Below are positions 1 through 64,000 of a stretch of DNA of 64,000 nucleotides, piece by piece. Source of the DNA: Butyrivibrio sp. (GTDB lineage: Bacteria > Bacillota > Clostridia > Lachnospirales > Lachnospiraceae); NCBI RefSeq assembly GCF_017433805.1, contig NZ_JAFRGN010000011.1:1-64000 (forward strand). Reading direction: 5' to 3'. The first letter of the stretch is position 1. The number at the start of each line of letters is the position of its first letter. The notes under the pieces were generated by a model. It saw only the letters and a list, made by a program, of their open reading frames with translations. It was not told the DNA's origin and did no database searches. Both the position numbers and the translations under genes were made by a program.

Positions 1-50
1 AAAACCTGCTAAGAAAAGTCAAGAATCAATTTCTTTTCCCAACAGGTTTT
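1..50. terminator. Long hairpin at window edge
   Basis: AAAACCTG (1-8) pairs with CAGGTTTT (43-50), and AAGAAA (11-16) with TTTCTT (30-35) inside it. A T-rich stretch follows on the plus strand. It could be a terminator for a gene left of the window or an end structure of the adjacent IS110 element; the sequence does not decide between these. Confidence 0.35.
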
Positions 51-85
51 CTTTTTGCCTTGTCCTTATTATTTTTGTGTACACT

Positions 86-108
86 AAAAAGGCTGACTTT
101 CATCAGCC
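86..108 (-). terminator. Terminator of the IS110 transposase
   Basis: GGCTGA (91-96) and TCAGCC (103-108) form a hairpin with a 6-nt loop. Read on the minus strand, about 25 nt past the transposase stop, it is followed by TTTTTAG, the usual form of an intrinsic terminator. Confidence 0.65.
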
Positions 109-133
109 AATAATAAGCCGTGTTTTTACTTTT

Positions 134-1336
134 TCATGCTTTGTAGACTTCGCTTACACGAGCATAGTAAATTCGCAGGAACTTGTTTAATCCCGCTATC
201 TTAGCCTGACGTTTTGATTTTCCCTCGGCCTCTTTCTTAAGAATAAACCGGTATACTGCATCATCCTCAGGAGCTTTGTGTGTTTTCAAGACTCTCATGG
301 TTTCATAGCCAATCTTACGTAACACTTTTGATCCGCGCTTACTAATCTTTCGATTGGTTCCCACAAATTGGCCGGATTCATAGGGCGGTGCATCTATACC
401 TGCAAATGCAATAAGTGCCTTACCACTATGAAACCTTCTTACATCGCCTATCTCCGCAATCAGTTTAGGCGCCAATACATCTCCAACGCCTCCCATCGCT
501 CGTACGGTTTCATATTCAGGAAGTGTCTTTGCCAGTTCTTTCATTCGTGTTATTATCTTCAGTAAGGTACTGTCGATTTCTCGAAGTACCCTTACGGCTT
601 CCAATACCAGCATTTTGGTCGATGGGGTATTGGCAGACAATGTCGAGATACCATCAGATGCAAGATCATAAAGCTCAGCTGCTTTTGACCTGTTCTGGTG
701 GTATTTCTTTTCTGCAGCCCAGGAAATATAGTCCTCAATGAAATCTTCCTTGGTCATCGCGGTTATGTTGTCGAAATGCCAGTATCTCTCTACAAAATCG
801 CTTAACTTATCCTTTCCGTTGCTCTCATTCCAACTATGGAATTCTTTCTTGACTCCAGGCATTGTATAATCCAGCATATGCGTTAATTCAAGCAGTGCCT
901 TTACGTGAAGCTCCATGTAATGACAATACTGTCTTCCTAGCAGTTTTAGTTCGGAATACACATCATCGCGTCCTTGATGGTTCTCCAACCGATACCAGTT
1001 ATCAATCCCATAGTTCGCAATGGTGATTGAATCTTGCTTATCCGTCTTTACTCTTCTAAGCCCTCTGGACGCGTACTCCTTCATTTCAAATGGGTTAATC
1101 ACTGCCACAAAAAAATTCTGATTCTGAAGTACAGACAACATCGGTAAATGATATATGCCGGTTGCCTCCATAACAATACGAATTTCCCCATCCAGCCTCT
1201 GAATCATTTGAGTCAGATTCTTCAGTTCGCTCTCTGTGTGCATTACCTCAAAAGGGCTTGCTACAATCTCACCATAAGGCTTCAGTATGCACACTGTGCT
1301 CTTTCCCTTTGAAACATCAATACCTACGCTGATCAT
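134..1336 (-). CDS. IS110-family transposase (DEDD, Transposase_20)
   Basis: A 400-residue recombinase of the IS110 family, which moves a circular DNA intermediate with a RuvC-like DEDD N-terminal domain and a C-terminal Transposase_20 domain. The N-terminus GIDVSKGKS (residues 5-13) has the first acidic residue of the DEDD site. The C-terminal half (about residues 275-345) holds the family pattern MGGVGDVLAPKLIAEIGD followed by FAGIDAPPYESGQ. Length is normal and the frame is open, so the element may be active. ATG start with an AGGAGG-type site just upstream. No terminal inverted repeats are obvious, as is typical of IS110. The upstream noncoding stretch is where the bridge RNA of IS110-group elements lies. 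Confidence 0.93.
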   Translation of the reverse strand: MISVGIDVSKGKSTVCILKPYGEIVASPFEVMHTESELKNLTQMIQRLDGEIRIVMEATGIYHLPMLSVLQNQNFFVAVINPFEMKEYASRGLRRVKTDKQDSITIANYGIDNWYRLENHQGRDDVYSELKLLGRQYCHYMELHVKALLELTHMLDYTMPGVKKEFHSWNESNGKDKLSDFVERYWHFDNITAMTKEDFIEDYISWAAEKKYHQNRSKAAELYDLASDGISTLSANTPSTKMLVLEAVRVLREIDSTLLKIITRMKELAKTLPEYETVRAMGGVGDVLAPKLIAEIGDVRRFHSGKALIAFAGIDAPPYESGQFVGTNRKISKRGSKVLRKIGYETMRVLKTHKAPEDDAVYRFILKKEAEGKSKRQAKIAGLNKFLRIYYARVSEVYKA

Positions 1337-1560
1337 ACATAACCTCCTGTACTTGAATTAGTAATTGTTTACCACCCACACTTATTACCATTCATTTTAG
1401 TTGGTTACGCGGGAGCGAATCCCTACCTGCTTAAGCGAATACTTATAATAAGGGGTTGGCTGACAGTTTTTATTGCCGGATGTGATAATCCAAAAAGAGC
1501 CTCGCCATACCAATTACTCCCCTTATTATAAAAAATAAGTGCAGATGTCAGAGGTAATTA
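1337..1560 (-). ncRNA. Candidate IS110 bridge-RNA region
   Basis: IS110-group elements encode a structured bridge RNA in the noncoding end upstream of the recombinase (known for IS621). Here that region has no ORF and holds a large stem: TATAATAAGGGG (1444-1455) with CCCCTTATTATA (1519-1530), extended by TTGG (1456-1459) with CCAA (1510-1513). The roughly 50-nt apical part could contain a guide loop. The ends of the RNA and of the element cannot be set from one copy. Confidence 0.42.
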
Positions 1561-1588
1561 CTCTCTAACAACTACACTTTTATGGTAC

Positions 1589-1613
1589 TAAAAAAGAACA
1601 CCGAAGTGTTCTT
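1589..1613 (-). terminator. UUCG-capped terminator after the toxin gene
   Basis: On the minus strand AAGAACAC, loop TTCG, GTGTTCTT (1606-1613 with 1594-1601) is followed by TTTT. The C(UUCG)G tetraloop and T-run make this a convincing intrinsic terminator for the toxin-antitoxin operon. A second UUCG-type hairpin (1658-1676) lies between the toxin stop and this one. Confidence 0.75.
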
Positions 1614-1694
1614 GGTAAATCTTCAAGAACGGAATTGATGCTGGCACCGCTTCCGCTGAAAACCTCGAAGGTTTTCGTTCGTTGTAAAAGTATA

Positions 1695-2405
1695 TCACAA
1701 ACACTTAGTCTTAACAAAGGCAATTATATCATCGTTCTTTTCCATAATTGCCTCATCTGACTCTAAATCTTCGATAGACATCCATTTATACTTATCACCA
1801 GATAAGTTATCAGGAATATCGTCAATCTGAACTTTATAAAGCTTATGATTATAAATCTTGTAAATCTTATCGCTCACAGAATATTTGCAATGTTTAGCAG
1901 TTGTAACATAGGTGGTATCTATATCCTTATGAAGTAACTCACTAGCAAAATGGTCTACATTCGACTTATTATCTTCAGCAGTTCTTGTGTATGGAAACAG
2001 CCAGCACTCCCATCTTTCATCATAAATCTGTAGAAACTGTCCTTGTGAATTCTGAACTGCCAATAATGAAAACTCATGGAAGCTCTTGGTCTGTATCTCT
2101 GCAACCAATTGCAATATCTTGGCTGCATCTCGTTCTGAAAGATTACCTATCTTTCTATCCATGAACCACTCAGTGATACTTACTATCTTGTCTATTCTAG
2201 CCCATGATGGCTTAGTTAGTCCTGTACTCTGCCAGTCTTCAATATCTATACTGAATGGGTTATCCTTATCTTTGCTAGTCACGTAAACAGCCAAAATTGC
2301 AATAGTATCATCATCTAATACGATTGCTGGCCTACGCTTTTCATAATCCTTATCCCCAAATGGAAAATGAATCCACCAGACTTCACCAACATTATACTTT
2401 CCCAC
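1695..2405 (-). CDS. MazF/PemK-like toxin fused to a NUDIX-like domain
   Basis: Residues about 1-115 look like a PemK/MazF endoribonuclease: the opening GEVWWIHFPFGDKDYEKRRP is followed by a strand-rich core and WARIDKIVSI, as in family members. Residues about 120-236 look like a NUDIX-type fold: WLFPYTRT in the middle and YKWMSIEDLESDEAIMEKN near the end resemble small NUDIX proteins, but no complete NUDIX box is seen, so catalysis there is doubtful. The start is GTG, 14 nt inside the antitoxin gene, with AAGAGG upstream. At 236 residues it is about twice the length of a plain MazF. Toxin assignment is by fold and pairing; the second domain's role is unknown. Confidence 0.7.
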   Translation of the reverse strand: MGKYNVGEVWWIHFPFGDKDYEKRRPAIVLDDDTIAILAVYVTSKDKDNPFSIDIEDWQSTGLTKPSWARIDKIVSITEWFMDRKIGNLSERDAAKILQLVAEIQTKSFHEFSLLAVQNSQGQFLQIYDERWECWLFPYTRTAEDNKSNVDHFASELLHKDIDTTYVTTAKHCKYSVSDKIYKIYNHKLYKVQIDDIPDNLSGDKYKWMSIEDLESDEAIMEKNDDIIAFVKTKCL

Positions 2406-2565
2406 GCTTTAAAACCTCTTGCTCGTATATTTCATCCCATTCATCATCGAGGATCCAATCATCATCCGGAGGAAGATCTTCGATTCTTACAGCGTTTTTG
2501 TGTAATAATTCTCTGTTCTCTTTAAGAAACTCCTTATAATCTTCAACAGATCTAATATTAGCCAT
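2392..2565 (-). CDS. Small acidic antitoxin candidate
   Basis: A 57-residue ORF directly upstream of the MazF-like gene and overlapping it by 14 nt, with an excellent ribosome site (GGAGG, ATG at 2565) and TAA stop. The product is strongly acidic in its C-terminal half (LPPDDDWILDDEWDEIYEQE), suiting a toxin-binding tail, and has a short N-terminal helix-forming part. I do not recognise a DNA-binding family. The antitoxin role is inferred from size, charge, order and overlap. The pair probably forms one operon ending at the UUCG terminator. Confidence 0.62.
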   Translation of the reverse strand: MANIRSVEDYKEFLKENRELLHKNAVRIEDLPPDDDWILDDEWDEIYEQEVLKRGKV

Positions 2566-2598
2566 AGAATCCTCCTTTCTGGATACTCATGAAGAATA

Positions 2599-2623
2599 AA
2601 CAATGATCTTGACAACCATTGTT
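2599..2623. promoter_or_regulatory. Inverted repeat upstream of the antitoxin
   Basis: AACAATG (2599-2605) and CATTGTT (2617-2623) form a 7-bp inverted repeat with an 11-bp gap, 34 bp before the antitoxin start. This is a plausible operator for self-regulation of the pair. The rest of 2624-2800 holds no gene I can support. Confidence 0.4.
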
Positions 2624-2800
2624 ATTTATTTTAACACATAACAAAAACAAGTTGTATATATAATTATTATCGACAAAACATAGCTAGAATTGCACCATGA
2701 CTCCACCTTACAAAGGCGCATAAATACTGCCTTTTAGAAAAAACTCAAAATTTTTAGAGCCAAATTAGAGCCAGTGACCATTTTAAGCCAGATTGTATAC

Positions 2801-2834
2801 AAAAAAACAGCTTCCAGAGAAACTCTGGAAGCTG
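2801..2834 (-). terminator. Strong terminator of tuf
   Basis: A perfect 12-bp stem, CAGCTTCCAGAG (2808-2819) with CTCTGGAAGCTG (2823-2834) and a 3-nt loop, is followed on the minus strand by seven Ts. It lies 24 nt past the tuf stop and ends the str operon. Confidence 0.93.
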
Positions 2835-2857
2835 CATAAAATCTAGGTTTGTTAAGA

Positions 2858-4048
2858 TTACTCTACGATTGTAGCAACCTTACCTGATCCAACTGTACGT
2901 CCACCCTCACGGATAGCGAACTTAAGACCCTGCTCCATAGCGATTGGGTGAATAAGCTCGATAGACATTGTTACGTGGTCACCAGGCATGCACATCTCAA
3001 CACCATCTGGAAGGTTGCAGACACCTGTAACGTCAGTTGTTCTGAAGTAGAACTGAGGTCTGTAGTTTGTGAAGAAAGGTGTATGACGGCCACCCTCATC
3101 CTTTGTAGGTACGTAAACCTCTGCTGTGAACTTTGTGTGGCATGTAACTGTGCCAGGCTTTGTTACAACCTGACCTCTCTGGATGCCGTCACGGTCAACA
3201 CCACGAAGACGAAGACCAACGGTGTCACCAGCTTCGCAGTACTCCCTAGTCTTTCTGAACATCTCGATACCAGTACATACTGACTTAGCTGTCTCTTCCT
3301 TGATACCAACGATTTCGATTTCGTCGTTGAGGTTAAGGTGACCTCTCTCTACTCTACCAGTAGCAACTGTTCCACGTCCTGTGATTGTGAATACGTCCTC
3401 AACAGGCATAAGGAAAGGCTTATCTGTCTCACGAGTAGGTTCAGGGATGTACTCGTCAACTGTGTTCATGAGCTCGATGATCTTCTCGCCCCACTCGCTC
3501 TTAGGATCCTCAAGAGCCTTAAGAGCTGAACCACGGATGATTGGTGTATCATCTCCAGGGAACTCATACTCTGTAAGAAGGTCTCTGATCTCCATCTCAA
3601 CGAGGTCAAGAAGCTCTGGATCGTCAACCATATCGCACTTGTTCATGAATACGATGATGTAAGGAACGCCTACCTGACGAGCAAGAAGAACATGCTCCTT
3701 TGTCTGAGCCATAACACCATCAGTAGCAGCTACAACGAGGATAGAACCATCCATCTGAGCAGCACCTGTGATCATGTTCTTAACGTAGTCAGCGTGACCT
3801 GGGCAGTCAACGTGAGCATAATGTCTCTTCTCTGTCTCGTACTCGATGTGAGCAGAGTTGATTGTGATTCCTCTTTCCTTCTCTTCAGGAGCCTTATCGA
3901 TCTGATCGAATGCTACTGCAGGGCTGAATCCTCTATCAGCAAGTACTGCTGTGATAGCAGCTGTAAGAGTTGTTTTACCATGGTCAACGTGTCCGATTGT
4001 ACCAATGTTAACGTGTGGTTTGCTTCTGTCAAACTTAGCTTTTGCCAT
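2858..4048 (-). CDS. tuf: Elongation factor Tu
   Basis: A 396-residue EF-Tu, the GTPase that delivers aminoacyl-tRNA to the ribosome in the cytoplasm. The P-loop GHVDHGKTT lies at residues 19-27, the DCPGHADY switch around 81-88 and the NKCD specificity motif around 136-139. Domains II and III are complete and the length is standard. AAGGAGG precedes the ATG. It is last in rpsL-rpsG-fusA-tuf, but its own consensus promoter lies in the fusA-tuf gap, so it is probably expressed both with the operon and independently, as expected for a very abundant protein. Confidence 0.99.
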
Positions 4049-4115
4049 TTCTAAATATCCTCCTTAAGTGAAATGTTATCCAACATTTTCATACATAATT
4101 TAACCGACTATATCG

Positions 4116-4144
4116 ATTATATTAAATGTTTGCCGCTAAATCAA
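4116..4144 (-). promoter_or_regulatory. Internal tuf promoter
   Basis: On the minus strand TTGATT (4139-4144), 17 bp, then a perfect TATAAT (4116-4121). It lies about 70 bp before the tuf start and overlaps one arm of a large imperfect hairpin (about 4123-4176), so fusA read-through transcripts may fold here while tuf starts anew. Confidence 0.75.
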
Positions 4145-4185
4145 GCATTTTGCTAGATTTAAACGGCAAAACATTTATATTTTAA

Positions 4186-6303
4186 TTAGTTGCCCTTGTT
4201 TGAAAGGACTTTATCCTGTACGTTCTTAGGAACTGGAGCGTACTTCTCAAAGAACATTGAGTAGTTACCACGTCCCTGTGTTCTAGAACGAAGGTCTGTA
4301 GCATATCCGAACATCTCAGCAAGTGGCACATGTGCTCTAACGATCTTACCACCACCAAGGTCGTCCATACCTTCAACCTGTCCACGACGAGAGTTAACGT
4401 CACCGATAACATCTCCCATGTACTCTTCAGGCATTGTTACTTCAACCTTCATGATAGGCTCAAGAAGAACAGGAGCACCCTTCTGCATAGCATCCTTGAA
4501 CGCCATAGAACCAGCGATGTGGAATGCCATTTCTGAAGAGTCAACTTCGTGGTATGATCCGTCGTAAACTGTTGCATGAACACCAACTACTGGATATCCA
4601 CCAAGTGTACCAGCCTTCATAGCCTCTTCGATACCTTCGCTGATTGGCTGGATGAATTCCTTAGGAATAGCACCACCAACAACTTCGCTATCAAACTGGT
4701 AAAGATTGTCGCCGTTTGCATCCATAGGCTCGAAACGAACCTTACAGTGTCCGTACTGACCACGTCCACCGGACTGCTTAGCATACTTAGACTCAACGTC
4801 TACAGCCTTTGTAAGAGCTTCTCTCTAAGCAACCTGAGGAGCACCTACGTTAGCCTCAACCTTGTACTCTCTAAGAAGTCTGTCAACGATGATATCAAGG
4901 TGAAGCTCACCCATACCAGCGATGATTGTCTGACCTGTCTCAGTGTTTGTATGAGCTCTGAATGTAGGATCTTCTTCAGCAAGCTTCATAAGAGCCTCAT
5001 CAAGCTTCTGCTGACCAGCCTTAGTCTTAGGCTCGATAGCAAGCTCGATAACAGGATCAGGGAACTCCATAGACTCAAGGATTACAGGGTTCTTCTCGTC
5101 ACAGAGAGTATCACCAGTTACTGTGTTCTTAAGACCAACAGCAGCAGCGATATCACCTGAGTAAACCTTCTCAAGGTCTGAACGCTTGTTAGCGTGCATC
5201 TGAAGGATACGTCCAAGACGTTCCTTTGTGTCCTTTGTACTGTTAAGTACATAAGAACCTGAATTTGCAGTACCACGATATACACGGAAGAATGCAAGCT
5301 TTCCTACGAATGGATCGCTGACAATCTTGAATGCAAGAGCTGCAAATGGGCCATCATCTGTTGAAGCAACCTCAATTTCGTTACCGTCAAGGTCTGTTCC
5401 CTTACAAGCAGGGATATCAATAGGTGAAGGCATGAACTCGATGACAGCATCGATGAGCTTCTGGATACCTCTGTTCTTGTGGGCAGAACCACAGCAAACA
5501 GGGAATGCCTTACACTCGCAAGTTGCCTTACGAAGTGCAGCCTTAAGCTCGTCAATTGAAGGCTCCTCACCCTCAAGATACTTCATCATAAGGTCCTCAT
5601 CGAGGTCGCAGATCTTCTCAACGAGCTCTGAGTGATAAAGCTCAGCATCATCCTTGAGATCAGCAGGGATTTCACCAATCTGAACATCCTCACCCTTATC
5701 ACCATTGTAGATGTAAGCCTGCATCTCGAAAAGGTCGATAACTCCCATGAACTGATCCTCAGCTCCGATAGGAATCTCGATCATAATAGCATTTTTCTTA
5801 AGTCTATTTCTGATCTGCTCAACAGCTCCGAAATAGTTTGCTCCAATGATATCCATCTTGTTGATGAATGCCATACGAGGAACATTAAATCCGTCAGCCT
5901 GACGCCATACGTTCTCAGACTGAGGCTCAACGCCTTCCTTAGCGCTGAATACACCTACAGCACCATCAAGTACTCTAAGTGAACGCTCAACCTCAACGGT
6001 GAAGTCAACGTGTCCAGGTGTATCAATGATGTTGATACGGTGCTCAAGAGCGCCTGGCTTTGTCTTACCGTTCTGCTGAAGTGTCCAGTGGCAAGTTGTA
6101 GCTGCAGATGTGATTGTGATACCTCTTTCCTGCTCCTGAGCCATGTAGTCCATGGTAGCAGTACCTTCGTAAGTCTCACCAATCTTATAGTTTACACCGG
6201 TATAGTAAAGAATACGCTCTGTAAGTGTAGTCTTACCAGCATCAATATGAGCCATAATACCAATGTTTCTGGTTCTCTCCAATGGGTATTGTCTATCAGC
6301 CAA
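4186..6303 (-). CDS. fusA: Elongation factor G, interrupted by one in-frame TAG
   Basis: EF-G drives translocation on the ribosome. The P-loop AHIDAGKT is at residues 18-25 and all five domains are recognisable. The frame is broken by one TAG (4825-4827, codon 493) after GAPQVA, where EF-G proteins almost always have Tyr (PQVAYRE). The next codons continue in the same frame ([20 protein letters not shown] and on) to a normal TAA at 4186, giving about 705 codons, the family length. So this is a single nonsense codon, not a frameshift. The start is an uncommon TTG (6303) with AGGAGG 8 nt upstream. EF-G is essential, so TAG is either read as an amino acid, a sequence error, or compensated by another fusA copy. 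Confidence 0.9.
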
Positions 6304-6351
6304 AGGTTCTTCCTCCTAATTAAATCTAAACACACATCTCTACGCTGCAGA

Positions 6352-7019
<668 letters not shown>

Positions 7020-7439
7020 TTACTTAGACGCCTTAGGTCTCTTAGCGCCATACTTAGAACGAGCCTGTTTTCTGTCGGCTACACCTGCTGTATCAAGAGT
7101 ACCACGGATGATGTGATATCTTGTACCAGGTAAATCCTTAACTCTTCCACCACGGATAAGAACAACGCTATGCTCCTGAAGGTTGTGTCCCTCACCAGGA
7201 ATGTAGCTTGTTACCTCAATACCGTTAGAAAGACGTACTCTGGCGATCTTTCTCAGAGCAGAGTTAGGCTTCTTAGGTGTAGCTGTCTTAACAGCTGTGC
7301 AGACACCACGCTTCTGAGGAGAAGCTGTAGCAGTTGCCTTCTTATGAAGAGAGTTGAAGCCCTTCTGAAGAGCAGGTGCTGTAGACTTCTTAACAGATGT
7401 CTGACGACCCTTTCTAACTAACTGGTTAAATGTTGGCAT
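7020..7439 (-). CDS. rpsL: Ribosomal protein S12
   Basis: A 139-residue S12 (uS12) of the decoding centre. The conserved [20 protein letters not shown] and the loop [20 protein letters not shown] are present, including the Lys residues where streptomycin-resistance changes occur in other bacteria; both are wild type (PKKPNS and [10 protein letters not shown]). AGGAGG precedes the ATG. It is the first gene of rpsL-rpsG-fusA, driven by the consensus promoter at 7572-7600 through a leader with tandem hairpins. Confidence 0.99.
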
Positions 7440-7472
7440 TCTTTTTACCTCCTATTTTAATATATGTATCGT

Positions 7473-7554
7473 CGAGTAGGTTATCTACTCGCTGCCCAAC
7501 TCGCTTACGCGAGTGTGTGCAAAAGACAAAGGGGCAGAATTTCACCCCTTTGTC
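7473..7554 (-). promoter_or_regulatory. Tandem hairpins in the rpsL leader / rpoC 3' region
   Basis: Three stems lie between the str promoter and rpsL: GACAAAGGGG with CCCCTTTGTC (7525-7554, then TTTT on the minus strand), CTCGC/GCGAG near 7500-7513, and CGAGTAG with CTACTCG (7473-7491). The first starts about 10 nt past the predicted start point and could both stop rpoC transcripts and act as a leader attenuator or 5' protective hairpin. Confidence 0.5.
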
Positions 7555-7571
7555 GATACACGCAATTATGA

Positions 7572-7600
7572 ATTATAAATACTATCATTTTGGTTGTCAA
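7572..7600 (-). promoter_or_regulatory. str operon promoter (rpsL-rpsG-fusA)
   Basis: A perfect sigma-A promoter on the minus strand: TTGACA (7595-7600), 17 bp, TATAAT (7572-7577). It lies between rpoC and rpsL, so the str genes do not depend on rpoBC transcription. Confidence 0.9.
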
Positions 7601-7641
7601 CTAAATTTTTTATGGCAACCGCTTTAGTAAATGTTTATAAA

Positions 7642-10600
7642 TTACTCTTCATCATCTGCAACAGTAAGCTCATCATCCTCGATGTCTTCTGCTACATCAA
7701 TGAACTCGTCATCGAAGTCTCTTTTTCTCTTCTTGAGAATGAGCTTCTCAGGATCCTTGAAGTTAACATCTGTATTAAGAGTTGTGTTTCTATATCTCTT
7801 CATACCTGTTCCAGCAGGAATCAGCTTACCGATGATAACATTCTCTTTAAGTCCGATAAGTGGATCAACCTTACCCTTGATAGCAGCATCTGTAAGAACC
7901 TTAGTTGTCTCCTGGAAGGAAGCAGCTGAGAGGAATGAGTTAGTTGCAAGAGCAGCCTTAGTAATACCAAGGATTACCTGCTTGCCTTCAGCTGGCTTCT
8001 TGCCATCTGATACAAGTGCCTCATTGCTATCCTCGAAATCAAGGACATCTACAAGAGTTCCTGGAAGGAATTCTGTATCACCGCTCTCATCGATTCTTAC
8101 CTTCTTAAGCATCTGACGTACGATAACCTCAATATGCTTATCGCAGATATCAACACCCTGCAGACGGTAAACTCTCTGAACTTCTCTAAGGAGATAATCC
8201 TGTACTGCACGGATTCCCTTAATCTTAAGAAGATCGTGTGGGTTAACTGAACCCTCTGTAAGCTCGTCACCAGCTTCGATTGTGACTCCGTCCTGAACCT
8301 TAATTCTTGATCCATAAGGAATCAGATAAGCCTTAGACTCACCTGTCTCATCGTTAGTAACGATAACTTCACGCTTCTTCTTGGTATCTCTGATCTCAAC
8401 CTTACCGTCAAGCTCTGAGATAATAGCAAGTCCCTTAGGTTTTCTAGCTTCGAAAAGCTCTTCTACTCTAGGAAGACCCTGTGTGATATCACCACCGGCA
8501 ACACCACCAGTATGGAAAGTTCTCATTGTAAGCTGTGTACCAGGCTCACCGATTGACTGAGCAGCGATGATACCAACTGCCTCACCAACCTGAACTGCCT
8601 CACCAGTAGCCATGTTAGCACCGTAGCACTTTGCACAGATACCGTTGTGTGAACGGCATGTGAGGATTGTACGAATCTTAACAGCCTCAACTGGCTCTCC
8701 CTTAGCATTAACACCTACTGAAAGGATCTTAGCTGCACGTGATGGAGTAATCATGTGGTTCTTCTTAACGATTACGTTTCCATCTTTATCTTTAATAGTC
8801 TCGCAAGAATATCTTCCTGTGATTCTATCCTTTAATGGCTCGATAGTTTCCTTGCCATCCATGAATGCCTTAACTGTCATTCCAGGAATTACTTCCTTGT
8901 CTGCGCAGCAATCAACATCACGAATGATAAGTTCCTGTGATACGTCAACCATTCGACGTGTCAGGTATCCTGAATCGGCTGTACGAAGAGCTGTATCTGA
9001 CAGACCCTTACGAGCACCATGAGCTGACATGAAGTACTCCAGAACGTCAAGACCTTCACGGAAGTTTGACTTGATAGGAAGTTCGATTGTACGACCTGTT
9101 GTATCAGCCATAAGTCCACGCATACCTGCAAGCTGTTTGATCTGCTGGTTACTTCCTCGAGCACCAGAGTCAGCCATCATGTAGATGTTATTGTACTTAT
9201 CAAGACCAGCAAGAAGTTCTTCTGTGAGCTTCTTATCTGTCTCCATCCAAGTATCAACAACTGCACGGTAACGCTCTTCATCTGTAATAAGACCACGACG
9301 GTAGTTAGCAGCAATCTTATCAACTGTAGCCTGTGCTTCATCAAGCATTGCCTGCTTCTGCTTAGGCACTGTCATATCTGCGATAGAAACAGTCATGGCA
9401 GCACGAGTTGAATAGTGGTAACCTGTGTCCTTAATCTTATCAAGTACTTCTGCAGTAGCAAATGTACCATGTGTATTGATAATAGCAGTGATGATCTGCT
9501 TGAGCTGCTTCTTACCAACCATGAAGTCTACTTCAAGTTTGAAGAAGTTCTCTGGATCTGATCTGTCTACGAAACCAAGATCCTGAGGAATAAGCTCGTT
9601 AAAGAGGAATCTTCCGAGTGTTGACTCTACAATACCTGTAGACTCTACACCATCAGCATCCTTCTTGTTGATTCTGATCTTAATTCTTGACTGAAGTGTG
9701 ATGTATCCATTCTCATAAGCAAGAATAGCTTCATCAACGTTCTTGAAGCACTTACCCTCTCCAAGAGCTCCAGGTCTTTCCTGTGTAAGATAGTAGATAC
9801 CAAGTACCATATCCTGTGTAGGAACATTAACTGGGCCACCATCTGAAGGCTTAAGAATATTGTTAGGTGAGAGCATAAGGAATCTGCACTCAGCCTGAGC
9901 TTCAACTGACAATGGAAGATGTACAGCCATCTGGTCACCGTCGAAGTCGGCGTTGAAAGGTGTACATACAAGTGGATGAAGCTTAATAGCCTTACCTTCT
10001 ACAAGAATAGGCTCAAATGCCTGAATACCAAGTCTGTGAAGTGTGGGGGCACGGTTCAGCATAACTGGATGCTCTTTAATTACATCCTCAAGTACATCCC
10101 AAACCTGCTCATCAAGACGCTCTACAAGCTTCTTGGCATTCTTAATATTCTGAGAAATTCCTCTTGAAACCAGTTCCTTCATAACGAAAGGCTTGAAAAG
10201 CTCGATAGCCATTTCCTTAGGAAGACCACACTGGTAAATCTTAAGTTCTGGTCCTACTACGATAACTGAACGTCCTGAGTAGTCTACACGCTTACCAAGG
10301 AGGTTCTGACGGAAACGACCTGACTTACCCTTAAGCATATCTGAAAGGGACTTAAGAGCTCTGTTACCAGGGCCTGTTACAGGTCTGCCTCTTCTACCGT
10401 TATCGATAAGAGCATCAACAGCTTCCTGAAGCATTCTCTTCTCGTTACGTACGATGATATCTGGTGCGCCGAGATCAAGAAGTCTCTTAAGACGGTTATT
10501 TCTGTTGATAATTCTTCTATAAAGATCGTTAAGATCTGATGTTGCGAAACGACCACCATCAAGCTGTACCATAGGACGAAGATCTGGTGGAATTACAGGA

Positions 10601-11385
10601 ATGCAATCCATGATCATCCATGCTGGCTCATTTCCAGACTCTCTGAAAGCTTCTACAACCTCAAGTCTCTTGATGATTCTTGCTCTCTTCTGTCCGCTTG
10701 ATGTATCAAGTCCTTCTTTTAATTCTGCGTATTCCTTCTCAAGGTCGATATCAAGAAGAAGTTCCTTAATGGACTCAGCACCCATTCCTGCACGGAACTT
10801 GCCGCCCCACTCTTCTCTTGCATCCTGATATTCCTTCTCAGAAAGAACCTGCTTGTACTCAAGTGTTGTCTCACCTGGATCAAGTACTATATAAGAAGCA
10901 AAGTAAAGAACCTTCTCAAGTACACGAGGTGAAAGGTCAAGGATAAGTCCCATTCTGCTAGGGATTCCCTTGAAGTACCAAATGTGTGATACAGGAGCTG
11001 CAAGCTCGATGTATCCCATTCTCTCACGACGAACGCTGCTCTTTGTGATCTCTACGCCACAACGATCGCAGACAACGCCCTTATATCTAATCTTCTTGTA
11101 CTTACCACAGTGACATTCCCAGTCCTTGGTAGGTCCAAATATTTTCTCACAGAACAGACCGTCTCTCTCAGGCTTAAGTGTTCTGTAGTTGATTGTCTCT
11201 GGCTTAGTAACCTCACCGCTATGTGGATCATTGTCGTTTCTATGAGCCCAACTTCTGATCTTCTCAGGTGATGCAAGTCCAATCTTGATAGAATCAAATG
11301 TCATTGGCTGATAAACCTGCTGAAGAGTGCTGCCTCTGCCATTTGAAGCTTCATTTATTGCTTTATTCATTGTTGAATCAGACAT
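7642..11385 (-). CDS. rpoC: RNA polymerase beta' subunit
   Basis: A 1247-residue beta' subunit forming the catalytic half of RNA polymerase. The N-terminal zinc site is complete (C91, C93, C106, C109) and the metal-binding active-site loop NADFDGD lies at residues 478-484. The bridge and trigger regions follow, ending in an acidic tail ([15 protein letters not shown]). Length fits Clostridia without large insertions. An AAGAGG site precedes the ATG. It follows rpoB by 89 nt, with a hairpin in the gap, and is probably co-transcribed from the rpoB promoter. Confidence 0.99.
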
Positions 11386-11432
11386 TCGTAACCTCTTTTC
11401 TATATGTTAATGTGAGTTTAAGTTACAGCAAT

Positions 11433-11463
11433 CTGCCTGACCGGGAAAATCCCGGCTAGGCAG
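11433..11463 (-). other. rpoB-rpoC intergenic hairpin
   Basis: CTGCCT (11433-11438) plus CCGGGA (11441-11446) pair with TCCCGG (11450-11455) plus AGGCAG (11458-11463) around a small internal loop. There is no T-run on the minus strand, so it is more likely an RNA processing or stability element than a terminator. Confidence 0.5.
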
Positions 11464-11474
11464 TTTATTTCTGA

Positions 11475-14400
11475 TTACTCATCATCAGATGAATCAAAAT
11501 CCTCAAATGAATCCTCTGACTCAAATTCATCTGCATCTTCAGCTTCTGCTACAAGCTCGCCGCTCTCATCGAAGTGCTGCTTGGAATAGCCATTAGCTTC
11601 AAAAGATTCCTGGCTGTAATCGCGTGCATTCTCGCCTTCCATTTCAAAGCGATAATCTGAATCTGTGTAATCAACGCTCTCCATAATTTCTACTTCAGTG
11701 TTATCTTCACGAAGTACCTTGATATCAAGACCAAGGGACTGAAGCTCTTTAAGAAGAACCTTGAATGATTCTGGAACGCCAGGTTCAGGAATGTTATCAC
11801 CCTTAATAATTGCCTCGTAGGTCTTAACACGTCCTACAACATCATCAGACTTAACTGTAAGAATTTCCTGAAGTGTGTAAGCTGCACCATAAGCCTCGAG
11901 AGCCCAAACTTCCATTTCTCCGAAACGCTGTCCACCGAACTGAGCTTTACCACCCAGAGGCTGCTGTGTTACGAGAGAGTAAGGACCAGTTGAACGAGCA
12001 TGGATCTTATCGTCAACCAGGTGATGGAGCTTGAGATAATGCATGTGTCCGATAGTTGTTGGGCTATCAAACTTCTGTCCTGTTCTACCATCACGGAGCT
12101 GTACCTTACCGTCTGATCTGATTGGAACACCCTTCCAGAGCTCTCTGTGATCTCTGTTCTCATACAGGTAATCCATAATCTCAGGATGTACAAGATCCTT
12201 GTACTTAGCCTGGAACTCATCCCATGTGCTATTTACATAGTCATTAGCAAGTTCAAGTGTATCCTGAATATCTATTTCGTTAGCACCATCAAAGATTGGT
12301 GTAGCGATGTTAAATCCAAGTGCCTTGGCAGCAAGAGAAAGGTGAATCTCAAGGACCTGTCCGATATTCATACGGGAAGGAACGCCAAGAGGATTAAGTA
12401 CGATATCAAGTGGTCTACCATTTGGAAGATATGGCATATCCTCAATAGGAAGTACACGTGATACGACACCCTTGTTACCATGACGACCAGCCATCTTATC
12501 ACCTACAGAGATCTTTCTCTTCTGTGCGATATAGATACGAACTGCCTGATTAACACCAGGTGAAAGCTCATCGCCGTTATCTCTTGTAAATACCTTAGCA
12601 TCTACAACAATACCATACTCACCGTGAGGAACCTTAAGAGATGTATCTCTAACCTCTCTAGCCTTCTCACCGAAGATAGCTCTAAGGAGTCTCTCTTCTG
12701 CAGTAAGCTCTGTCTCGCCCTTAGGTGTTACCTTACCAACAAGGATATCACCGGCACGAACCTCGGCACCGATACGGATAATTCCGCGATCGTCAAGATC
12801 CTTAAGAGCATCGTCACCTACGCCTGGAACGTCACGAGTGATTTCTTCTGGTCCGAGCTTAGTCTCACGAGCTTCTGCCTCATACTCCTCAATATGTACA
12901 GATGTATAAACATCGTCACGTACAAGTCTCTCTGAAAGAAGAACAGCGTCCTCGTAGTTGTAACCTTCCCATGTCATGAAACCAATAAGAGGGTTCTTAC
13001 CAAGACCAAGTTCTCCCTGTGATGTTGAAGGACCATCTGCGATAACCTGTCCTGCCTCAACATGATCACCCTTGAATACGATAGGTCTCTGGTTGTAGCA
13101 GTTACTCTGGTTAGATCTCTGGAACTTAATAAGATGGAACTCTTCCTTCTCACCATCATCATATGTAATCTGAATAAGCTTACTGTCAACAAAATCGATA
13201 GTACCAGCTTTTCTGGCAACTACGCATACACCTGAGTCAACAGCTGCCTTTCTCTCCATACCTGTTCCAACAGCAGGAGCCTCTGTCATAAGAAGTGGCA
13301 CCGCCTGACGCTGCATGTTTGATCCCATGAGGGCACGGTTAGCATCGTCGTTCTCAAGGAATGGGATAAGTGCTGTAGCAACTGAGAATACCATTCTAGG
13401 TGATACGTCCATGTACTCAACTGCTGTCTTAGGATACTCAGATGTCTCTTCTCTGAAACGTCCTGATACAGTCTTCTTAACGAAATGGCCTTCCTCATCA
13501 AGTGGAGTATTAGCCTGAGCTACATGGTAGTTATCCTCTTCGTCAGCTGTAAGGTACTCAACCTCATCAGTAACTCGTGGATTCTCTGGATCTGTTCTAT
13601 CAACTACACGATATGGAGCCTCTACGAAACCATAGTCGTTAACTCTTGCATAGCTTGCAAGTGAGTTGATAAGACCGATGTTAGGACCTTCAGGTGTCTC
13701 GATAGGACACATACGTCCATAGTGAGTATAGTGTACGTCTCGAACCTCGAATCCGGCTCTATCTCTTGAAAGACCACCAGGACCAAGGGCAGAAAGACGT
13801 CTCTTATGTGTAATCTCACTAAGAGGGTTGTTCTGATCCATGAACTGTGACAGCTGTGATGATCCGAAGAACTCCTTAACAGCTGCCTGTACAGGCTTAA
13901 TGTTAATAAGTGTCTGAGGAGAAACTTCCTCTGTATCATGAGTTGTCATTCTCTCACGAACAACTCTCTCAAGTCTTGAAAGACCGATTCTGTACTGGTT
14001 CTGAAGAAGCTCACCTACGCAACGGATACGTCTGTTACCAAGGTGATCGATATCATCATCGTTACCAATACCATACTCAAGATGGATATTGTAGTTAATA
14101 GATGCAATGATATCTTCCTTAGTGATGTGCTTAGGAATAAGCTCATGCACACGCTTCTTAATTGTATCTGCAAGTCCCTCAGGATCGTTCTTGGCTGTGT
14201 ACTCGTCAAGAATCTCCTTAAGTACTGGATAATATACATCCTCATTGATTCCAAGCTCTACAGGATCACACTCGATGAAGTGTGTGATGTCTACCATCAT
14301 ATTAGAAAGAACCTTAACGTTTCTCTCCTCTTCCTGTAAAAGAACATAAGGAATAGCCGCATTCTGAATCTCTGTAGCAAGAGCACGGTCAACCTTAGTA

Positions 14401-15347
14401 CCAGCAGATGCGATCATCTCACCTGTTGTCTCGTCAACTACATCCTCTGCAAGAACATGTCCATTGATACGGTTCTTGAAGTGTAACTTCTTATTGAATT
14501 TGTATCTACCAACCTTAGCAAGGTCATATCTTCTAGGATCGAAGAACATAGCGTTGATAAGGCTCTCTGCACTCTCAACACTAAGTGGCTCACCAGGACG
14601 GATCTTTCTATAGAGTTCAAGAAGACCGCTCTGATAATCTGTAGAAGAATCCTTGGAGAAACTTCCCTGAATCTTAGGCTCATCGCCGAAGAGTTCAAGA
14701 ATCTCCTCGTTTGATCCGATGCCAAGAGCTCTGATAAGAACGGTTACAGGAACCTTTCTTGTTCTATCTACTCTTGCATAGAATACATCGTTAGGATCGG
14801 TCTCGTACTCAAGCCATGCACCTCTGTTAGGGATAACAGTGCAAGCCATAAGCTCCTTACCGATCTTATCGTATGTAATATCATAATAAATACCGGGTGA
14901 ACGAACTAACTGGCTGACGATAACTCTTTCTGCGCCATTGATGACAAAGGTACCTGTAGCTGTCATAAGAGGAAGATCGCCCATGAAAATCTCATGTTCT
15001 GTGATCTCATCTTTCTCCTTATTATGAAGACGTACCTTAACCTTCAAAGGTGCAGCAAATGTTGCATCTCTCTCCTTGCATTTCTCAATCGTGTTTTTGT
15101 TCTTGTCAATCTCATCCTCGCAAAGTTTGAAATCAACAAATTCCAGACTGAGCTTGCCGCTGTAGTCCTCAATTGGAGAAATATCGTCGAAGACTTCCTT
15201 TAAGCCTTCGTCAAGAAACCACTGATATGAATTCTTCTGTACTTCAATCAGGTTTGGCATCTCCAGGACTTCCTTCTGACGCTGGAAACTCATACGAATG
15301 TTTTTACCAGCACCGGTAGGATGTAATCTGTTTTTTTCCATTGACAT
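11475..15347 (-). CDS. rpoB: RNA polymerase beta subunit
   Basis: A 1290-residue beta subunit. The rifampicin pocket ([20 protein letters not shown] then [11 protein letters not shown]) is wild type, with the residues commonly changed in resistant mutants intact. [17 protein letters not shown] and the C-terminal switch region are present. The end carries a family-variable acidic, Ser-rich tail ([18 protein letters not shown]). GGGGTG precedes the first ATG; a second Met two codons on is possible. It has its own consensus promoter downstream of the rplL terminator. Confidence 0.99.
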
Positions 15348-15450
15348 TCACCCCGTTCTAAATTTTATTTTTTGCGGTAAAATAGGCATTTTGGAGTACT
15401 TTTAAAAAAGTGCGCAAAAAGGCCCACCACACCACAATAGTGCACCCTAA

Positions 15451-15479
15451 ATCATACTGCAAAGAAATTTTGTTGTCAA
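15451..15479 (-). promoter_or_regulatory. rpoBC promoter
   Basis: On the minus strand TTGACA (15474-15479), 17 bp, TATGAT (15451-15456). The start point would leave a leader of about 95 nt before rpoB. It follows directly after the rplL terminator, so rpoBC can be transcribed separately from rplJL. Confidence 0.85.
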
Positions 15480-15495
15480 GAACTTTTTGAAAGAA

Positions 15496-15528
15496 CAAAA
15501 AGAGCCAGGTTATTTCTAACCTGACTCT
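15496..15528 (-). terminator. rplL terminator
   Basis: AGAGCCAGGTTA (15501-15512) pairs with TAACCTGACTCT (15517-15528) with G-U pairs on the minus-strand RNA, then TTTTTG. It lies 23 nt past the rplL stop and probably lowers read-through into rpoBC, helping keep L7/L12 in excess. Confidence 0.8.
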
Positions 15529-15550
15529 CAACATTCTTAATAAGGATGGA

Positions 15551-15928
15551 TTACTTAAGAGTAACCTTTGCGCCCTCAGCCTCAAGCTTAGCCTTGATGT
15601 CATCAGCCTCTGCCTTAGAAGCGTTCTCCTTAACCATCTTAGGAGCTCCATCAACGAGATCCTTTGCTTCCTTAAGTCCAAGACCTGTAAGCTCACGAAC
15701 AACCTTGATAACCTTAACCTTGTTAGGACCAACCTCTGTAAGCTCTACGTTGAACTCAGTCTTCTCTTCACCAGCTGCTGCTGCGCCAGCGCCTGCTGCT
15801 GCAACTACAACGCCTGCTGCTGCAGATACGCCGAACTCTTCCTCACAAGCCTTTACAAGATCATTTAACTCGAGCACTGTAAGCTCTTTGATAGCATCGA
15901 TAAATTCTGCTGTTGTTAACTTTGCCAT
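15551..15928 (-). CDS. rplL: Ribosomal protein L7/L12
   Basis: A 125-residue L7/L12 (bL12), present in several copies on the ribosomal stalk, where it recruits translational GTPases such as the EF-G encoded nearby. The N-terminal dimerisation segment, an Ala/Gly-rich hinge (about residues 36-52) and the C-terminal globular domain with [16 protein letters not shown] are all present. TGGAGG precedes the ATG. It follows rplJ by 69 nt under the same L10 leader. Confidence 0.99.
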
Positions 15929-15997
15929 TATTATATACCTCCATATAGTATAATTTCTAAATTTGTTTTGTTGTTATAACTTACTAAATTGTACAGA

Positions 15998-16573
15998 TTA
16001 CTCTGCTGCAGGTGCTTCTGCAGGAGCTTCTTCTGTAGCTGGAGCCTCTGCTGTCTCAGCAGGTGCTTCCTCAGCAGCTGGAGCTGCCTCGCCACCTTTC
16101 TCTGCGATCTGATTGATAACGCGAGCGAAGTTTGCGATAGGTGACTGCATAGAACCAAGCAATCTTGAAAGAAGAACTTCCTTTGAAGGGATTGTAGCGA
16201 TGTCAGTCATTGCTGTTGCGTCATAGAATTTACCTTCTATAACACCACCCTTAATCTCAAGAGCCTTAGCCTTCTTAGCAAACTCGTAAAGTACACGAGC
16301 TGGAGCTGCTGGATCTGTCTCAGATACAGCCATTGCGCTAGGACCATTTAAGAGGTCTGAAAGCTGCTCGAAGTCTGTTCCCTTGAATGCGAAGTTCATC
16401 ATCGTATTCTTGTAAACCTTGTATGAAACGCCTTCTTCACGAAGTTTCTTACGAAGCTCAGTATCCTGTGCTACTGTAAGTCCGCGGTGATCTACAAGTA
16501 CGACTGCCTGAGCGTCTTTGATCTTCTCTGAAATCTCAGCTACTACAGGCTGTTTAAGTTCAACCTTTGCCAT
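15998..16573 (-). CDS. rplJ: Ribosomal protein L10
   Basis: A 191-residue L10 (uL10), base of the stalk. The RNA-binding N-terminal domain (AVVLVDHRGLTVAQDTELRK, YKVYKNTMM) and the C-terminal helix that binds L12 dimers are followed by an Ala/Glu/Pro-rich tail (about residues 160-191: repeats of EEAPAE) not found in most L10 proteins. AGGAGG precedes the ATG. The leader matches the L10 autoregulatory RNA, so expression is likely under feedback from the L10-L12 complex. Confidence 0.98.
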   Translation of the reverse strand: MAKVELKQPVVAEISEKIKDAQAVVLVDHRGLTVAQDTELRKKLREEGVSYKVYKNTMMNFAFKGTDFEQLSDLLNGPSAMAVSETDPAAPARVLYEFAKKAKALEIKGGVIEGKFYDATAMTDIATIPSKEVLLSRLLGSMQSPIANFARVINQIAEKGGEAAPAAEEAPAETAEAPATEEAPAEAPAAE

Positions 16574-16603
16574 TTTTTTACCTCCTTATAGAATGTACCG
16601 CCG

Positions 16604-16633
16604 AAAAAAAACCTCTCGAAGACATCGAGAGGT
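16604..16633 (-). terminator. Attenuator in the rplJ leader
   Basis: ACCTCTCGA (16611-16619) pairs with TCGAGAGGT (16625-16633); the minus strand then has eight Ts. It lies between the L10 leader fold and the rplJ ribosome site, where leader binding by L10 can favour termination in Firmicutes. Confidence 0.85.
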
Positions 16634-16655
16634 AAAAAAGTCTAATCAAACTTTT

Positions 16656-16741
16656 CCTCGGCAGGCGATTTCTCATTATGTTCCTCATAAAGGAACACCT
16701 GCTGTCTTCGGCCGGTTGTCTCTTAGTTTTATCTGACAACC
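16656..16741 (-). promoter_or_regulatory. L10 leader RNA
   Basis: On the minus strand the leader reads GAAGACAGCAGGTG ... GCCTGCCGAGG (16656-16707), the hallmark kink-turn arms of the L10 leader family, preceded by a GGTTGTC/GACAACC stem (16714-16741). L10(L12)4 binds such leaders to limit rplJL expression. The terminator just downstream fits regulation by attenuation. Confidence 0.85.
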
Positions 16742-16747
16742 TTGTAT

Positions 16748-16776
16748 AAATTAGCACATTATTTTTTTATTGTCAA
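16748..16776 (-). promoter_or_regulatory. rplJL promoter
   Basis: TTGACA (16771-16776 on the minus strand), 17 bp, TAATTT (16748-16753). It is placed just beyond the pectate lyase stop codon; no terminator separates that gene from it, so pectate lyase transcripts may read into the ribosomal leader. Confidence 0.72.
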
Positions 16777-16783
16777 CAGTTTT

Positions 16784-19700
16784 TTATTTACTCCAAATCA
16801 ATACACCGTTTTCATCAAAGATGTATTTGTGGAACCATCTGGTGAGTTCGCCGACATACATATTACCATTCTTGTCAAAGTAGTAGGTGTTCTCTCCGAT
16901 TGTTATCATCTTATCCTTAGCCTGCTTACCACTGTCAAGAAAGTAGTACATCTTGTCATCGATGAACTTCTGTCCGTAAACCATGACACCCTTTTCATCG
17001 TAGTAATATGTAGATCCATATCTTTCAAGCCAGCCATATACCATATCGCCATCATTATTGAAGAAATATTTGTTATCACCAACTGTTACATTGCCATTCT
17101 TGAACATTACACCATCCTCTTTAAAGAAATGGTATGCTCCGTCAACATTGACAAGACCTTTTTCCATATCACCATTTTCATCGAAGTGATATGTTCTGAA
17201 ATACTTGGTGAGCCAGCCTGTGATCATCTTACCATCAGCACCAAAGTAATGTTTCTTATCACCATCATCAACAAATACATTTGTCTTTCTGACACCTTTT
17301 TCATCGAAGTAATATGTTGCGCCATCTATAGTGCAGATTCCAGTTGCATTGGTTCCATCAGCAAGAACAAAGTATGTTCTTCCATATTTCGTAAACCATG
17401 TTCCTTCTTCTGCAACAGGTTTCTCGGGCTCTACTGGTTCTGGATCTGCTGGTTCAGGCTCAACAATTTCCTCTGAGCTTGCTTCTGATGCAGCTTCACT
17501 TGATGCTTCTCCTGCTGCCTCTGAACTAGACTCTGATGCTGCCTCACTTGATGCCTCGCCAGCTGCTTCTGAACTTGCCTCTGATGCAGCTTCACTTGAT
17601 GCCTCTCCTGCTGCCTCTGAGCTCGCCTCTGATGCTGCCTCGCTTGATGCCTCAGTTGCAGGATCATCGTTACCAGGCTCTTCCTCAGCAGGCTTTTCAT
17701 TTGATACATATTCGATATAGAAAAGATTCTCTACATCCTTCTTGGTCAGTTCATGGCTTCCTGCTGTAATATCAAGAGTCATTACATTAGTCGCCTCTTT
17801 AACTGCTTCTCCATCAAGCTTGATTGATGAATCCTTATCTCCAAATACGAGAATAAGCTTACCATCTGAAGGAGCTGTGAACTTAACTTTGGTCTTGCTC
17901 TCAATCTTGAGGCACTGTGTGAGGAGCTTACCCTCATATGTCACAGTTCCCTTAGCAGTAGAAAGAGCACCTTCTATTGTGTAGAAATCACTGTCCTTAC
18001 CAGATGCAGTAAAGTTATGTACGTAGCTGGTCACATTAACAGGTGTTTCTTCGTGTCCTTCGCCTGAGTTCTCAGATGAAGCTTCGCCAGAAGCCTCTGA
18101 TGATGACTCACTTGCGCCGGAATTCTCTGATGAAGCATCTGAAGAAGCCTCTCCTGCTCCCGAATTCTCTGATCCGCTTCCATTACCAGCAACAGATCCG
18201 CCACCAACCGCGATCATGCTAGTCTGGTATGAATTAAGCGCTGCCTTGAGCGCCTTATTTACGCTGTAATCTGTATCATCAACTTCATTGTTGAACTGCC
18301 AGCTAAAATCTCCACCATTTTCTCTACCTGCGAAGGCTGTTACTTTCTCTTTTGCCTCCTCTGGTGAATCAGCTGAATATGAATACATGATTCCTGATGT
18401 GTCAAAATTATTGTAAGAAGTCTTGCCCTTATAAGCAACTACTTCAGCTGGAACCTGCTCATCAGCAGATGCTACTTCATAAGCATCAAACTCTGTACTG
18501 TTCTCCTGATATGTTACGTAAGACTGAGCGCCTTCGATGTAGTTGTTAAAAGACTTGATGATACCGCCATCCTCACTTGAGAATGTGCCGTAATCTTCAT
18601 TTCTTGTAAGAGTCTCCCAGTCAGCCATAACGTCTGAGCCCTGCTCAGAAATAAGCATTGGGAACTTGCAGTTTCTATAATAGTTGCCCTCTACAAAAGC
18701 AGAAGCACCCATTGTTACACCAACACCATACTTGGAATTGCCGTCGTAATAGTTATTGTAGATATGAACACTGCAGGTTCTGATACGAGGATGTCTGGAA
18801 TCAGAATGATCATACCAGTTGTGGTGGTATGTAATGTAATTCTCAGTAGACTCTGACTTCATACCCTGAAGGTTACTCTTACCTGTGTCATAAAAGTGGT
18901 TATAGGAATGAGTAACAAATGTTGACTTCTTGGTATCAAGAGCTCCATCACCCTTAGCCTGGTCAGCATCGCCGCCTGCAAGTCCATAGAAGAAATCGCA
19001 GTTATGAACCCAGATGTGATCATTACTCTGCTGAAGTCCGAGATCATCACCCTCAGAGCTATCACAGTTCATGAAGCCAAGGTTTCTTACTTCAATGTTA
19101 GAAGCATTCTTGATTCTAAGTCCCCATCCATCAGCTGTAGCGTCTTCGCCTACACCTTCAAATGTGATTCCACAAGATACTCTTTTGTTATCGCCGCTTC
19201 CGCTAATAACAATATCGCCACCTTCCATTGTGGCAAAGTCTGTAATCTGACCAACAAATCTCACATCAAGAGGACGTGAGTCGTAGCCTTTCTTATAAAG
19301 GTTCAGGATATTCTGAAGTCCTGTACCTGCAGTTGTAGCACCCTTAGCATTAGTAACCACATCCATAGTTACTGTATCCTTGGTGTCCTTAGTAATATAA
19401 AGAACTACCGCATCACTTCTAAGTGTTCCGTCGCTGTTATAAGCGCCGTTTGAACTTCCGTTAACAAACGCGAAACCTGATCTGTCATGGCTCTGAACAT
19501 ATACAGAATCAGTTGATACCGCCTGATCAGCCTGCTCCTGGCCATCTTCTACAGGAACTACGGTAAAAGAATAATTACCTGCAGCAAGTCCCATGGCATC
19601 AGCTCTGTAATACTGACCAGCATCACCTGAGTAAAGACGAATCAGCTCATCATCAAGCTGTACCTCGCCATTATCTCCTCTGACATAAACGTTGTAACCC

Positions 19701-19882
19701 GTTGCATCCCCTGATGCATTCCATGTTACAAAAGCGGATTCAAGCCATCCGCCAGCCCCTGTTACTACAGGTGCAGAAACTGCAGCTGATGCAGTAACTT
19801 TTGTACCAGCAAGTGCAGCAGTAGTCAAAAGAACTCCTGCCATAGCCAGTCCAAGTCTGGATCTAAACTTTTTCCCCAACAT
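16784..19882 (-). CDS. Secreted modular pectate lyase (PL1) with wall-binding repeats
   Basis: A 1032-residue exported enzyme predicted to cleave polygalacturonate by beta-elimination. A signal peptide (about 1-34) and a fibronectin-like domain (about 36-130) precede a PL1 right-handed beta-helix (about 135-540) with a calcium-site region at DGALD (312-316), YHHNWYDHSD (352-361) and the catalytic-Arg motif SRHPRIR (362-368). Two low-complexity Ser/Ala/Glu linkers flank a beta domain (about 640-735). The end (about 835-1032) holds choline/glucan-binding-type repeats with GWLxxY and YYFDEKG-like units, probably anchoring it to wall polymers. GGGAGG precedes the ATG. A promoter and cre-like operator lie upstream, fitting carbon control. 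Confidence 0.93.
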   Translation of the reverse strand: MLGKKFRSRLGLAMAGVLLTTAALAGTKVTASAAVSAPVVTGAGGWLESAFVTWNASGDATGYNVYVRGDNGEVQLDDELIRLYSGDAGQYYRADAMGLAAGNYSFTVVPVEDGQEQADQAVSTDSVYVQSHDRSGFAFVNGSSNGAYNSDGTLRSDAVVLYITKDTKDTVTMDVVTNAKGATTAGTGLQNILNLYKKGYDSRPLDVRFVGQITDFATMEGGDIVISGSGDNKRVSCGITFEGVGEDATADGWGLRIKNASNIEVRNLGFMNCDSSEGDDLGLQQSNDHIWVHNCDFFYGLAGGDADQAKGDGALDTKKSTFVTHSYNHFYDTGKSNLQGMKSESTENYITYHHNWYDHSDSRHPRIRTCSVHIYNNYYDGNSKYGVGVTMGASAFVEGNYYRNCKFPMLISEQGSDVMADWETLTRNEDYGTFSSEDGGIIKSFNNYIEGAQSYVTYQENSTEFDAYEVASADEQVPAEVVAYKGKTSYNNFDTSGIMYSYSADSPEEAKEKVTAFAGRENGGDFSWQFNNEVDDTDYSVNKALKAALNSYQTSMIAVGGGSVAGNGSGSENSGAGEASSDASSENSGASESSSEASGEASSENSGEGHEETPVNVTSYVHNFTASGKDSDFYTIEGALSTAKGTVTYEGKLLTQCLKIESKTKVKFTAPSDGKLILVFGDKDSSIKLDGEAVKEATNVMTLDITAGSHELTKKDVENLFYIEYVSNEKPAEEEPGNDDPATEASSEAASEASSEAAGEASSEAASEASSEAAGEASSEAASESSSEAAGEASSEAASEASSEEIVEPEPADPEPVEPEKPVAEEGTWFTKYGRTYFVLADGTNATGICTIDGATYYFDEKGVRKTNVFVDDGDKKHYFGADGKMITGWLTKYFRTYHFDENGDMEKGLVNVDGAYHFFKEDGVMFKNGNVTVGDNKYFFNNDGDMVYGWLERYGSTYYYDEKGVMVYGQKFIDDKMYYFLDSGKQAKDKMITIGENTYYFDKNGNMYVGELTRWFHKYIFDENGVLIWSK

Positions 19883-19968
19883 TACGACCTCCCTTTTTTC
19901 ATTGAAATGTTAATTAATAGCAAAGACCACCTGCAATCCCCATTACAGATGGTCTGCTCCGTTATTTA

Positions 19969-19997
19969 ATCATAATGTTTAGTCAAAAGAGATTCAA
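19969..19997 (-). promoter_or_regulatory. Pectate lyase promoter
   Basis: On the minus strand TTGAAT (19992-19997), 17 bp, TATGAT (19969-19974). The transcript would carry a leader of about 80 nt that folds AGACCA/TGGTCT (about 19924-19955). Confidence 0.62.
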
Positions 19998-20005
19998 TGC
20001 TTTTA

Positions 20006-20019
20006 TGTAAGCGTTTACA
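20006..20019. promoter_or_regulatory. cre-like operator (CcpA/LacI family)
   Basis: TGTAAGCGTTTACA is a perfect 14-bp palindrome matching the catabolite-responsive element consensus. It ends 8 bp upstream of the -35 box of the pectate lyase promoter, so either repression or activation by CcpA or another LacI-family regulator is possible. Confidence 0.75.
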
Positions 20020-20087
20020 GAGAAAATATAAAGCTAAATTTGTTGATTATATACAATTGAATTTTGGAAGGGATTACATTTGAAAAT

Positions 20088-20125
20088 AAAAAAGAAGGAA
20101 ATGGCTACATACAGCCATTTCCTTC
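20088..20125 (-). terminator. Terminator after thrS and the secreted protein
   Basis: A 13-bp stem, GAAGGAAATGGCT (20094-20106) with AGCCATTTCCTTC (20113-20125), followed by TTTTTT on the minus strand, 7 nt past the stop of the secreted protein gene. Confidence 0.92.
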
Positions 20126-20131
20126 AATAAA

Positions 20132-20719
20132 TCATCTCACATGAATTGTTTCAAAACTAGCTTCGAACGCTTCCGTGCAATCATCGTCCTCAGCCCTCTG
20201 ATAAGCTATAGTAAATACGCGATATTTGGACAGCACAATGTATACGGTCTGATGAACCATCTCTTCTTCTGCCGCCTGATAGGATGTTTCTATCTTATAG
20301 CCTGGATAGCCATCAACCTTTATGTTAGTAAACGTATCAACAGTAAAGCCAACATCTTGGCCATATTCCTTGGCATACGCAGCAGACATTTGAGATTCAT
20401 ATATCTCTTTTGTCAGATTCATAGACTCATCTTCTATGAGCTTTGCACCAGACTCCTGCAATTCCTGACGCTCACGATTAGTGAGAACTCTATCCTGTCC
20501 GTTGTCATAAACACTGTATTTGATCGTAGATGATTCCATCGGACTATTCACGTTAACAAACAGTCCCTTTTCCTCCCCCGGAACAAACTCAGGTGGTATA
20601 ACAAAAGAACACTGAACAGCAGCATTCAGATCATTTGCAGCTTCTGCATTCACTGTGCCAATACTAAACATAGATAACAGCAGTATAAGACACAATATCC
20701 CCGTAAACATAGTTATCAA
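20132..20719 (-). CDS. Secreted protein of unknown function
   Basis: A 195-residue protein with a clear signal peptide (about residues 1-25, a hydrophobic core then VNAEAAND). The mature part is a small alpha/beta domain: a strand-rich start (AAVQCSFVIPPEFVPGEEKG), a Tyr- and Glu-rich middle, and QTVYIVLSKYRVFTIAYQRA near the end, which resembles PsbP/DUF1795-type folds. No catalytic motif is evident. The ATG overlaps the thrS stop (ATGA), so it is translationally coupled to thrS, an unexpected partner. Function unknown. Confidence 0.8.
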   Translation of the reverse strand: MITMFTGILCLILLLSMFSIGTVNAEAANDLNAAVQCSFVIPPEFVPGEEKGLFVNVNSPMESSTIKYSVYDNGQDRVLTNRERQELQESGAKLIEDESMNLTKEIYESQMSAAYAKEYGQDVGFTVDTFTNIKVDGYPGYKIETSYQAAEEEMVHQTVYIVLSKYRVFTIAYQRAEDDDCTEAFEASFETIHVR

Positions 20720-22599
20720 GCCTCGTAGCTGTCAATAAGCTCAAGAGAATGCTCTTCATTCATCTTCTTGCACATTGCTACAAGAGCATCAAGAGGAACG
20801 TTCTGAATCTGCTTGTTAGAACCGCGTACGTTGATTGATACTGTTCCTTCAGCAGCTTCCTTATCACCAATTACAAGAATGTATGGATCCTTGTAGTTCT
20901 TGTACTTCTTGATTTTCTCCTTCATGTTGTTGTCAGAGTAATCTGCCTCAACACGAACTCCTGCATCCATAAGAGCCTTCTCAACCTTCTTAGCATACTC
21001 GTTATGCTCAAGACGGATAGGAACGATACCTACCTGATATGGGCTGAGCCAGAATGGGAATACACCCTTGAAGTTCTCGATGATGATACCAATAAATCTC
21101 TCAAGTGATCCGTAGATAGCTCTGTGAATAACTACAGGCATCTGCATTGAACCATCCTGAGCCTGGTATGTAAGGCCAAAGTTGTGAGGAAGCTGGAAGT
21201 CAAGCTGTACTGTACCGCACTGCCACTCTCTTCCAAGAGCGTCCTTGATCTGAAGGTCAATCTTAGGGCCATAGAAAGCACCATCACCCTCGTTGATCTC
21301 GTATCCGCCTTCGCCGTACTTCTCATCAAGGATTTCCTTAAGAGCAGCCTCAGCTCTGTTCCATACCTCGATGTCACCCATGAAGTCCTCAGGTCTTGTT
21401 GAGAACTCAGCTCTGTATGTAACACCGAATGTTGAATAGATCTCATCAGCGATTGCAATTACGTCAGCAATCTCTTCCTTGATCTGTGATTCCATTACGA
21501 ATGTATGGTCATCATCCTGACGGAACTCCTGAACACGGAAAAGACCGTTCATCTGTCCAGATTTCTCCTTACGGTGAAGTACATCGTACTCACTGTAACG
21601 GATAGGGAGCTCTTTGTAAGAATGATTTGTTCTCTTATATGTCATCATGGCATTAGGACAGTTCATTGGCTTAGCTGCCATTGTGTCATTCTGCTCACGG
21701 TTATAGATTACAGAACCAGCCTGGATCTTAATGTTCTTAGGCTCTTCTGTTGGATCGTTGTTATTCTCAAGTACGCCAGGAATCTCAGCGTCAGCCTTAA
21801 GCCATCCTGATACGCCTGGAACCATGAACATGTTGTTTACATAGTGAGCCCAGTGTCCACTGATAAGCCAAAGCTTCTTGTTGTTAACAAGAGGAGCTGC
21901 GATTTCAGTGTAACCATGTCTCTCCTGTACTTCTCTTGAGTATTTAAGAAGTGCCTGGTACATCTTCCATCCTCTTGGAAGCCAGTAAGGCATACCAGGA
22001 GCTGTCTCATCAAACATGAAAAGATCAAGCTCTGCACCGATCTTCTTGTGATCTCTCTCAAGTGCTTCCTGAATCATCTTGATGTGCTTCTTGAGCTCAT
22101 CCTTGCTTGGGAAAGCATAAAGATAAATTCTGGAAAGCTGATCTCTCTTCTCGTCGCCTCTCCAGTATGCATCAGATACAGACTTAACCTGGTATGATAC
22201 GTTCATAAGCTCCTGAGAATTCTCAACGTGAGGTCCGCGGCAAAGATCCACATAGTCCTCACCTGTATAGTAAACTGTGATGATTTCATCCTCTGGAAGG
22301 TCGTTGATAAGCTCTGTCTTGAATTTCTGATCCTTGAACATTTCAAGTGCTTCCGACTTTGAAACCTCTTTACGTGTCCAATCCTCTCTTCTCTTGATGA
22401 TTTCACGCATCTTATCTTCGATGGTCTTGAAATCCTCCTGAGTTACAGCCTTAGGAAGAACGAAATCATAGTAGCAACCATCATCAATCTGAGGTCCGAT
22501 TGCATACTGAACTTCCTTGCCATAAAGCTCAATAACAGCCTTAGCCAACACGTGCGCCATTGAATGGCGGTAAACTTCTAAAAACTCTTCTTTATTCAT
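20716..22599 (-). CDS. thrS: Threonyl-tRNA synthetase lacking a TGS domain
   Basis: A 627-residue synthetase charging tRNA-Thr. The usual N-terminal TGS domain is absent: the protein opens within residues 12-16 at the editing motif HSMAH, with the editing Cys in DLCRGPHV. The class II core has the zinc ligands Cys (KPMNCP) and His (DDDHTF) and a normal anticodon-binding domain at the end. Between GHWAHYVNNMF and the KPMNCP motif lies an extra stretch of about 45 residues compared with the E. coli type. GAAAGGA precedes the ATG. No T-box is present in the 116-nt upstream gap. The insertion and missing TGS place it in a distinct ThrRS lineage. Confidence 0.95.
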   Translation of the reverse strand: MNKEEFLEVYRHSMAHVLAKAVIELYGKEVQYAIGPQIDDGCYYDFVLPKAVTQEDFKTIEDKMREIIKRREDWTRKEVSKSEALEMFKDQKFKTELINDLPEDEIITVYYTGEDYVDLCRGPHVENSQELMNVSYQVKSVSDAYWRGDEKRDQLSRIYLYAFPSKDELKKHIKMIQEALERDHKKIGAELDLFMFDETAPGMPYWLPRGWKMYQALLKYSREVQERHGYTEIAAPLVNNKKLWLISGHWAHYVNNMFMVPGVSGWLKADAEIPGVLENNNDPTEEPKNIKIQAGSVIYNREQNDTMAAKPMNCPNAMMTYKRTNHSYKELPIRYSEYDVLHRKEKSGQMNGLFRVQEFRQDDDHTFVMESQIKEEIADVIAIADEIYSTFGVTYRAEFSTRPEDFMGDIEVWNRAEAALKEILDEKYGEGGYEINEGDGAFYGPKIDLQIKDALGREWQCGTVQLDFQLPHNFGLTYQAQDGSMQMPVVIHRAIYGSLERFIGIIIENFKGVFPFWLSPYQVGIVPIRLEHNEYAKKVEKALMDAGVRVEADYSDNNMKEKIKKYKNYKDPYILVIGDKEAAEGTVSINVRGSNKQIQNVPLDALVAMCKKMNEEHSLELIDSYEA

Positions 22600-22665
22600 T
22601 TGTTTTCCTTTCTTGCAATACCTACCGGGTAATGCGCTAAAAAATATTAATGTATCATAACAAAT

Positions 22666-22687
22666 GGCATCACTTCTTCATGATGCC
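22666..22687 (-). terminator. Hairpin between the SEC-C gene and thrS
   Basis: GGCATCA (22666-22672) pairs with TGATGCC (22681-22687). On the minus strand only ATTTG follows, so it is a weak terminator of the SEC-C gene or an RNA-stability hairpin ahead of thrS. Confidence 0.5.
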
Positions 22688-22715
22688 AATTTATTATCTC
22701 TGGAAACTATGATGC

Positions 22716-23222
22716 TTAAGCATTTTTGCCGTGGCACTTCTTGTACTTCTTACCACTTCCGCATGGACATGGATCGTTAGGATATACCTTGTTCTCTTTT
22801 CTTACTGTGTGAGAAGCCTTCTCTTCCTTGTAAAGCTCTTTAAGCTTATCCTCATCGAAGATTGACTTCCACTCCTCAAGGCCATAGAGCCAGTCTGCAC
22901 CAGCTGCTACCATGTTCTTGTAAAGAAGCTCCTTGTCAAAGCCAAGGTTAACCTCTGTGTCCTCAGTCATATCGTCAATTGGATTCTGCTCCTTAAGTGA
23001 GTCATTGATACCATCAAGGAATCCAACCATATACATAAGCTCAACGCCGTACTTCTCAGCAAGACCCTTAACTGTGCCTGTAACTACCTCGTCAGGATTC
23101 TTGAGAAGCTGTGCGTAGATATCGCGTTCCTTCTGAAAATAATCTGTCCATAATCTCTGAAGATCGCCCTTGTTGGCTGTCTCAGAATAGGCTTTGTCAC
23201 GCCACTCTTGTAATAATGCCAT
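22716..23222 (-). CDS. SEC-C zinc-motif protein
   Basis: A 168-residue soluble protein ending in the SEC-C motif [18 protein letters not shown], a zinc-binding module also found at the end of SecA. The upstream part is a helical domain (about residues 20-100) resembling small stand-alone SEC-C proteins of Clostridia. GGAG precedes the ATG. The SEC-C end suggests binding to SecB-like partners, ribosomes or nucleic acid; the precise function is not known. Confidence 0.85.
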
Positions 23223-23340
23223 AACTAATACTCCATTTCTTATATAAAAAAATTATTATTTGCATGTTTCTAAATGCACGTATGCATTATTTTAATATAT
23301 TTACCAATATATGTAAACATTAGAACAAACACCCAGTATT

Positions 23341-24144
23341 TTACGCATTCACAGGAAGTTCTACGTAAAAACAACTTCCCTGTCCCAGGGTACTCTCGCA
23401 CCAGATCCTGCCCTGATGCTGTCCTACAATGCTCTTCACTATGGAAAGTCCAAGTCCACTGCTACTCTCTCCGCCAGGTGTTCTGGCGCCGCTTACTCTA
23501 TAGGTTCTGTCAAAAATATGATCTATTGCATCCTCTGGAATGCCAATGCCTGTATCTCTTACATAAAACACAGCTGAATCAGAGGTAGTATCAACCCCCA
23601 GCTCAATCTCTGCGCCATCTTCAGAATACTTTCTTGCATTGGTAAAAAGATTATCCAGTACTCTGCTCATCTTGCCAACGTCAATCATCACATCCCTGTC
23701 ATAGTCCTCAGGCACACTAAACACAAGCTCTCTTTTCGCAAACCTGTCATCTATCTGGGCTGCAAAAAAGTATTCCTCTAGGAACTGTGTCAATGGAATC
23801 CTCTGCACTTTAAGCTCATCTCTGCCATTTTCAAGACAGGTAAGATAGTAGAGATCCTGAACCAGTACTTCCAGTGTCTGCGCTCTGTTATCGATGAGCC
23901 TTATCATATCTGCCAGTTCCTCCGGAGAAACAGCACTGCCCTCTCCTTTGGCCTTGATATAATCTATAGCGCTTCTGATTGCAGTAAGAGGGGCCCTCAG
24001 ATCGTGTGAGATATTCTCAAGCATAATCTTTCTCTCAAGCTCTGCTTCCTGTAATTTAGCATTTGCTTCTAGTAACTTCTTGGATAACTCTGCAACAGTA
24101 TTGCTGTCTACCCCTGGTTGTTCAAATCTTCTTTTATCTGCCAC
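23341..24144 (-). CDS. Soluble histidine kinase
   Basis: A sensor kinase without membrane segments: a short N-terminal coiled coil (about 15-45), the H-box ENISHDLRAPL (His about residue 47), then N, G1 and G2 boxes of the HATPase domain (DNLFTNARKY, DTGIGIP, SSGLGLSIVK). I start it at GTG 24144, which has AGGGG seven nt upstream; a TTG at 24159 would add five residues. It is last in the operon B2-ABC-response regulator-kinase. With no sensor domain, it probably senses through a partner, perhaps the ABC exporter as in antimicrobial-peptide (Bce-type) modules; that link is inference. Confidence 0.9.
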   Translation of the reverse strand: MADKRRFEQPGVDSNTVAELSKKLLEANAKLQEAELERKIMLENISHDLRAPLTAIRSAIDYIKAKGEGSAVSPEELADMIRLIDNRAQTLEVLVQDLYYLTCLENGRDELKVQRIPLTQFLEEYFFAAQIDDRFAKRELVFSVPEDYDRDVMIDVGKMSRVLDNLFTNARKYSEDGAEIELGVDTTSDSAVFYVRDTGIGIPEDAIDHIFDRTYRVSGARTPGGESSSGLGLSIVKSIVGQHQGRIWCESTLGQGSCFYVELPVNA

Positions 24145-24165
24145 TGGCTTACCCCTCAAAATGCA

Positions 24166-24858
24166 TTATTCATGCTTAACAAGCTTATAGCCCTTAGACC
24201 ACACAGTTTCTATAAGATTATCTATTCCGCTCTGATCCTGAATCTTCTTGCGAAGTCTGGATACATTGACCATAACGTTCCTTCTGTCAGCCTCTATGTA
24301 TGTTCCCCACAGCTTGATTCCAATCTCTTCAAAAGAAATCTCTCTGTTGGCATTCTGTGCCAGAAACAGCATAAGGTCATACTCTTTATTGGAAAGAGGT
24401 ATCTCTGTTTCTTCAAAGAATAACTTGTGCTGCTCTCTGTCTACATAAAAAGGATCCAGATCAATTATCATATCATCCGCTTTTTTAGCTGACTTCTGCG
24501 TATTTCTCTTGATGTTAGCTACAATTCTGACATAGACTTCTCTAAGGCTATAAGGCTTTTCGATATAATCATCCCCGCCCGCTTCAAAGCCTTCTATCTT
24601 GTCATCCTCAGATACTTTTCCAGAAAGAAACAGAACCGGAACATTTGTAATATGTCTTATCTGTCTGCAAAGCGTATATCCATCTAGCTCTGGCATCATT
24701 ACATCCAGCAAAATACAGTCTGGTTTGAACTTCTCGATCATTCCAAGTGCATTCCTTGATTTGGAACAAACCTCCACTTTGCAGTTCTTTTCCTCGAAGA
24801 ACTTCTTATTTATCTCCAATACTTCAAGATCATCATCCACCATAAAAATCTTGTACAT
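24166..24858 (-). CDS. OmpR/PhoB-family response regulator
   Basis: A 230-residue regulator with an N-terminal receiver (acidic pocket MVDDD at residues 7-10, phospho-acceptor Asp52 in LLDVMMP, Lys in the FLSGK region) and a C-terminal winged-helix DNA-binding domain (about 130-230) ending ETVWSKGYKLV. It lies 5 nt downstream of the ABC gene and upstream of the kinase, so it is almost certainly the kinase's partner. Its targets may be the divergent precursor promoter and this operon itself, which is inferred from position only. Confidence 0.95.
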   Translation of the reverse strand: MYKIFMVDDDLEVLEINKKFFEEKNCKVEVCSKSRNALGMIEKFKPDCILLDVMMPELDGYTLCRQIRHITNVPVLFLSGKVSEDDKIEGFEAGGDDYIEKPYSLREVYVRIVANIKRNTQKSAKKADDMIIDLDPFYVDREQHKLFFEETEIPLSNKEYDLMLFLAQNANREISFEEIGIKLWGTYIEADRRNVMVNVSRLRKKIQDQSGIDNLIETVWSKGYKLVKHE

Positions 24859-24863
24859 AAAAC

Positions 24864-26561
24864 TTACCCCGCGATTGAAGACATCTTCTTATCCACAATC
24901 TGAATTTCCCTGTCACAATACTGCAAAACCGATCTTCTGTGAGTTATCAAAAGACATGTTGGAGAAGGATTCCACTTTCTAATTCCTTCTAACACGCTAA
25001 GCTCAGTACTCTCATCAAGAGATGATGTAGCCTCATCCAAAATAAGGAAAGGTGCTTTTCTTACAAGAGCTCTTGCTATGGCAATTCTCTGCGCCTGACC
25101 TTCTGAAATACCTATACCCTTTTCACCAATAACTGTATCAATACCGTCTGGAAAATCCTTTACAAAGTCATATGCTGCAGCACTCTTAAGTGCCTCAATG
25201 ATTTCCTCATCAGTAGCATCTTTTTTACCCATAAGGATATTTGCCTTGATACTACCACTAAAAAGTGTATTTCCCTGAGGTACATAGGCGATAAAGTTTC
25301 TAGCATCAGGACTTGCAGACATCGTCTCGCCCGCTGCATTATAAAACTCGATATTGCCCTTCATCTTGTTAGTAAATGCCATAATAAGTCGAACCAGTGT
25401 AGTCTTACCAATTCCAGACTTACCTACAATAGCTGTAAACTCCCCTGGCTTAAAATCTATACTTGCATCTTCAAATACAAGTTCATCAGTATAACCAAAA
25501 GAAATAGTGTCTACCTTGACCCCAATCTTCTCAGGTTCAATTCTGGCTCCAGTATATTCTTCCTTAGGAAGATTCTGAATCTCTATGATACGGCCAGCAG
25601 AAGCCAACATAGAAATAAGTCTTGGTACCAACTGTGCAAGGCTGATGATTGGAGACTGTATTCTGTTAACTAACTGCAGGAAAACTGTCATAGTACCATA
25701 AGTTATAGTATTACGCGCGATGCAGATAGCACCCCATGTAAATGCTCCAATATATCCAAGCTGGAAAGAAAGTCCCATGGCTGCTGAAGCAAACATATTC
25801 GTTCTGGTTCTCTTAAACACCCAATAAATACGCTCATCACGAAGTTTAGTGAGTCTGTCTTCTGAATAGTCCTCAAGACAAAAAGACTTTTCTATAAGAA
25901 TGTTGGCAAGACTCTCCTGCATAAATGAACGATATCTTGACTCTGACTCCTGTACCTTAACTGTAAGAACTTTAAGCCTCTTACCCAGTATAACGCTGGA
26001 AAGAAGTGCAATAGGAGCAACCATAAGTGCAAAAAGTGCAAGTCTGATATCATAATATGCCAAAGTAAAGAATGTTACTAAAAGCTCTACGATAAGTCTG
26101 ATGATAGTAGGTATAGTGGTAGCAATACCATCAGAAACTGTTCCTACATCACTGGTAAGTCGTGTCATCAAGTCTCCAGTATGATATTTAGAAACATCGA
26201 TCCAGCAAGTATCAAGAATTTTCCTATAAACATTCTTCCTGATACCAAACCCAAATTTCTCATATACTATAGTGGAAAAAAGACCACTTATTATTCCCAG
26301 AAACTGAGACCCCAATATTACCGCTATATAGACAACTATAATTTTCCAAAAATCAGAAAGATTACCTATTGATGCCCTATCGATCATTTCCTTACCGATA
26401 ACAGCCATACCAACAGACATAAGGGTTGCCAGAAGGTCAAAAACCATGATCAAAAAAAGTTGTGGCACATATGGTTTGGTATAACTAAGGCACCACTTAA
26501 AATATTCCCTTGCATCATCACGTCTGCGCCAATAACGTTTTAATTTCTCAATTTTCCCCAT
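24864..26561 (-). CDS. ABC exporter (fused permease-ATPase), RiPP-linked
   Basis: A 565-residue half-transporter with six N-terminal membrane helices (to about residue 330) and a C-terminal ATPase. Walker A is VGKSGIGKTT, the signature is ISEGQ rather than LSGGQ, and Walker B is FLILDEATSSLD. There is no N-terminal C39 peptidase, so it would export a peptide already cleaved by another protease. It starts 2 nt after the B2-type protease gene and in lasso clusters this place is held by the D-type exporter/immunity protein. Likely it exports the product of the precursor across the road. Confidence 0.92.
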   Translation of the reverse strand: MGKIEKLKRYWRRRDDAREYFKWCLSYTKPYVPQLFLIMVFDLLATLMSVGMAVIGKEMIDRASIGNLSDFWKIIVVYIAVILGSQFLGIISGLFSTIVYEKFGFGIRKNVYRKILDTCWIDVSKYHTGDLMTRLTSDVGTVSDGIATTIPTIIRLIVELLVTFFTLAYYDIRLALFALMVAPIALLSSVILGKRLKVLTVKVQESESRYRSFMQESLANILIEKSFCLEDYSEDRLTKLRDERIYWVFKRTRTNMFASAAMGLSFQLGYIGAFTWGAICIARNTITYGTMTVFLQLVNRIQSPIISLAQLVPRLISMLASAGRIIEIQNLPKEEYTGARIEPEKIGVKVDTISFGYTDELVFEDASIDFKPGEFTAIVGKSGIGKTTLVRLIMAFTNKMKGNIEFYNAAGETMSASPDARNFIAYVPQGNTLFSGSIKANILMGKKDATDEEIIEALKSAAAYDFVKDFPDGIDTVIGEKGIGISEGQAQRIAIARALVRKAPFLILDEATSSLDESTELSVLEGIRKWNPSPTCLLITHRRSVLQYCDREIQIVDKKMSSIAG

Positions 26562-26563
26562 AG

Positions 26564-27019
26564 TTATTTCTTTATCCTCGACTTAAATTTAGCTACTACA
26601 GCATATCCATCGGCTATGCCATTTCCCCCGGTCACATACATTTTTCCAACACGTATCCATGAGTGAGCAACCATCTTGCCATTGTCTTCTCTACAGCCAA
26701 GATACATGGTAGATTCAATTTTCTTTTCTGCCAAGAGTCTCTGGGCTGTAAGCGCTCTTACCAGGCATTTGCTCTCCCATTTGGTTTTGTTACACACCTG
26801 ATTAACAGCATACGCAACCTTTTTGCAGAAACGGTATTCATCAAGGCTCACATCTTCTGCTGATTCCTCACCCTCTATCCCCCATTTCTTATTAAGGGTG
26901 CCAGTCTTCTCGTACAGCATCTGGAATCTGAAACGAGCCGATAAAATCCAGGCTTTCAATGTTAAACTTTTATGCTCATTATATCGAATAAATCGATATC
27001 CTCTCATCAAAATGCTCAT
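26564..27019 (-). CDS. Lasso B2-type leader protease (transglutaminase-like)
   Basis: A 151-residue protein of the lasso B2 cysteine-protease type (transglutaminase-like fold), which removes the leader during maturation. The catalytic Cys is C85 (SKCLVRALTAQRLL) and His is H119 (AHSWIRVG), with the family spacing; I cannot place the third acidic residue with certainty. AGGTGA precedes the ATG. It is the first gene of a minus-strand operon diverging from the precursor gene (125 bp apart). The RRE partner (B1) is not fused or adjacent: it lies 6.5 kb away at 33508-33771. Confidence 0.85.
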   Translation of the reverse strand: MSILMRGYRFIRYNEHKSLTLKAWILSARFRFQMLYEKTGTLNKKWGIEGEESAEDVSLDEYRFCKKVAYAVNQVCNKTKWESKCLVRALTAQRLLAEKKIESTMYLGCREDNGKMVAHSWIRVGKMYVTGGNGIADGYAVVAKFKSRIKK

Positions 27020-27143
27020 TTGTCACCTATTATAATCAAAAATTAACGAAAAAAAGTTACAATTTTGTTAGATTTCTTTACAACGTTTATTTTTTCGCGA
27101 TATCCTAATTGTCAGATAATATACATCAATAGGAGGCAGACGT

Positions 27144-27335
27144 ATGAAAACTTGGAACACACCAGAAGTTAAAGAGCTCAAGCTTAGTGGAACTGAGCTC
27201 CACGGAACAGATCAGCGCCATATAGATGGCTTCGTCTATGATGCAGAAAGAGATACAAACTGGGCATCATACAGCGGCGGAAACGTAGACAAGGACGCAC
27301 AGGGAGCAGATGTAGTCATCCATCCTAGACCTTGA
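27144..27335 (+). CDS. RiPP precursor peptide, lasso-like leader
   Basis: A 63-residue peptide with AGGAGG eight nt before its ATG. The start has the lasso-type leader pattern W4-x2-P7-x-V9, L12 and Thr17. The end is polar and acidic, with three Gly, no Cys, and ends HPRP. If Thr17 is at -2, the core would start at Leu19 with acids at ring positions 5 and 10, both unusual. If the core starts at Gly21, Asp28 is at position 8 and a Gly1-Asp8 ring is possible, but Thr would be at -4. Either core is 43-45 residues, far longer than known lasso peptides, so trimming or a different chemistry is likely. It is the only plus-strand gene between 23 and 40 kb. Confidence 0.8.
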   Translation: MKTWNTPEVKELKLSGTELHGTDQRHIDGFVYDAERDTNWASYSGGNVDKDAQGADVVIHPRP

Positions 27336-27362
27336 TGAAACTATCATCCACTATTTTGTACT

Positions 27363-27390
27363 AAAAGGAGTCAGTGTTGGCTCCTTTTTA
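27363..27390. terminator. Bidirectional terminator, precursor / cyclase
   Basis: AAAAGGAGTCA and TTGGCTCCTTTT form a stem with one G-U pair and a 3-nt loop, with A- and T-runs on both sides. It stops the precursor transcript on the plus strand and overlaps the end of the cyclase gene on the minus strand. Confidence 0.85.
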
Positions 27391-29349
27391 TGTGTATTCA
27401 AGCAAAAATGCATTTAAAGCAGAAACCCTGACAATATCCATAACATTTTCTTCTGTTATTTCCTCGCGCATCAATTCCTTAACTTTTTGATCATCCATAT
27501 AGTCAGATATACTATCTACAAGCTCTAATTCCTTGTGATTATCCCCAAACCCACGGCATCTCATCACCTTATCAGCTGACTGTCGTCCCTTGTATCTAGT
27601 CTGTAATCTATCATAGTCAGGAAGATAATCATCGAGATACTCTCTTACAAGTCTTCTCTCAAGGCCATTGTATACGAACTGCTCCGGTGGAAGTGACGCT
27701 ATAAACTCCACAATTCTCTTATCCCTTGTCGGATCTCTTAAAAGAACTCCATGGTACAGACTGAACCTCGTATCATACAATCCTTGAGTTTGGGTAATAC
27801 TCACATCCCCAAGATTTCGGAACATCTTTTTGATTGGAATAACACTGTTTGGTCCATAAAAAGTAAAACGTTTTTTTAGCAACCTCTTGACTTTATATTT
27901 CCTGACAAGCTCCTGCCTTACGTATTTCTTGTCAAGAATATACTTAAAACTGCATTCCCCCCCAACAGAGAAAGCAATTCGTTCTATCAAAGTAGAAACA
28001 ATACCATCAAAAAGCACCTTTCTTGGTATACCATATCTTTCTCCAAAACGGGCAAGCTGCTCTTTAGCACCTAAGACATTTCCAGATAATAGTTTCTGGA
28101 AAAAAAGTTCCTTCATATCACCTTTGGATATGGTGAAATTACCAAACTGTCCATTAAGCAACACTTTACAGCCTTTTGCAGCCGCAGACCTGATAATATA
28201 GTCAAACCAGACCTGATTAAGACAAGCCTTACCTGGCACTTCATACATATGTATGAACCTATCCATCTCAGTAAACGGGCTTAATCCCTCACAGGAACAG
28301 AATTCCTGAACTATATTGGGATACCCGGCTATAATACGCTTCACACCTTCACTCTCATCAGGTTTTTCAAAACCACCTGTGGGGCGCTCAAAATCCTTCA
28401 GTGGAATAGATGTGAAGCCATAAAGCTTCTTTCCTTCTGATGCAAGCTTTCTTGCTGCAACTGTCGCTACAGAAGATGAATCAAGGCCGCTACTAATCAT
28501 AGCCGCTATTTCTCCATCAGTATCAATTGCATCTTCAACGCACCTGAAAAAGACTTCTCTGAACTTTTCTCTATATATCTTATCCTCAGGATTATCAGGC
28601 CATTTTATTTGAGGCCTATCGCTAACATTTTTCCCCGGATTAAAATATTCATACTCTTTACTATGCCAACTATTATCTCCGGTAATCTTAATATAATTAC
28701 CTCGAAGTGTATGTCTTATATACTCAAAAGGTGTTCTGTCAGGGAATACATACATGTAAGGTGATGAAGATGCCTGACTGCCAACCATAAACTTCTCATC
28801 TAATCCCCTGCACTCTTCAGGCATCGCGGCTAAGATAGGTTTAGTAAGCGTAGAAAAATATAGCTCATCTCCACATATGCTATAGTCTACACACCGCACG
28901 CCCATATGGTCTGTAAAAAGGTAAAACTCGTTAGACCTTCTGTCATAAACAGCAATAGCAAATAACCCATGTATATGGTCTACAAAATCACAGTGCCAGG
29001 TTTTCCAAGCCAAATAAGCAAGTTCACCATCAGGCGTATCGGCATTCAAGCCCACATGTCCCAACCCTTGAAGCTCATCTATAAGCTCAGGTCTTCCATT
29101 TAAAACTATATCAGCAGTAAAAACAGTATCGGACTCTTTGTCATATAATGGAAGCAGCTCGCCTGCAGCCCTCTTGTTAAAATACTGTATACCGCAGGAA
29201 AAAAATCCATTTTCAAAGAAGCAATCCTCGAATCGATCTATCACGCACTCCTCGTAGGGTTTCTTCATAAAAGAGCTTTTTTCTTTTAACTGTTCTATTG
29301 ACTTCCCCAAGTCGCCTTTTAGCTTAATAAATCCCCAAATTGCTGACAT
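27388..29349 (-). CDS. Asparagine-synthetase-like macrocyclase (lasso C-type)
   Basis: A 653-residue asparagine synthetase B homologue. The N-terminal glutaminase domain lacks the nucleophile: the start reads MSAIWGF, not MC, as in lasso cyclases. The C-terminal synthetase domain has the ATP-pyrophosphate loop SSGLDSSSVA (about residue 285). Lasso cyclases adenylate an Asp/Glu side chain and let the core N-terminus attack it. It is the last gene of the nine-gene glycan-RiPP operon, 3 nt after the HPrK-like gene, and faces the precursor. The missing Cys and the context favour a cyclase over true asparagine synthesis. Confidence 0.85.
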   Translation of the reverse strand: MSAIWGFIKLKGDLGKSIEQLKEKSSFMKKPYEECVIDRFEDCFFENGFFSCGIQYFNKRAAGELLPLYDKESDTVFTADIVLNGRPELIDELQGLGHVGLNADTPDGELAYLAWKTWHCDFVDHIHGLFAIAVYDRRSNEFYLFTDHMGVRCVDYSICGDELYFSTLTKPILAAMPEECRGLDEKFMVGSQASSSPYMYVFPDRTPFEYIRHTLRGNYIKITGDNSWHSKEYEYFNPGKNVSDRPQIKWPDNPEDKIYREKFREVFFRCVEDAIDTDGEIAAMISSGLDSSSVATVAARKLASEGKKLYGFTSIPLKDFERPTGGFEKPDESEGVKRIIAGYPNIVQEFCSCEGLSPFTEMDRFIHMYEVPGKACLNQVWFDYIIRSAAAKGCKVLLNGQFGNFTISKGDMKELFFQKLLSGNVLGAKEQLARFGERYGIPRKVLFDGIVSTLIERIAFSVGGECSFKYILDKKYVRQELVRKYKVKRLLKKRFTFYGPNSVIPIKKMFRNLGDVSITQTQGLYDTRFSLYHGVLLRDPTRDKRIVEFIASLPPEQFVYNGLERRLVREYLDDYLPDYDRLQTRYKGRQSADKVMRCRGFGDNHKELELVDSISDYMDDQKVKELMREEITEENVMDIVRVSALNAFLLEYT

Positions 29350-29352
29350 CTC

Positions 29353-30315
29353 TCATCCCTGCCTCTGCAGTTCCTTTACAAGTGCCTTTGTAAGTGCCTT
29401 TTTGGTATCAACGCCCTTACATCTTGTTACATCTATCACTTTAATCTGCGCAGCAAGAGCAACACACTTCATCATCTCCGCAGGCTCCAATTTTAATTCA
29501 TATCCATATAGCCAATCCAAAAAGAATCTGTCTGTTATAGCATTGACCTTTTCTGCCCCATCTATATTGACTATTCTGATTCCATTTTCAAATTCGCTCT
29601 CATCCTGACCTGCTGATGACAAGTGAAGTGAAATCATATAGTCTACTTTTCTCTTCTCGTTAACAAAAATATCTTTTCTAAGGTATGAAAACTTATCTCG
29701 TTCTTCATCTATATACCTCAGGGTATTAAGATCAAGCCCTCTGCTCACAGCAGCATCTCTGCATACCTTCTGTTCAGGAAAAGCCGGGAATGCGTAGGCA
29801 TTACCAGAAGAATCTATATCTATGACAGAAATATCATCCGCCATAAGCTTAGCTCCTTCATCAATAAGAGCCATTGCCGTTGTTGATTTACCAGTTCCAC
29901 TATCACCGCATACAAGGACTGTTTTATCTCCAAAGCTAAGTGTACTGCCATGAAGAACAACCTTTTTCCTCTGTGTCATTGCCAGTGCAATGCAATTTCC
30001 CATTAAAAATGATCTAGCGATTCCCATGTCAACATCGGCATACTTTTCGCAGATCATTCTGGTCTTACCATCTATCGTCTCTATAAGGAAATCTCCAGCC
30101 TGATTGTGGAACCACACTCCATTGTCTATAAAGCAATGAACAACACCCTTTTCTAGTAAAGAAGCATATTTCTTTTGAAGTGATGTTTCTTCCGTAATCT
30201 CAATGTGGATATCTGCAGGAGGTACCTTGCCCTCCTGTCCATCCCATTCCAGGAGCTGCGGAAATTCAGTATTCGATTCTACAACTAATCCATATAAACT
30301 ATATGTATACATCAA
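29353..30315 (-). CDS. HPr-kinase-like peptide kinase
   Basis: A 320-residue HPrK-related kinase. The P-loop GDSGTGKST lies at residues 137-145, preceded by His122 (VLHGSTLSF), with AKLMADDISVI after it. Such kinases in lasso clusters (paeninodin, pseudomycoidin) phosphorylate the C-terminal Ser of the peptide. The precursor here ends in Pro, so the target must differ (an internal Ser, Thr or Tyr, or a trimmed end) or lie elsewhere. Spacing to neighbours is 24 nt and 3 nt, in one operon. Substrate not established. Confidence 0.82.
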   Translation of the reverse strand: MMYTYSLYGLVVESNTEFPQLLEWDGQEGKVPPADIHIEITEETSLQKKYASLLEKGVVHCFIDNGVWFHNQAGDFLIETIDGKTRMICEKYADVDMGIARSFLMGNCIALAMTQRKKVVLHGSTLSFGDKTVLVCGDSGTGKSTTAMALIDEGAKLMADDISVIDIDSSGNAYAFPAFPEQKVCRDAAVSRGLDLNTLRYIDEERDKFSYLRKDIFVNEKRKVDYMISLHLSSAGQDESEFENGIRIVNIDGAEKVNAITDRFFLDWLYGYELKLEPAEMMKCVALAAQIKVIDVTRCKGVDTKKALTKALVKELQRQG

Positions 30316-30339
30316 TTCTCCAAATCCCTATTCCGCAAC

Positions 30340-31518
30340 TTATCTTCTAAAATTCAGATTGAGCCTATGATACATTTCGATCATCTTGGCAGTATTCTCA
30401 TCTCCTGTGGCTTTCAATAGCTCTTTGTGCTTCCTTGCCTCTTTACTACATGCAGCTGTACATCCTCTGACAATCCAGGCTACTGGAAGCAGAAAGGGCT
30501 TATGCTCAAGCCATTTATACTTCTCAACCATGAAGCTATAGGAAGGGAAATAATAGTGAATCCATGCCCCTTCAGCTACTGGAGTCTCTTTAGCAAGCTG
30601 TCCCCAGATTCCATTTTCATTCTTGCCATAGATACCGCTATCTACCATGTATGCAAAAAGATTCTCAAAAAACTCCGGGCACTGCGTATTATCAAGCCAG
30701 ATATACGCAAGCTTCTTCATATTATCTTCAAACTCCGTTAATCCACATTTGGCAAGTTCGTTCTCAAGATATTTTTTATCCATCTGAGATCCATACTTAT
30801 TCATGTAGATATATATATCCATCAGGTTTCTGATACCACAGCCAGTTTCAAAGAAATGCTTGGCCATATGTGCAATCATGTATACATAAAAGTCCTCATG
30901 AGAAAACTCATAAGTATACTTCTTGCCTTCCATAAGCTTGGCTCTGAAATTTTTGAAATAAACATGCTGTTTACGATCTGCATTTTCATCAAACAGGCAC
31001 CAGTGAACTTCCACATGAAGTTCCTTGCCTTTAGAAAAAATCATATGATGCTTAACAAGGCCATGATTAGTGTATCCAAGACTTTCCATAACCTTGGCAG
31101 CTTTATCCAGCGATTCATCATACACAACCAGATCAATATCGCTCATCTCACGTATCTCTGGTGATGGATAATCTTTCTTGATGATTGCTCCTTTAAGTAT
31201 CTGATGACGGATAACTTCTTTTTCAAATACATCAGTGATTTCTTTGGCTCCAACCATCTGAATAAACGTACCGAACGTGCTAATCTTCAGGTGCGCCCTC
31301 ATGCTTTCAGCCAAAGGCTCAGGTACATCCAACTTAATCAGAGAACTTACTATAGGATAGTAAATCTGCCCTTTAATAGCATAGTTAATAAGCTCTTGTA
31401 TATCCAGCCCATCTGGAACTGGAGCAGGCTTTCTCTTCTCAAAGCATGCTCTTACAAGCTCGCTATAATATATTCTAATTGCAGACATACATGCATCTGT
31501 CTGAACCTTATTTTGCAT
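30340..31518 (-). CDS. Nucleotidyltransferase-family protein (NTP_transf_5)
   Basis: A 392-residue protein with a nucleotidyltransferase core: LKGAIIKKDYPSPEIREMSD (residues about 108-127) has the acidic pair D127/D129 in SDID, followed by LHVEVHWCLFD. This family accompanies the HPrK-like kinase in several Firmicutes lasso clusters; in pseudomycoidin the homologue adds sugars to the phosphate. Here it sits between a GT32 gene and the kinase, consistent with a kinase-sugar tailoring pair. The length is normal. The reaction is inferred by analogy. Confidence 0.8.
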   Translation of the reverse strand: MQNKVQTDACMSAIRIYYSELVRACFEKRKPAPVPDGLDIQELINYAIKGQIYYPIVSSLIKLDVPEPLAESMRAHLKISTFGTFIQMVGAKEITDVFEKEVIRHQILKGAIIKKDYPSPEIREMSDIDLVVYDESLDKAAKVMESLGYTNHGLVKHHMIFSKGKELHVEVHWCLFDENADRKQHVYFKNFRAKLMEGKKYTYEFSHEDFYVYMIAHMAKHFFETGCGIRNLMDIYIYMNKYGSQMDKKYLENELAKCGLTEFEDNMKKLAYIWLDNTQCPEFFENLFAYMVDSGIYGKNENGIWGQLAKETPVAEGAWIHYYFPSYSFMVEKYKWLEHKPFLLPVAWIVRGCTAACSKEARKHKELLKATGDENTAKMIEMYHRLNLNFRR

Positions 31519-31553
31519 TTAAATGCACCTCAAACTTTTATATTATACTGTCC

Positions 31554-32453
31554 TTATAGCTCAGGAAGTGGCTTCCCACTCACTTGAGCTCTCGAATACT
31601 GATAAAAAGGAATTGCTTTATTAAGCTTCCAATACCTTATTTTTCTAACAATTACCTGAACTTTATCATAAACTACATCATTATTCTGAAGCAGTTTTTT
31701 TATTTTTCCTTTGGCTCCATCATCCTGCGCACCAACTCTCCAATTACCTGAATTCAGATGTATGGCATAATGTTTACCCGTTATAGTTCCTATCTCAAAT
31801 AACTCTTTAGGATAAATAACAAAATCCTTCAAATCCTGGTATCTGTTGTTGAGAACAAACTCAGGATAATGCTTCAAAATATAATATGTATAATAATAAT
31901 TATTTGTCGTGTATCCATGTACGTACAATTTGCCGTCTTTATACTCAAACACCTTCTCTTTAGTTTTTCTAGGCCCTGGCAATAAGACGGTATCATAATA
32001 CATATCCAAAATTCCCTTTGTTAAAGGATTACCTTTCTCAGAACCTATAATTGCAGTTCCTACAGAACAGTCAAATATGAAGTTCAAAAAAGCCGCATTG
32101 TCCAAGAGATCATCAAAGCTTTTATTAACTTTAACATCTGTGTCCAAATATATTCCGCCGTACTCATAAAGCGCCTTTACTCTGTAAAAATCACTAATGA
32201 AAGCGAACTTCTTATCCTTATAAGCATTTTTTATGAAATCATTCTCATCAAAACTACAGTTTGATTCATCCCATCGCATTATCGTATAGCCCTGTAGTTT
32301 TTCCCACGTTGCAAAGCACTTCTGTAAATCATCCGGTAATGGTTTCCCGCCAAACCAGCAATAATGAATTATCTTGGGTATTTTGGTATTACTTTGCTCA
32401 CTTATTCTTTTCAGTACTTCAACATCGGTAATAACATTTATAGATAATGACAT
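31554..32453 (-). CDS. GT32-type glycosyltransferase
   Basis: A glycosyltransferase with the capsular/Och1-type fold: PKIIHYCWFGGKPLP near the start, then FISDFYRVKALYEYGGIYLD with the DxD motif (LDTDV) that binds the nucleotide-sugar metal. It acts in the cytoplasm on a lipid or peptide acceptor. I start it at ATG 32453, which has AAAGGG ten nt upstream; a TTG at 32495 would only add 14 residues. It follows the GT2 gene in the same operon. Confidence 0.9.
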   Translation of the reverse strand: MSLSINVITDVEVLKRISEQSNTKIPKIIHYCWFGGKPLPDDLQKCFATWEKLQGYTIMRWDESNCSFDENDFIKNAYKDKKFAFISDFYRVKALYEYGGIYLDTDVKVNKSFDDLLDNAAFLNFIFDCSVGTAIIGSEKGNPLTKGILDMYYDTVLLPGPRKTKEKVFEYKDGKLYVHGYTTNNYYYTYYILKHYPEFVLNNRYQDLKDFVIYPKELFEIGTITGKHYAIHLNSGNWRVGAQDDGAKGKIKKLLQNNDVVYDKVQVIVRKIRYWKLNKAIPFYQYSRAQVSGKPLPEL

Positions 32454-32495
32454 GACATCCAATCCCTTTCTATAACGCCAATATATGGAGAACAA

Positions 32496-33503
32496 TCATC
32501 CAATCATTACCTTGGAAAGAATATAAGCATAAGGACCACAATTCCACTTAGCTACTGACCTGATATACATTCCTATCTTGCCTGTAAAATACTTATTCTT
32601 GCGGTAATATGGGAATTTCTTATTCACAAAATCAAAAGTTTTATCAAAGAGCTCCCTTCTCAAATAACCATTAGGAACTCGCCCAATTCTGCTGAAATTA
32701 CTACAGAATGCAATCTTAACGCAAAAATACTCAAGCTCATCCTTGTACTGGTTAAAAATACATTTCCTGCTAAAGAAATCAGTTATATCATCCAGTACTT
32801 TAAAAATGTCTCCAACCTTTGCTCCCAGATTCTTGGTCATGGTTGAACTCTGTCTGACACTATAATAGACGAGCTTCTCATCAAGATATGCATGTTTTTT
32901 AATGAAAGGAAGTGATTTGATATAAAAAGAAGTATCCTCGTAGATCATCCCTTCTGGGAAAAATACATCGTTATCAACCAATGCACTTTTCTTATATAAC
33001 TTATTCCAAGGTGAAACCTGAGGATTAAGAAAAAGCTCCCTGACATCACTATGAGCACTTATTGTGCCTCTTGTCCCTATTTCCTGGTAGGTTGGAAAAG
33101 CACCATCTTCTGAAGGAATTTCCAACATACTGTGATAGTGGCATTCTACGAGGTCTGCATCCTGAGTTCTTGCCAGATTCCAGAGTTTCTCATACATTGT
33201 GACATCAACATAATCATCAGAATCTGCAAAACCTACATACTCACCCTTTGCCATCTTGATTCCAAGATTTCTTGCTGTTGCCTGCCCACCATTTAACTTG
33301 TGATAAACTCTGATAAGTTCTGGATACTGCTCCTCATACTCTCTTAAAATGTCAGGTGAACTATCAGTTGAGCCATCATTGACAGCTATAATCTCTATCT
33401 CTGAATGAGGAATTGTCTGATTAACAAGCGCATCAAGGCATCTCCTCAAATACTTCTCAGTGTTATACACTGGAACAACTACACTTACCATACTCCCCAC
33501 CAT
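32496..33503 (-). CDS. GT2-family glycosyltransferase
   Basis: A 335-residue GT-A enzyme: SVVVPVYNTEKYL at the start, VNDGSTDSSPDIL for the nucleotide-sugar site and FADSDDYVD (about residues 98-106) as the DxD-like metal site. No membrane helices. Start at ATG 33503, or four codons later at a second ATG. The gene begins 4 nt after the PqqD-like gene, so the two are translationally close. Sugar and acceptor are unknown; likely an exopolysaccharide repeat unit or a tailored RiPP. Confidence 0.9.
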   Translation of the reverse strand: MVGSMVSVVVPVYNTEKYLRRCLDALVNQTIPHSEIEIIAVNDGSTDSSPDILREYEEQYPELIRVYHKLNGGQATARNLGIKMAKGEYVGFADSDDYVDVTMYEKLWNLARTQDADLVECHYHSMLEIPSEDGAFPTYQEIGTRGTISAHSDVRELFLNPQVSPWNKLYKKSALVDNDVFFPEGMIYEDTSFYIKSLPFIKKHAYLDEKLVYYSVRQSSTMTKNLGAKVGDIFKVLDDITDFFSRKCIFNQYKDELEYFCVKIAFCSNFSRIGRVPNGYLRRELFDKTFDFVNKKFPYYRKNKYFTGKIGMYIRSVAKWNCGPYAYILSKVMIG

Positions 33504-33507
33504 CAGT

Positions 33508-33771
33508 TTAAATAAAATCCAGCTCCTTAAGCTTGCCGAGGAAATCCATTACAGATGTAGTACACTCCTCTTCAGATACATCATATTCACTTAACAGCTT
33601 TTTGATGATGTCCTCTACAGTAATTTCTTCCTGAATCAGATCCCAAATGTCATTTCCAGCACCCTTTATCATAAAGTATTTGCCAGACTCAAAATCTATC
33701 ATAACCTTTTCCCCAGATAAATCTGTGACATTGAGCTGTTTCTTAAGCTTAACAACTTCTTTCATTTCCAT
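33508..33771 (-). CDS. PqqD-like RiPP recognition element (lasso B1-type)
   Basis: An 87-residue PqqD-family protein: VMIDFESGKYFMIKGAGNDIWDLI then a helical half ending FLGKLKELDFI, the winged-helix fold that binds RiPP leader peptides through a beta strand. In lasso systems this B1 protein presents the leader to the B2 protease and cyclase. Here it is placed between a polyprenyl glycosylphosphotransferase and a GT2 gene, not next to B2. The position ties the glycan genes to the peptide pathway, or shows that the peptide genes were inserted into a glycan operon. Confidence 0.88.
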   Translation of the reverse strand: MEMKEVVKLKKQLNVTDLSGEKVMIDFESGKYFMIKGAGNDIWDLIQEEITVEDIIKKLLSEYDVSEEECTTSVMDFLGKLKELDFI

Positions 33772-33790
33772 TTATAAACTCCTCCAGAAA

Positions 33791-35194
33791 TTAATATGCC
33801 CCTTTTTTAGTTAAAAGAACTCCCACCGTCTTAAACAAAATAGCTATATCTGCGTATAAAGACCAATTATCAATATATCTAAGATCAAGCTCTACAACTT
33901 CATCAAAGTCCGATATGCTGTTCCTGCCACTGATCTGCCATAAGCCCGTGACTCCTGGCTTGATGCTGATACGTCTCCACTGGCCACGTTTGTACTGAGA
34001 AACCTCATCAACTGTCGGTGGTCTTGTCCCCACAAGACTCATATCACCCTTAATAACATTAAACAGCTGTGGAAGCTCATCAATACTGGTCTTTCGAATA
34101 AACTTACCAACCTTAGTTACTCTTGGATCATTCTTGATTTTGAACATAAAGCCATCCATTTCATTCTGTTCCAAAAGTTCTTCCTTACGGTCCTCTGCAT
34201 CCGCACACATGCTGCGGAATTTGTATATATTGAAGGTTCGTCCATTCTGACCTACCCTGACCTGTTTAAATATTACCGGCCCAGGAGAATCAAGCTTAAT
34301 AGCTATTGCAGTTATCAGCATTACAGGAGATAAAACTATGGTTGCAATAATGCTGATTACCAGATCCATCAACCTCTTAATAGCCTGCTCATAGCTATTA
34401 AGTGCTATCGTATGATAAGTAATTAGCGGAAAAGTTCCAACTGAGCTCACATAACTATTGGATCTATGCATCCTGTGAGAATACGACACATCAAGCACAA
34501 CCTTAACAGTAACACCCATTTCAAGGCAAATATCTATATATTTCTGTATCTGAGCGATATTGTCATCACTATGCTGTATGAAATATACCTGATCTATCTC
34601 ATTGTTCCTGAGTATCTGTTCAAGATCACCAATTATTCCAAGAGTGTTGAATACCCTCTTTTCAGGCATTTCTCTGTCCAATATATATCCCACTTCATCA
34701 ACTTTAACACTTGTCTTATTCAGGAAATAGTTGAACTTCTCATACTCCTCGAAAGTACCAACAAATGCAGCCCTTGGAGCCTGATGATCTGTAAATATCA
34801 TCTGCATAAATCTGCTGATGACTATATTCACACATATGGCGATATAGGTCCACAATAGATAATACAAATGAAATCTCCTGACGTTATAATGCGGATTATA
34901 TACATACATAAGCCCCATAGTAACACCAGCTGCCAAAAGCCAGGACTTACTGATTATCTTCCAAAACCTATCTATATAGAAAAAGAATGTCACATTATAA
35001 ATTCTGGCTTCTTTGTTGGACAAAATATAAATCACTATAAAAACAACAACAAGCGCGAAGCATTTGAGATTGGTCGATTCCAAAATAACCTTCCCAAACG
35101 CCTTGCGCTCTATAAAATACACTATTAAGAGGACCAGTATATCCTCAATCATTTGAATGGTATTTGTATTTGCTCCTTTATTACTACGATTCAT
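33791..35194 (-). CDS. Polyprenyl glycosylphosphotransferase
   Basis: A 467-residue initiating sugar-phosphate transferase that loads the first sugar-1-phosphate onto undecaprenyl phosphate. Several N-terminal membrane helices, a central NAD-like soluble domain (about 135-240) and the C-terminal catalytic domain with KLDSPGPVIFKQVRVGQNG, NIYKFRSM and SIDELPQLFNVIKGDMSLVG are complete. It normally starts a surface-polysaccharide repeat unit, here between an Alg13/14-like pair and the PqqD-like gene. Confidence 0.95.
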   Translation of the reverse strand: MNRSNKGANTNTIQMIEDILVLLIVYFIERKAFGKVILESTNLKCFALVVVFIVIYILSNKEARIYNVTFFFYIDRFWKIISKSWLLAAGVTMGLMYVYNPHYNVRRFHLYYLLWTYIAICVNIVISRFMQMIFTDHQAPRAAFVGTFEEYEKFNYFLNKTSVKVDEVGYILDREMPEKRVFNTLGIIGDLEQILRNNEIDQVYFIQHSDDNIAQIQKYIDICLEMGVTVKVVLDVSYSHRMHRSNSYVSSVGTFPLITYHTIALNSYEQAIKRLMDLVISIIATIVLSPVMLITAIAIKLDSPGPVIFKQVRVGQNGRTFNIYKFRSMCADAEDRKEELLEQNEMDGFMFKIKNDPRVTKVGKFIRKTSIDELPQLFNVIKGDMSLVGTRPPTVDEVSQYKRGQWRRISIKPGVTGLWQISGRNSISDFDEVVELDLRYIDNWSLYADIAILFKTVGVLLTKKGAY

Positions 35195-35221
35195 CTGTAT
35201 GCTGCCCTAACAATTCTTGTC

Positions 35222-35698
35222 TTAGTCAAAGATATTGATAAACCTCATTATAGTCTCCTCAATGTTGCCGCCCTTAAGCTCATATGGTTTAAAATCAAAC
35301 GTCCTTGCTGTTTCAATATAATCCTTTAATTCATCCACTTCCTCACACCGTAATACACACCCCTTCGATGAGAAAGCCTCCGCTATCTGACACTGATGGT
35401 CATCTACATGTTCTAAATACTTATTCTTACGTGGTACTACTATTATCGGTTTCTTAGCATTTATCCCGGAAATAATAGTTCCAACTCCTGCGTGCGTTAC
35501 TAATACACTACACTCAGCTATTTTCTTGTTGTATTCATCTACGTCCATGAAATCTGTATATTCGCAGTTCTTAGGCACATAATCAGACCATCCCTTTTGC
35601 ACAAATACCTCTTCAGATATTTGCGTTGCCAATTCATCTGCCGCCTTAACAAGTCTATTCATTTGAAATTTCTGTGTGCCTAAAGTGACAAAAATCAA
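35222..35698 (-). CDS. Alg13-like glycosyltransferase catalytic subunit
   Basis: The C-terminal half of a GT28-type split glycosyltransferase: IFVTLGTQKFQMNRL at the start and THAGVGTIISGINAKKPIIV for UDP-GlcNAc or UDP-sugar binding. I start it at TTG 35698, with GGAGG nine nt upstream and overlapping the stop of the partner gene (TTGA); a longer reading from 35752 has no ribosome site. With the Alg14-like partner it adds the second sugar to the undecaprenyl-linked intermediate, as in PssD/PssE-type pairs. Confidence 0.88.
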   Translation of the reverse strand: MIFVTLGTQKFQMNRLVKAADELATQISEEVFVQKGWSDYVPKNCEYTDFMDVDEYNKKIAECSVLVTHAGVGTIISGINAKKPIIVVPRKNKYLEHVDDHQCQIAEAFSSKGCVLRCEEVDELKDYIETARTFDFKPYELKGGNIEETIMRFINIFD

Positions 35699-36168
35699 AA
35701 TATACCGCCTCCAAGCATCGATTTCGGATATTTCTGAAGCATGTCTTCCCACTGTACCATAAATAGATCTGACATGTTATACACAAGTTTCCCAGTAAGA
35801 GAAGGCTCATTGACTCTTGCAAAAGACTCAACATAAATAACCTTAATACCTAGAAACTTGCCCACCACGCAAAATGGGTATGCTACTAAAGCACCAGTTG
35901 TAATAATGAAATCAGGATTTTCTCTAAGAAGGATGACGAGTGTCCTAAAGAACAACCAAATAAACTTAGGCAAAAAATTAATCTGCCTTCTGTTCATCAT
36001 AGGAACATAATACTTCTTTTCACAGAAGTCCTTTATAACGAAGTCACTTTTCTCAGTGACAAGAAAGCAATCATATGCCCCCTCAATCCCTTTAAGTCTG
36101 GAGATTTCCTCTAAATGTCCTCCTGAAGATGCAACAAAGCAGATCTTCTTTGTTCCCTCTTTATCCAT
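35695..36168 (-). CDS. Alg14-like membrane-anchored subunit
   Basis: The N-terminal partner of the split glycosyltransferase: KICFVASSGGHLEEISRLK is the Alg14 signature, and a membrane-associating segment (about residues 60-80) and a second hydrophobic segment anchor the pair. ATG 36168 has GGAGG five nt upstream; a GTG at 36192 would add eight residues. It is the first gene of the nine-gene operon running down to the cyclase at 27388. Confidence 0.9.
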   Translation of the reverse strand: MDKEGTKKICFVASSGGHLEEISRLKGIEGAYDCFLVTEKSDFVIKDFCEKKYYVPMMNRRQINFLPKFIWLFFRTLVILLRENPDFIITTGALVAYPFCVVGKFLGIKVIYVESFARVNEPSLTGKLVYNMSDLFMVQWEDMLQKYPKSMLGGGIF

Positions 36169-36192
36169 ACATTCCTCCACATTCAAATACAC

Positions 36193-36365
36193 GGGTTCCC
36201 CCTAAAACAACGTATATCTGTCCCCCAAATGCGAGACGCCATAAGCTACATGTACAATATCTACTTTATACTCATTTCAATCATAAAATCTATCATATTT
36301 GTTAGAATTTTTGAATAGCTAAATCGAATTAATTATTATATTTTCTAATTTTTTCATAATTTGAC
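36193..36365 (-). other. Leader region of the glycan-RiPP operon
   Basis: An AT-rich stretch between the terminator of the membrane-protein operon and the Alg14-like gene. It must hold the operon promoter; several TATAAT-like hexamers occur, but none has a convincing -35 at the right spacing. No small ORF resembling a second precursor was found. Confidence 0.4.
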
Positions 36366-36410
36366 AAAAAATGGAGGTTACAAAGCATATTTTTTATGCT
36401 CTATAACCTC
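36366..36410 (-). terminator. Terminator of the membrane-protein operon
   Basis: GAGGTTA (36374-36380) with TAACCTC (36404-36410), plus an inner AGCATA/TATGCT stem, followed on the minus strand by TTTTTT. It lies 23 nt past the stop at 36433. Confidence 0.85.
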
Positions 36411-36432
36411 ACCTCATCGCAAGATACACATA

Positions 36433-37965
36433 TTAGCTTTTTATTTTATAGAGTCTGATTGCTACTTTTTTGCCATTATCATATATACTGCCCTCTTTGA
36501 TAACTTCATAAGAGAAATCATCGAAGGAAACAACGTTGGCAATCTGATTCTTGGTCATCCCCTGGATTATCTGATCATATTGCTCTGTATCACATAATGT
36601 CATCCTAGTCACAATATAATCGGTTTCTTTATTGTTAACATAACTATACTGTAAATCTGTTAGTTCTGTTCCTCCTTGATTAGTAGCCACATAAGCTCTC
36701 CACTCTGGAAGATAATCAGCAGCAAAGTAAAAGCCTGTATCAAGTGGTCCAAAGTACAAAAGAGAATAATCCTTAATATCCCCTTCATCCATCTCTCTTA
36801 CAAAAGAGTACTGAACTGTATCCTCTTTAGCAACTAACATCTCATTTGTATTCTGGCAAAGAACATATGCTCCTAAAGTAAAGAGCACAGCAATACAAGC
36901 AACCTGCCGCTTTTTAACCACAATATGCTTACGAGCTAAAACATCTACTATGGGACCAAATCCAAATATAGCAAATACCATAACAGGCATTGAAGTATAA
37001 GCATGTGGATGGCCACAGTTCAATAGTATGAAAGTCAGTACGAATGTTACAATAGAAAAAATGAACAAGCGAACTTTCTTGCTATATAACATCCAGACAA
37101 ATCCAACAAAAAGGAAAGCCAGAGCAGGGAAATTACGCTTAGCTATCTGCATGTATAGCGCAAAACGCAGATTCCCTAAAAATCCAAGACCAGTTCCATA
37201 CATAAAAACATTCTCATAAAAATATAATCTAAAGAGAATATCAAGAGAATCATTAGCAGCAAAATAGATCAGGACTGGTATGGTTACAATTATCGTTCCG
37301 ATAACAATAAATAAAACCGCTTCCCCTACCCTTGTTACTTCTCTGCGCTTAATGGCATGTATTAATACAAACACAAAAATAATAATATACATAATGCAAA
37401 GATTAAACTTAGTCCAAAAGAGTAATCCTGCACCTATGCCAAGGAAAAGCAACTCCACTCTATTAGGAAAAATTCCAGTTTCCCAATATCTTATTCCCAA
37501 ATATACAAGGAAAGAAAAAATGCACAGACTAAGTTCCTCTGGTCCGCCACCGCCGGCGAAAAGACGTGATGAAAAAGTAACTGTAGCCAAAGCAAACGCA
37601 ATGCCTGATTCTATTTTTTCAACGTCACAGAAGAGCTTTAATGTTTTTATTGAGTAGTATAAGAAAAGCGTTGCACTTATAAGTTCTACGAAAAATACAC
37701 CAAAAAATGTCTTCTCATTAAACATCAATGAAAGCGCATAAATAAAGAAAATAATTGGTCCTTTTTGATCCGCAAGATCTCTATATGGGACTTTACCATG
37801 CAGCATTCCTCTTCCTATGTTGTAATATACGTTTGCATCCCCCCAACTATTTAGTGGATACAAAAATGAAGATTTTGAACAGATTGCTAATATTATAAAC
37901 GAGGCAATCAGGCATTTTAACATTATGGCTACGTAATCTTTACTATAATGATTTAACTTGTTCAT
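36433..37965 (-). CDS. Polytopic GT-C-like membrane protein, copy 1
   Basis: A protein of about 510 residues with roughly ten membrane helices. After the first helix comes an extracytoplasmic loop with SWGDANVYYNIGRGMLHGKV and then PYRDLADQKGPIIFF, shared with the neighbouring paralogue; the early Asp and helix layout resemble lipid-linked sugar (GT39/GT-C) transferases. The C-terminal soluble part includes YLPEWRAYVATNQ. ATG 37965 has AGGGGAA upstream; an upstream TTG at 38013 is less likely. Donor and acceptor unknown. Confidence 0.82.
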   Translation of the reverse strand: MNKLNHYSKDYVAIMLKCLIASFIILAICSKSSFLYPLNSWGDANVYYNIGRGMLHGKVPYRDLADQKGPIIFFIYALSLMFNEKTFFGVFFVELISATLFLYYSIKTLKLFCDVEKIESGIAFALATVTFSSRLFAGGGGPEELSLCIFSFLVYLGIRYWETGIFPNRVELLFLGIGAGLLFWTKFNLCIMYIIIFVFVLIHAIKRREVTRVGEAVLFIVIGTIIVTIPVLIYFAANDSLDILFRLYFYENVFMYGTGLGFLGNLRFALYMQIAKRNFPALAFLFVGFVWMLYSKKVRLFIFSIVTFVLTFILLNCGHPHAYTSMPVMVFAIFGFGPIVDVLARKHIVVKKRQVACIAVLFTLGAYVLCQNTNEMLVAKEDTVQYSFVREMDEGDIKDYSLLYFGPLDTGFYFAADYLPEWRAYVATNQGGTELTDLQYSYVNNKETDYIVTRMTLCDTEQYDQIIQGMTKNQIANVVSFDDFSYEVIKEGSIYDNGKKVAIRLYKIKS

Positions 37966-37984
37966 TGCTTCCCCTACCAACACT

Positions 37985-39517
37985 TCAACCGATTTTCTTA
38001 TATAATCTGGCAACTATATCATATTCTTCAAAATAGAAAGAGCCCTCATCTACTAACTCATAGCCAAAATCATCAAATGCAACCACCTCTTTGACCTTCT
38101 TTTCAGGCAATTTCTCAATATATTCATTGTAATCTTTGGAATCGCAAAGCCTTAATCTCGTGATAATAAAATCCGGTTCTCTATTATTTATATAGCTATT
38201 TTGCAAATCTTTAAACTCATCGCCAACCTGATTAGTCATAACATAAGCTCTATACTCAGGAAGATAATTGGCAGCGACATAAAAGCCTTCATCCAGGTGA
38301 CCATAATAAAGGACAGAATAATCTTCTATACCAGATTTTTTTATTTCATCCGCGAAAACATACTGCACAGTCTCACTTTTAGGTCTCAGTATGTCATATG
38401 AATGAATGCAAGAAACATAGGCCAATACAGAAAAAAGCACAACAGAACATACTGAATGAATCAATTTTAATTGTATATTTTTCTTTTCCAACCTTTCAAA
38501 AAGAGGAAGTACACCAAATACACAAAAAGCGAATAAAGGTAAATTACTATATTTTTGTGGATAGCCTGCATTAAAAATAACAAATGAAAAAACAAATGAC
38601 ACTACAAAATATGTCAAAAGCATATATCTCTTGTTTTTTATCATCCAGCCTAAGCCCAATATCAGCATCGCCAATGTCAAAGCATTTCTTTTCTGCACCA
38701 GAGAATTTAAACCCAAAAGAAGATTCACCCAAAGGCCCTTCTCTGATCTATACAAAAAGATGTTGTCATAGAAATATGTCTTGAAAAATATAGTTATAGA
38801 ATCATTCGCTGCAAAATAGCCGACAATCGGAATAGTTACTAAAATGACTCCCAAAAGAACCAACGCAAAAGCCTTCCAGACTAATTGCAGTTCATTACGC
38901 TTAATCGCATGAATAATGACAAATACAAAAGAAGAAATAAATATCGCACAAAGGTTATATTTTGTCCAAAACAGCATTCCGGCACCTAATCCAAGAAAAA
39001 CTGTTTCAATTGTATTCGGAAACACATCTTGTTCTAAGTATCTGGCAAGCAGATATAACAGGTAGCCAAAGATGCATACACTCATTTCCTCAGGTCCGCC
39101 ACCATGTCTATTTGAAAAACAAGAGTATACAATAGCCGCCATCATAAAAGCTAAGCTTAGCTCATAACTTTTAGTATCATAAAAAAGGCTAACTGTTTTT
39201 AATGCAAAAAAGGCAAAGATGGTTGCACATACAGCTTCAATAATATAAATTCCTATAAAGCTTGTTTCAGATACCAGCTCTCCTAATGCATAAACAAAAA
39301 AAATGATTGGCCCCTTTTGGTCGATCATATCCCTGTATGGTACCTTACCATGCAGTATTCCTCTTCCTACATTGAAATAAATATTCGCATCTCCCCAGTT
39401 ATTTAATGGATAAAGAAAAGAAGACTTTGAACATATAGCAATAATAACAAACGCAGCCAAAAGGCACTTCAATATTGTATAAACTAAAACTGTATAACTA
39501 TCTTTTGTATTCTTCAT
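37985..39517 (-). CDS. Polytopic GT-C-like membrane protein, copy 2
   Basis: A 510-residue paralogue of the protein downstream, sharing CSKSSFLYPLNNWGDANIYF and the PYRDMIDQKGPIIFF loop, the helix pattern and the NYLPEYRAYVMTNQ end. The two are clearly a tandem duplication that has diverged. Its ATG lies 20 nt inside the end of the acyltransferase gene. Both probably act on the same surface glycan, perhaps with different sugars. Family assignment is by topology and the loop motif. Confidence 0.82.
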   Translation of the reverse strand: MKNTKDSYTVLVYTILKCLLAAFVIIAICSKSSFLYPLNNWGDANIYFNVGRGILHGKVPYRDMIDQKGPIIFFVYALGELVSETSFIGIYIIEAVCATIFAFFALKTVSLFYDTKSYELSLAFMMAAIVYSCFSNRHGGGPEEMSVCIFGYLLYLLARYLEQDVFPNTIETVFLGLGAGMLFWTKYNLCAIFISSFVFVIIHAIKRNELQLVWKAFALVLLGVILVTIPIVGYFAANDSITIFFKTYFYDNIFLYRSEKGLWVNLLLGLNSLVQKRNALTLAMLILGLGWMIKNKRYMLLTYFVVSFVFSFVIFNAGYPQKYSNLPLFAFCVFGVLPLFERLEKKNIQLKLIHSVCSVVLFSVLAYVSCIHSYDILRPKSETVQYVFADEIKKSGIEDYSVLYYGHLDEGFYVAANYLPEYRAYVMTNQVGDEFKDLQNSYINNREPDFIITRLRLCDSKDYNEYIEKLPEKKVKEVVAFDDFGYELVDEGSFYFEEYDIVARLYKKIG

Positions 39518-40544
39518 TTTTTCTCGATTCCAGATATTTCTTTTTTATAACATCCCATAAGCACGAAAGAGCTAATGACAAAAGTGCTGTAACAATAAAA
39601 ACAGGTATTCCATAAACCAGCTTATGATACAGGAGAAAACATATAGCAGTCCATACATACATATGAATCAGATATATATTAGTACTCATTGTTCTGAGCA
39701 AAACAGTTTTCTCTATCCCTGTCTTTACTTCCAATAGTATTTCAAATAGAAGCACAAAATATAACGCAGCTAAAATGCTACTTATAGCATCATTTTTTAC
39801 TATTACATCCAAAGCAAAACAACTAATAAATGCTATTATCTTGAAGCTGTTACAAAAAGTATATCTACGCAACAACATACCTATTGGTATAAAAATTAGT
39901 CCATTTAGTACTCTTTCGCCTACAATAGTCGAAGCAACTAAGGTTTTAGCAACGCCATCCTCGCCAAGCATAGTTGTAGTGGCAATCCAATGAACAGTAG
40001 TACCGATAATAGCGAAAACAATTACCACAGTTATGAGAATCCGGTTGAAATTAACCTTTAATTTTGGCGACAAGATAAACAGCAACGCAAATGCATATAC
40101 AGTAGACAGCAAATACCATAAATGCCAGGTATTATAATGCTCACCAACAAATATTAATCGTTGAAAATAGCTCCTAATCATGACTAAAGGAGGATTTCCT
40201 TTTTTGATCAAACCATATATAGCCAATGGTGAATATATTATGCTCCATGTAACATACATCTTAATCATCTTGAAAAGATGCCTTCTTAAAACTTCACTAT
40301 ACTCTTGGGATGAATGTTCAACCTTAGCCTCTATTAAGAATCCTGAAGCCATAAAGAAAAAAGGAACTGCCACACTGAAAATCTGCTTAAATATCTCAGT
40401 TAAATAATTATTATCAAAACTATCAACGAAGCGCGTGTGAATCGCAATTACCAAAAAGGAAAAAGCAAACTTAAATACATCTATAGTCTTATACGTTTCC
40501 TTTAACCTGTCCGTTGAATAATTTCTGCTGTAAATAATATTCAT
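39498..40544 (-). CDS. Acyltransferase 3 family membrane protein, copy 1
   Basis: A 348-residue integral membrane acyltransferase (OafA/WecH-like): FKFAFSFLVIAIHTR places the family His in the first helix, then VPFFFMASGFLIE. About ten helices and no periplasmic SGNH domain. Such proteins acetylate or acylate surface sugars. GTGGGGAT precedes the ATG. It ends with TAG, one of only three in the window; reading through that TAG would add 33 residues before a TAA. First gene of the three-gene membrane operon. Confidence 0.9.
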   Translation of the reverse strand: MNIIYSRNYSTDRLKETYKTIDVFKFAFSFLVIAIHTRFVDSFDNNYLTEIFKQIFSVAVPFFFMASGFLIEAKVEHSSQEYSEVLRRHLFKMIKMYVTWSIIYSPLAIYGLIKKGNPPLVMIRSYFQRLIFVGEHYNTWHLWYLLSTVYAFALLFILSPKLKVNFNRILITVVIVFAIIGTTVHWIATTTMLGEDGVAKTLVASTIVGERVLNGLIFIPIGMLLRRYTFCNSFKIIAFISCFALDVIVKNDAISSILAALYFVLLFEILLEVKTGIEKTVLLRTMSTNIYLIHMYVWTAICFLLYHKLVYGIPVFIVTALLSLALSCLWDVIKKKYLESRKNEEYKR

Positions 40545-40711
40545 ATCCCCACAAACTCTCGTTTTTATAGTAATTCAAAAACACACTTATAATATCATTC
40601 TTTATTATCAATTTAAAGTGCATTTTAAATTCCAATTCTTCAATTGCATTCAATCGTAAAAAGCCGTAAAATAAACTAACTTTACACAATATAATTGGGA
40701 GGAAAAAGCAT

Positions 40712-41584
40712 ATGATCTTTACCAAAATGCATGGTTGTGGAAATGATTATGTTTACGTCGATGGGTCAAAAGAGATATTTGAATCAGCAAGAAAATCCGA
40801 GCTTGCCAAAATAGTTTCAGACAGACATTTTGGAATTGGCTCTGATGGCCTTATTTTCATAAATCCCGTAGATGATGAATCTATAGACTTTGAAATGGAA
40901 ATGTATAACGCCGATGGCTCACGCTCAGAAATGTGTGGAAACGGCATCAGATGCGTCGCTAAATACGTCTATGATAATAGACTTACAGACAAAAAGAAGC
41001 TTGTCATCGTAAGTGCAGGCAAAAAGAAATATATCGATCTTGAAGTTGGAGCAGATAATCTTGTCACATCAGTTAAGGTTGATATGGGTGCTCCGATCCT
41101 TACTCCTTCTCTTGTTCCAGTAAACATAGAAGGTCAGGAAAAGGCAGATGCTATAATAAATGTTCCCGTAACTATCGATGGCTCAGAATGGCGAATTACC
41201 TGCGTATCAATGGGTAATCCTCACGCAGTTGTATTTCTTCCTGATGAAGTGGATCTTAATACTTTTGAAATAGAGAAGATTGGTCCTAAGTTTGAGAACG
41301 ACAAGATTTTCCCTAATCGCACCAATACTGAGTTTGTTAAGGTCGATGACCGCGGAAATGTTCATATGCGTGTATGGGAACGCGGAACTGGTGAAACTCT
41401 TGCCTGCGGTACAGGATGCTGCGCTACAACAGTTGCCTGCATTCTAAACGGCCACACAGACAATAAGGTTGCAGTCCACGTTCTTGGAGGTATCGTAACC
41501 TGTTCATGGGATGGAGCCCCTGCATCATCTGTGATCATGGAAGGCCCTGCTACAACAGTATTTACTGGCGAGATCAACGTCTGA
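40712..41584 (+). CDS. dapF: Diaminopimelate epimerase
   Basis: A 290-residue cytoplasmic racemase converting LL- to meso-diaminopimelate for lysine and peptidoglycan. The two catalytic Cys are C75 (SRSEMCGNGIRC) and C232 (TLACGTGC), and the length is typical. GGGAGG lies eight nt before the ATG. It stands alone on the plus strand, divergent from the acyltransferase operon; a TATAAT at 40690-40695 is too close to the start to be its promoter. Confidence 0.98.
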   Translation: MIFTKMHGCGNDYVYVDGSKEIFESARKSELAKIVSDRHFGIGSDGLIFINPVDDESIDFEMEMYNADGSRSEMCGNGIRCVAKYVYDNRLTDKKKLVIVSAGKKKYIDLEVGADNLVTSVKVDMGAPILTPSLVPVNIEGQEKADAIINVPVTIDGSEWRITCVSMGNPHAVVFLPDEVDLNTFEIEKIGPKFENDKIFPNRTNTEFVKVDDRGNVHMRVWERGTGETLACGTGCCATTVACILNGHTDNKVAVHVLGGIVTCSWDGAPASSVIMEGPATTVFTGEINV

Positions 41585-41604
41585 TCACCACAGAGCATAG
41601 CAAA

Positions 41605-41650
41605 TAAAAAGGACAAGACTTAGCTTATATGCTAGATTTTGTCCTTTTAT
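41605..41650. terminator. Bidirectional terminator, dapF / methyltransferase
   Basis: A long stem of about 17 bp with some wobble (AAAGGACAA ... TTGTCCTTT) between 41607 and 41648, with an A-run on one side and T-run on the other, serving the two convergent genes. Confidence 0.85.
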
Positions 41651-41655
41651 CTTTA

Positions 41656-42504
41656 TTATTTACCGTTCTCACGAGCTACGATATATATTCTCTCACTCTC
41701 TTCATCAGGAGCCTGGTGGGTATCCACATCAATAGCCTCTACAAACTCAAGTCCTGCTGCCTTTACAAAGCCCAGCATTTCCTCAAGTGTATAGCCCCTT
41801 TGGTAGTGAGTCTCAGAGAAACGTCTGAATATCTCTTCATCATCAGAAGTCTTAACAAATATTGTCAGATCATACTCATTGACATGTTCTTCCTCGTGAT
41901 AGTAATTATCCCATATAAAGCTGCAGTCATCACGATTCTCAGCTATTGTCGCATCTCCGATAACATCCCTGTACTTGTGAAGCGTATTGAAATCAAAGAT
42001 AAATACTCCCTTGGGATACAGGAAATTATTGACCAGCCTAAAGGTCTCTATAACATCCTCGTCCTCAAGAAGATAATTGACACTATCGCACACACTGACA
42101 ATAGTTCCAGCAGTACAGTACAGATCCAGCTCTCTCATATCCTGTTCCAGGTACATGATATCAAGTCCGGCCTCTGCTGCCTTGTTCCTTGCTATGTTGA
42201 GCATATCAGGCGACATGTCTATCCCCATAATGTCGTAGCCTTTATGTTTCATGACCTGGGTAAAAGAACCAGTGCCACAGCCAAGTTCTACAACAAGGTT
42301 ACGCTCCTGGGCAAGGGCCTCTTCCTCGCTTATCTCTCCCTGCTCTGAATCATCGCTGGCTAAGCCTTTATTTACCATGTTTTGTACAGGCTTGGAGAGT
42401 CCATGTTTCTCAATAAGCCCAGCAACAAAATCACCCCATACATCGTATGGGGTTTCATCCATAAAGGTATCATATACAGTTGCAAAATCAGAATAAGCTT
42501 CCAT
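41656..42504 (-). CDS. SAM-dependent methyltransferase
   Basis: A 282-residue class I methyltransferase: VVELGCGTGSFTQVM is motif I (about residues 91-105), GIDMSPDML motif II and LEQDMRELDL the following acidic strand. An acidic, low-complexity insertion (about 64-88: SDDSEQGEISEEEALAQ) splits the N-terminal part from motif I. The C-terminal half (EEHVNEYDLTIFVK ... GYTLEEMLGFVKAAGLEF) matches small clostridial methyltransferases of unknown substrate. Convergent with dapF and upstream of nothing it obviously serves. Confidence 0.88.
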   Translation of the reverse strand: MEAYSDFATVYDTFMDETPYDVWGDFVAGLIEKHGLSKPVQNMVNKGLASDDSEQGEISEEEALAQERNLVVELGCGTGSFTQVMKHKGYDIMGIDMSPDMLNIARNKAAEAGLDIMYLEQDMRELDLYCTAGTIVSVCDSVNYLLEDEDVIETFRLVNNFLYPKGVFIFDFNTLHKYRDVIGDATIAENRDDCSFIWDNYYHEEEHVNEYDLTIFVKTSDDEEIFRRFSETHYQRGYTLEEMLGFVKAAGLEFVEAIDVDTHQAPDEESERIYIVARENGK

Positions 42505-42525
42505 AGATAAGACCTCTGTAATCTA

Positions 42526-43008
42526 TTAAACTACAACACCTACAATAACAAAGCTCACGATGCTCATGATGATTCCAGCAAGCGCAACGCCGCAGATAAC
42601 AGCAAGAACGCTGGACTTGAAATCCATATCAAGAATAGATGCAGCAAGAGTACCTGTCCATGCACCTGTTCCAGGAACTGGAATTCCTACGAACAACAAA
42701 AGAGCTACAAATAAGCCTCTTCCAGCTGTAGCCTGAAGCTTACGTCCACCCTTTTCACCCTTTTCAAGGCAGAAGGTAAAGAACTTACCAATTACAGGCT
42801 TATCTTTTCCCCACTCAAGAACTTTTCTTGCAAAGAAGAAAATAAACGGCACTGGGAGCATATTGCCAATAGCTATGAGTACATATGCAAGCTTAAGATT
42901 AAATTCAGGATCAACAGCATGAATTCCATGCGCAATCGGAATAGCACCTCTAAGCTCTACAAGTGGAACCATTGCCCACAAAAATACTGATAAATACTTT
43001 AAAAACAT
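42526..43008 (-). CDS. Small multidrug-export-type membrane protein (COG2426)
   Basis: A 160-residue protein with about four helices. The start, VFLWAMVPLVELRGAIPIAH, is diagnostic for the COG2426 family, with GIPVPGTGAWTGTLAASILD in the second half. It is often annotated as putative small multidrug export protein, but the transport substrate is not proven. AAGGAGA precedes the ATG. It may be transcribed together with the methyltransferase 21 nt downstream. Confidence 0.9.
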   Translation of the reverse strand: MFLKYLSVFLWAMVPLVELRGAIPIAHGIHAVDPEFNLKLAYVLIAIGNMLPVPFIFFFARKVLEWGKDKPVIGKFFTFCLEKGEKGGRKLQATAGRGLFVALLLFVGIPVPGTGAWTGTLAASILDMDFKSSVLAVICGVALAGIIMSIVSFVIVGVVV

Positions 43009-43088
43009 GGATTAATCTCCTTCTAATATTTCAAAATATAAAATACACAGCAAAACGTATCATATCGAAATATTAGACACTAGTCAAC

Positions 43089-44144
43089 TCAGGCACCAAT
43101 AATCTCTTTTAGCGCCGCCACAAGCTTATCCATTTCCTCGTCAGTTCCTATGGAAATTCTCAGATATTCCTTGATTCTGTCAATATCCCAGCGTCTTACG
43201 ATGATATCTCTTTTTCTAAGCTCATCAAATATCTCTTTACCTGGTTTATTCGGATGCTTGGCAAAGATAAAGTTAGTCTTGGAATCTGCAAATTCAAATC
43301 CTAATTCTCTTAACGAAACCTTAGCTCTTTCCCTTGTAGCTACTACCTTGTCCCTGGTCTTCTCAAAGTACTCTTTATCTGCAACTGCAAGAGCTCCAAG
43401 CTCAAGAGCTGGCATATTCATTGTATAGGAGTTAAAAGAGAATTTCACATCGGACATGTATTTAATCAGCTTTTCACAGCCAAAGGCATATCCAATTCTC
43501 ATTCCTGCCATGGACCTTGATTTGGAGAAAGTCTGAACCACAAGAAGATTATCATATTTATCGATCAGATCTATGACAGAATGGCCGCCAAAGTCAATAT
43601 AAGCTTCATCAACGATAACAACACTATCTGGGTTCATAGCAATAATTTTCTCTACAGAGTCTCTTTCCAGCTCAACTCCCGTTGGTGCATTAGGGTTAGC
43701 AATGACAATTCCGCCATTTTCTGTGAGGTAGTCCTCCGTATCAATAGAGAAATCCTCTTTAAGAGGGATCTGTCTGTAAGGAATCCTGAAAAGCTCTGCC
43801 CACACATCATAGAAAGAATATGTGATATCTGGGAAAAGCACTGGCTTATCTGAGTTAAAGAAGGTCATAAAAGCCATAGCCAGTACATCATCAGAGCCAA
43901 CACCTACAAAAACATTCTTTTTATCCACCTTATAGTAGTCAGCAATTGCATCAACCAGTACAGAACATGTAGGATCAGGATACTTTCTAAAGTCTGACAC
44001 GTCCATGCTCTTAAGTCTTTCAGCAACCGCTGGTGCTGGCGGATATGGATTTTCATTTGTATTTAATTTGATTATATTCTTAATCTTAGGCTGCTCTCCC
44101 GGTGTATAAGGCACAACCTTTCTAACATTACTTTCCCAGCTCAT
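43089..44144 (-). CDS. hisC: Histidinol-phosphate aminotransferase
   Basis: A PLP aminotransferase of fold type I; HisC converts imidazole-acetol phosphate to histidinol phosphate. NTNENPYPPAP and the PLP-lysine region VQTFSKSRSMAGMRIGYAFG are present, and the C-terminal Arg region (EYLRISIGTDEEMDKL) matches HisC. ATG 44144 has AGAGAGG seven nt upstream; the TTG at 44165 has none. It stands outside any histidine operon here, so related activity on other substrates (aromatic or phosphonate amino acids) cannot be excluded. Confidence 0.9.
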   Translation of the reverse strand: MSWESNVRKVVPYTPGEQPKIKNIIKLNTNENPYPPAPAVAERLKSMDVSDFRKYPDPTCSVLVDAIADYYKVDKKNVFVGVGSDDVLAMAFMTFFNSDKPVLFPDITYSFYDVWAELFRIPYRQIPLKEDFSIDTEDYLTENGGIVIANPNAPTGVELERDSVEKIIAMNPDSVVIVDEAYIDFGGHSVIDLIDKYDNLLVVQTFSKSRSMAGMRIGYAFGCEKLIKYMSDVKFSFNSYTMNMPALELGALAVADKEYFEKTRDKVVATRERAKVSLRELGFEFADSKTNFIFAKHPNKPGKEIFDELRKRDIIVRRWDIDRIKEYLRISIGTDEEMDKLVAALKEIIGA

Positions 44145-44215
44145 ATAACAACCTCTCTTACTCAATCTTGTTTCACTTTCTTACTCTACCACAATAAAGT
44201 ATTTATTTCCATACA

Positions 44216-44248
44216 CAAAAACAGGAAAATGCCGAAACATTTTCCTGT
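44216..44248 (-). terminator. Terminator of the capsule-control operon
   Basis: ACAGGAAAATG (44221-44231) pairs with CATTTTCCTGT (44238-44248) around a 6-nt loop, then TTTTTG on the minus strand, 31 nt past the last stop codon. Confidence 0.9.
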
Positions 44249-44279
44249 CTGTAAATATCATCATTTCCGGGTTGATATG

Positions 44280-45092
44280 TTAGTTGGTCACAGATGCAAG
44301 TACAGGCACTCTGATGAAAGCAAGAGTTCCATATCTTGTCATGTTGACAACTACATGATCCTGCCTGATCTCTGCTGTAGGAAGCTGAACCCATTTGCCA
44401 TTCTGCACCTGGTATACAGCGATGTTATCACCAGCAGTTACTCCAGTTACATAGAAGTTAACTTTCGCATTCTTAAATGCTACTGTAGAAGTTACAGTTA
44501 CGCAGTTAAGAAGTGATCCCTTAAGGTTTGCTGCAAGACTATTAGCTGATGTCATTGTTCCGCCATCAGGAACTCCAACAATAAATGTTACATTACTCTT
44601 GCCGCCATTTATCTCTACGTGGCCGCCCTGACCAACAATGTTTCCACCATAAGAAACTGCGTTGTTGCGGATAAGAGCCTGATTTCTCACATCATTACCT
44701 GATGATCCGCCTCTGCCTGCTGCATTCTTTCTATCGTTGGCTACCATCTCAAGTTTCTTGGACGTTTCACCAGCTTCCTTGGAAAGCTTACTGATCTGCG
44801 CGCTCTGCTGCGATGCAAGCTTAGCATAGTTGTTAATCTGCTTCTGCATCTCTCTGTTAGTATTATTAGCGTCTTCTATGACCTTTTCGGCCTTATCCAA
44901 GGCTTCCTGAGTATCTGAAGCAGCCTTTCTTGCTTCTTCTGCAGCCTTCTCGTACTGTTCTGCTACGCTTCTCCAATAAGATGCCTCCGCACTAGGTGTG
45001 CCAGGAATGCTCGATCCATCAGATGCAAACGCACATACTGTAGAGAATACTAACATTGTTCCTGCTAACATAAGAGCCAGAATCTTCTTCAT
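44280..45092 (-). CDS. Secreted coiled-coil protein of unknown function
   Basis: A 270-residue exported protein: signal peptide (about 1-24, cleavage near AFA-SD), a long coiled coil (about 38-122) rich in Ala, Glu and Lys, then a Gly-rich hinge and a C-terminal beta domain (about 140-270) with NVTFIVGVPDGGT and VHVVVN-like strands. It is the last gene of the capsule-control operon, 36 nt after the sortase-fold lipoprotein. The shape suggests a wall-associated scaffold or adaptor. I recognise no family with certainty. Confidence 0.8.
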   Translation of the reverse strand: MKKILALMLAGTMLVFSTVCAFASDGSSIPGTPSAEASYWRSVAEQYEKAAEEARKAASDTQEALDKAEKVIEDANNTNREMQKQINNYAKLASQQSAQISKLSKEAGETSKKLEMVANDRKNAAGRGGSSGNDVRNQALIRNNAVSYGGNIVGQGGHVEINGGKSNVTFIVGVPDGGTMTSANSLAANLKGSLLNCVTVTSTVAFKNAKVNFYVTGVTAGDNIAVYQVQNGKWVQLPTAEIRQDHVVVNMTRYGTLAFIRVPVLASVTN

Positions 45093-45128
45093 CTTTTCCT
45101 CGCCTCCATTATTCTGAGTTGCAAGTTT

Positions 45129-45905
45129 TTAATATTCCTCAGGGTCTCCGTAATCCACATATCTGTCAATCGTCCCTGCTACGTCGCCAATCAAACATCC
45201 GATCACTACAATCTGCTTCCCTGTATCAGGATTAACAGTTGATAGTGTCAGTAGGAAATTCTCAGGTTTTACCTGTCCTTCCCATCCATTCCTGATCAGT
45301 TTGGACATACTCCTTGATTCAAATATCTCATCTATAAATGCCTGACAACCAGATGCATACGAGAAATCATATTGCTCTAAAAGTCTCGTATTTTCCCTTT
45401 CATAAGCAGCAAACACATAGTATGCAAGAGCATTTCCATCCATATATACATGAATAAAAGGGTTCTCATCAAAATATGTCCGGTCTAAATACTTATTAAG
45501 GCTTGCAAACATCGTTCCATCAGATGGTGATGACCCAAGAAAAACTTCGTTAAAATCACACATGTCTGCGATATTTGCAGCTTCTATATGTATTGCCCCC
45601 TTTGGGTCAACCCTTCCTGTGCTGTCATGCGTCTGATAAAAGTTATCATCGCCATCTGCATTTTGCAGAACAGGATAATCTATCATAGTTCCGGGAATTC
45701 TAACCCAGGCAAAAATGTCACTGTTCGTAACTGCCAGCTTCTGAAAATCTACAAAGGACTCATCTTCTTCATTTCCCGTACTGGAATCTATCGGCACTTC
45801 ATCAGATGCGCATCCACACATCAATACAGCCGCCAGACACAGTGCTAAAGCCCTTTTTAGTGTTTTCATACCTATGCTAAATATATATCGGCTATTTTGT
45901 CTCAT
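45129..45905 (-). CDS. Sortase-B-fold lipoprotein without catalytic residues
   Basis: A class B sortase-like protein: NSDIFAWVRIPGTMIDYPVL, then DGTMFASLNKYLD and LLTLSTV match the sortase B fold step by step. But the catalytic Cys of TLSTC is Val (LTLSTV), the His of YGHN is Ser (FLGSS), and the Arg near the end appears to be Lys or Gln. It should be enzymatically inactive. The N-terminus is a lipoprotein-type signal (ALALCLAAVLMCGCASDE). I start at ATG 45905 (weak GGA site); 45935 lies inside the LCP gene and has no site, and 45869 is also possible. It sits between the LCP gene and a secreted coiled-coil gene, so a structural or binding role at the membrane is likely. Confidence 0.82.
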   Translation of the reverse strand: MRQNSRYIFSIGMKTLKRALALCLAAVLMCGCASDEVPIDSSTGNEEDESFVDFQKLAVTNSDIFAWVRIPGTMIDYPVLQNADGDDNFYQTHDSTGRVDPKGAIHIEAANIADMCDFNEVFLGSSPSDGTMFASLNKYLDRTYFDENPFIHVYMDGNALAYYVFAAYERENTRLLEQYDFSYASGCQAFIDEIFESRSMSKLIRNGWEGQVKPENFLLTLSTVNPDTGKQIVVIGCLIGDVAGTIDRYVDYGDPEEY

Positions 45906-45909
45906 TACT

Positions 45910-46974
45910 TTAGTCCACATTATCAACTTTTTCATAAAAAACTTCGATTATGGTTCTATACAGATCATCCTCATCTACATAGAACTCCTCCAAGTCTTCT
46001 CCTCTGGTGGTTTTACCATTTATCATCATAAAATCCGTCGGATCAAAAGAATATTTGATCATGTCCGGAGCAAGATACGAAACCTCATCAGCTGATATAT
46101 TCGTGACCATGGCATCACTGATCTCTGTAAAGATCTGAACAGCAGCGTTAGTATTTTCAGAGCTCGCCTCTCTGGCAGCTCTGATAAAGCCATTAAGATA
46201 CTGTCTTTGTCTCTCAAGTCTCCTGTCACTTGAGCCATATAGCTTGATATCTCTGCTCTTCACATAATGGAAAGCTGTCTGGCCCTCAAGATGTACCTGT
46301 TCACCTTCTACAAGTTTTTTATCAAACTTGGTCAGATCCTCAAGTACTGTAACGTCCACTCCTCCAACCATGTCGTTGATAGTAGGAATTGCACTCATAT
46401 TGATGGCAGCATATCCATGGATTGGAAGCTGGTAAAAGAGATTTGAAACTGCCTTAACCTGGTACTCACAGGACTCCTCCATACCATTACCAAAGCCATG
46501 CTGAACAGCAATCTGCGCTATCATTGTTGTCATATATCTGCCATATTCATCATAGATATCAACATCAGTCATAGTATTTCTATTGATGCCAATTATCTTA
46601 ATGCTCTCATTGTGTGGATTTAATACTAAAAGAAAAAGAGCGTCTGCCTGTCCTCCATCAACTCCCTCTTTTACCTCTTTAACTACTTCATCATCCTTAT
46701 CAATGCCCATTACAAGAAAGGTAATGATATCTTCGTTGTAATCATAGACACCACCATCATATCTGACCCAGTCGCTCTGCCACTTTCCGGTAGTATCGAC
46801 AGAATATTCCGCGCCAGCCTGATCCAGCATTGGTGCGCTGGTTGCCGACTTAGAATCCAGATTCGATTTTCCAAATAACCTCATAGCCTCAAAACCAACA
46901 AGACCACCTGCGACAAATGTCATCAGAACGGCCCAGACCACGAGGAATACCGTGCCCACTTTACGCATAGGCAT
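45910..46974 (-). CDS. LytR-CpsA-Psr (LCP) family ligase
   Basis: A 354-residue membrane-anchored enzyme that transfers lipid-linked glycans to the cell wall. One N-terminal helix (about 8-30), then the LCP domain: ITFLVMGIDKDDE, ADALFLLVLNPHNESIKIIGI (with the conserved Asp), NRNTMTDVDIYDE with its Arg, and a later FHYVKSRD ... SSDRRLERQRQYLNG with the phosphate-binding Arg residues. It probably attaches the capsule or wall polymer whose assembly the upstream CpsBCD genes regulate. Confidence 0.95.
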   Translation of the reverse strand: MPMRKVGTVFLVVWAVLMTFVAGGLVGFEAMRLFGKSNLDSKSATSAPMLDQAGAEYSVDTTGKWQSDWVRYDGGVYDYNEDIITFLVMGIDKDDEVVKEVKEGVDGGQADALFLLVLNPHNESIKIIGINRNTMTDVDIYDEYGRYMTTMIAQIAVQHGFGNGMEESCEYQVKAVSNLFYQLPIHGYAAINMSAIPTINDMVGGVDVTVLEDLTKFDKKLVEGEQVHLEGQTAFHYVKSRDIKLYGSSDRRLERQRQYLNGFIRAAREASSENTNAAVQIFTEISDAMVTNISADEVSYLAPDMIKYSFDPTDFMMINGKTTRGEDLEEFYVDEDDLYRTIIEVFYEKVDNVD

Positions 46975-46989
46975 TTCTCCAATCCAGTT

Positions 46990-47463
46990 TTACTGTGTTA
47001 TCTCTGCTTCTGCACCTTCAGTTAAAGAGCTTCCCTCAGCACTGCTATATTCCATAGCTCCATCAAATAGCCCCAGATTAGGGAACTGTTCATCCTCAAA
47101 TTCTTCGTCCACCTCGCCATCGCTTTCTATATCTGCGATATCAGCCGGAAAGACTCTGGACTGCTTGGATACATTTCCGCTGTAATCAGCAACTGCATAA
47201 TAAACCACAGCAGTCTCTGCATCCCTGTTAAGGACTACTTTTTCCACTACAATCCTGCTGGTAAGATCTCCATCCCTGGAATCATATGCATTTATCCCAG
47301 CAATAAGATCAGATTCCTCAGTTTTGGAATCATACACAAGATTAAGGGCAGAAAATCTGAATTCCGGCGCCTGTCTGTCACTTCTGCCATAGGCAATAAT
47401 GATAAAGGCTATCAGAACTCCGCTTAGTATTGTAAAAAATATCCCCAGAATATTTCCCTTCAC
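46990..47463 (-). CDS. Membrane-anchored DUF5011/Ig-like protein
   Basis: A 157-residue protein: one N-terminal helix (about 6-24) and an extracellular Ig-like domain with INAYDSRDGDLTSRIVVEK and YYAVADYSGNVSKQSRV, the pattern of DUF5011-type repeats. The C-terminal 40 residues are acidic and disordered. It sits between the BY-kinase and LCP genes with gaps of 16 and 15 nt. It may position the LCP enzyme or bind the glycan; that is inference. Confidence 0.78.
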   Translation of the reverse strand: MKGNILGIFFTILSGVLIAFIIIAYGRSDRQAPEFRFSALNLVYDSKTEESDLIAGINAYDSRDGDLTSRIVVEKVVLNRDAETAVVYYAVADYSGNVSKQSRVFPADIADIESDGEVDEEFEDEQFPNLGLFDGAMEYSSAEGSSLTEGAEAEITQ

Positions 47464-47479
47464 TTTGTTTGCTCCCGTA

Positions 47480-48310
47480 TTAGTCTTTTCTCATAACTCC
47501 AGCAAGATAATTAAGCTCGTCCATATCATCGTCATCCGGTTCAGGATCTGCGATGGTCTGACTTGGCTTTTTAGGAATATCTATATTATCTTCGCCGTAC
47601 TTGCCATAGTACTTGCCGTAATACTTGCCATAATACTTGCCATAGTAGCTTCCATAGTGGCCGTAATAGCCCTTGCCAGCTATATCAACCTTATTTAGGA
47701 CAACGCCCAGCATCTTGGCTCCAGCTTTATCGAGCTGATCCTTGACTCTCTGTGCAAATCTGTAGCTGATGGCATTGCTCTCAATTACCATTACTGTACC
47801 GTCACACTGCTTGGCTACAACAGCCGCATCGATTACACTTCCAAGAGGAGGTGTATCCACGATTATGTAGTCAAAGACCTGCTTCATATTCTCAAGGGCC
47901 TTACCAAAAATCCTGCCTCCCAAAAGCTCACTTGGGTTAGGCGGAACAGGTCCGCTGAATATTACATAGAGATTAGGTGTGTCAGTTTCGCATATAACGC
48001 TTGATAGCCTCTCTCTTCCCACAAGGCAATGTGTAAGTCCAAGTCTTACAGAACCAGTCTTATATCGGCCCACAAGGACAGATTTACGCATATCTGCATC
48101 AACCAGGACTGTCTTTTTACCTGCCTCGGCAAAAGCTCTTGCAAGAGCCATGGCAACGGTTGTTTTTCCTTCGCCTGGTGTGCAGCTTGTTACAGATACT
48201 ACCTTCACGTTCTGACCACTGAATTCGATATTACTTCTAAGGGTCTTGTAGGCCTCTTTTATCTGATAATTATTCTCTGATTGGCTGAAATGAAGCTTGG
48301 CGTTCTGCAT
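47480..48310 (-). CDS. Bacterial tyrosine kinase (CpsD/BY-kinase)
   Basis: A 276-residue cytoplasmic BY-kinase. Walker A is CTPGEGKTTVAMALA (about residues 42-56), Walker A' VLVDADMR and Walker B YIIVDTPPLG. The C-terminal Tyr cluster (about 215-245) contains 12 Tyr, including four tandem YYGK units that are 12-bp DNA repeats. In CpsD systems autophosphorylation of this cluster controls polymer length together with the CpsC activator, here encoded 24 nt upstream. CpsB upstream removes the phosphates. Confidence 0.95.
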   Translation of the reverse strand: MQNAKLHFSQSENNYQIKEAYKTLRSNIEFSGQNVKVVSVTSCTPGEGKTTVAMALARAFAEAGKKTVLVDADMRKSVLVGRYKTGSVRLGLTHCLVGRERLSSVICETDTPNLYVIFSGPVPPNPSELLGGRIFGKALENMKQVFDYIIVDTPPLGSVIDAAVVAKQCDGTVMVIESNAISYRFAQRVKDQLDKAGAKMLGVVLNKVDIAGKGYYGHYGSYYGKYYGKYYGKYYGKYGEDNIDIPKKPSQTIADPEPDDDDMDELNYLAGVMRKD

Positions 48311-48334
48311 TAGTCCCCCTAAATACGCTGGTGT

Positions 48335-49075
48335 TTACTTCTTTTTCGTTTTCTTGGCCTTGGCCTTTTTCTTTTTCTCTTCCATTTCGTCTGTAGTAAG
48401 TGGTATAAGAGCTAAGGTGCTAAGACCCAGATATCTCTCAACGTCGTCATTGCTCTTTATGGAGTCATCCAGTAAATATCCAAGTATTGCAAAAAACGCT
48501 ACAACAACCGCACCTATAAATCCCGAAATAACCGTCCATCTGGCAACTGAAGGGCTCGCCTTATCAGTAGGCACATTGGCAGTCTCTGCGATATTGATGG
48601 CATCGATGTCCATAACGTTGGTGATATGTTCGCTGGCCACCTCTCTGATACAGTTCGCTATTCTCATTGCCATCAGTGGATCTTCGTCCCTTACTGTAAT
48701 AGCAACGATACGTGTATCAGACGGCGTATCCACCTTAAGCACATCGTACAGATCCTTGTACTCCATATCTGTCAGATGGAGTCTTTGTATAACCTCCTCC
48801 AGAACTCGCCTTGACTTAATAAGCTCAGCATAATCCTGAGTGAGCTGCGTGGATATCTGCACATCAGAATAGGTTACAGTCTGGTTTTCTTCCTTGTTCA
48901 GGATATATATCTTGGTTGTCGATTCGTATTCAGGGTGAATAACGAATTTGCTCAGGAAAAGACCTGCCAGTGCAAAGAAAACTCCCGCACTGATAATAAG
49001 GAATGCCCTTCCCAAAAGTACTGCAAATAATTCCCCAAGATTAATTTCTAGTACGTCATCTCTGTTGTTCATCAA
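48335..49075 (-). CDS. Polysaccharide co-polymerase (CpsC/Wzz)
   Basis: A 246-residue chain-length regulator: a Wzz N-terminal domain with helix 1 (about 22-42), an extracytoplasmic domain (about 45-180), a Pro-rich stretch before helix 2 (about 185-207) and a cytoplasmic Lys-rich tail (about 230-246) that likely meets the BY-kinase. VDTPSDTRIVAITVRDEDP is typical. It lacks a fused kinase domain, as in other Gram-positive pairs, so CpsD is the separate protein downstream. Confidence 0.92.
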   Translation of the reverse strand: MMNNRDDVLEINLGELFAVLLGRAFLIISAGVFFALAGLFLSKFVIHPEYESTTKIYILNKEENQTVTYSDVQISTQLTQDYAELIKSRRVLEEVIQRLHLTDMEYKDLYDVLKVDTPSDTRIVAITVRDEDPLMAMRIANCIREVASEHITNVMDIDAINIAETANVPTDKASPSVARWTVISGFIGAVVVAFFAILGYLLDDSIKSNDDVERYLGLSTLALIPLTTDEMEEKKKKAKAKKTKKK

Positions 49076-49106
49076 ATTCCCCTGTATGTTGCCACAATAC
49101 TATTTT

Positions 49107-49832
49107 TCACAGCATCTCGTTCTGAATAACTGACATTGGATTATCGTAAAAAATCTTGTTGCTGTATCCTTCGCCAAACTTTTTTGCCACATAATTTCTG
49201 CAGTCCAGAATTTCCGGTGCTCTCGACTTGTTATCATGCGCATCCGTAGCCACAAAATGTACAAGCCTGTTCTTTAAGAGCTTTTTGGTAAAATGCGAGA
49301 TTCCAAATCCATATTTCCCCATAATACTAGAGGCATTAACCTGAATATAACATCCCATGTCCACCAGATCTTCTACATAAGAAGCATGGGATACTATGTC
49401 GCTATATCTTTCTACATGGGCCACGATAGGAATAAATCCTGCTGCCTGAACCTGGTACATGGCATTATGAATTGCTTTATATGGATTAGTTGGATGAAAC
49501 TCCACAAGAACATAGTCAGAGTCTGCCAGAGTACATATTTTGCCGTTTTCAAGTTCTCTTTGAGTCTCATCGCTGTAGTATATTTCGTTTCCAGAATATA
49601 GACGTATATTAAGCCCCGCCTTCTGGGCCTTTTTCTGCAGCCTCTCGCAATAAACTCTGTTATGCTCCGGGCTGACATTATGGTGCATTGGCTTATGATG
49701 CGGTGTTAAGATGATGCTCTCGACACCATTTTTTTCTGCTGTTTGTAGCATATTTAGACTTGTCTCTACGTCCGGAGACCCGTCATCAACTCCTGGCATA
49801 ATATGACAGTGAATATCGATAGATGAAAGCAT
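49107..49832 (-). CDS. CpsB-type tyrosine-protein phosphatase (PHP fold)
   Basis: A 241-residue manganese-dependent phosphatase of the polymerase-and-histidinol-phosphatase fold: DIHCHIMPGVDDGSPDVETS supplies the first metal ligands, ILTPHHKP the next, and FIPIVAHVERY and FVATDAHD the last. It dephosphorylates the Tyr cluster of CpsD. It is the first gene of the operon and has a consensus promoter. Confidence 0.95.
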   Translation of the reverse strand: MLSSIDIHCHIMPGVDDGSPDVETSLNMLQTAEKNGVESIILTPHHKPMHHNVSPEHNRVYCERLQKKAQKAGLNIRLYSGNEIYYSDETQRELENGKICTLADSDYVLVEFHPTNPYKAIHNAMYQVQAAGFIPIVAHVERYSDIVSHASYVEDLVDMGCYIQVNASSIMGKYGFGISHFTKKLLKNRLVHFVATDAHDNKSRAPEILDCRNYVAKKFGEGYSNKIFYDNPMSVIQNEML

Positions 49833-49904
49833 CCCGCTCCCCCTGTCTCATTATTGCAATCTCATCACACTATTACATAAAAATGTGTATGATATTACAA
49901 ATTT

Positions 49905-49934
49905 ATTATACACCCATAAAATGTACCGTTTCAA
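49905..49934 (-). promoter_or_regulatory. Capsule-control operon promoter
   Basis: TTGAAA (49929-49934 on the minus strand), 18 bp, TATAAT (49905-49910). The leader to cpsB would be about 65 nt, ending in AGACAGGGGGAGC before the start codon. Confidence 0.72.
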
Positions 49935-50042
49935 TATGATGTGCCAAAATCAAGGCTTGTTTCAACATATAGAGAGCGCAAATATGATATTATATATACA
50001 TAAAGTCGTTTGCTTGTGGATTCTTTTTGCGAGGTAGTTATT

Positions 50043-50516
50043 ATGATGATGCAAATCCCCGAAGGAACTGTAATAATCAGAGAAGATGAAGTAAACATGG
50101 ATATGTATAAGATTATCCAGGGCAGCGTAGAAGTCTACTGTGGCTACGGCACAGAGAATGAATCGATTCTGGGAATCCTGTCTAAGGGCTCATACTTTGG
50201 TGAGATCGGTCTTCTGGCTCAAAAGCCCGCAATATATACTGTGGTAGCTTATTCTGATATCCTTGTACAGCGAATTACCATGTCCGAAATAGACGAATAC
50301 ATTAAGACAAATCATCACGATATATTGCAGATCATGCAGCACATGGCCAATACTATGTACAACATGCAATACTCCATGAATCTTGTATTTGATGATATGG
50401 ATAAGAAAAACAAATTCAATGCTAAGCCCGAGGAGTTCAAGGAATATAAGGCATTCTTCTCCAAACAGTTTGCCAAGTACAATACTCAGAGCTCATCCTC
50501 GAGATTTATCAGATAA
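50043..50516 (+). CDS. Cyclic-nucleotide-binding-domain protein
   Basis: A small CNMP-domain protein (158 residues): IPEGTVIIREDEVNMDMYKI and GILSKGSYFGEIGLLAQKP form the beta roll and phosphate-binding cassette. No HTH domain follows, only about 45 helical residues, so it is not a CRP-type regulator. ATG 50043 has GAGG eight nt upstream; the TTG at 50010 is less likely. Alone on the plus strand, divergent from the capsule-control operon. Ligand unknown. Confidence 0.88.
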   Translation: MMMQIPEGTVIIREDEVNMDMYKIIQGSVEVYCGYGTENESILGILSKGSYFGEIGLLAQKPAIYTVVAYSDILVQRITMSEIDEYIKTNHHDILQIMQHMANTMYNMQYSMNLVFDDMDKKNKFNAKPEEFKEYKAFFSKQFAKYNTQSSSSRFIR

Positions 50517-50549
50517 AAAATCGGAGACAGTTTTTCTGTCTCCGATTTC
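50517..50549. terminator. Bidirectional terminator, CNMP / DUF4250
   Basis: A perfect 13-bp stem AAATCGGAGACAG/CTGTCTCCGATTT around TTTTT, between the convergent genes, with an A-run before and T-rich tail after. Confidence 0.92.
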
Positions 50550-50562
50550 TATTTGCATTCGC

Positions 50563-50745
50563 TTAGGCAAACTTGTTAAATTCCGGCTTGTATTCGTATC
50601 CAAGGTCACGCAACTTGATAACAATTGCCTCCATCTCATCGCTACTGATATCAAGTCCTTCTGCCAGGGCATCGAGACTTCCGTATTCATCGCGAAGCTT
50701 CATGTTGATAAAGCTTAATAACATCACTGGATCCTGTGGTATCAT
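50563..50745 (-). CDS. DUF4250 family protein
   Basis: A 60-residue protein matching the DUF4250 family of Clostridia: IPQDPVMLLSFINMKLRDEY, then SLDALAEGLDIS and LGYEYKPEFNKF. GGGAG lies upstream of the ATG. It follows clpB by 40 nt on the same strand and may share its transcript. Function unknown; widespread and conserved in Lachnospiraceae. Confidence 0.88.
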   Translation of the reverse strand: MIPQDPVMLLSFINMKLRDEYGSLDALAEGLDISSDEMEAIVIKLRDLGYEYKPEFNKFA

Positions 50746-50785
50746 TTCGTCTCCCTTTTCATGATCAATCTATTTACAGTAATTA

Positions 50786-53380
50786 TCAGTTCTTGGATGC
50801 TCTGGCTGTGAGCTCGCCACCTTCTACATCAAACTCTATTGCATCATGAGGCTGAACTCTATCTTCCAAAATAAGCTTAGCTGACAATGTCTCAACATAC
50901 TTCTGAATATATCTCTTAAGCGGACGAGCACCATAGATAGGATCATAAGCATTGTCAATGACATAATCCTTGGCAGCATCAGTAAGCTTAACTGTTATCT
51001 CTCTGTCTGCAAGTCTCTTGTTGAGGTCAGCAATTACAAGGTCTACAATACCTCCAATGTTGTCCTTAGTGAGAGGCTTGAACATGATGATCTCATCAAG
51101 TCTGTTGAGGAACTCTGGCCTGAAGTGCGCTCTAAGGTCCTCCATAGTCTCTTTTTCCGCATCCTCACTAATTGTACCATCGTCTCTGATACCATCAAGC
51201 AGGTACTGAGCACCTATGTTAGAAGTCATAATTAGAATGGTATTCTTGAAATCTACAGTTCTGCTCTGAGAATCTGTAATACGTCCATCATCCAGCACCT
51301 GCAGAAGGATATTGAATACATCAGGGTGCGCCTTCTCAACCTCATCAAAAAGAACTACTGCATAAGGCTTTCTTCTGACTGCCTCAGTGAGCTGGCCGCC
51401 TTCATCATAGCCTACATATCCTGGAGGCGCTCCGATAAGTCTGGATACGCTGTACTTCTCCATGTACTCACTCATGTCGATTCTGACCATGTTGTTCTCA
51501 TCATCAAACAGTGCCTGAGCAAGACTCTTAGCAAGCTCTGTCTTACCAACACCGGTAGGGCCCAGGAACAGGAAGGAACCAATTGGCTTGGTTGGATCCT
51601 TGATACCAGCCTTGGATCTCATAATAGCTTCAGATACCTTAACAACTGCATCGTCCTGTCCGATAACTCTCTGATGAAGCTCATCTGGAAGATGAAGAGT
51701 CTTATTTCTCTCACTCTCAGTAAGCTTGTTAACAGGGATACCTGTCCATCTGCTGATAATTCCTGCAATTTCCTCATCTGATACTCTCTCGTGGACGAGT
51801 GTTGTTTCAGACTCCTTCTCTCTTACAAGAGCTTCTGCCTCTTCCAGCTCCTTCTTAAGAGCAGGAAGCTTGCCATACTGAAGCTCACCAGCCTTCTCAT
51901 AATCGCCATCTCTCTGAGCAATCGCTATCTCTGAGTTAATGGTATCTATCTGCTCACGCATTGCTGCGAGCTTATCAACTGCCTCTTTTTCATTGGACCA
52001 CTGAGTCTTGCGAAGGTCGAACTCCTCCTGAAGCTCAGCCAGCTCCTTCTGCAGGTTATTAAGTCTCTCCTTGCTAAGAGAGTCATCCTCCTTCTTGAGC
52101 GCTGCCTCTTCTATCTGCATCTGCATGATCTTACGGTTCAGTTCATCAAGCTCTGCAGGCATGGAATCCATCTCAGTCTTGATGAGAGCACAGGCCTCAT
52201 CCACGAGGTCTATAGCCTTATCTGGAAGGAATCTGTCTGAAATATATCTGTTAGACAGAACAGCTGCACTAACCAGCGCACTGTCCATGATCTTAACACC
52301 GTGATAAACCTCATATCTCTCCTTGAGGCCACGAAGAATACTGATGGTATCCTCAACTGTAGGTTCATCTACCATAACTGGCTGAAAACGTCTCTCAAGA
52401 GCCGCATCCTTCTCGATGTACTGTCTGTACTCATTAAGAGTTGTAGCTCCGATACAGTGAAGTTCACCTCTGGCTAGCATAGGCTTGAGCATATTGCCGG
52501 CATCCATAGCGCCGTCAGTCTTACCTGCGCCAACGATAAGATGCAATTCATCTATGAAAAGAATGATCTCTCCATCGGACTCTTTGACATCCTCAAGTAC
52601 AGCTTTAAGTCTCTCTTCGAACTCACCTCTATACTTGGCACCAGCCACAAGGGCTCCCATATCAAGGGAAAAAATCTTCTTGTCCTTAAGAGCTGTTGGA
52701 ACGTCGCCACTAGCTATTCTCTGAGCAAGAGCCTCAACTACTGCAGTCTTACCAACACCTGGTTCACCAATGAGAACCGGGTTATTCTTGGTCTTCCTGG
52801 ACAGTATCCTGATAACATTTCTGATCTCGGTGTCACGGCCTATTACAGGATCAAGCTTCTGTCTCCTGGCCTTCTCAACAAGCTCTGTTCCGTATTTGTT
52901 GAGAGTATCATAGGTTGCCTCAGGGTTATCAGTAGTTACATTTCTATTGCCTCTGACCTCTGAGAGAACCTGAAGGAATCTGTTCCTGTCGATGCCAAAC
53001 TCTCTAAGTATCTCTTTAACTTCTCTGTTAGGCTTCTTGATAACTGCCATGAACAGATGCTCAACAGAGACATATTCATCTCCAAGAGCCTTAGCCTCAT
53101 CCTCAGCAGACAAAAGTGCCTTGTTAAGGTCTGATCCCACGTATGGATTACCACCCTGAACCTTGGTCCTCTTAGCCAGACCCTGCTCGATCCTACTCAG
53201 AAAAGCTGTTGTATCAATGCCCATTCTCTCCACAAGCTTGGCTATAAGACTGTCATCTATGGTCATAAGGGCATAGAGAAGATGTTCCTGCTCTATCTCC
53301 TGGTTGCCATATTCCATAGCAACCTTCTCACAGCTATTAACTGCCTCTATAGATTTCTGTGTAAATTTCTGTATATTCAT
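50786..53380 (-). CDS. clpB: ClpB disaggregase
   Basis: An 864-residue AAA+ chaperone that, with DnaK, pulls proteins out of aggregates. The N-terminal domain (1-145), AAA-1 with [15 protein letters not shown], the long middle coiled coil (about 400-525), and AAA-2 with [15 protein letters not shown] are all complete. The [20 protein letters not shown] pore and sensor elements are present. It has a consensus promoter and no CIRCE-like repeat, so HrcA control is not evident. AGGGGAGG precedes the ATG. Confidence 0.99.
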
Positions 53381-53434
53381 AATGCCTCCCCTCCGAGCAA
53401 AAAGAAAAAGGGTTGTTTGTATTGTTCTATTACA

Positions 53435-53463
53435 ACTATAACAGCCCTCTTTTCATATGTCAA
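53435..53463 (-). promoter_or_regulatory. clpB promoter
   Basis: TTGACA (53458-53463 on the minus strand), 17 bp, TATAGT (53435-53440). No obvious CIRCE or CtsR-type repeat overlaps it. Confidence 0.85.
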
Positions 53464-53508
53464 TACTTTTGTAAACATGAAGCATTTTGAATCTTGACAC
53501 CTATATCA

Positions 53509-54045
53509 TTAATATTCGATTCCGCGTCTGGCCTGTATTCCCTGCTCATACGGGTGTTTATGGCACTTCATTTCTGTCAGGTAATCTGCTGCCTCAGTCA
53601 TAAATTCCGGTGCGTTACGTCCTGTCAGAATTATTTCAAGGTCTTCTGGTTTATCCTCGATAAGAGCCTGCAGTCTCTCTTTATCAATAATCCCATAATT
53701 ATACGGATAAGTAACCTCATCCAGAATCAGAACATCACACTCTCCATTCATGATAAAGGTCTCTATTTCATCAAGGATACTATTGTGCACCTGTGTGTAG
53801 CTATCAGCCTGCTCTTTGTCATCCTTCTTAAACCAGCCAAGATCTTTATCATTTCTGACTATTGTAATGCCCTCAAGGCTACTGAGGCTCTTAAGCTCGG
53901 AGGTATCTCTACCTTTCATGAACTGAGCAAAAACAACCTTCATTCCAGCCCCTGCTGCCCTTACAGCAAGTCCTATAGCTGCAGTTGTCTTGCCTTTTCC
54001 GTCTCCTGTATATAAATGGATCAGTCCTCTTTTTTCTTCTGACAT
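53509..54045 (-). CDS. Corrinoid adenosyltransferase (CobA/CobO type)
   Basis: A 178-residue P-loop enzyme transferring adenosine to cob(I)alamin: GDGKGKTT at residues 14-21, LDEVTYPYNYG in the middle and the family ending HPYEQGIQARRGIEY. Length matches CobO/BtuR. It follows the MetH-activation-like gene by 16 nt, so the two form a small cobalamin-linked operon. No cobalamin riboswitch is visible upstream. Confidence 0.94.
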   Translation of the reverse strand: MSEEKRGLIHLYTGDGKGKTTAAIGLAVRAAGAGMKVVFAQFMKGRDTSELKSLSSLEGITIVRNDKDLGWFKKDDKEQADSYTQVHNSILDEIETFIMNGECDVLILDEVTYPYNYGIIDKERLQALIEDKPEDLEIILTGRNAPEFMTEAADYLTEMKCHKHPYEQGIQARRGIEY

Positions 54046-54061
54046 ATTTTCTCCTTGTCCA

Positions 54062-54619
54062 TTAAGCAGATTGCCTCATAGCACATTTTGTATTACTACA
54101 TGATGCGCAGCGTGCATTCTTGTGTATCTTATCAGCTAAAAGAGGTGCCATGAAAAGGACACTCTTTTTAGGAATGAGAGCGTATGCTTCATTGTAAGAT
54201 ATAACCTTCTGTCCCAAAAGATTCATGAGTCTTGGCACTTCTGCTACAGGAAGATCATTATCTCCTGCAAAAGTATAGTTTCCAACATACTTGCCAGTGC
54301 GCTCATAAATCTCTCTGTCAATCTCGTCGTAAGCAGCCCACAAAAGCTCAAGCCCGATGCAATCAAGCATATATCCCCTGTGGATATCACCCTTGGATAA
54401 AAGGCTTTCCTGATACTCATCAAAAGCCTGGCCGAGCGTTACGATAACAATCGCCCGGTCATCATCAATCACATAGTGAAACTCCGCATGAACTCTCGGC
54501 CCAATCTGTCTGTAGAGACGCAATATGTCGTTTTTATCTTTTTCTTCAAAATGATATCGCCTGATGAAATCCGATATGCATCCTTCATCAAGCGACACCT
54601 TAAGTGGAATAAAATTCAT
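54062..54619 (-). CDS. MetH-activation-domain-like protein
   Basis: A 185-residue protein resembling the reactivation domain of cobalamin-dependent methionine synthase in split clostridial versions: DCIGLELLWAAYDEIDREIY, then TFAGDNDLPVAEVPRLMNLL and SYNEAYALIPKKSVLFM, and a C-terminal CASCSNTKCAMR cluster common in these proteins. It probably supports reactivation of a separate MetH. Pairing with the adenosyltransferase gene supports a corrinoid role. The assignment rests on motifs, not a full alignment. Confidence 0.7.
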   Translation of the reverse strand: MNFIPLKVSLDEGCISDFIRRYHFEEKDKNDILRLYRQIGPRVHAEFHYVIDDDRAIVIVTLGQAFDEYQESLLSKGDIHRGYMLDCIGLELLWAAYDEIDREIYERTGKYVGNYTFAGDNDLPVAEVPRLMNLLGQKVISYNEAYALIPKKSVLFMAPLLADKIHKNARCASCSNTKCAMRQSA

Positions 54620-54651
54620 GTTCGCATGTCTTTCTAAAAAATATGCTCATT

Positions 54652-55629
54652 TTATATAGCATGTTTCGCTTTAAGAATAATCCTCAAAATGCCAGCTTTA
54701 TACAATATCCTGTGAAACAGAGTTTTATAATATGTTTTTGTATCACACCTTTTTTCATTGATATAGTCTTTAATCCAGCTATCTCTTACATCCTTACCAA
54801 TATATTTGTTTATATAATCATACCAGTAATTGCCTTTATAATTATAAGGTGTATGCCATGGTTTTAATGGCTGGGCATAATGAATTACTACAGGCTTGTC
54901 AATAGCTTCATGAATCTCTTTCACAGAGAAATACTTTGTTATAAAATCTGCATAGTTTTTCTCTTTAAAACTAAGAAATCTATACTTTACAAGCGCATTA
55001 TATTTTAAATCCAAATACAATATCTTATCTTTACAAGCTATATTAATTACGTCCTGATCCCCGAAAAGAAATCTTTCTTTCGAAAGCTCAAGGAATCTTG
55101 ATACCAGATTGTCCTCTCTGATTTTTTTAAGATTCATAACCAGGAAACCTGAATTGACATAGCCCTCAGGGTCAGGCTTACTTGAATTATAATCAAATTG
55201 AGCCATATATTGCCCTGCTTCTATATCACGAACAGCGCCAATATAATATCCATCCATATCCAATGAAAACAGCTCAGACATATCGTCACATACAATAACA
55301 TCGCCGTCCATATATATGCATCTGTCACAATCCGGTAACAATTCTGATAGAACCAGTCTATACATACTCGCTATAGGTGTATGCCCAATAACAAGCTTGG
55401 AATCTTTAAAAGCATCACCCATGTTGACTATTTCGATTTCCAAATTATCATAAATTTGCTCAAGAGACTTTATCAACCCAATATGTTCTGACGGCAAATT
55501 TGAAGGAGTCAGCATATAAACCTTATACATAGATTCTCGATCAGCATAATGCATAAGAGAGTGTATGGCTATATATGTAGGTACTATAAAGTTTTTATCC
55601 GTCGAAAAAGCAAAGCAACAATTACTCAA
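54652..55629 (-). CDS. GT8-family glycosyltransferase
   Basis: A galactosyl/glucosyltransferase of family GT8: FAFSTDKNFIVPTYIAIHSL at the start, CIYMDGDVIVCDDM with the DxD motif and the late HYAQPLKPWH motif. I start it at TTG 55629, with AAAGGGGAA upstream; ATG 55671 adds 14 residues but has no ribosome site. It lies downstream of the DUF308 gene on the same strand. Its substrate is unknown; GT8 enzymes modify wall or surface glycans. Confidence 0.9.
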   Translation of the reverse strand: MSNCCFAFSTDKNFIVPTYIAIHSLMHYADRESMYKVYMLTPSNLPSEHIGLIKSLEQIYDNLEIEIVNMGDAFKDSKLVIGHTPIASMYRLVLSELLPDCDRCIYMDGDVIVCDDMSELFSLDMDGYYIGAVRDIEAGQYMAQFDYNSSKPDPEGYVNSGFLVMNLKKIREDNLVSRFLELSKERFLFGDQDVINIACKDKILYLDLKYNALVKYRFLSFKEKNYADFITKYFSVKEIHEAIDKPVVIHYAQPLKPWHTPYNYKGNYWYDYINKYIGKDVRDSWIKDYINEKRCDTKTYYKTLFHRILYKAGILRIILKAKHAI

Positions 55630-55684
55630 TTGAATTCCCCTTTTATTACAGTTTTGTAGTGCAATTTTCATATTATAGCTATAT

Positions 55685-56287
55685 TCATTTCACATGATCT
55701 TCTTCCACAACCATTGCCTCAACATCTATAGCTTCTTTTTCCTGCTGCATTCTTTTGGCTGCGTTTCCTACCAAAAAAGCTGTTATAAGATTAGTTATAC
55801 CATCAACGATCAGGAAAACTCCAATGATAGTTACAGCGATCTCTTTTGCATCCGTAGGATTAAAAAACAAAAATGCACCAAGTCCGCAAGTCACAATGGC
55901 AATAATTAGTGAAACCCACCATTTACTTGATTTATATTTAATAAGAGAAATTGTCTGTCCCAAGTTACTAAGACCACTTACCATTATAAAGATACCAAAA
56001 AGCTTAGGAATAAAATCCGTAAATGAACCTGGATTAACAAATATCCAAGCTCCTATGGCTGCGATTATTATTCCTGCTACAAATCCGCCTGAAATTGTAA
56101 AGTTCTTCTCTTTACGTGCCAGATATGCAATGATCAGTATCGAACCGATAACAAACAAAAGAACTGCAAGCGCTCTTGCCATCACGTCCAGGCTCGCCTT
56201 TGTCCAAATTGTTAAAACAATCCCTACCACTATAAGTGTAAGAGCTCTTACCAAATAATCTGGTCTTATATTCTTTAATGTTTTCAT
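55685..56287 (-). CDS. DUF308 (HdeD-like) membrane protein
   Basis: A 200-residue membrane protein of six helices in three pairs, an internal repeat typical of DUF308/HdeD: each pair has GxxLIxxG-like turns (ALAVLLFVIGSILII, IFIMVSGLSNLGQ, IGVFLIVDGITNLI). A cytoplasmic tail with KRMQQEKEAIDVEAMVVEED follows. GGGGGATA precedes the ATG. Function in this phylum unknown; HdeD in E. coli aids acid resistance. Confidence 0.9.
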   Translation of the reverse strand: MKTLKNIRPDYLVRALTLIVVGIVLTIWTKASLDVMARALAVLLFVIGSILIIAYLARKEKNFTISGGFVAGIIIAAIGAWIFVNPGSFTDFIPKLFGIFIMVSGLSNLGQTISLIKYKSSKWWVSLIIAIVTCGLGAFLFFNPTDAKEIAVTIIGVFLIVDGITNLITAFLVGNAAKRMQQEKEAIDVEAMVVEEDHVK

Positions 56288-56338
56288 GGTTATATCCCCC
56301 TATAATTTCATTTTACTACGCATTATATATCCAGTCCT

Positions 56339-57346
56339 CTATAGCGTACTCTTTAATTTTGTAGAAACTATAGCTATCAATCTATGATATACATATGCAA
56401 CCATAATACTACACAAAAGTACCATTAGTGCAATCAGAGCATTCTTATTTATTGTCGAAGCCAGCACAAATACAAGAATGTGTACAAGATACCATTCATA
56501 GGAGATACTGCCTATCCATATAAATAACCGCCTAAGCATCTTGCACTGATATAGTAACAGTCCGAGTGTTCCATACCCAAAGAGTGCAGGTATATCATTG
56601 AAAACTTTCAACCAGCCTCCTTTTATTCCCATCACACCTTCTAAAAGGAGTCCCAAAATGCATACAATAGAAAGCTTCCAAAACGGGATCTTAATATCAT
56701 TGCCCTCATATAAATACTCTGCTATCAGCATTCCCAAAGCAAATTCCCATAAGTATTGTAAAAAAAAGCTTCCCCATATTCTATTTCCATTAATCCCAGC
56801 TATCGAAGTAAATATCCACCATACGATGCTGCTAAGTACGCAAATTAAGCAAAAAGGAACGCGGCCAATTTTCTTTTTCAAGCCGCACAGAGGTATAAAT
56901 AAAAAATACAACTGAAATAACGTTGATATAAACCAAAAAGGGCCAAAGGTCTCTTCAAATTCCGGAAAAAACATTTTGTATAAAAACACATGGCTTAATA
57001 ACGCATTTAATCTATTACCATTTACATAAAAGAGTGGTACAAAGAAGCTAATTATAACAATAACAATATATGGAAAATATATTTTGAAGAAACGTTTTCT
57101 TAGAAAATCCAAGTAATTTGTTTGTCTTTTCAAATACGAAAGATATAACCCAAAACCAGAACAAAGAAAAAATACATGCACTCCAGTTCCCCCAAAAGAA
57201 GCCAGCAATTTAATTCCGTAAGGCAGATATCTCATATAGTTCTGTATTAAATGCATTATCACTATGGTAGTTATTGACATTCCCTTTAAAAAGGTCACCT
57301 CATCATACCTTTGTAATCCACCTTTTACCTCATAACAATAATTCAT
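56339..57346 (-). CDS. Acyltransferase 3 family membrane protein, copy 2
   Basis: A membrane acyltransferase of about 335 residues: FLKGMSITTIVIMHLIQNYM holds the family His in helix 1 and GTGVHVFFLCSGFGLYLSYL the second motif. About ten helices. ATG 57346 has GGGGAG nine nt upstream. It ends with TAG; the frame beyond has a second TAG and then runs into DUF308 in the same frame, so both TAGs must work as stops for these genes to be separate. The two genes are probably co-transcribed. Confidence 0.9.
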   Translation of the reverse strand: MNYCYEVKGGLQRYDEVTFLKGMSITTIVIMHLIQNYMRYLPYGIKLLASFGGTGVHVFFLCSGFGLYLSYLKRQTNYLDFLRKRFFKIYFPYIVIVIISFFVPLFYVNGNRLNALLSHVFLYKMFFPEFEETFGPFWFISTLFQLYFLFIPLCGLKKKIGRVPFCLICVLSSIVWWIFTSIAGINGNRIWGSFFLQYLWEFALGMLIAEYLYEGNDIKIPFWKLSIVCILGLLLEGVMGIKGGWLKVFNDIPALFGYGTLGLLLYQCKMLRRLFIWIGSISYEWYLVHILVFVLASTINKNALIALMVLLCSIMVAYVYHRLIAIVSTKLKSTL

Positions 57347-57499
57347 CAAAAAGACTCCCCTAGCCTTTCCTTAATAATACTGTCATCCCGCAAAACACAT
57401 ATATAAAAGATAACATACTTACTATTTTTTTTCACTTATTACACTATGTTTTTTTCGTCTTAAAACCTATATAATAATATCGTCGAAAGGAGTTAAGAC

Positions 57500-58105
57500 A
57501 TGGTAATAAAAAACGTTAATCTAGAGACAGTATGTGGAATCACTAGTACCCTTCCAGACAACATTCATCCTGAATTTGCTTTTGCTGGAAAGAGTAATGT
57601 AGGTAAGAGCTCCCTTATAAATGGAATCATGAACCGTAAGAACTACGCCAGAACATCACAGGAACCTGGCAAGACTCAGACCATCAACTACTACAATATC
57701 AACGATGAGTTCTACCTTGTGGATCTTCCTGGATATGGCTTTGCAAGAGTACCTGAGAAGGTTAAGGAGCAGTGGGGTAAGATGATTGAAAATTATCTGC
57801 ACACCTCCAGGCAGCTTCTGCGTGTCTTCCTTCTCATTGATATCAGACACGAACCATCTGCCAATGATGTTCAGATGTATAAGTGGATAGTTCATCAGGG
57901 CTTCCAGCCAGTTATCATTGCTACCAAATCCGATAAGATCAAGAAGTCTCAGCATGAGAAGCACCTTAATATGCTCCGCAATACACTTGGACTTCCAGAA
58001 GACATCAAGATTTTCCCCTAGTCCGCACTTTCCAAGGAAGGTCGTCAGGAGATTTATGATTTCATGGACGAACTTCTGAGTGAGGCAGCCTCACAGGTGG
58101 AATAA
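57500..58105 (+). CDS. engB: EngB/YsxC ribosome-assembly GTPase, interrupted by one in-frame TAG
   Basis: An essential GTPase for 50S assembly. The P-loop GKSNVGKSSLING, DLPGYGFARVPEK and TKSDK specify the G domain. A TAG at 58019-58021 follows residue 173 (IFP); the frame then continues SALSKEGRQEIYDFMDELLS to a TAA at 58103-58105, giving 201 codons, normal for the family. In relatives this position is the aromatic residue of (V/I)(I/V)PFS(S/A), so TAG replaces a Phe/Tyr codon, as in fusA. Apart from the TAG the gene looks intact. AAAGGAG precedes the ATG. Confidence 0.88.
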
Positions 58106-58112
58106 AAGATAT

Positions 58113-58277
58113 GGCAAGTTCGTAGAAATACGCAGTTCTCGGACGAGGAGATAATTACCCAAATTAAAAAACAGATAAATGTCGATTTCTCTGAATAACA
58201 TGAAATGAGACATTTATCTGTTTTTGAATTTAAGGTAATTACGACACAGACGAAAACAAGTATTTCTACGAATTGCC
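58113..58277. repeat. 165-bp nearly palindromic element
   Basis: GGCAAGTTCGTAGAAATAC (58113-58131) is repeated inverted as GTATTTCTACGAATTGCC (58260-58277); inside it ATTACC/GGTAAT and a 23-bp pair (58161-58183 with 58209-58231, one mismatch) form a long stem. TAT flanks both ends (58110-58112 and 58278-58280), as a short target duplication might. It could be a MITE-like element, or act as the terminator between engB and clpX. Confidence 0.6.
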
Positions 58278-58281
58278 TATG

Positions 58282-59550
58282 TTATTTAGCCTGTTTTAAT
58301 TTCTTCTGATCCTTGTGTACAATGAGTGGTCTGCTAGTTCCATCTACAGATGCATCTGTAATTACGCACTCACTGATAGTATCATCTGATGGAATCTCAT
58401 ACATAACATCCATCATAGTCTTCTCCATGATTGAGCGAAGCCCACGGGCTCCAGTCTCTCTCTCGTAAGCCATCTCAGCGATTCTGTGAACAGCCTCATC
58501 CTCGAATGTAAGTTTAACATCATCAAAATCAAAGAGCTTCTGATACTGCTTAACAAGAGCATTCTTGGGCTCTGTGAGGATTCTCATAAGAGCTTCCTTG
58601 GAAAGTCCCTCAAGAGTTACTGTGATAGGCACACGTCCTACAAACTCAGGGATAAGTCCAAACTTAACGAGATCCTGAGGTGTTACCTCTTTGAGCACTT
58701 CTCCGATTTCTCTCTCAGATTTGTCTGCAATCTCTGCATTAAATCCGATTGAATTACGGTCAAGTCTTGCCTCGACAATCTTATCAAGACCATCAAAAGC
58801 ACCACCACAGATAAAGAGAATGTTACTAGTATCAATCTGAATAAGCTCCTGATGAGGATGCTTACGTCCGCCCTGAGGAGGAACACTTGCAACAGTACCT
58901 TCTACAATCTTAAGAAGTGCCTGCTGAACGCCTTCACCTGATACGTCACGTGTAATAGAAACATTCTCGCTCTTCTTGGTAATCTTATCTATCTCATCGA
59001 TATAAACAATACCATACTGAGCTCTCTCAATATCATAATCTGCATTCTGGATGAGCTTGAGAAGAATATTCTCAACGTCCTCACCTACGTATCCAGCCTC
59101 TGTAAGAGTTGTTGCATCTGCAATAGCAAAAGGTACGTTGATGATCTTGGCCAAAGTCTGTGCAAGATATGTCTTACCAGATCCTGTAGGTCCGATCATA
59201 ATAATATTACTCTTCTGAAGCTCTACATCATTCTTGTCATCATTCTTGGGAGCAAGGACTCTCTTATAATGATTGTAAACAGAAACTGCCAATACCTTCT
59301 TAGCTTCATCCTGTCCGATTACATACTCGTCAAGGAAGTTTCTGATCTCAGCAGGCTTTAAAAGATTGATCTGCTGAGTTCTGTCAGACATAGGCTCATC
59401 TTCGAATTCTTCCTCGATGATATCTGCACAGATGTCTACACATTCATCACAAATGTATACTCCTGCAGGTCCTGCTATTAACTTTTTAACCTGATCCTGT
59501 GTCTTATTACAGAAAGAGCACCTGATCTCACCGGAATTTTTTCCTGCCAT
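58282..59550 (-). CDS. clpX: ClpX ATPase subunit
   Basis: A 422-residue AAA+ unfoldase that feeds ClpP. The N-terminal zinc finger is complete (C11, C14, C34, C37). Walker [16 protein letters not shown], Walker B YIDEIDK and the [18 protein letters not shown] and IPEFVGRVP regions are normal. It follows clpP with a 12-nt gap in the usual order. ATG start. Confidence 0.99.
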
Positions 59551-59562
59551 TATTACTCCTTT

Positions 59563-60165
59563 TTACTTATCTGCCTTCTCACTAGGACGATTCTCAATGA
59601 TAGAATCGATAAGGCCATAATCAAGAGCTTCCTGTGCTGAAAGCCAGTTATCTCTCTCTGTATCTGCTGCTACCTGCTCATAAGTCTTGCCAGTATTAGC
59701 AGCAAGCATTCTGTTCATCTTCTCTTTGGTCTTGAGGATATGCTTGGCAGCAATCTCAATCTCTGTCGCCTGTCCCTGTGTTCCACCAAGAGGCTGGTGA
59801 ATCATAACCTCAGCGTTAGGAAGAGCCATTCTCTTGCCCTTAGCACCGCCTGCGAGAAGGAAAGCGCCCATGCTGGCAGCCATACCAATACAGATTGTGC
59901 TGACATCGCACTTAATATAATTCATAGTGTCATAAATAGCCATTCCGGAAGAAATCTCTCCTCCTGGGCTATTGATGTACATATGGATATCCTTGTTAGG
60001 ATCTTCTGCCTCAAGGAACAGGAGCTGAGCAACTATAGTACTAGCTGATGCAGCATTAACCTCTTCTCCAAGGAATACAATTCTCTCTTTTAAAAGTCTG
60101 GAATAGATATCGTAGGATCTCTCTCCACGGCTTGTCTGTTCAATGACGTAAGGTATTAAACTCAT
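59563..60165 (-). CDS. clpP: ClpP protease subunit
   Basis: A serine protease subunit of about 200 residues. The catalytic Ser lies in GMAASMGAF (about residue 98) and His in [10 protein letters not shown] (about 123); [10 protein letters not shown] and the head region are normal. ATG 60165 has AAGGAAG upstream; an upstream TTG would only add six residues. It precedes clpX but is separated from tig by the QueC-like gene, so it is transcribed from its own promoter. Confidence 0.98.
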
Positions 60166-60224
60166 TTCCATCTTCCTTTCCAATTACAGTAATGGTGATA
60201 CAAAGCAAAAAACACACCAATTAC

Positions 60225-60253
60225 ATTATAATGTAATATTTGACATTTGTAAA
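60225..60253 (-). promoter_or_regulatory. clpPX promoter
   Basis: TTTACA (60248-60253 on the minus strand), 17 bp, TATAAT (60225-60230), about 60 bp before clpP. No CtsR-type tandem repeat is visible. Confidence 0.82.
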
Positions 60254-60270
60254 AGAGATACAGTTTATAA

Positions 60271-60301
60271 ATAAGGACTGAGCACCATATGTGCACAGTC
60301 C
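60271..60301 (-). terminator. Terminator of the QueC-like gene
   Basis: GGACTG (60275-60280) pairs with CAGTCC (60296-60301), with an inner GCAC/GTGC stem; TTATTT follows on the minus strand, 13 nt past the stop codon. Confidence 0.7.
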
Positions 60302-60314
60302 ACCTCATAAAGCA

Positions 60315-61121
60315 TTATCTATATAAACTCATTTTCCTGCACAAGAAACCTGTAACAGCATAGCTGTTTCTGGTTCCTACTACCTTGGCAGCTCTTTTGA
60401 ACAATTTATATCTTTTTTGACCATTATCAGGAATGAGCCATTCCATATCACATTCCATTTTTTGTTGGCAAGGACGGCAATATCCACATGGCTCTCCATT
60501 TATAGGGACAAAACAAAACCAAATGTTTTCGATAATATTCTCACATTTCCACTCATGAACAAGTTCAACCATTCTGGTTTCTGTTATAACATGAATCGGA
60601 AATGTAAAATTGCCAAAAACCAAACTAAAATCAGGGCTTGATTTCTCTTTATTTACATAATAGTTGTTATCCCTATGTTCCATAGATCCCATGGTAGCAA
60701 TCGCCTTGCTGCAGCCACCATATTCTCCATTTGGCTGTTCTATGCCAACTTCTATGCCTGGGTATTCTAATGCAAGTCTTGCCAGCCATTCATACTGTGT
60801 TCCTAATATAATTTCAGAAGCAATTCTGTTATAAGCTGCAGAAATCTCTTCGTTTGCTGGTATGCTATCCTTTTCTACTATCATTAAATCTAATATTTCA
60901 TTAACCCCTATTTCCCTGAGCATAGGGATCATTTTTTCCATTCTTTGAATCTCAATAGCCTCACTCTTACGGCCATTTCCAGAAACATAAACAGGCTGAA
61001 CCACCTCTGGTTCTCCAACATGTTCCTTCTGTATTTGAATCATTCTAAAGGTCGAATCAAATCCCCCTGTCCACAAAACATATCTATCGGGCTTAATCTC
61101 CTGGTTCAATGTTTCTTCCAT
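60315..61121 (-). CDS. QueC-like PP-loop enzyme
   Basis: A QueC-family protein of about 268 residues. The ATP-pyrophosphate loop LWTGGFDSTF lies near the start, and the C-terminal zinc site CFVPINGEPCGYCRPC has the exact QueC spacing (C-x8-C-x2-C-x2-C). True QueC makes preQ0 from CDG; the middle here (VEKDSIPANEE ... GIEVGIEQPNGEYGG) is unlike typical QueC and no queuosine genes are nearby. QueC-like enzymes also serve in base modification and defence (QatC-type). ATG 61121 has AGGAGG; a start at 61142 is upstream of it. It interrupts the usual tig-clpP neighbourhood. Confidence 0.78.
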   Translation of the reverse strand: MEETLNQEIKPDRYVLWTGGFDSTFRMIQIQKEHVGEPEVVQPVYVSGNGRKSEAIEIQRMEKMIPMLREIGVNEILDLMIVEKDSIPANEEISAAYNRIASEIILGTQYEWLARLALEYPGIEVGIEQPNGEYGGCSKAIATMGSMEHRDNNYYVNKEKSSPDFSLVFGNFTFPIHVITETRMVELVHEWKCENIIENIWFCFVPINGEPCGYCRPCQQKMECDMEWLIPDNGQKRYKLFKRAAKVVGTRNSYAVTGFLCRKMSLYR

Positions 61122-61161
61122 ACTTTTCCTCCTAATCCTCAAAAGAATAACATGAATAAAT

Positions 61162-61191
61162 AATAGTCCTACGACTTGTCGTAGGACTATT
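61162..61191 (-). terminator. Perfect palindrome after tig
   Basis: AATAGTCCTACGAC and GTCGTAGGACTATT (14-bp arms, 2-nt gap) directly past the tig stop; the minus strand continues ATTTATTC. A likely terminator for tig. Confidence 0.8.
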
Positions 61192-61201
61192 ATAAACTTT
61201 A

Positions 61202-62665
61202 TTAAGCCTCTTCTTCAGTCTTCTTCTTTCTAGTTGTTCTCTTTGGCTTCTCCTCAGCAGTCTCATCAGCTGCCTTCTTAGTTGTCTTTCTTGTTGTTGT
61301 CTTCTTAGCTGGCTTCTCCTCAGCGTCCTTGTCAGCTGCAGCCTTCTTAGCCACAGTCTTCTTAGCTGCTGCCTTCTTAGCGCCTTCCTTAACGTTCTCT
61401 ACAAGGAAGTCTGCTGCCTTCTGAACTGTGAGATCCTCACGCATTGTCTTAAGCTCAGCATCGCCCATAAGACCTTTAAGCTTGTCAGCATCCATCTTGT
61501 ACTGCTCTGCCATCTTAGCAAGCTCTGCATCGAAATCATCATCAGATACTGTGATCTTCTCAGCCTCAGCTACTGCCTCGAGAACAAGTCTAGCCTGAAT
61601 TCTCTCGATAGCCTGTGGTCTAACCTGCTCAAGCATCTTGTCTACAGTGTTACCTGTATACTGCATGTACTGATCGAAGTTCATACCCTGCATCTGAAGT
61701 CTCTGAGCAAAATCGTTAACGATCTGTCTCTGCTGAGTCTCGATCATAGCCTCAGGAAGCTCCATCTCTGAATCTTCGATAACAGCCTTAACTACGAGAT
61801 CCTCTCTCTTAGCCTTCTCATCAGCTGTCTTACGCTCTACAAGCTTATTCTTAACATCTTCCTTGTACTCAGCAAGTGTATCGAACTCTGAAATCTCGCT
61901 AGCGAACTCATCGTTAAGCTCAGGAAGTTCCTTAGCCTTGATAGCCTTAACTGTGCACTTGAATGTTGCAGCCTTACCTGCAAGATCCTCTGCCTGGTAA
62001 TTCTCAGGGAATGTTACGTTAACATCGCCTTCCTTACCAACTTCGAATCCAACGAGTTGCTCTTCGAATCCAGGAATGAATGCACCAGAACCGATTGTAA
62101 GAGGATAATCTGTTCCCTTACCGCCCTGGAATGCAACTCCATCAACAAATCCTTCAAAATCAAGAGTTACGATATCACCGTTCTGAACTGCTCTATCTGT
62201 AACATCTACTGTTCTAGCGTTTGTGTTGCGCTGCTTGTCGATCTCAGCATCAACATCTGCGTCTGTTACGTCTACGTCCATCTTAGGAACTTCTACGCCC
62301 TTATATTTACCGAGCTTAACTGGTGGCTTAAGAGCTACTTCTGCTGTAAAGATGAAATCCTTACCAGCCTCAAGCTGCTCAACGTCGATCTTAGGTGAAG
62401 ATACAACGCTCTCGCCGCACTCTTCAACTGCCTTAGGATATTCTGACTCGATGAGCTCGTTAGCTGCATCCTCATAGAATACTCCCTTACCATACATCTG
62501 CTCGATCATCTTACGTGGAGCCTTACCCTTACGGAATCCAGGAAGCTGAATCTTGTTCTTATTCTTCTCATATGCGCTCTGCATAGCCTTCTCAAGCTGG
62601 TCTGCAGAAACTGTGATTTTAAGCTTAGCCATGCTCTTCTCGAGCTTTTCTACTGTTACGCTCAT
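61202..62665 (-). CDS. tig: Trigger factor with basic C-terminal tail
   Basis: A ribosome-bound chaperone and peptidyl-prolyl isomerase. The N-terminal ribosome-binding domain (GFRKGKAPRKMIEQ is the docking loop), the PPIase domain (about 160-245) and the C-terminal helical arms are complete. About 60 extra residues at the end are Lys/Ala/Thr-rich (KKAAAKKTVAKKAAADKD and similar), like histone H1 tails. ATG 62665 follows an AGGAGG at 13 nt, a longer gap than usual; ATG 62704 gives a longer reading. Confidence 0.96.
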   Translation of the reverse strand: MSVTVEKLEKSMAKLKITVSADQLEKAMQSAYEKNKNKIQLPGFRKGKAPRKMIEQMYGKGVFYEDAANELIESEYPKAVEECGESVVSSPKIDVEQLEAGKDFIFTAEVALKPPVKLGKYKGVEVPKMDVDVTDADVDAEIDKQRNTNARTVDVTDRAVQNGDIVTLDFEGFVDGVAFQGGKGTDYPLTIGSGAFIPGFEEQLVGFEVGKEGDVNVTFPENYQAEDLAGKAATFKCTVKAIKAKELPELNDEFASEISEFDTLAEYKEDVKNKLVERKTADEKAKREDLVVKAVIEDSEMELPEAMIETQQRQIVNDFAQRLQMQGMNFDQYMQYTGNTVDKMLEQVRPQAIERIQARLVLEAVAEAEKITVSDDDFDAELAKMAEQYKMDADKLKGLMGDAELKTMREDLTVQKAADFLVENVKEGAKKAAAKKTVAKKAAADKDAEEKPAKKTTTRKTTKKAADETAEEKPKRTTRKKKTEEEA

Positions 62666-62724
62666 GTTACTATTGTTTCCTCCTAAAAAATGTCTCTGCC
62701 CCATTTGGGCACAATCGCTTTCAG

Positions 62725-62733
62725 ATTATATCA
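62725..62733 (-). promoter_or_regulatory. Extended -10 promoter of tig
   Basis: TGATATAAT on the minus strand (62725-62733) is an extended -10 element; no good -35 lies at 17 bp, which extended promoters tolerate. A GTGGT/ACCAC inverted repeat (about 62736-62754) lies just upstream. Confidence 0.5.
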
Positions 62734-62777
62734 CAGTGGTTTACAAATTACCACACTTTTTTATTATAAATGCATGT

Positions 62778-63329
62778 CTATTTTTCTTGAATTTTTTCAA
62801 GACTCATCTGGGAGTTTGAATATCGCCTGTCTCCGGTTACATCCTCATAAAACCACTTGGCAGGATTATAATTACTGGCAGCTTCTTCTGACGGAAACTC
62901 TACTTCTGCCAGAATTCGTCCTTCAAAAGGAGCCTTGAATACATCAAGCTCTATCTTTATTTCGCCTTTACTCACAGCCTCTTTTAACTTAATATCTTTA
63001 TCCATATACTCCTTGGAGAAAGCATCTTCGTTGATAGGTATAAGATATCTTCTCTTTCTTATCATGTTTCCATCTGCCTTAGCAGACATATGCTCGTAGC
63101 TTATCTGATCTAGTGGCATATTATACTCAACCTGTCCGATGCCATTATCATGGGTTTTATCATCAAAAGGAGTCCCTTTATAAGTCATATAGTAAATATC
63201 ATCCTCTCTCCTAACCCTGATAGCCGGATGAACATTAAGATACCCTTGTTCTATTTCATGATAAGGATAAGCTTCCAGATTAAATGGAATCTCTTTTACT
63301 GTATATTTCTTCTCTATTTCGATTCCCAT
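62778..63329 (-). CDS. CYTH-domain triphosphate-tunnel protein
   Basis: A CYTH-superfamily protein of about 183 residues: GIEIEKKYTV carries the ExExK-type signature at its start, IRVRREDDIYYMTYKG and MIRKRRYLIP line the tunnel with Arg/Lys, and ILAEVEFPSEEAA closes it. Members hydrolyse inorganic or nucleoside triphosphates or make cyclic AMP. ATG 63329 has GAAGGGA upstream. It ends in TAG; read-through would add ten residues before TAA. Confidence 0.9.
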   Translation of the reverse strand: MGIEIEKKYTVKEIPFNLEAYPYHEIEQGYLNVHPAIRVRREDDIYYMTYKGTPFDDKTHDNGIGQVEYNMPLDQISYEHMSAKADGNMIRKRRYLIPINEDAFSKEYMDKDIKLKEAVSKGEIKIELDVFKAPFEGRILAEVEFPSEEAASNYNPAKWFYEDVTGDRRYSNSQMSLEKIQEK

Positions 63330-63473
63330 ATTATATCCCTTCCATTGCATGATTATGTTTTTATGATCACCATATCACTATACACTATTTTTCTATGTTT
63401 AAACCATGCTTTCAGGTAATCTCTGTGGTAAAATTGTTGTAAAAATTTATATTTCATGCAAAGGGGAAAGACT

Positions 63474-64000
63474 ATGGCAAATACGGCGATTTTTTTAGCA
63501 GATGGATTTGAAGAAATAGAAGCTCTCACTGTTGTTGATCTTCTCAGAAGAGCTGGCATTACAATAACTACAGTATCAATCATGGGAAGGAAAGAGGTTA
63601 CTGGTTCCCACGACATTACCGTTATAGCTGATGCTCTTATTGATGAGATAAATTTTGATGATCTTCACATGCTTATTCTCCCAGGAGGAATGCCAGGAAC
63701 TACAAATCTTGGTGCATGCAAAGAGCTTACTGACAAGATTCTGGAATTCAACGAGCAGGGCAAGATGCTCTGTGCAATATGTGCCGCCCCAACAGTTTTC
63801 GGAAAATTAGGAATATTAAAGGGCATAAAGGCCTGCTGCTATCCAGGCTATGAGGTTGATCTTACAGGTGCAGATGTACAGACATCACCTGTTACAGTCG
63901 ATGGTCACTTTATCACAAGCCGTGGAATGGGAACTGCTATAGAGTTCGGACTTGCCATCATCTGTCATTTCATGGATGGAAATGCCGCTAATAACATGGC
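63474..64000 (+). CDS. DJ-1/PfpI family protein (partial, window end)
   Basis: The start of a DJ-1/PfpI-type protein: AIFLADGFEEIEALTVVDLL at the N-terminus, LILPGGMPGTTNL and the catalytic-Cys region MLCAICAAPTVF, with ITSRGMGTAIEFGLA near the end. Only the last few residues are cut off. AGGGGAAAG precedes the ATG. DJ-1-like proteins act as stress chaperones or deglycases; the role here is unknown. It faces away from the CYTH gene across a 144-bp gap. Confidence 0.92.
   Translation, partial: MANTAIFLADGFEEIEALTVVDLLRRAGITITTVSIMGRKEVTGSHDITVIADALIDEINFDDLHMLILPGGMPGTTNLGACKELTDKILEFNEQGKMLCAICAAPTVFGKLGILKGIKACCYPGYEVDLTGADVQTSPVTVDGHFITSRGMGTAIEFGLAIICHFMDGNAANNM

What the first reader, a model, noticed from the sequence alone, without database searches (positions are those of the whole stretch)
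23341..36168. Lasso-type RiPP genes interleaved with a surface-glycan operon
One operon of nine genes alternates glycan functions (Alg14/13 pair, glycosylphosphotransferase, GT2, GT32) with peptide-maturation functions (PqqD-like RRE, nucleotidyltransferase, HPrK-like kinase, cyclase), all within 40 nt of each other. The RRE lies between the glycosylphosphotransferase and GT2, away from its B2 partner. In known lasso clusters the kinase and nucleotidyltransferase decorate the peptide with phosphate and sugar. Here a whole undecaprenyl-linked glycan set is added, suggesting a peptide carrying a larger glycan, or a peptide attached to a lipid-linked oligosaccharide. I know of no described example.
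Basis: partly seen in the sequence, partly recalled or inferred. Interest (0 to 1): 0.8.

Follow-up and report, generated by a model that had tools for sequence, protein, structure and literature searches.

The report
Lasso-peptide regulon that includes exopolysaccharide
In a Butyrivibrio-like gut bacterium, genes for maturing a predicted knotted "lasso" peptide sit inside an operon that likely starts a surface sugar coat, and the peptide gene and that operon are preceded by the same conserved DNA motif, likely a shared switch, so the two are likely made together; lasso genes near capsule genes were already known, but this shared motif looks new.

Summary
In detail: nine minus-strand genes (36192-27388) interleave glycan genes (Alg14, Alg13, phosphoglycosyltransferase PGT, GT2, GT32) with lasso genes (RRE, PF14907 nucleotidyltransferase, HPrK-like kinase, cyclase), gaps at most 35 nt. 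The precursor (27144-27335, plus) and a B2-ABC-RR-HK operon lie beside it. The interleaving is conserved: of 79 genus genomes, 12 have the PGT ortholog, each with the RRE beside it; 12 other RRE genomes lack that PGT. Larger relatives are Wzz/Wzy polysaccharide operons with lasso genes embedded. Here the flippase, polymerase and chain-length genes lie 28-41 kb upstream.

New: a 31-nt repeat motif found upstream of most lasA genes collected here also precedes the glycan operon in 11 of 12 genomes; 840 kb of background has no hit of 15 bits or more. The glycan genes therefore likely belong to the lasso regulon.

"No described example" is wrong: lasso clusters with glycosyltransferases in Butyrivibrio (PMC7533575) and inside capsule loci of Bacilli (PMC13381572) are in print. 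Nothing here shows peptide and glycan covalently joined. Best reading: one regulon with two co-produced products. New variant of a known kind.

The parts
35695..36192 (-). Alg14/PssD: membrane anchor of the second-sugar glycosyltransferase (predicted)
   Evidence: PF08660 72 bits, PssD NF041549 160 bits, both over cut-off
35222..35752 (-). Alg13/PssE: catalytic partner (predicted)
   Evidence: PF04101, PssE NF041548 139.5 bits over cut-off
33791..35194 (-). PGT: polyprenyl glycosylphosphotransferase (TIGR03025; WbaP-like catalytic domain), predicted to start the lipid-linked glycan
   Evidence: PF02397 239 bits; TIGR03025 396 bits; PDB WbaP E 3e-54
33508..33771 (-). RRE (B1, PqqD-like) of lasso type
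   Evidence: NF033536 81.3 bits (cut-off 80); alignment A3 against PDB: 9x90 lasso PqqD chaperone 3e-19, 9x8z PqqD family protein 9e-4
32496..33503 (-). GT2 glycosyltransferase
   Evidence: PF00535 119 bits; orthologs 66-85% in clade operons
31554..32495 (-). GT32-type glycosyltransferase
   Evidence: PF04488 50.5 bits; orthologs 61-68% in clade operons, absent in G445
30340..31518 (-). NTP5: PF14907 nucleotidyltransferase, candidate sugar/nucleotidyl transferase on the phosphopeptide
29353..30315 (-). HPrK-like kinase, predicted to phosphorylate the precursor
   Evidence: PF07475 36.4 bits; H122, K143, D160, D161 invariant in 8, in keeping with the His-Lys-Asp-Asp motif of lasso kinases
27388..29349 (-). 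CYC: Asn-synthetase-like lasso cyclase (C protein, predicted)
   Evidence: PF00733 71 bits; NF033535 132 bits, sub-cut-off; no Cys at residue 2, SGLDS motif kept
27144..27335 (+). lasA precursor, 63 aa; predicted core from G21, ring G21-D28
   Evidence: 7 homologs; W4, P7, T17, G21, D28 invariant in the 8 aligned; resembles LasA of B. proteoclasticus in PMC7533575 Table 3
26564..27019 (-). B2 leader peptidase
   Evidence: NF033537 over cut-off; C85 and H119 invariant in 9
24864..26561 (-). ABC exporter
   Evidence: PF00664, PF00005
24166..24858 (-). OmpR-type response regulator, candidate binder of the shared motif
   Evidence: Response_reg + Trans_reg_C
23341..24159 (-). sensor histidine kinase
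   Evidence: HisKA + HATPase_c
27053..27083 (+). shared regulatory motif in the lasA/B2 divergent region (function inferred)
   Evidence: top hit of the window, 34.1 and 32.7 bits with two matrices trained without this site
36278..36317 (.). same motif before the Alg14 operon (overlapping hits on both strands)
   Evidence: second and third hits, 28.8 and 25.3 bits; 29.5 bits
36374..36410 (-). terminator-like hairpin upstream of Alg14, likely operon boundary
   Evidence: 16 pairs followed by a T-rich run
27363..27388 (.). terminator-like hairpin between the convergent CYC and lasA
   Evidence: fold z -1.55, 15 of 200 shuffles fold as well
36433..40544 (-). two PMT_2-like membrane proteins and an acyltransferase upstream, possible glycan decoration genes
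   Evidence: one PMT_2 hit just below cut-off; absent before the operon in G445
45910..49832 (-). capsule assembly genes: LytR-CpsA-Psr, small ORF, BY-kinase-like, Wzz, CpsB

Best explanation
This is a likely lasso-peptide regulon with a polysaccharide arm: a nine-gene operon mixes four lasso-maturation genes with the predicted first half of a Wzx/Wzy surface-polysaccharide pathway and is preceded by the same 31-base motif as the lasso precursor gene, so that the cluster's own response regulator likely switches peptide and polysaccharide on together. Predicted peptide branch: the RRE binds the WxxP leader, B2 cuts it, the HPrK-like kinase phosphorylates a serine, the PF14907 enzyme caps the phosphate with a sugar or nucleotide, the cyclase closes the Gly-Asp ring, and the ABC protein exports it. 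Predicted glycan branch: the PGT, Alg14/Alg13, GT2 and GT32 build an undecaprenyl-diphosphate oligosaccharide that the Wzx/Wzy/Wzz set 28-41 kb upstream flips and polymerises. Shown by sequence: gene order, conservation, PGT-RRE coupling, the shared motif and the separately placed Wzy. Inferred: all enzyme activities, regulator identity, co-expression. Untested: whether the peptide is the signal for the histidine kinase, and whether it touches the glycan.
For: Operon structure and domains. Conserved order Alg14-Alg13-PGT-RRE: 12 of 79 genus genomes have the PGT ortholog (66% identity or more), all 12 with the RRE next to it on the same strand; 0 of the other 67 have that PGT. Full-length PGT at E 1e-115 or better: 10 of 13 genomes with a lasso RRE of 60 bits or more against 8 of 384 others (Fisher 5e-13; thresholds chosen after seeing the lists, and most pairs there are not adjacent). 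Large form: the RRE sits between PGT and Wzz/BY-kinase in Wzy operons. The one Wzy homolog found per genome lies inside the operon in 5 of 7 genomes and 34-39 kb from the PGT in the window genome and G445, with Wzx, VanZ, CotH and Wzz neighbours and no PGT. Shared motif: a matrix trained on 59 lasA upstreams, no Alg14 promoter in training, finds 11 of 12 Alg14 promoters at 15 bits or more; 0 such hits in 400 kb of G445 and 440 kb of G000. Exact pattern over whole genomes: 29 matches against 3 for the backward control in the 12 genomes (9 of the 12 have a match); 1 against 4 in four RRE-less genomes. Lasso and EPS genes rise together in stationary phase in Paenibacillus alginolyticus (PMC13381572, passage).
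Against: The motif at Alg14 could serve only to express the RRE, NTP5, kinase and cyclase that share that operon, with the glycan genes as passengers. Regulator binding is not shown. One of 12 promoters (Su6) scores only 10.4. MA2020, Blautia, E. cellulosolvens and KH1T2 have a PGT next to or near the RRE but no site of 15 bits or more at Alg14. Five further sites of 15.7-20.3 bits lie elsewhere in the clade stretches (one in the window, two in LC3010, two in G465). 12 of 24 RRE-bearing genus genomes lack this PGT. Wzy was assigned from a sub-threshold Pfam hit of the Su6 copy (24.1 against 31.7), and the window copy is only 38-40% identical to the operon copies. Eight of the 29 exact pattern matches lie at neither lasso nor Alg14 loci, and three of the 12 genomes have no exact match.
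Confidence: 0.55

Rival explanations
1. Covalent conjugate: the phosphorylated lasso peptide carries, or is tethered to, the glycan built by the PGT and glycosyltransferases.
For: Kinase and PF14907 enzyme are of the PsmK/PsmN kind that add phosphate then hexoses to a lasso Ser (passages). The operon itself lacks polymerase and flippase. Compact clusters L126 and L127 have PGT as the only recognised glycan gene, next to the RRE, in L126 between eno-like and truA-like housekeeping ORFs (names recalled), with no PF14907 gene detected. Iterative glycosylation of a lasso peptide is in print (Sun 2025; title in reference lists only).
Against: No oligosaccharyltransferase-like gene was recognised in the operon. 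The same glycan genes head Wzz/Wzy operons in relatives, and Wzx/Wzy homologs are present 28-41 kb away here. The only core serines are internal (S42, S44), not C-terminal.
Confidence: 0.22
2. Passenger reading: capsule loci are insertion hot spots and the lasso genes simply ride in one, the shared motif serving only the lasso genes.
For: Lasso and related RiPP clusters show patchy gain and loss typical of mobile conflict genes (PMC13381572 section 12). Arrangements differ between genera. In 54 of 80 RRE loci no PGT ORF of 200 aa or more was found (many of these stretches are short, and two carry a PGT fragment at the edge).
Against: Gene-by-gene interleaving rather than a block; PGT ortholog never without the RRE in 79 genomes; the operon starts beside a dapF-like gene (name recalled) in compact and large forms.
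Confidence: 0.15
3. Bacteriocin reading: the lasso peptide is an antimicrobial and the co-expressed glycan shields the producer.
For: Cluster has exporter and two-component system; PMC7533575 treats such clusters as candidate antimicrobials (passages).
Against: I recognised no immunity gene among the cluster's genes; no activity data; fits the co-regulation data no better than signalling.
Confidence: 0.08

Closest known systems
Paeninodin-like lasso clusters inside capsular polysaccharide loci of Bacilli (Popov et al. 2026, PMC13381572; sections 6 and 12 and passages seen)
   Same: Discrete RRE with WxxP leader, B2, cyclase, HPrK kinase, NTP transferase, MsbA-like exporter, surrounded by polysaccharide genes; lasso and EPS genes up together in stationary phase
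   Different: Here RRE and cyclase are single genes inside one operon with PGT and glycosyltransferases, order conserved in Butyrivibrio, a two-component system is included, and lasA and the glycan operon share a promoter motif; the parts of that paper that I saw describe no such motif
Butyrivibrio lasso clusters (PMC7533575, 2020; passages seen)
   Same: Same LasA family by resemblance (B. proteoclasticus B316 and FD2007, VCD2006); GT2/EpsH, NTP, HPrK, HK and RR noted in Butyrivibrio clusters
   Different: The passages seen do not describe the PGT/Alg13-14 operon, the Wzx/Wzy split or the shared motif
Pseudomycoidin (PsmK, PsmN)
   Same: Kinase plus nucleotidyltransferase-annotated enzyme that decorate a lasso Ser with phosphate and hexoses (PMC9266682, passages)
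   Different: C-terminal Ser there; here no C-terminal Ser, and a PGT and glycosyltransferases share the operon. I did not compare PsmN with the PF14907 protein
Wzx/Wzy exopolysaccharide operons
   Same: PGT, PssD/PssE, GT2 and GT32, with Wzz/BY-kinase and Wzy in the large form, and Wzz, Wzy and Wzx nearby in the compact form
   Different: Lasso genes embedded and transcription likely under a lasso-regulon motif

Membership tests
Lasso peptide cluster (paeninodin type) | Discrete RRE of the lasso PqqD family | tested here: met
   NF033536 81.3 bits, cut-off 80; nearest solved structure is a lasso PqqD chaperone, 9x90, E 3e-19
Lasso peptide cluster (paeninodin type) | B2 transglutaminase-like leader peptidase | tested here: met
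   NF033537 68.4 bits, cut-off 33; C85 and H119 invariant in 9
Lasso peptide cluster (paeninodin type) | Asn-synthetase-like cyclase scoring over the family cut-off | tested here: not met
   NF033535 132 bits against cut-off 525, though it is the best-scoring NCBIfam model
Lasso peptide cluster (paeninodin type) | Precursor with WxxP leader motif and Gly1 to Asp/Glu ring partner at 7-9 | tested here: met
   W4NTP7; G21 to D28 would be an 8-residue ring; G21 and D28 invariant in the 8 aligned
Lasso peptide cluster (paeninodin type) | Thr at the penultimate leader position | tested here: not met
   T17 is at -4 if the core starts at G21
Lasso peptide cluster (paeninodin type) | C-terminal Ser as kinase target | tested here: not met
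   Precursor ends HPRP; core serines are internal, S42 and S44
Lasso peptide cluster (paeninodin type) | Kinase His-Lys-Asp-Asp residues | tested here: met
   H122, K143, D160, D161 invariant in 8; motif from PMC9266682, not aligned to a characterised kinase
Lasso peptide cluster (paeninodin type) | Threaded lariat product | not testable with these tools
   needs mass spectrometry or NMR
Wzx/Wzy exopolysaccharide operon | Initiating PGT | tested here: met
   PF02397, TIGR03025
Wzx/Wzy exopolysaccharide operon | Wzx, Wzy and Wzz in the same operon | tested here: not met
   Homologs lie at C4:64114-77484, 28-41 kb away; in relatives Wzy is in the operon in 5 of the 7 genomes, with Wzz
Linear polyphosphorylated peptide (LPP) cluster | SipW-like signal peptidase and YxxP leader | tested here: not met
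   B2 and a cyclase are present instead; leader motif is W4xxP7; no S24/S26-type peptidase among the 10 proteins or the RR, HK and ABC (leader)

The most novel reading that the evidence does not exclude
A lasso peptide acts as an extracellular autoinducer: exported by the ABC protein, sensed by the adjacent histidine kinase, it drives an OmpR-type regulator that binds the same repeats before lasA, the B2 operon and the alg14-pgt operon, making exopolysaccharide production a quorum trait. This would be a lasso-peptide pheromone system controlling a surface polysaccharide.
Probability: 0.3. Interest if true: 0.88.

Novelty: new variant of a known kind. Interest (0 to 1): 0.62.

Why it matters
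PMC13381572 (section 12) states that the biological roles of paeninodins are unknown and only speculates about biofilm because they often sit at capsule loci. Here the link becomes a concrete, testable regulatory prediction: one DNA motif, one candidate regulator, two kinds of target. If true, lasso peptides in Butyrivibrio are tied to cell-surface polysaccharide rather than being only bacteriocins, and one regulator deletion in a cultured rumen strain would test it.
Full report
1. What is there. The window lies in a Butyrivibrio-like genome: the closest RRE relatives in named contigs are Butyrivibrio spp., up to 91% identical. Its partner operon B2-ABC-RR-HK (27019-23341) follows. A terminator-like hairpin precedes Alg14 and another separates the cyclase from the convergent precursor gene.

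2. Membership of the lasso side. RRE and B2 pass curated cut-offs; the RRE family is closest to a solved lasso PqqD chaperone. The kinase keeps H, K, D, D, in keeping with the residues reported for lasso kinases (PMC9266682, passages). The precursor has WxxP, a candidate G21-D28 ring and 7 homologs; PMC7533575 Table 3 prints similar precursors from B. proteoclasticus and VCD2006. Against: the cyclase is far below the NF033535 cut-off, the leader Thr is at -4 rather than -2, and there is no C-terminal Ser. So it works like a paeninodin-type lasso cluster but is not a strict member.

3. Conservation of the interleaving. From 80 RRE loci (maps) a fixed order Alg14-Alg13-PGT-RRE emerged in Butyrivibrio. 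Longer stretches show two forms. The large form, roughly 22-37 kb, reads Alg14-Alg13-PGT-RRE-Wzz/BY-kinase-GT2-GT2-Wzy-Caps_synth-GT32-VanZ-CotH-NTP5, then further glycosyltransferases, B2-ABC-RR-HK and HPrK-CYC, with variations between genomes (domains of representative genes; the rest by BLAST to them). The compact form is that of the window and of G445, whose LasA is identical to that printed for B. proteoclasticus B316: Alg14-Alg13-PGT-RRE-GT2-(GT32)-NTP5-HPrK-CYC, lasA, B2-ABC-RR-HK between dapF-like and thrS-like ORFs (names recalled from the sequences).

4. Unbiased tests. In 79 genomes of the genus an RRE match occurs in 24. The PGT ortholog (66% identity or more) occurs in 12, the window's own included; the next full-length matches are 52% or less (one 55% over residues 106-467; catalytic-domain-only matches reach 60%). 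In all 12 the RRE is adjacent on the same strand. One of these PGT reading frames has an in-frame TAG (G449) and one is matched only in part (G482; ORF of 433 aa with the RRE 29 nt downstream). In 397 family genomes, full-length PGT matches at E 1e-115 or better occur in 10 of 13 genomes with an RRE of 60 bits or more and in 8 of 384 others. The thresholds were set after seeing the lists, at most four candidates per genome were scored, and only some pairs are close together (G047 about 0.15 kb, G171 6 kb, others 19-33 kb or on other contigs). A PGT tree of 47 sequences of 330 aa or more puts the 18 RRE-adjacent copies in two clades, but its unlinked sample was not random.

5. The missing half. 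The one Wzy homolog of this family found in each of seven genomes is inside the operon in five, and 34-39 kb from the PGT in the window genome and G445. There it sits with Wzx, GT92, pyruvyl transferase, CotH, VanZ, GT2 and Wzz/BY-kinase, without a PGT (domains tested for the window genome, G445 by BLAST and position). CpsB, Wzz, BY-kinase and LytR-CpsA-Psr genes lie in between (45910-49832). The glycan genes of the window operon are therefore best read as the initiating half of a split Wzx/Wzy pathway.

6. The shared motif. Comparing promoter regions led to a 31-nt motif with TTACA/TTAGA-type repeats 10-11 nt apart, as expected for OmpR-type regulators (recalled), found upstream of 68 of 77 non-redundant lasA-like genes, mostly at -70 to -117 (training data). 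A matrix trained on 59 of 68 lasA upstreams found the motif before Alg14 in 11 of 12 operons at 15 bits or more (16.7-29.5; Su6 10.4). The lasA upstreams of the lasso clusters linked to these operons were left out of training (17 ids excluded); lasA loci elsewhere in two of these genomes (L144, L183, L184) stayed in; no Alg14 promoter was used. In the 64-kb window the two best places are the lasA/B2 region (32.7) and the Alg14 promoter (29.5); a third (17.3) is inside a pectate-lyase-like gene. LC3010 and G465 have two further sites each (15.7-20.3) that are not at lasA or directly at Alg14. Background: none at 15 or more in 400 kb of G445 and 440 kb of G000 (two of 13.5 and 14.5 in G000); 1 at 15 or more in 30 Markov copies of the window. 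An exact pattern over whole genomes gave 29 matches against 3 for the backward control in the 12 genomes (9 of 12 have a match; by position I assign 7 to Alg14, 14 to lasso/RiPP precursor, kinase or cyclase loci, 8 elsewhere), and 1 against 4 in four RRE-less genomes. Over the 80 loci, 79 sites of 18 bits or more: 67 before a precursor-like ORF, 8 at Alg14, 4 elsewhere (most lasA sites there are training data).

8. Prior art and novelty. PMC7533575 (passages) and PMC13381572 (sections 6 and 12 and passages) already report lasso clusters with glycosyltransferases or inside capsule loci. The latter calls the role unknown and shows lasso and EPS genes rising together in stationary phase. New here, as far as the listed searches show, are the conserved Butyrivibrio operon with the RRE locked to its PGT, the split polymerase, and the lasA motif in front of the glycan operon. 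Verdict: new variant of a known kind, with a sharp regulatory prediction.

Noticed in passing
L126:693-11916, L127, L119: Compact lasso cluster B2-702aa-CYC-lasA-HPrK-ABC-PGT-RRE-HK-RR (complete in L126) where a PGT is the only recognised glycan gene; the 702-aa protein has a weak Transglut_core hit.
   Followed up: partly
L052 (Butyrivibrio fibrisolvens D1 plasmid pNP243): A lasso cluster, an LPP-like PqqD plus S24/S26 peptidase pair and PssD/PssE next to a large glycosyltransferase cluster, on a plasmid.
   Followed up: no
L160:7345-10995 and others: A recurring VTC - DUF4956 - CotH trio inside or beside these polysaccharide operons.
   Followed up: no
L313, L315 (G445 and G397): Short MKNW.KPE precursor-like ORFs beside an HPrK-like gene carry the same motif, suggesting further RiPPs in the regulon.
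   Followed up: partly
L241:7821-8954 (AE3009): The PGT frame has an in-frame TAG in this assembly, sequencing error or decay unknown.
   Followed up: no
window 16784-19882: Large pectate-lyase-like protein with CBM77 and choline-binding repeats.
   Followed up: no
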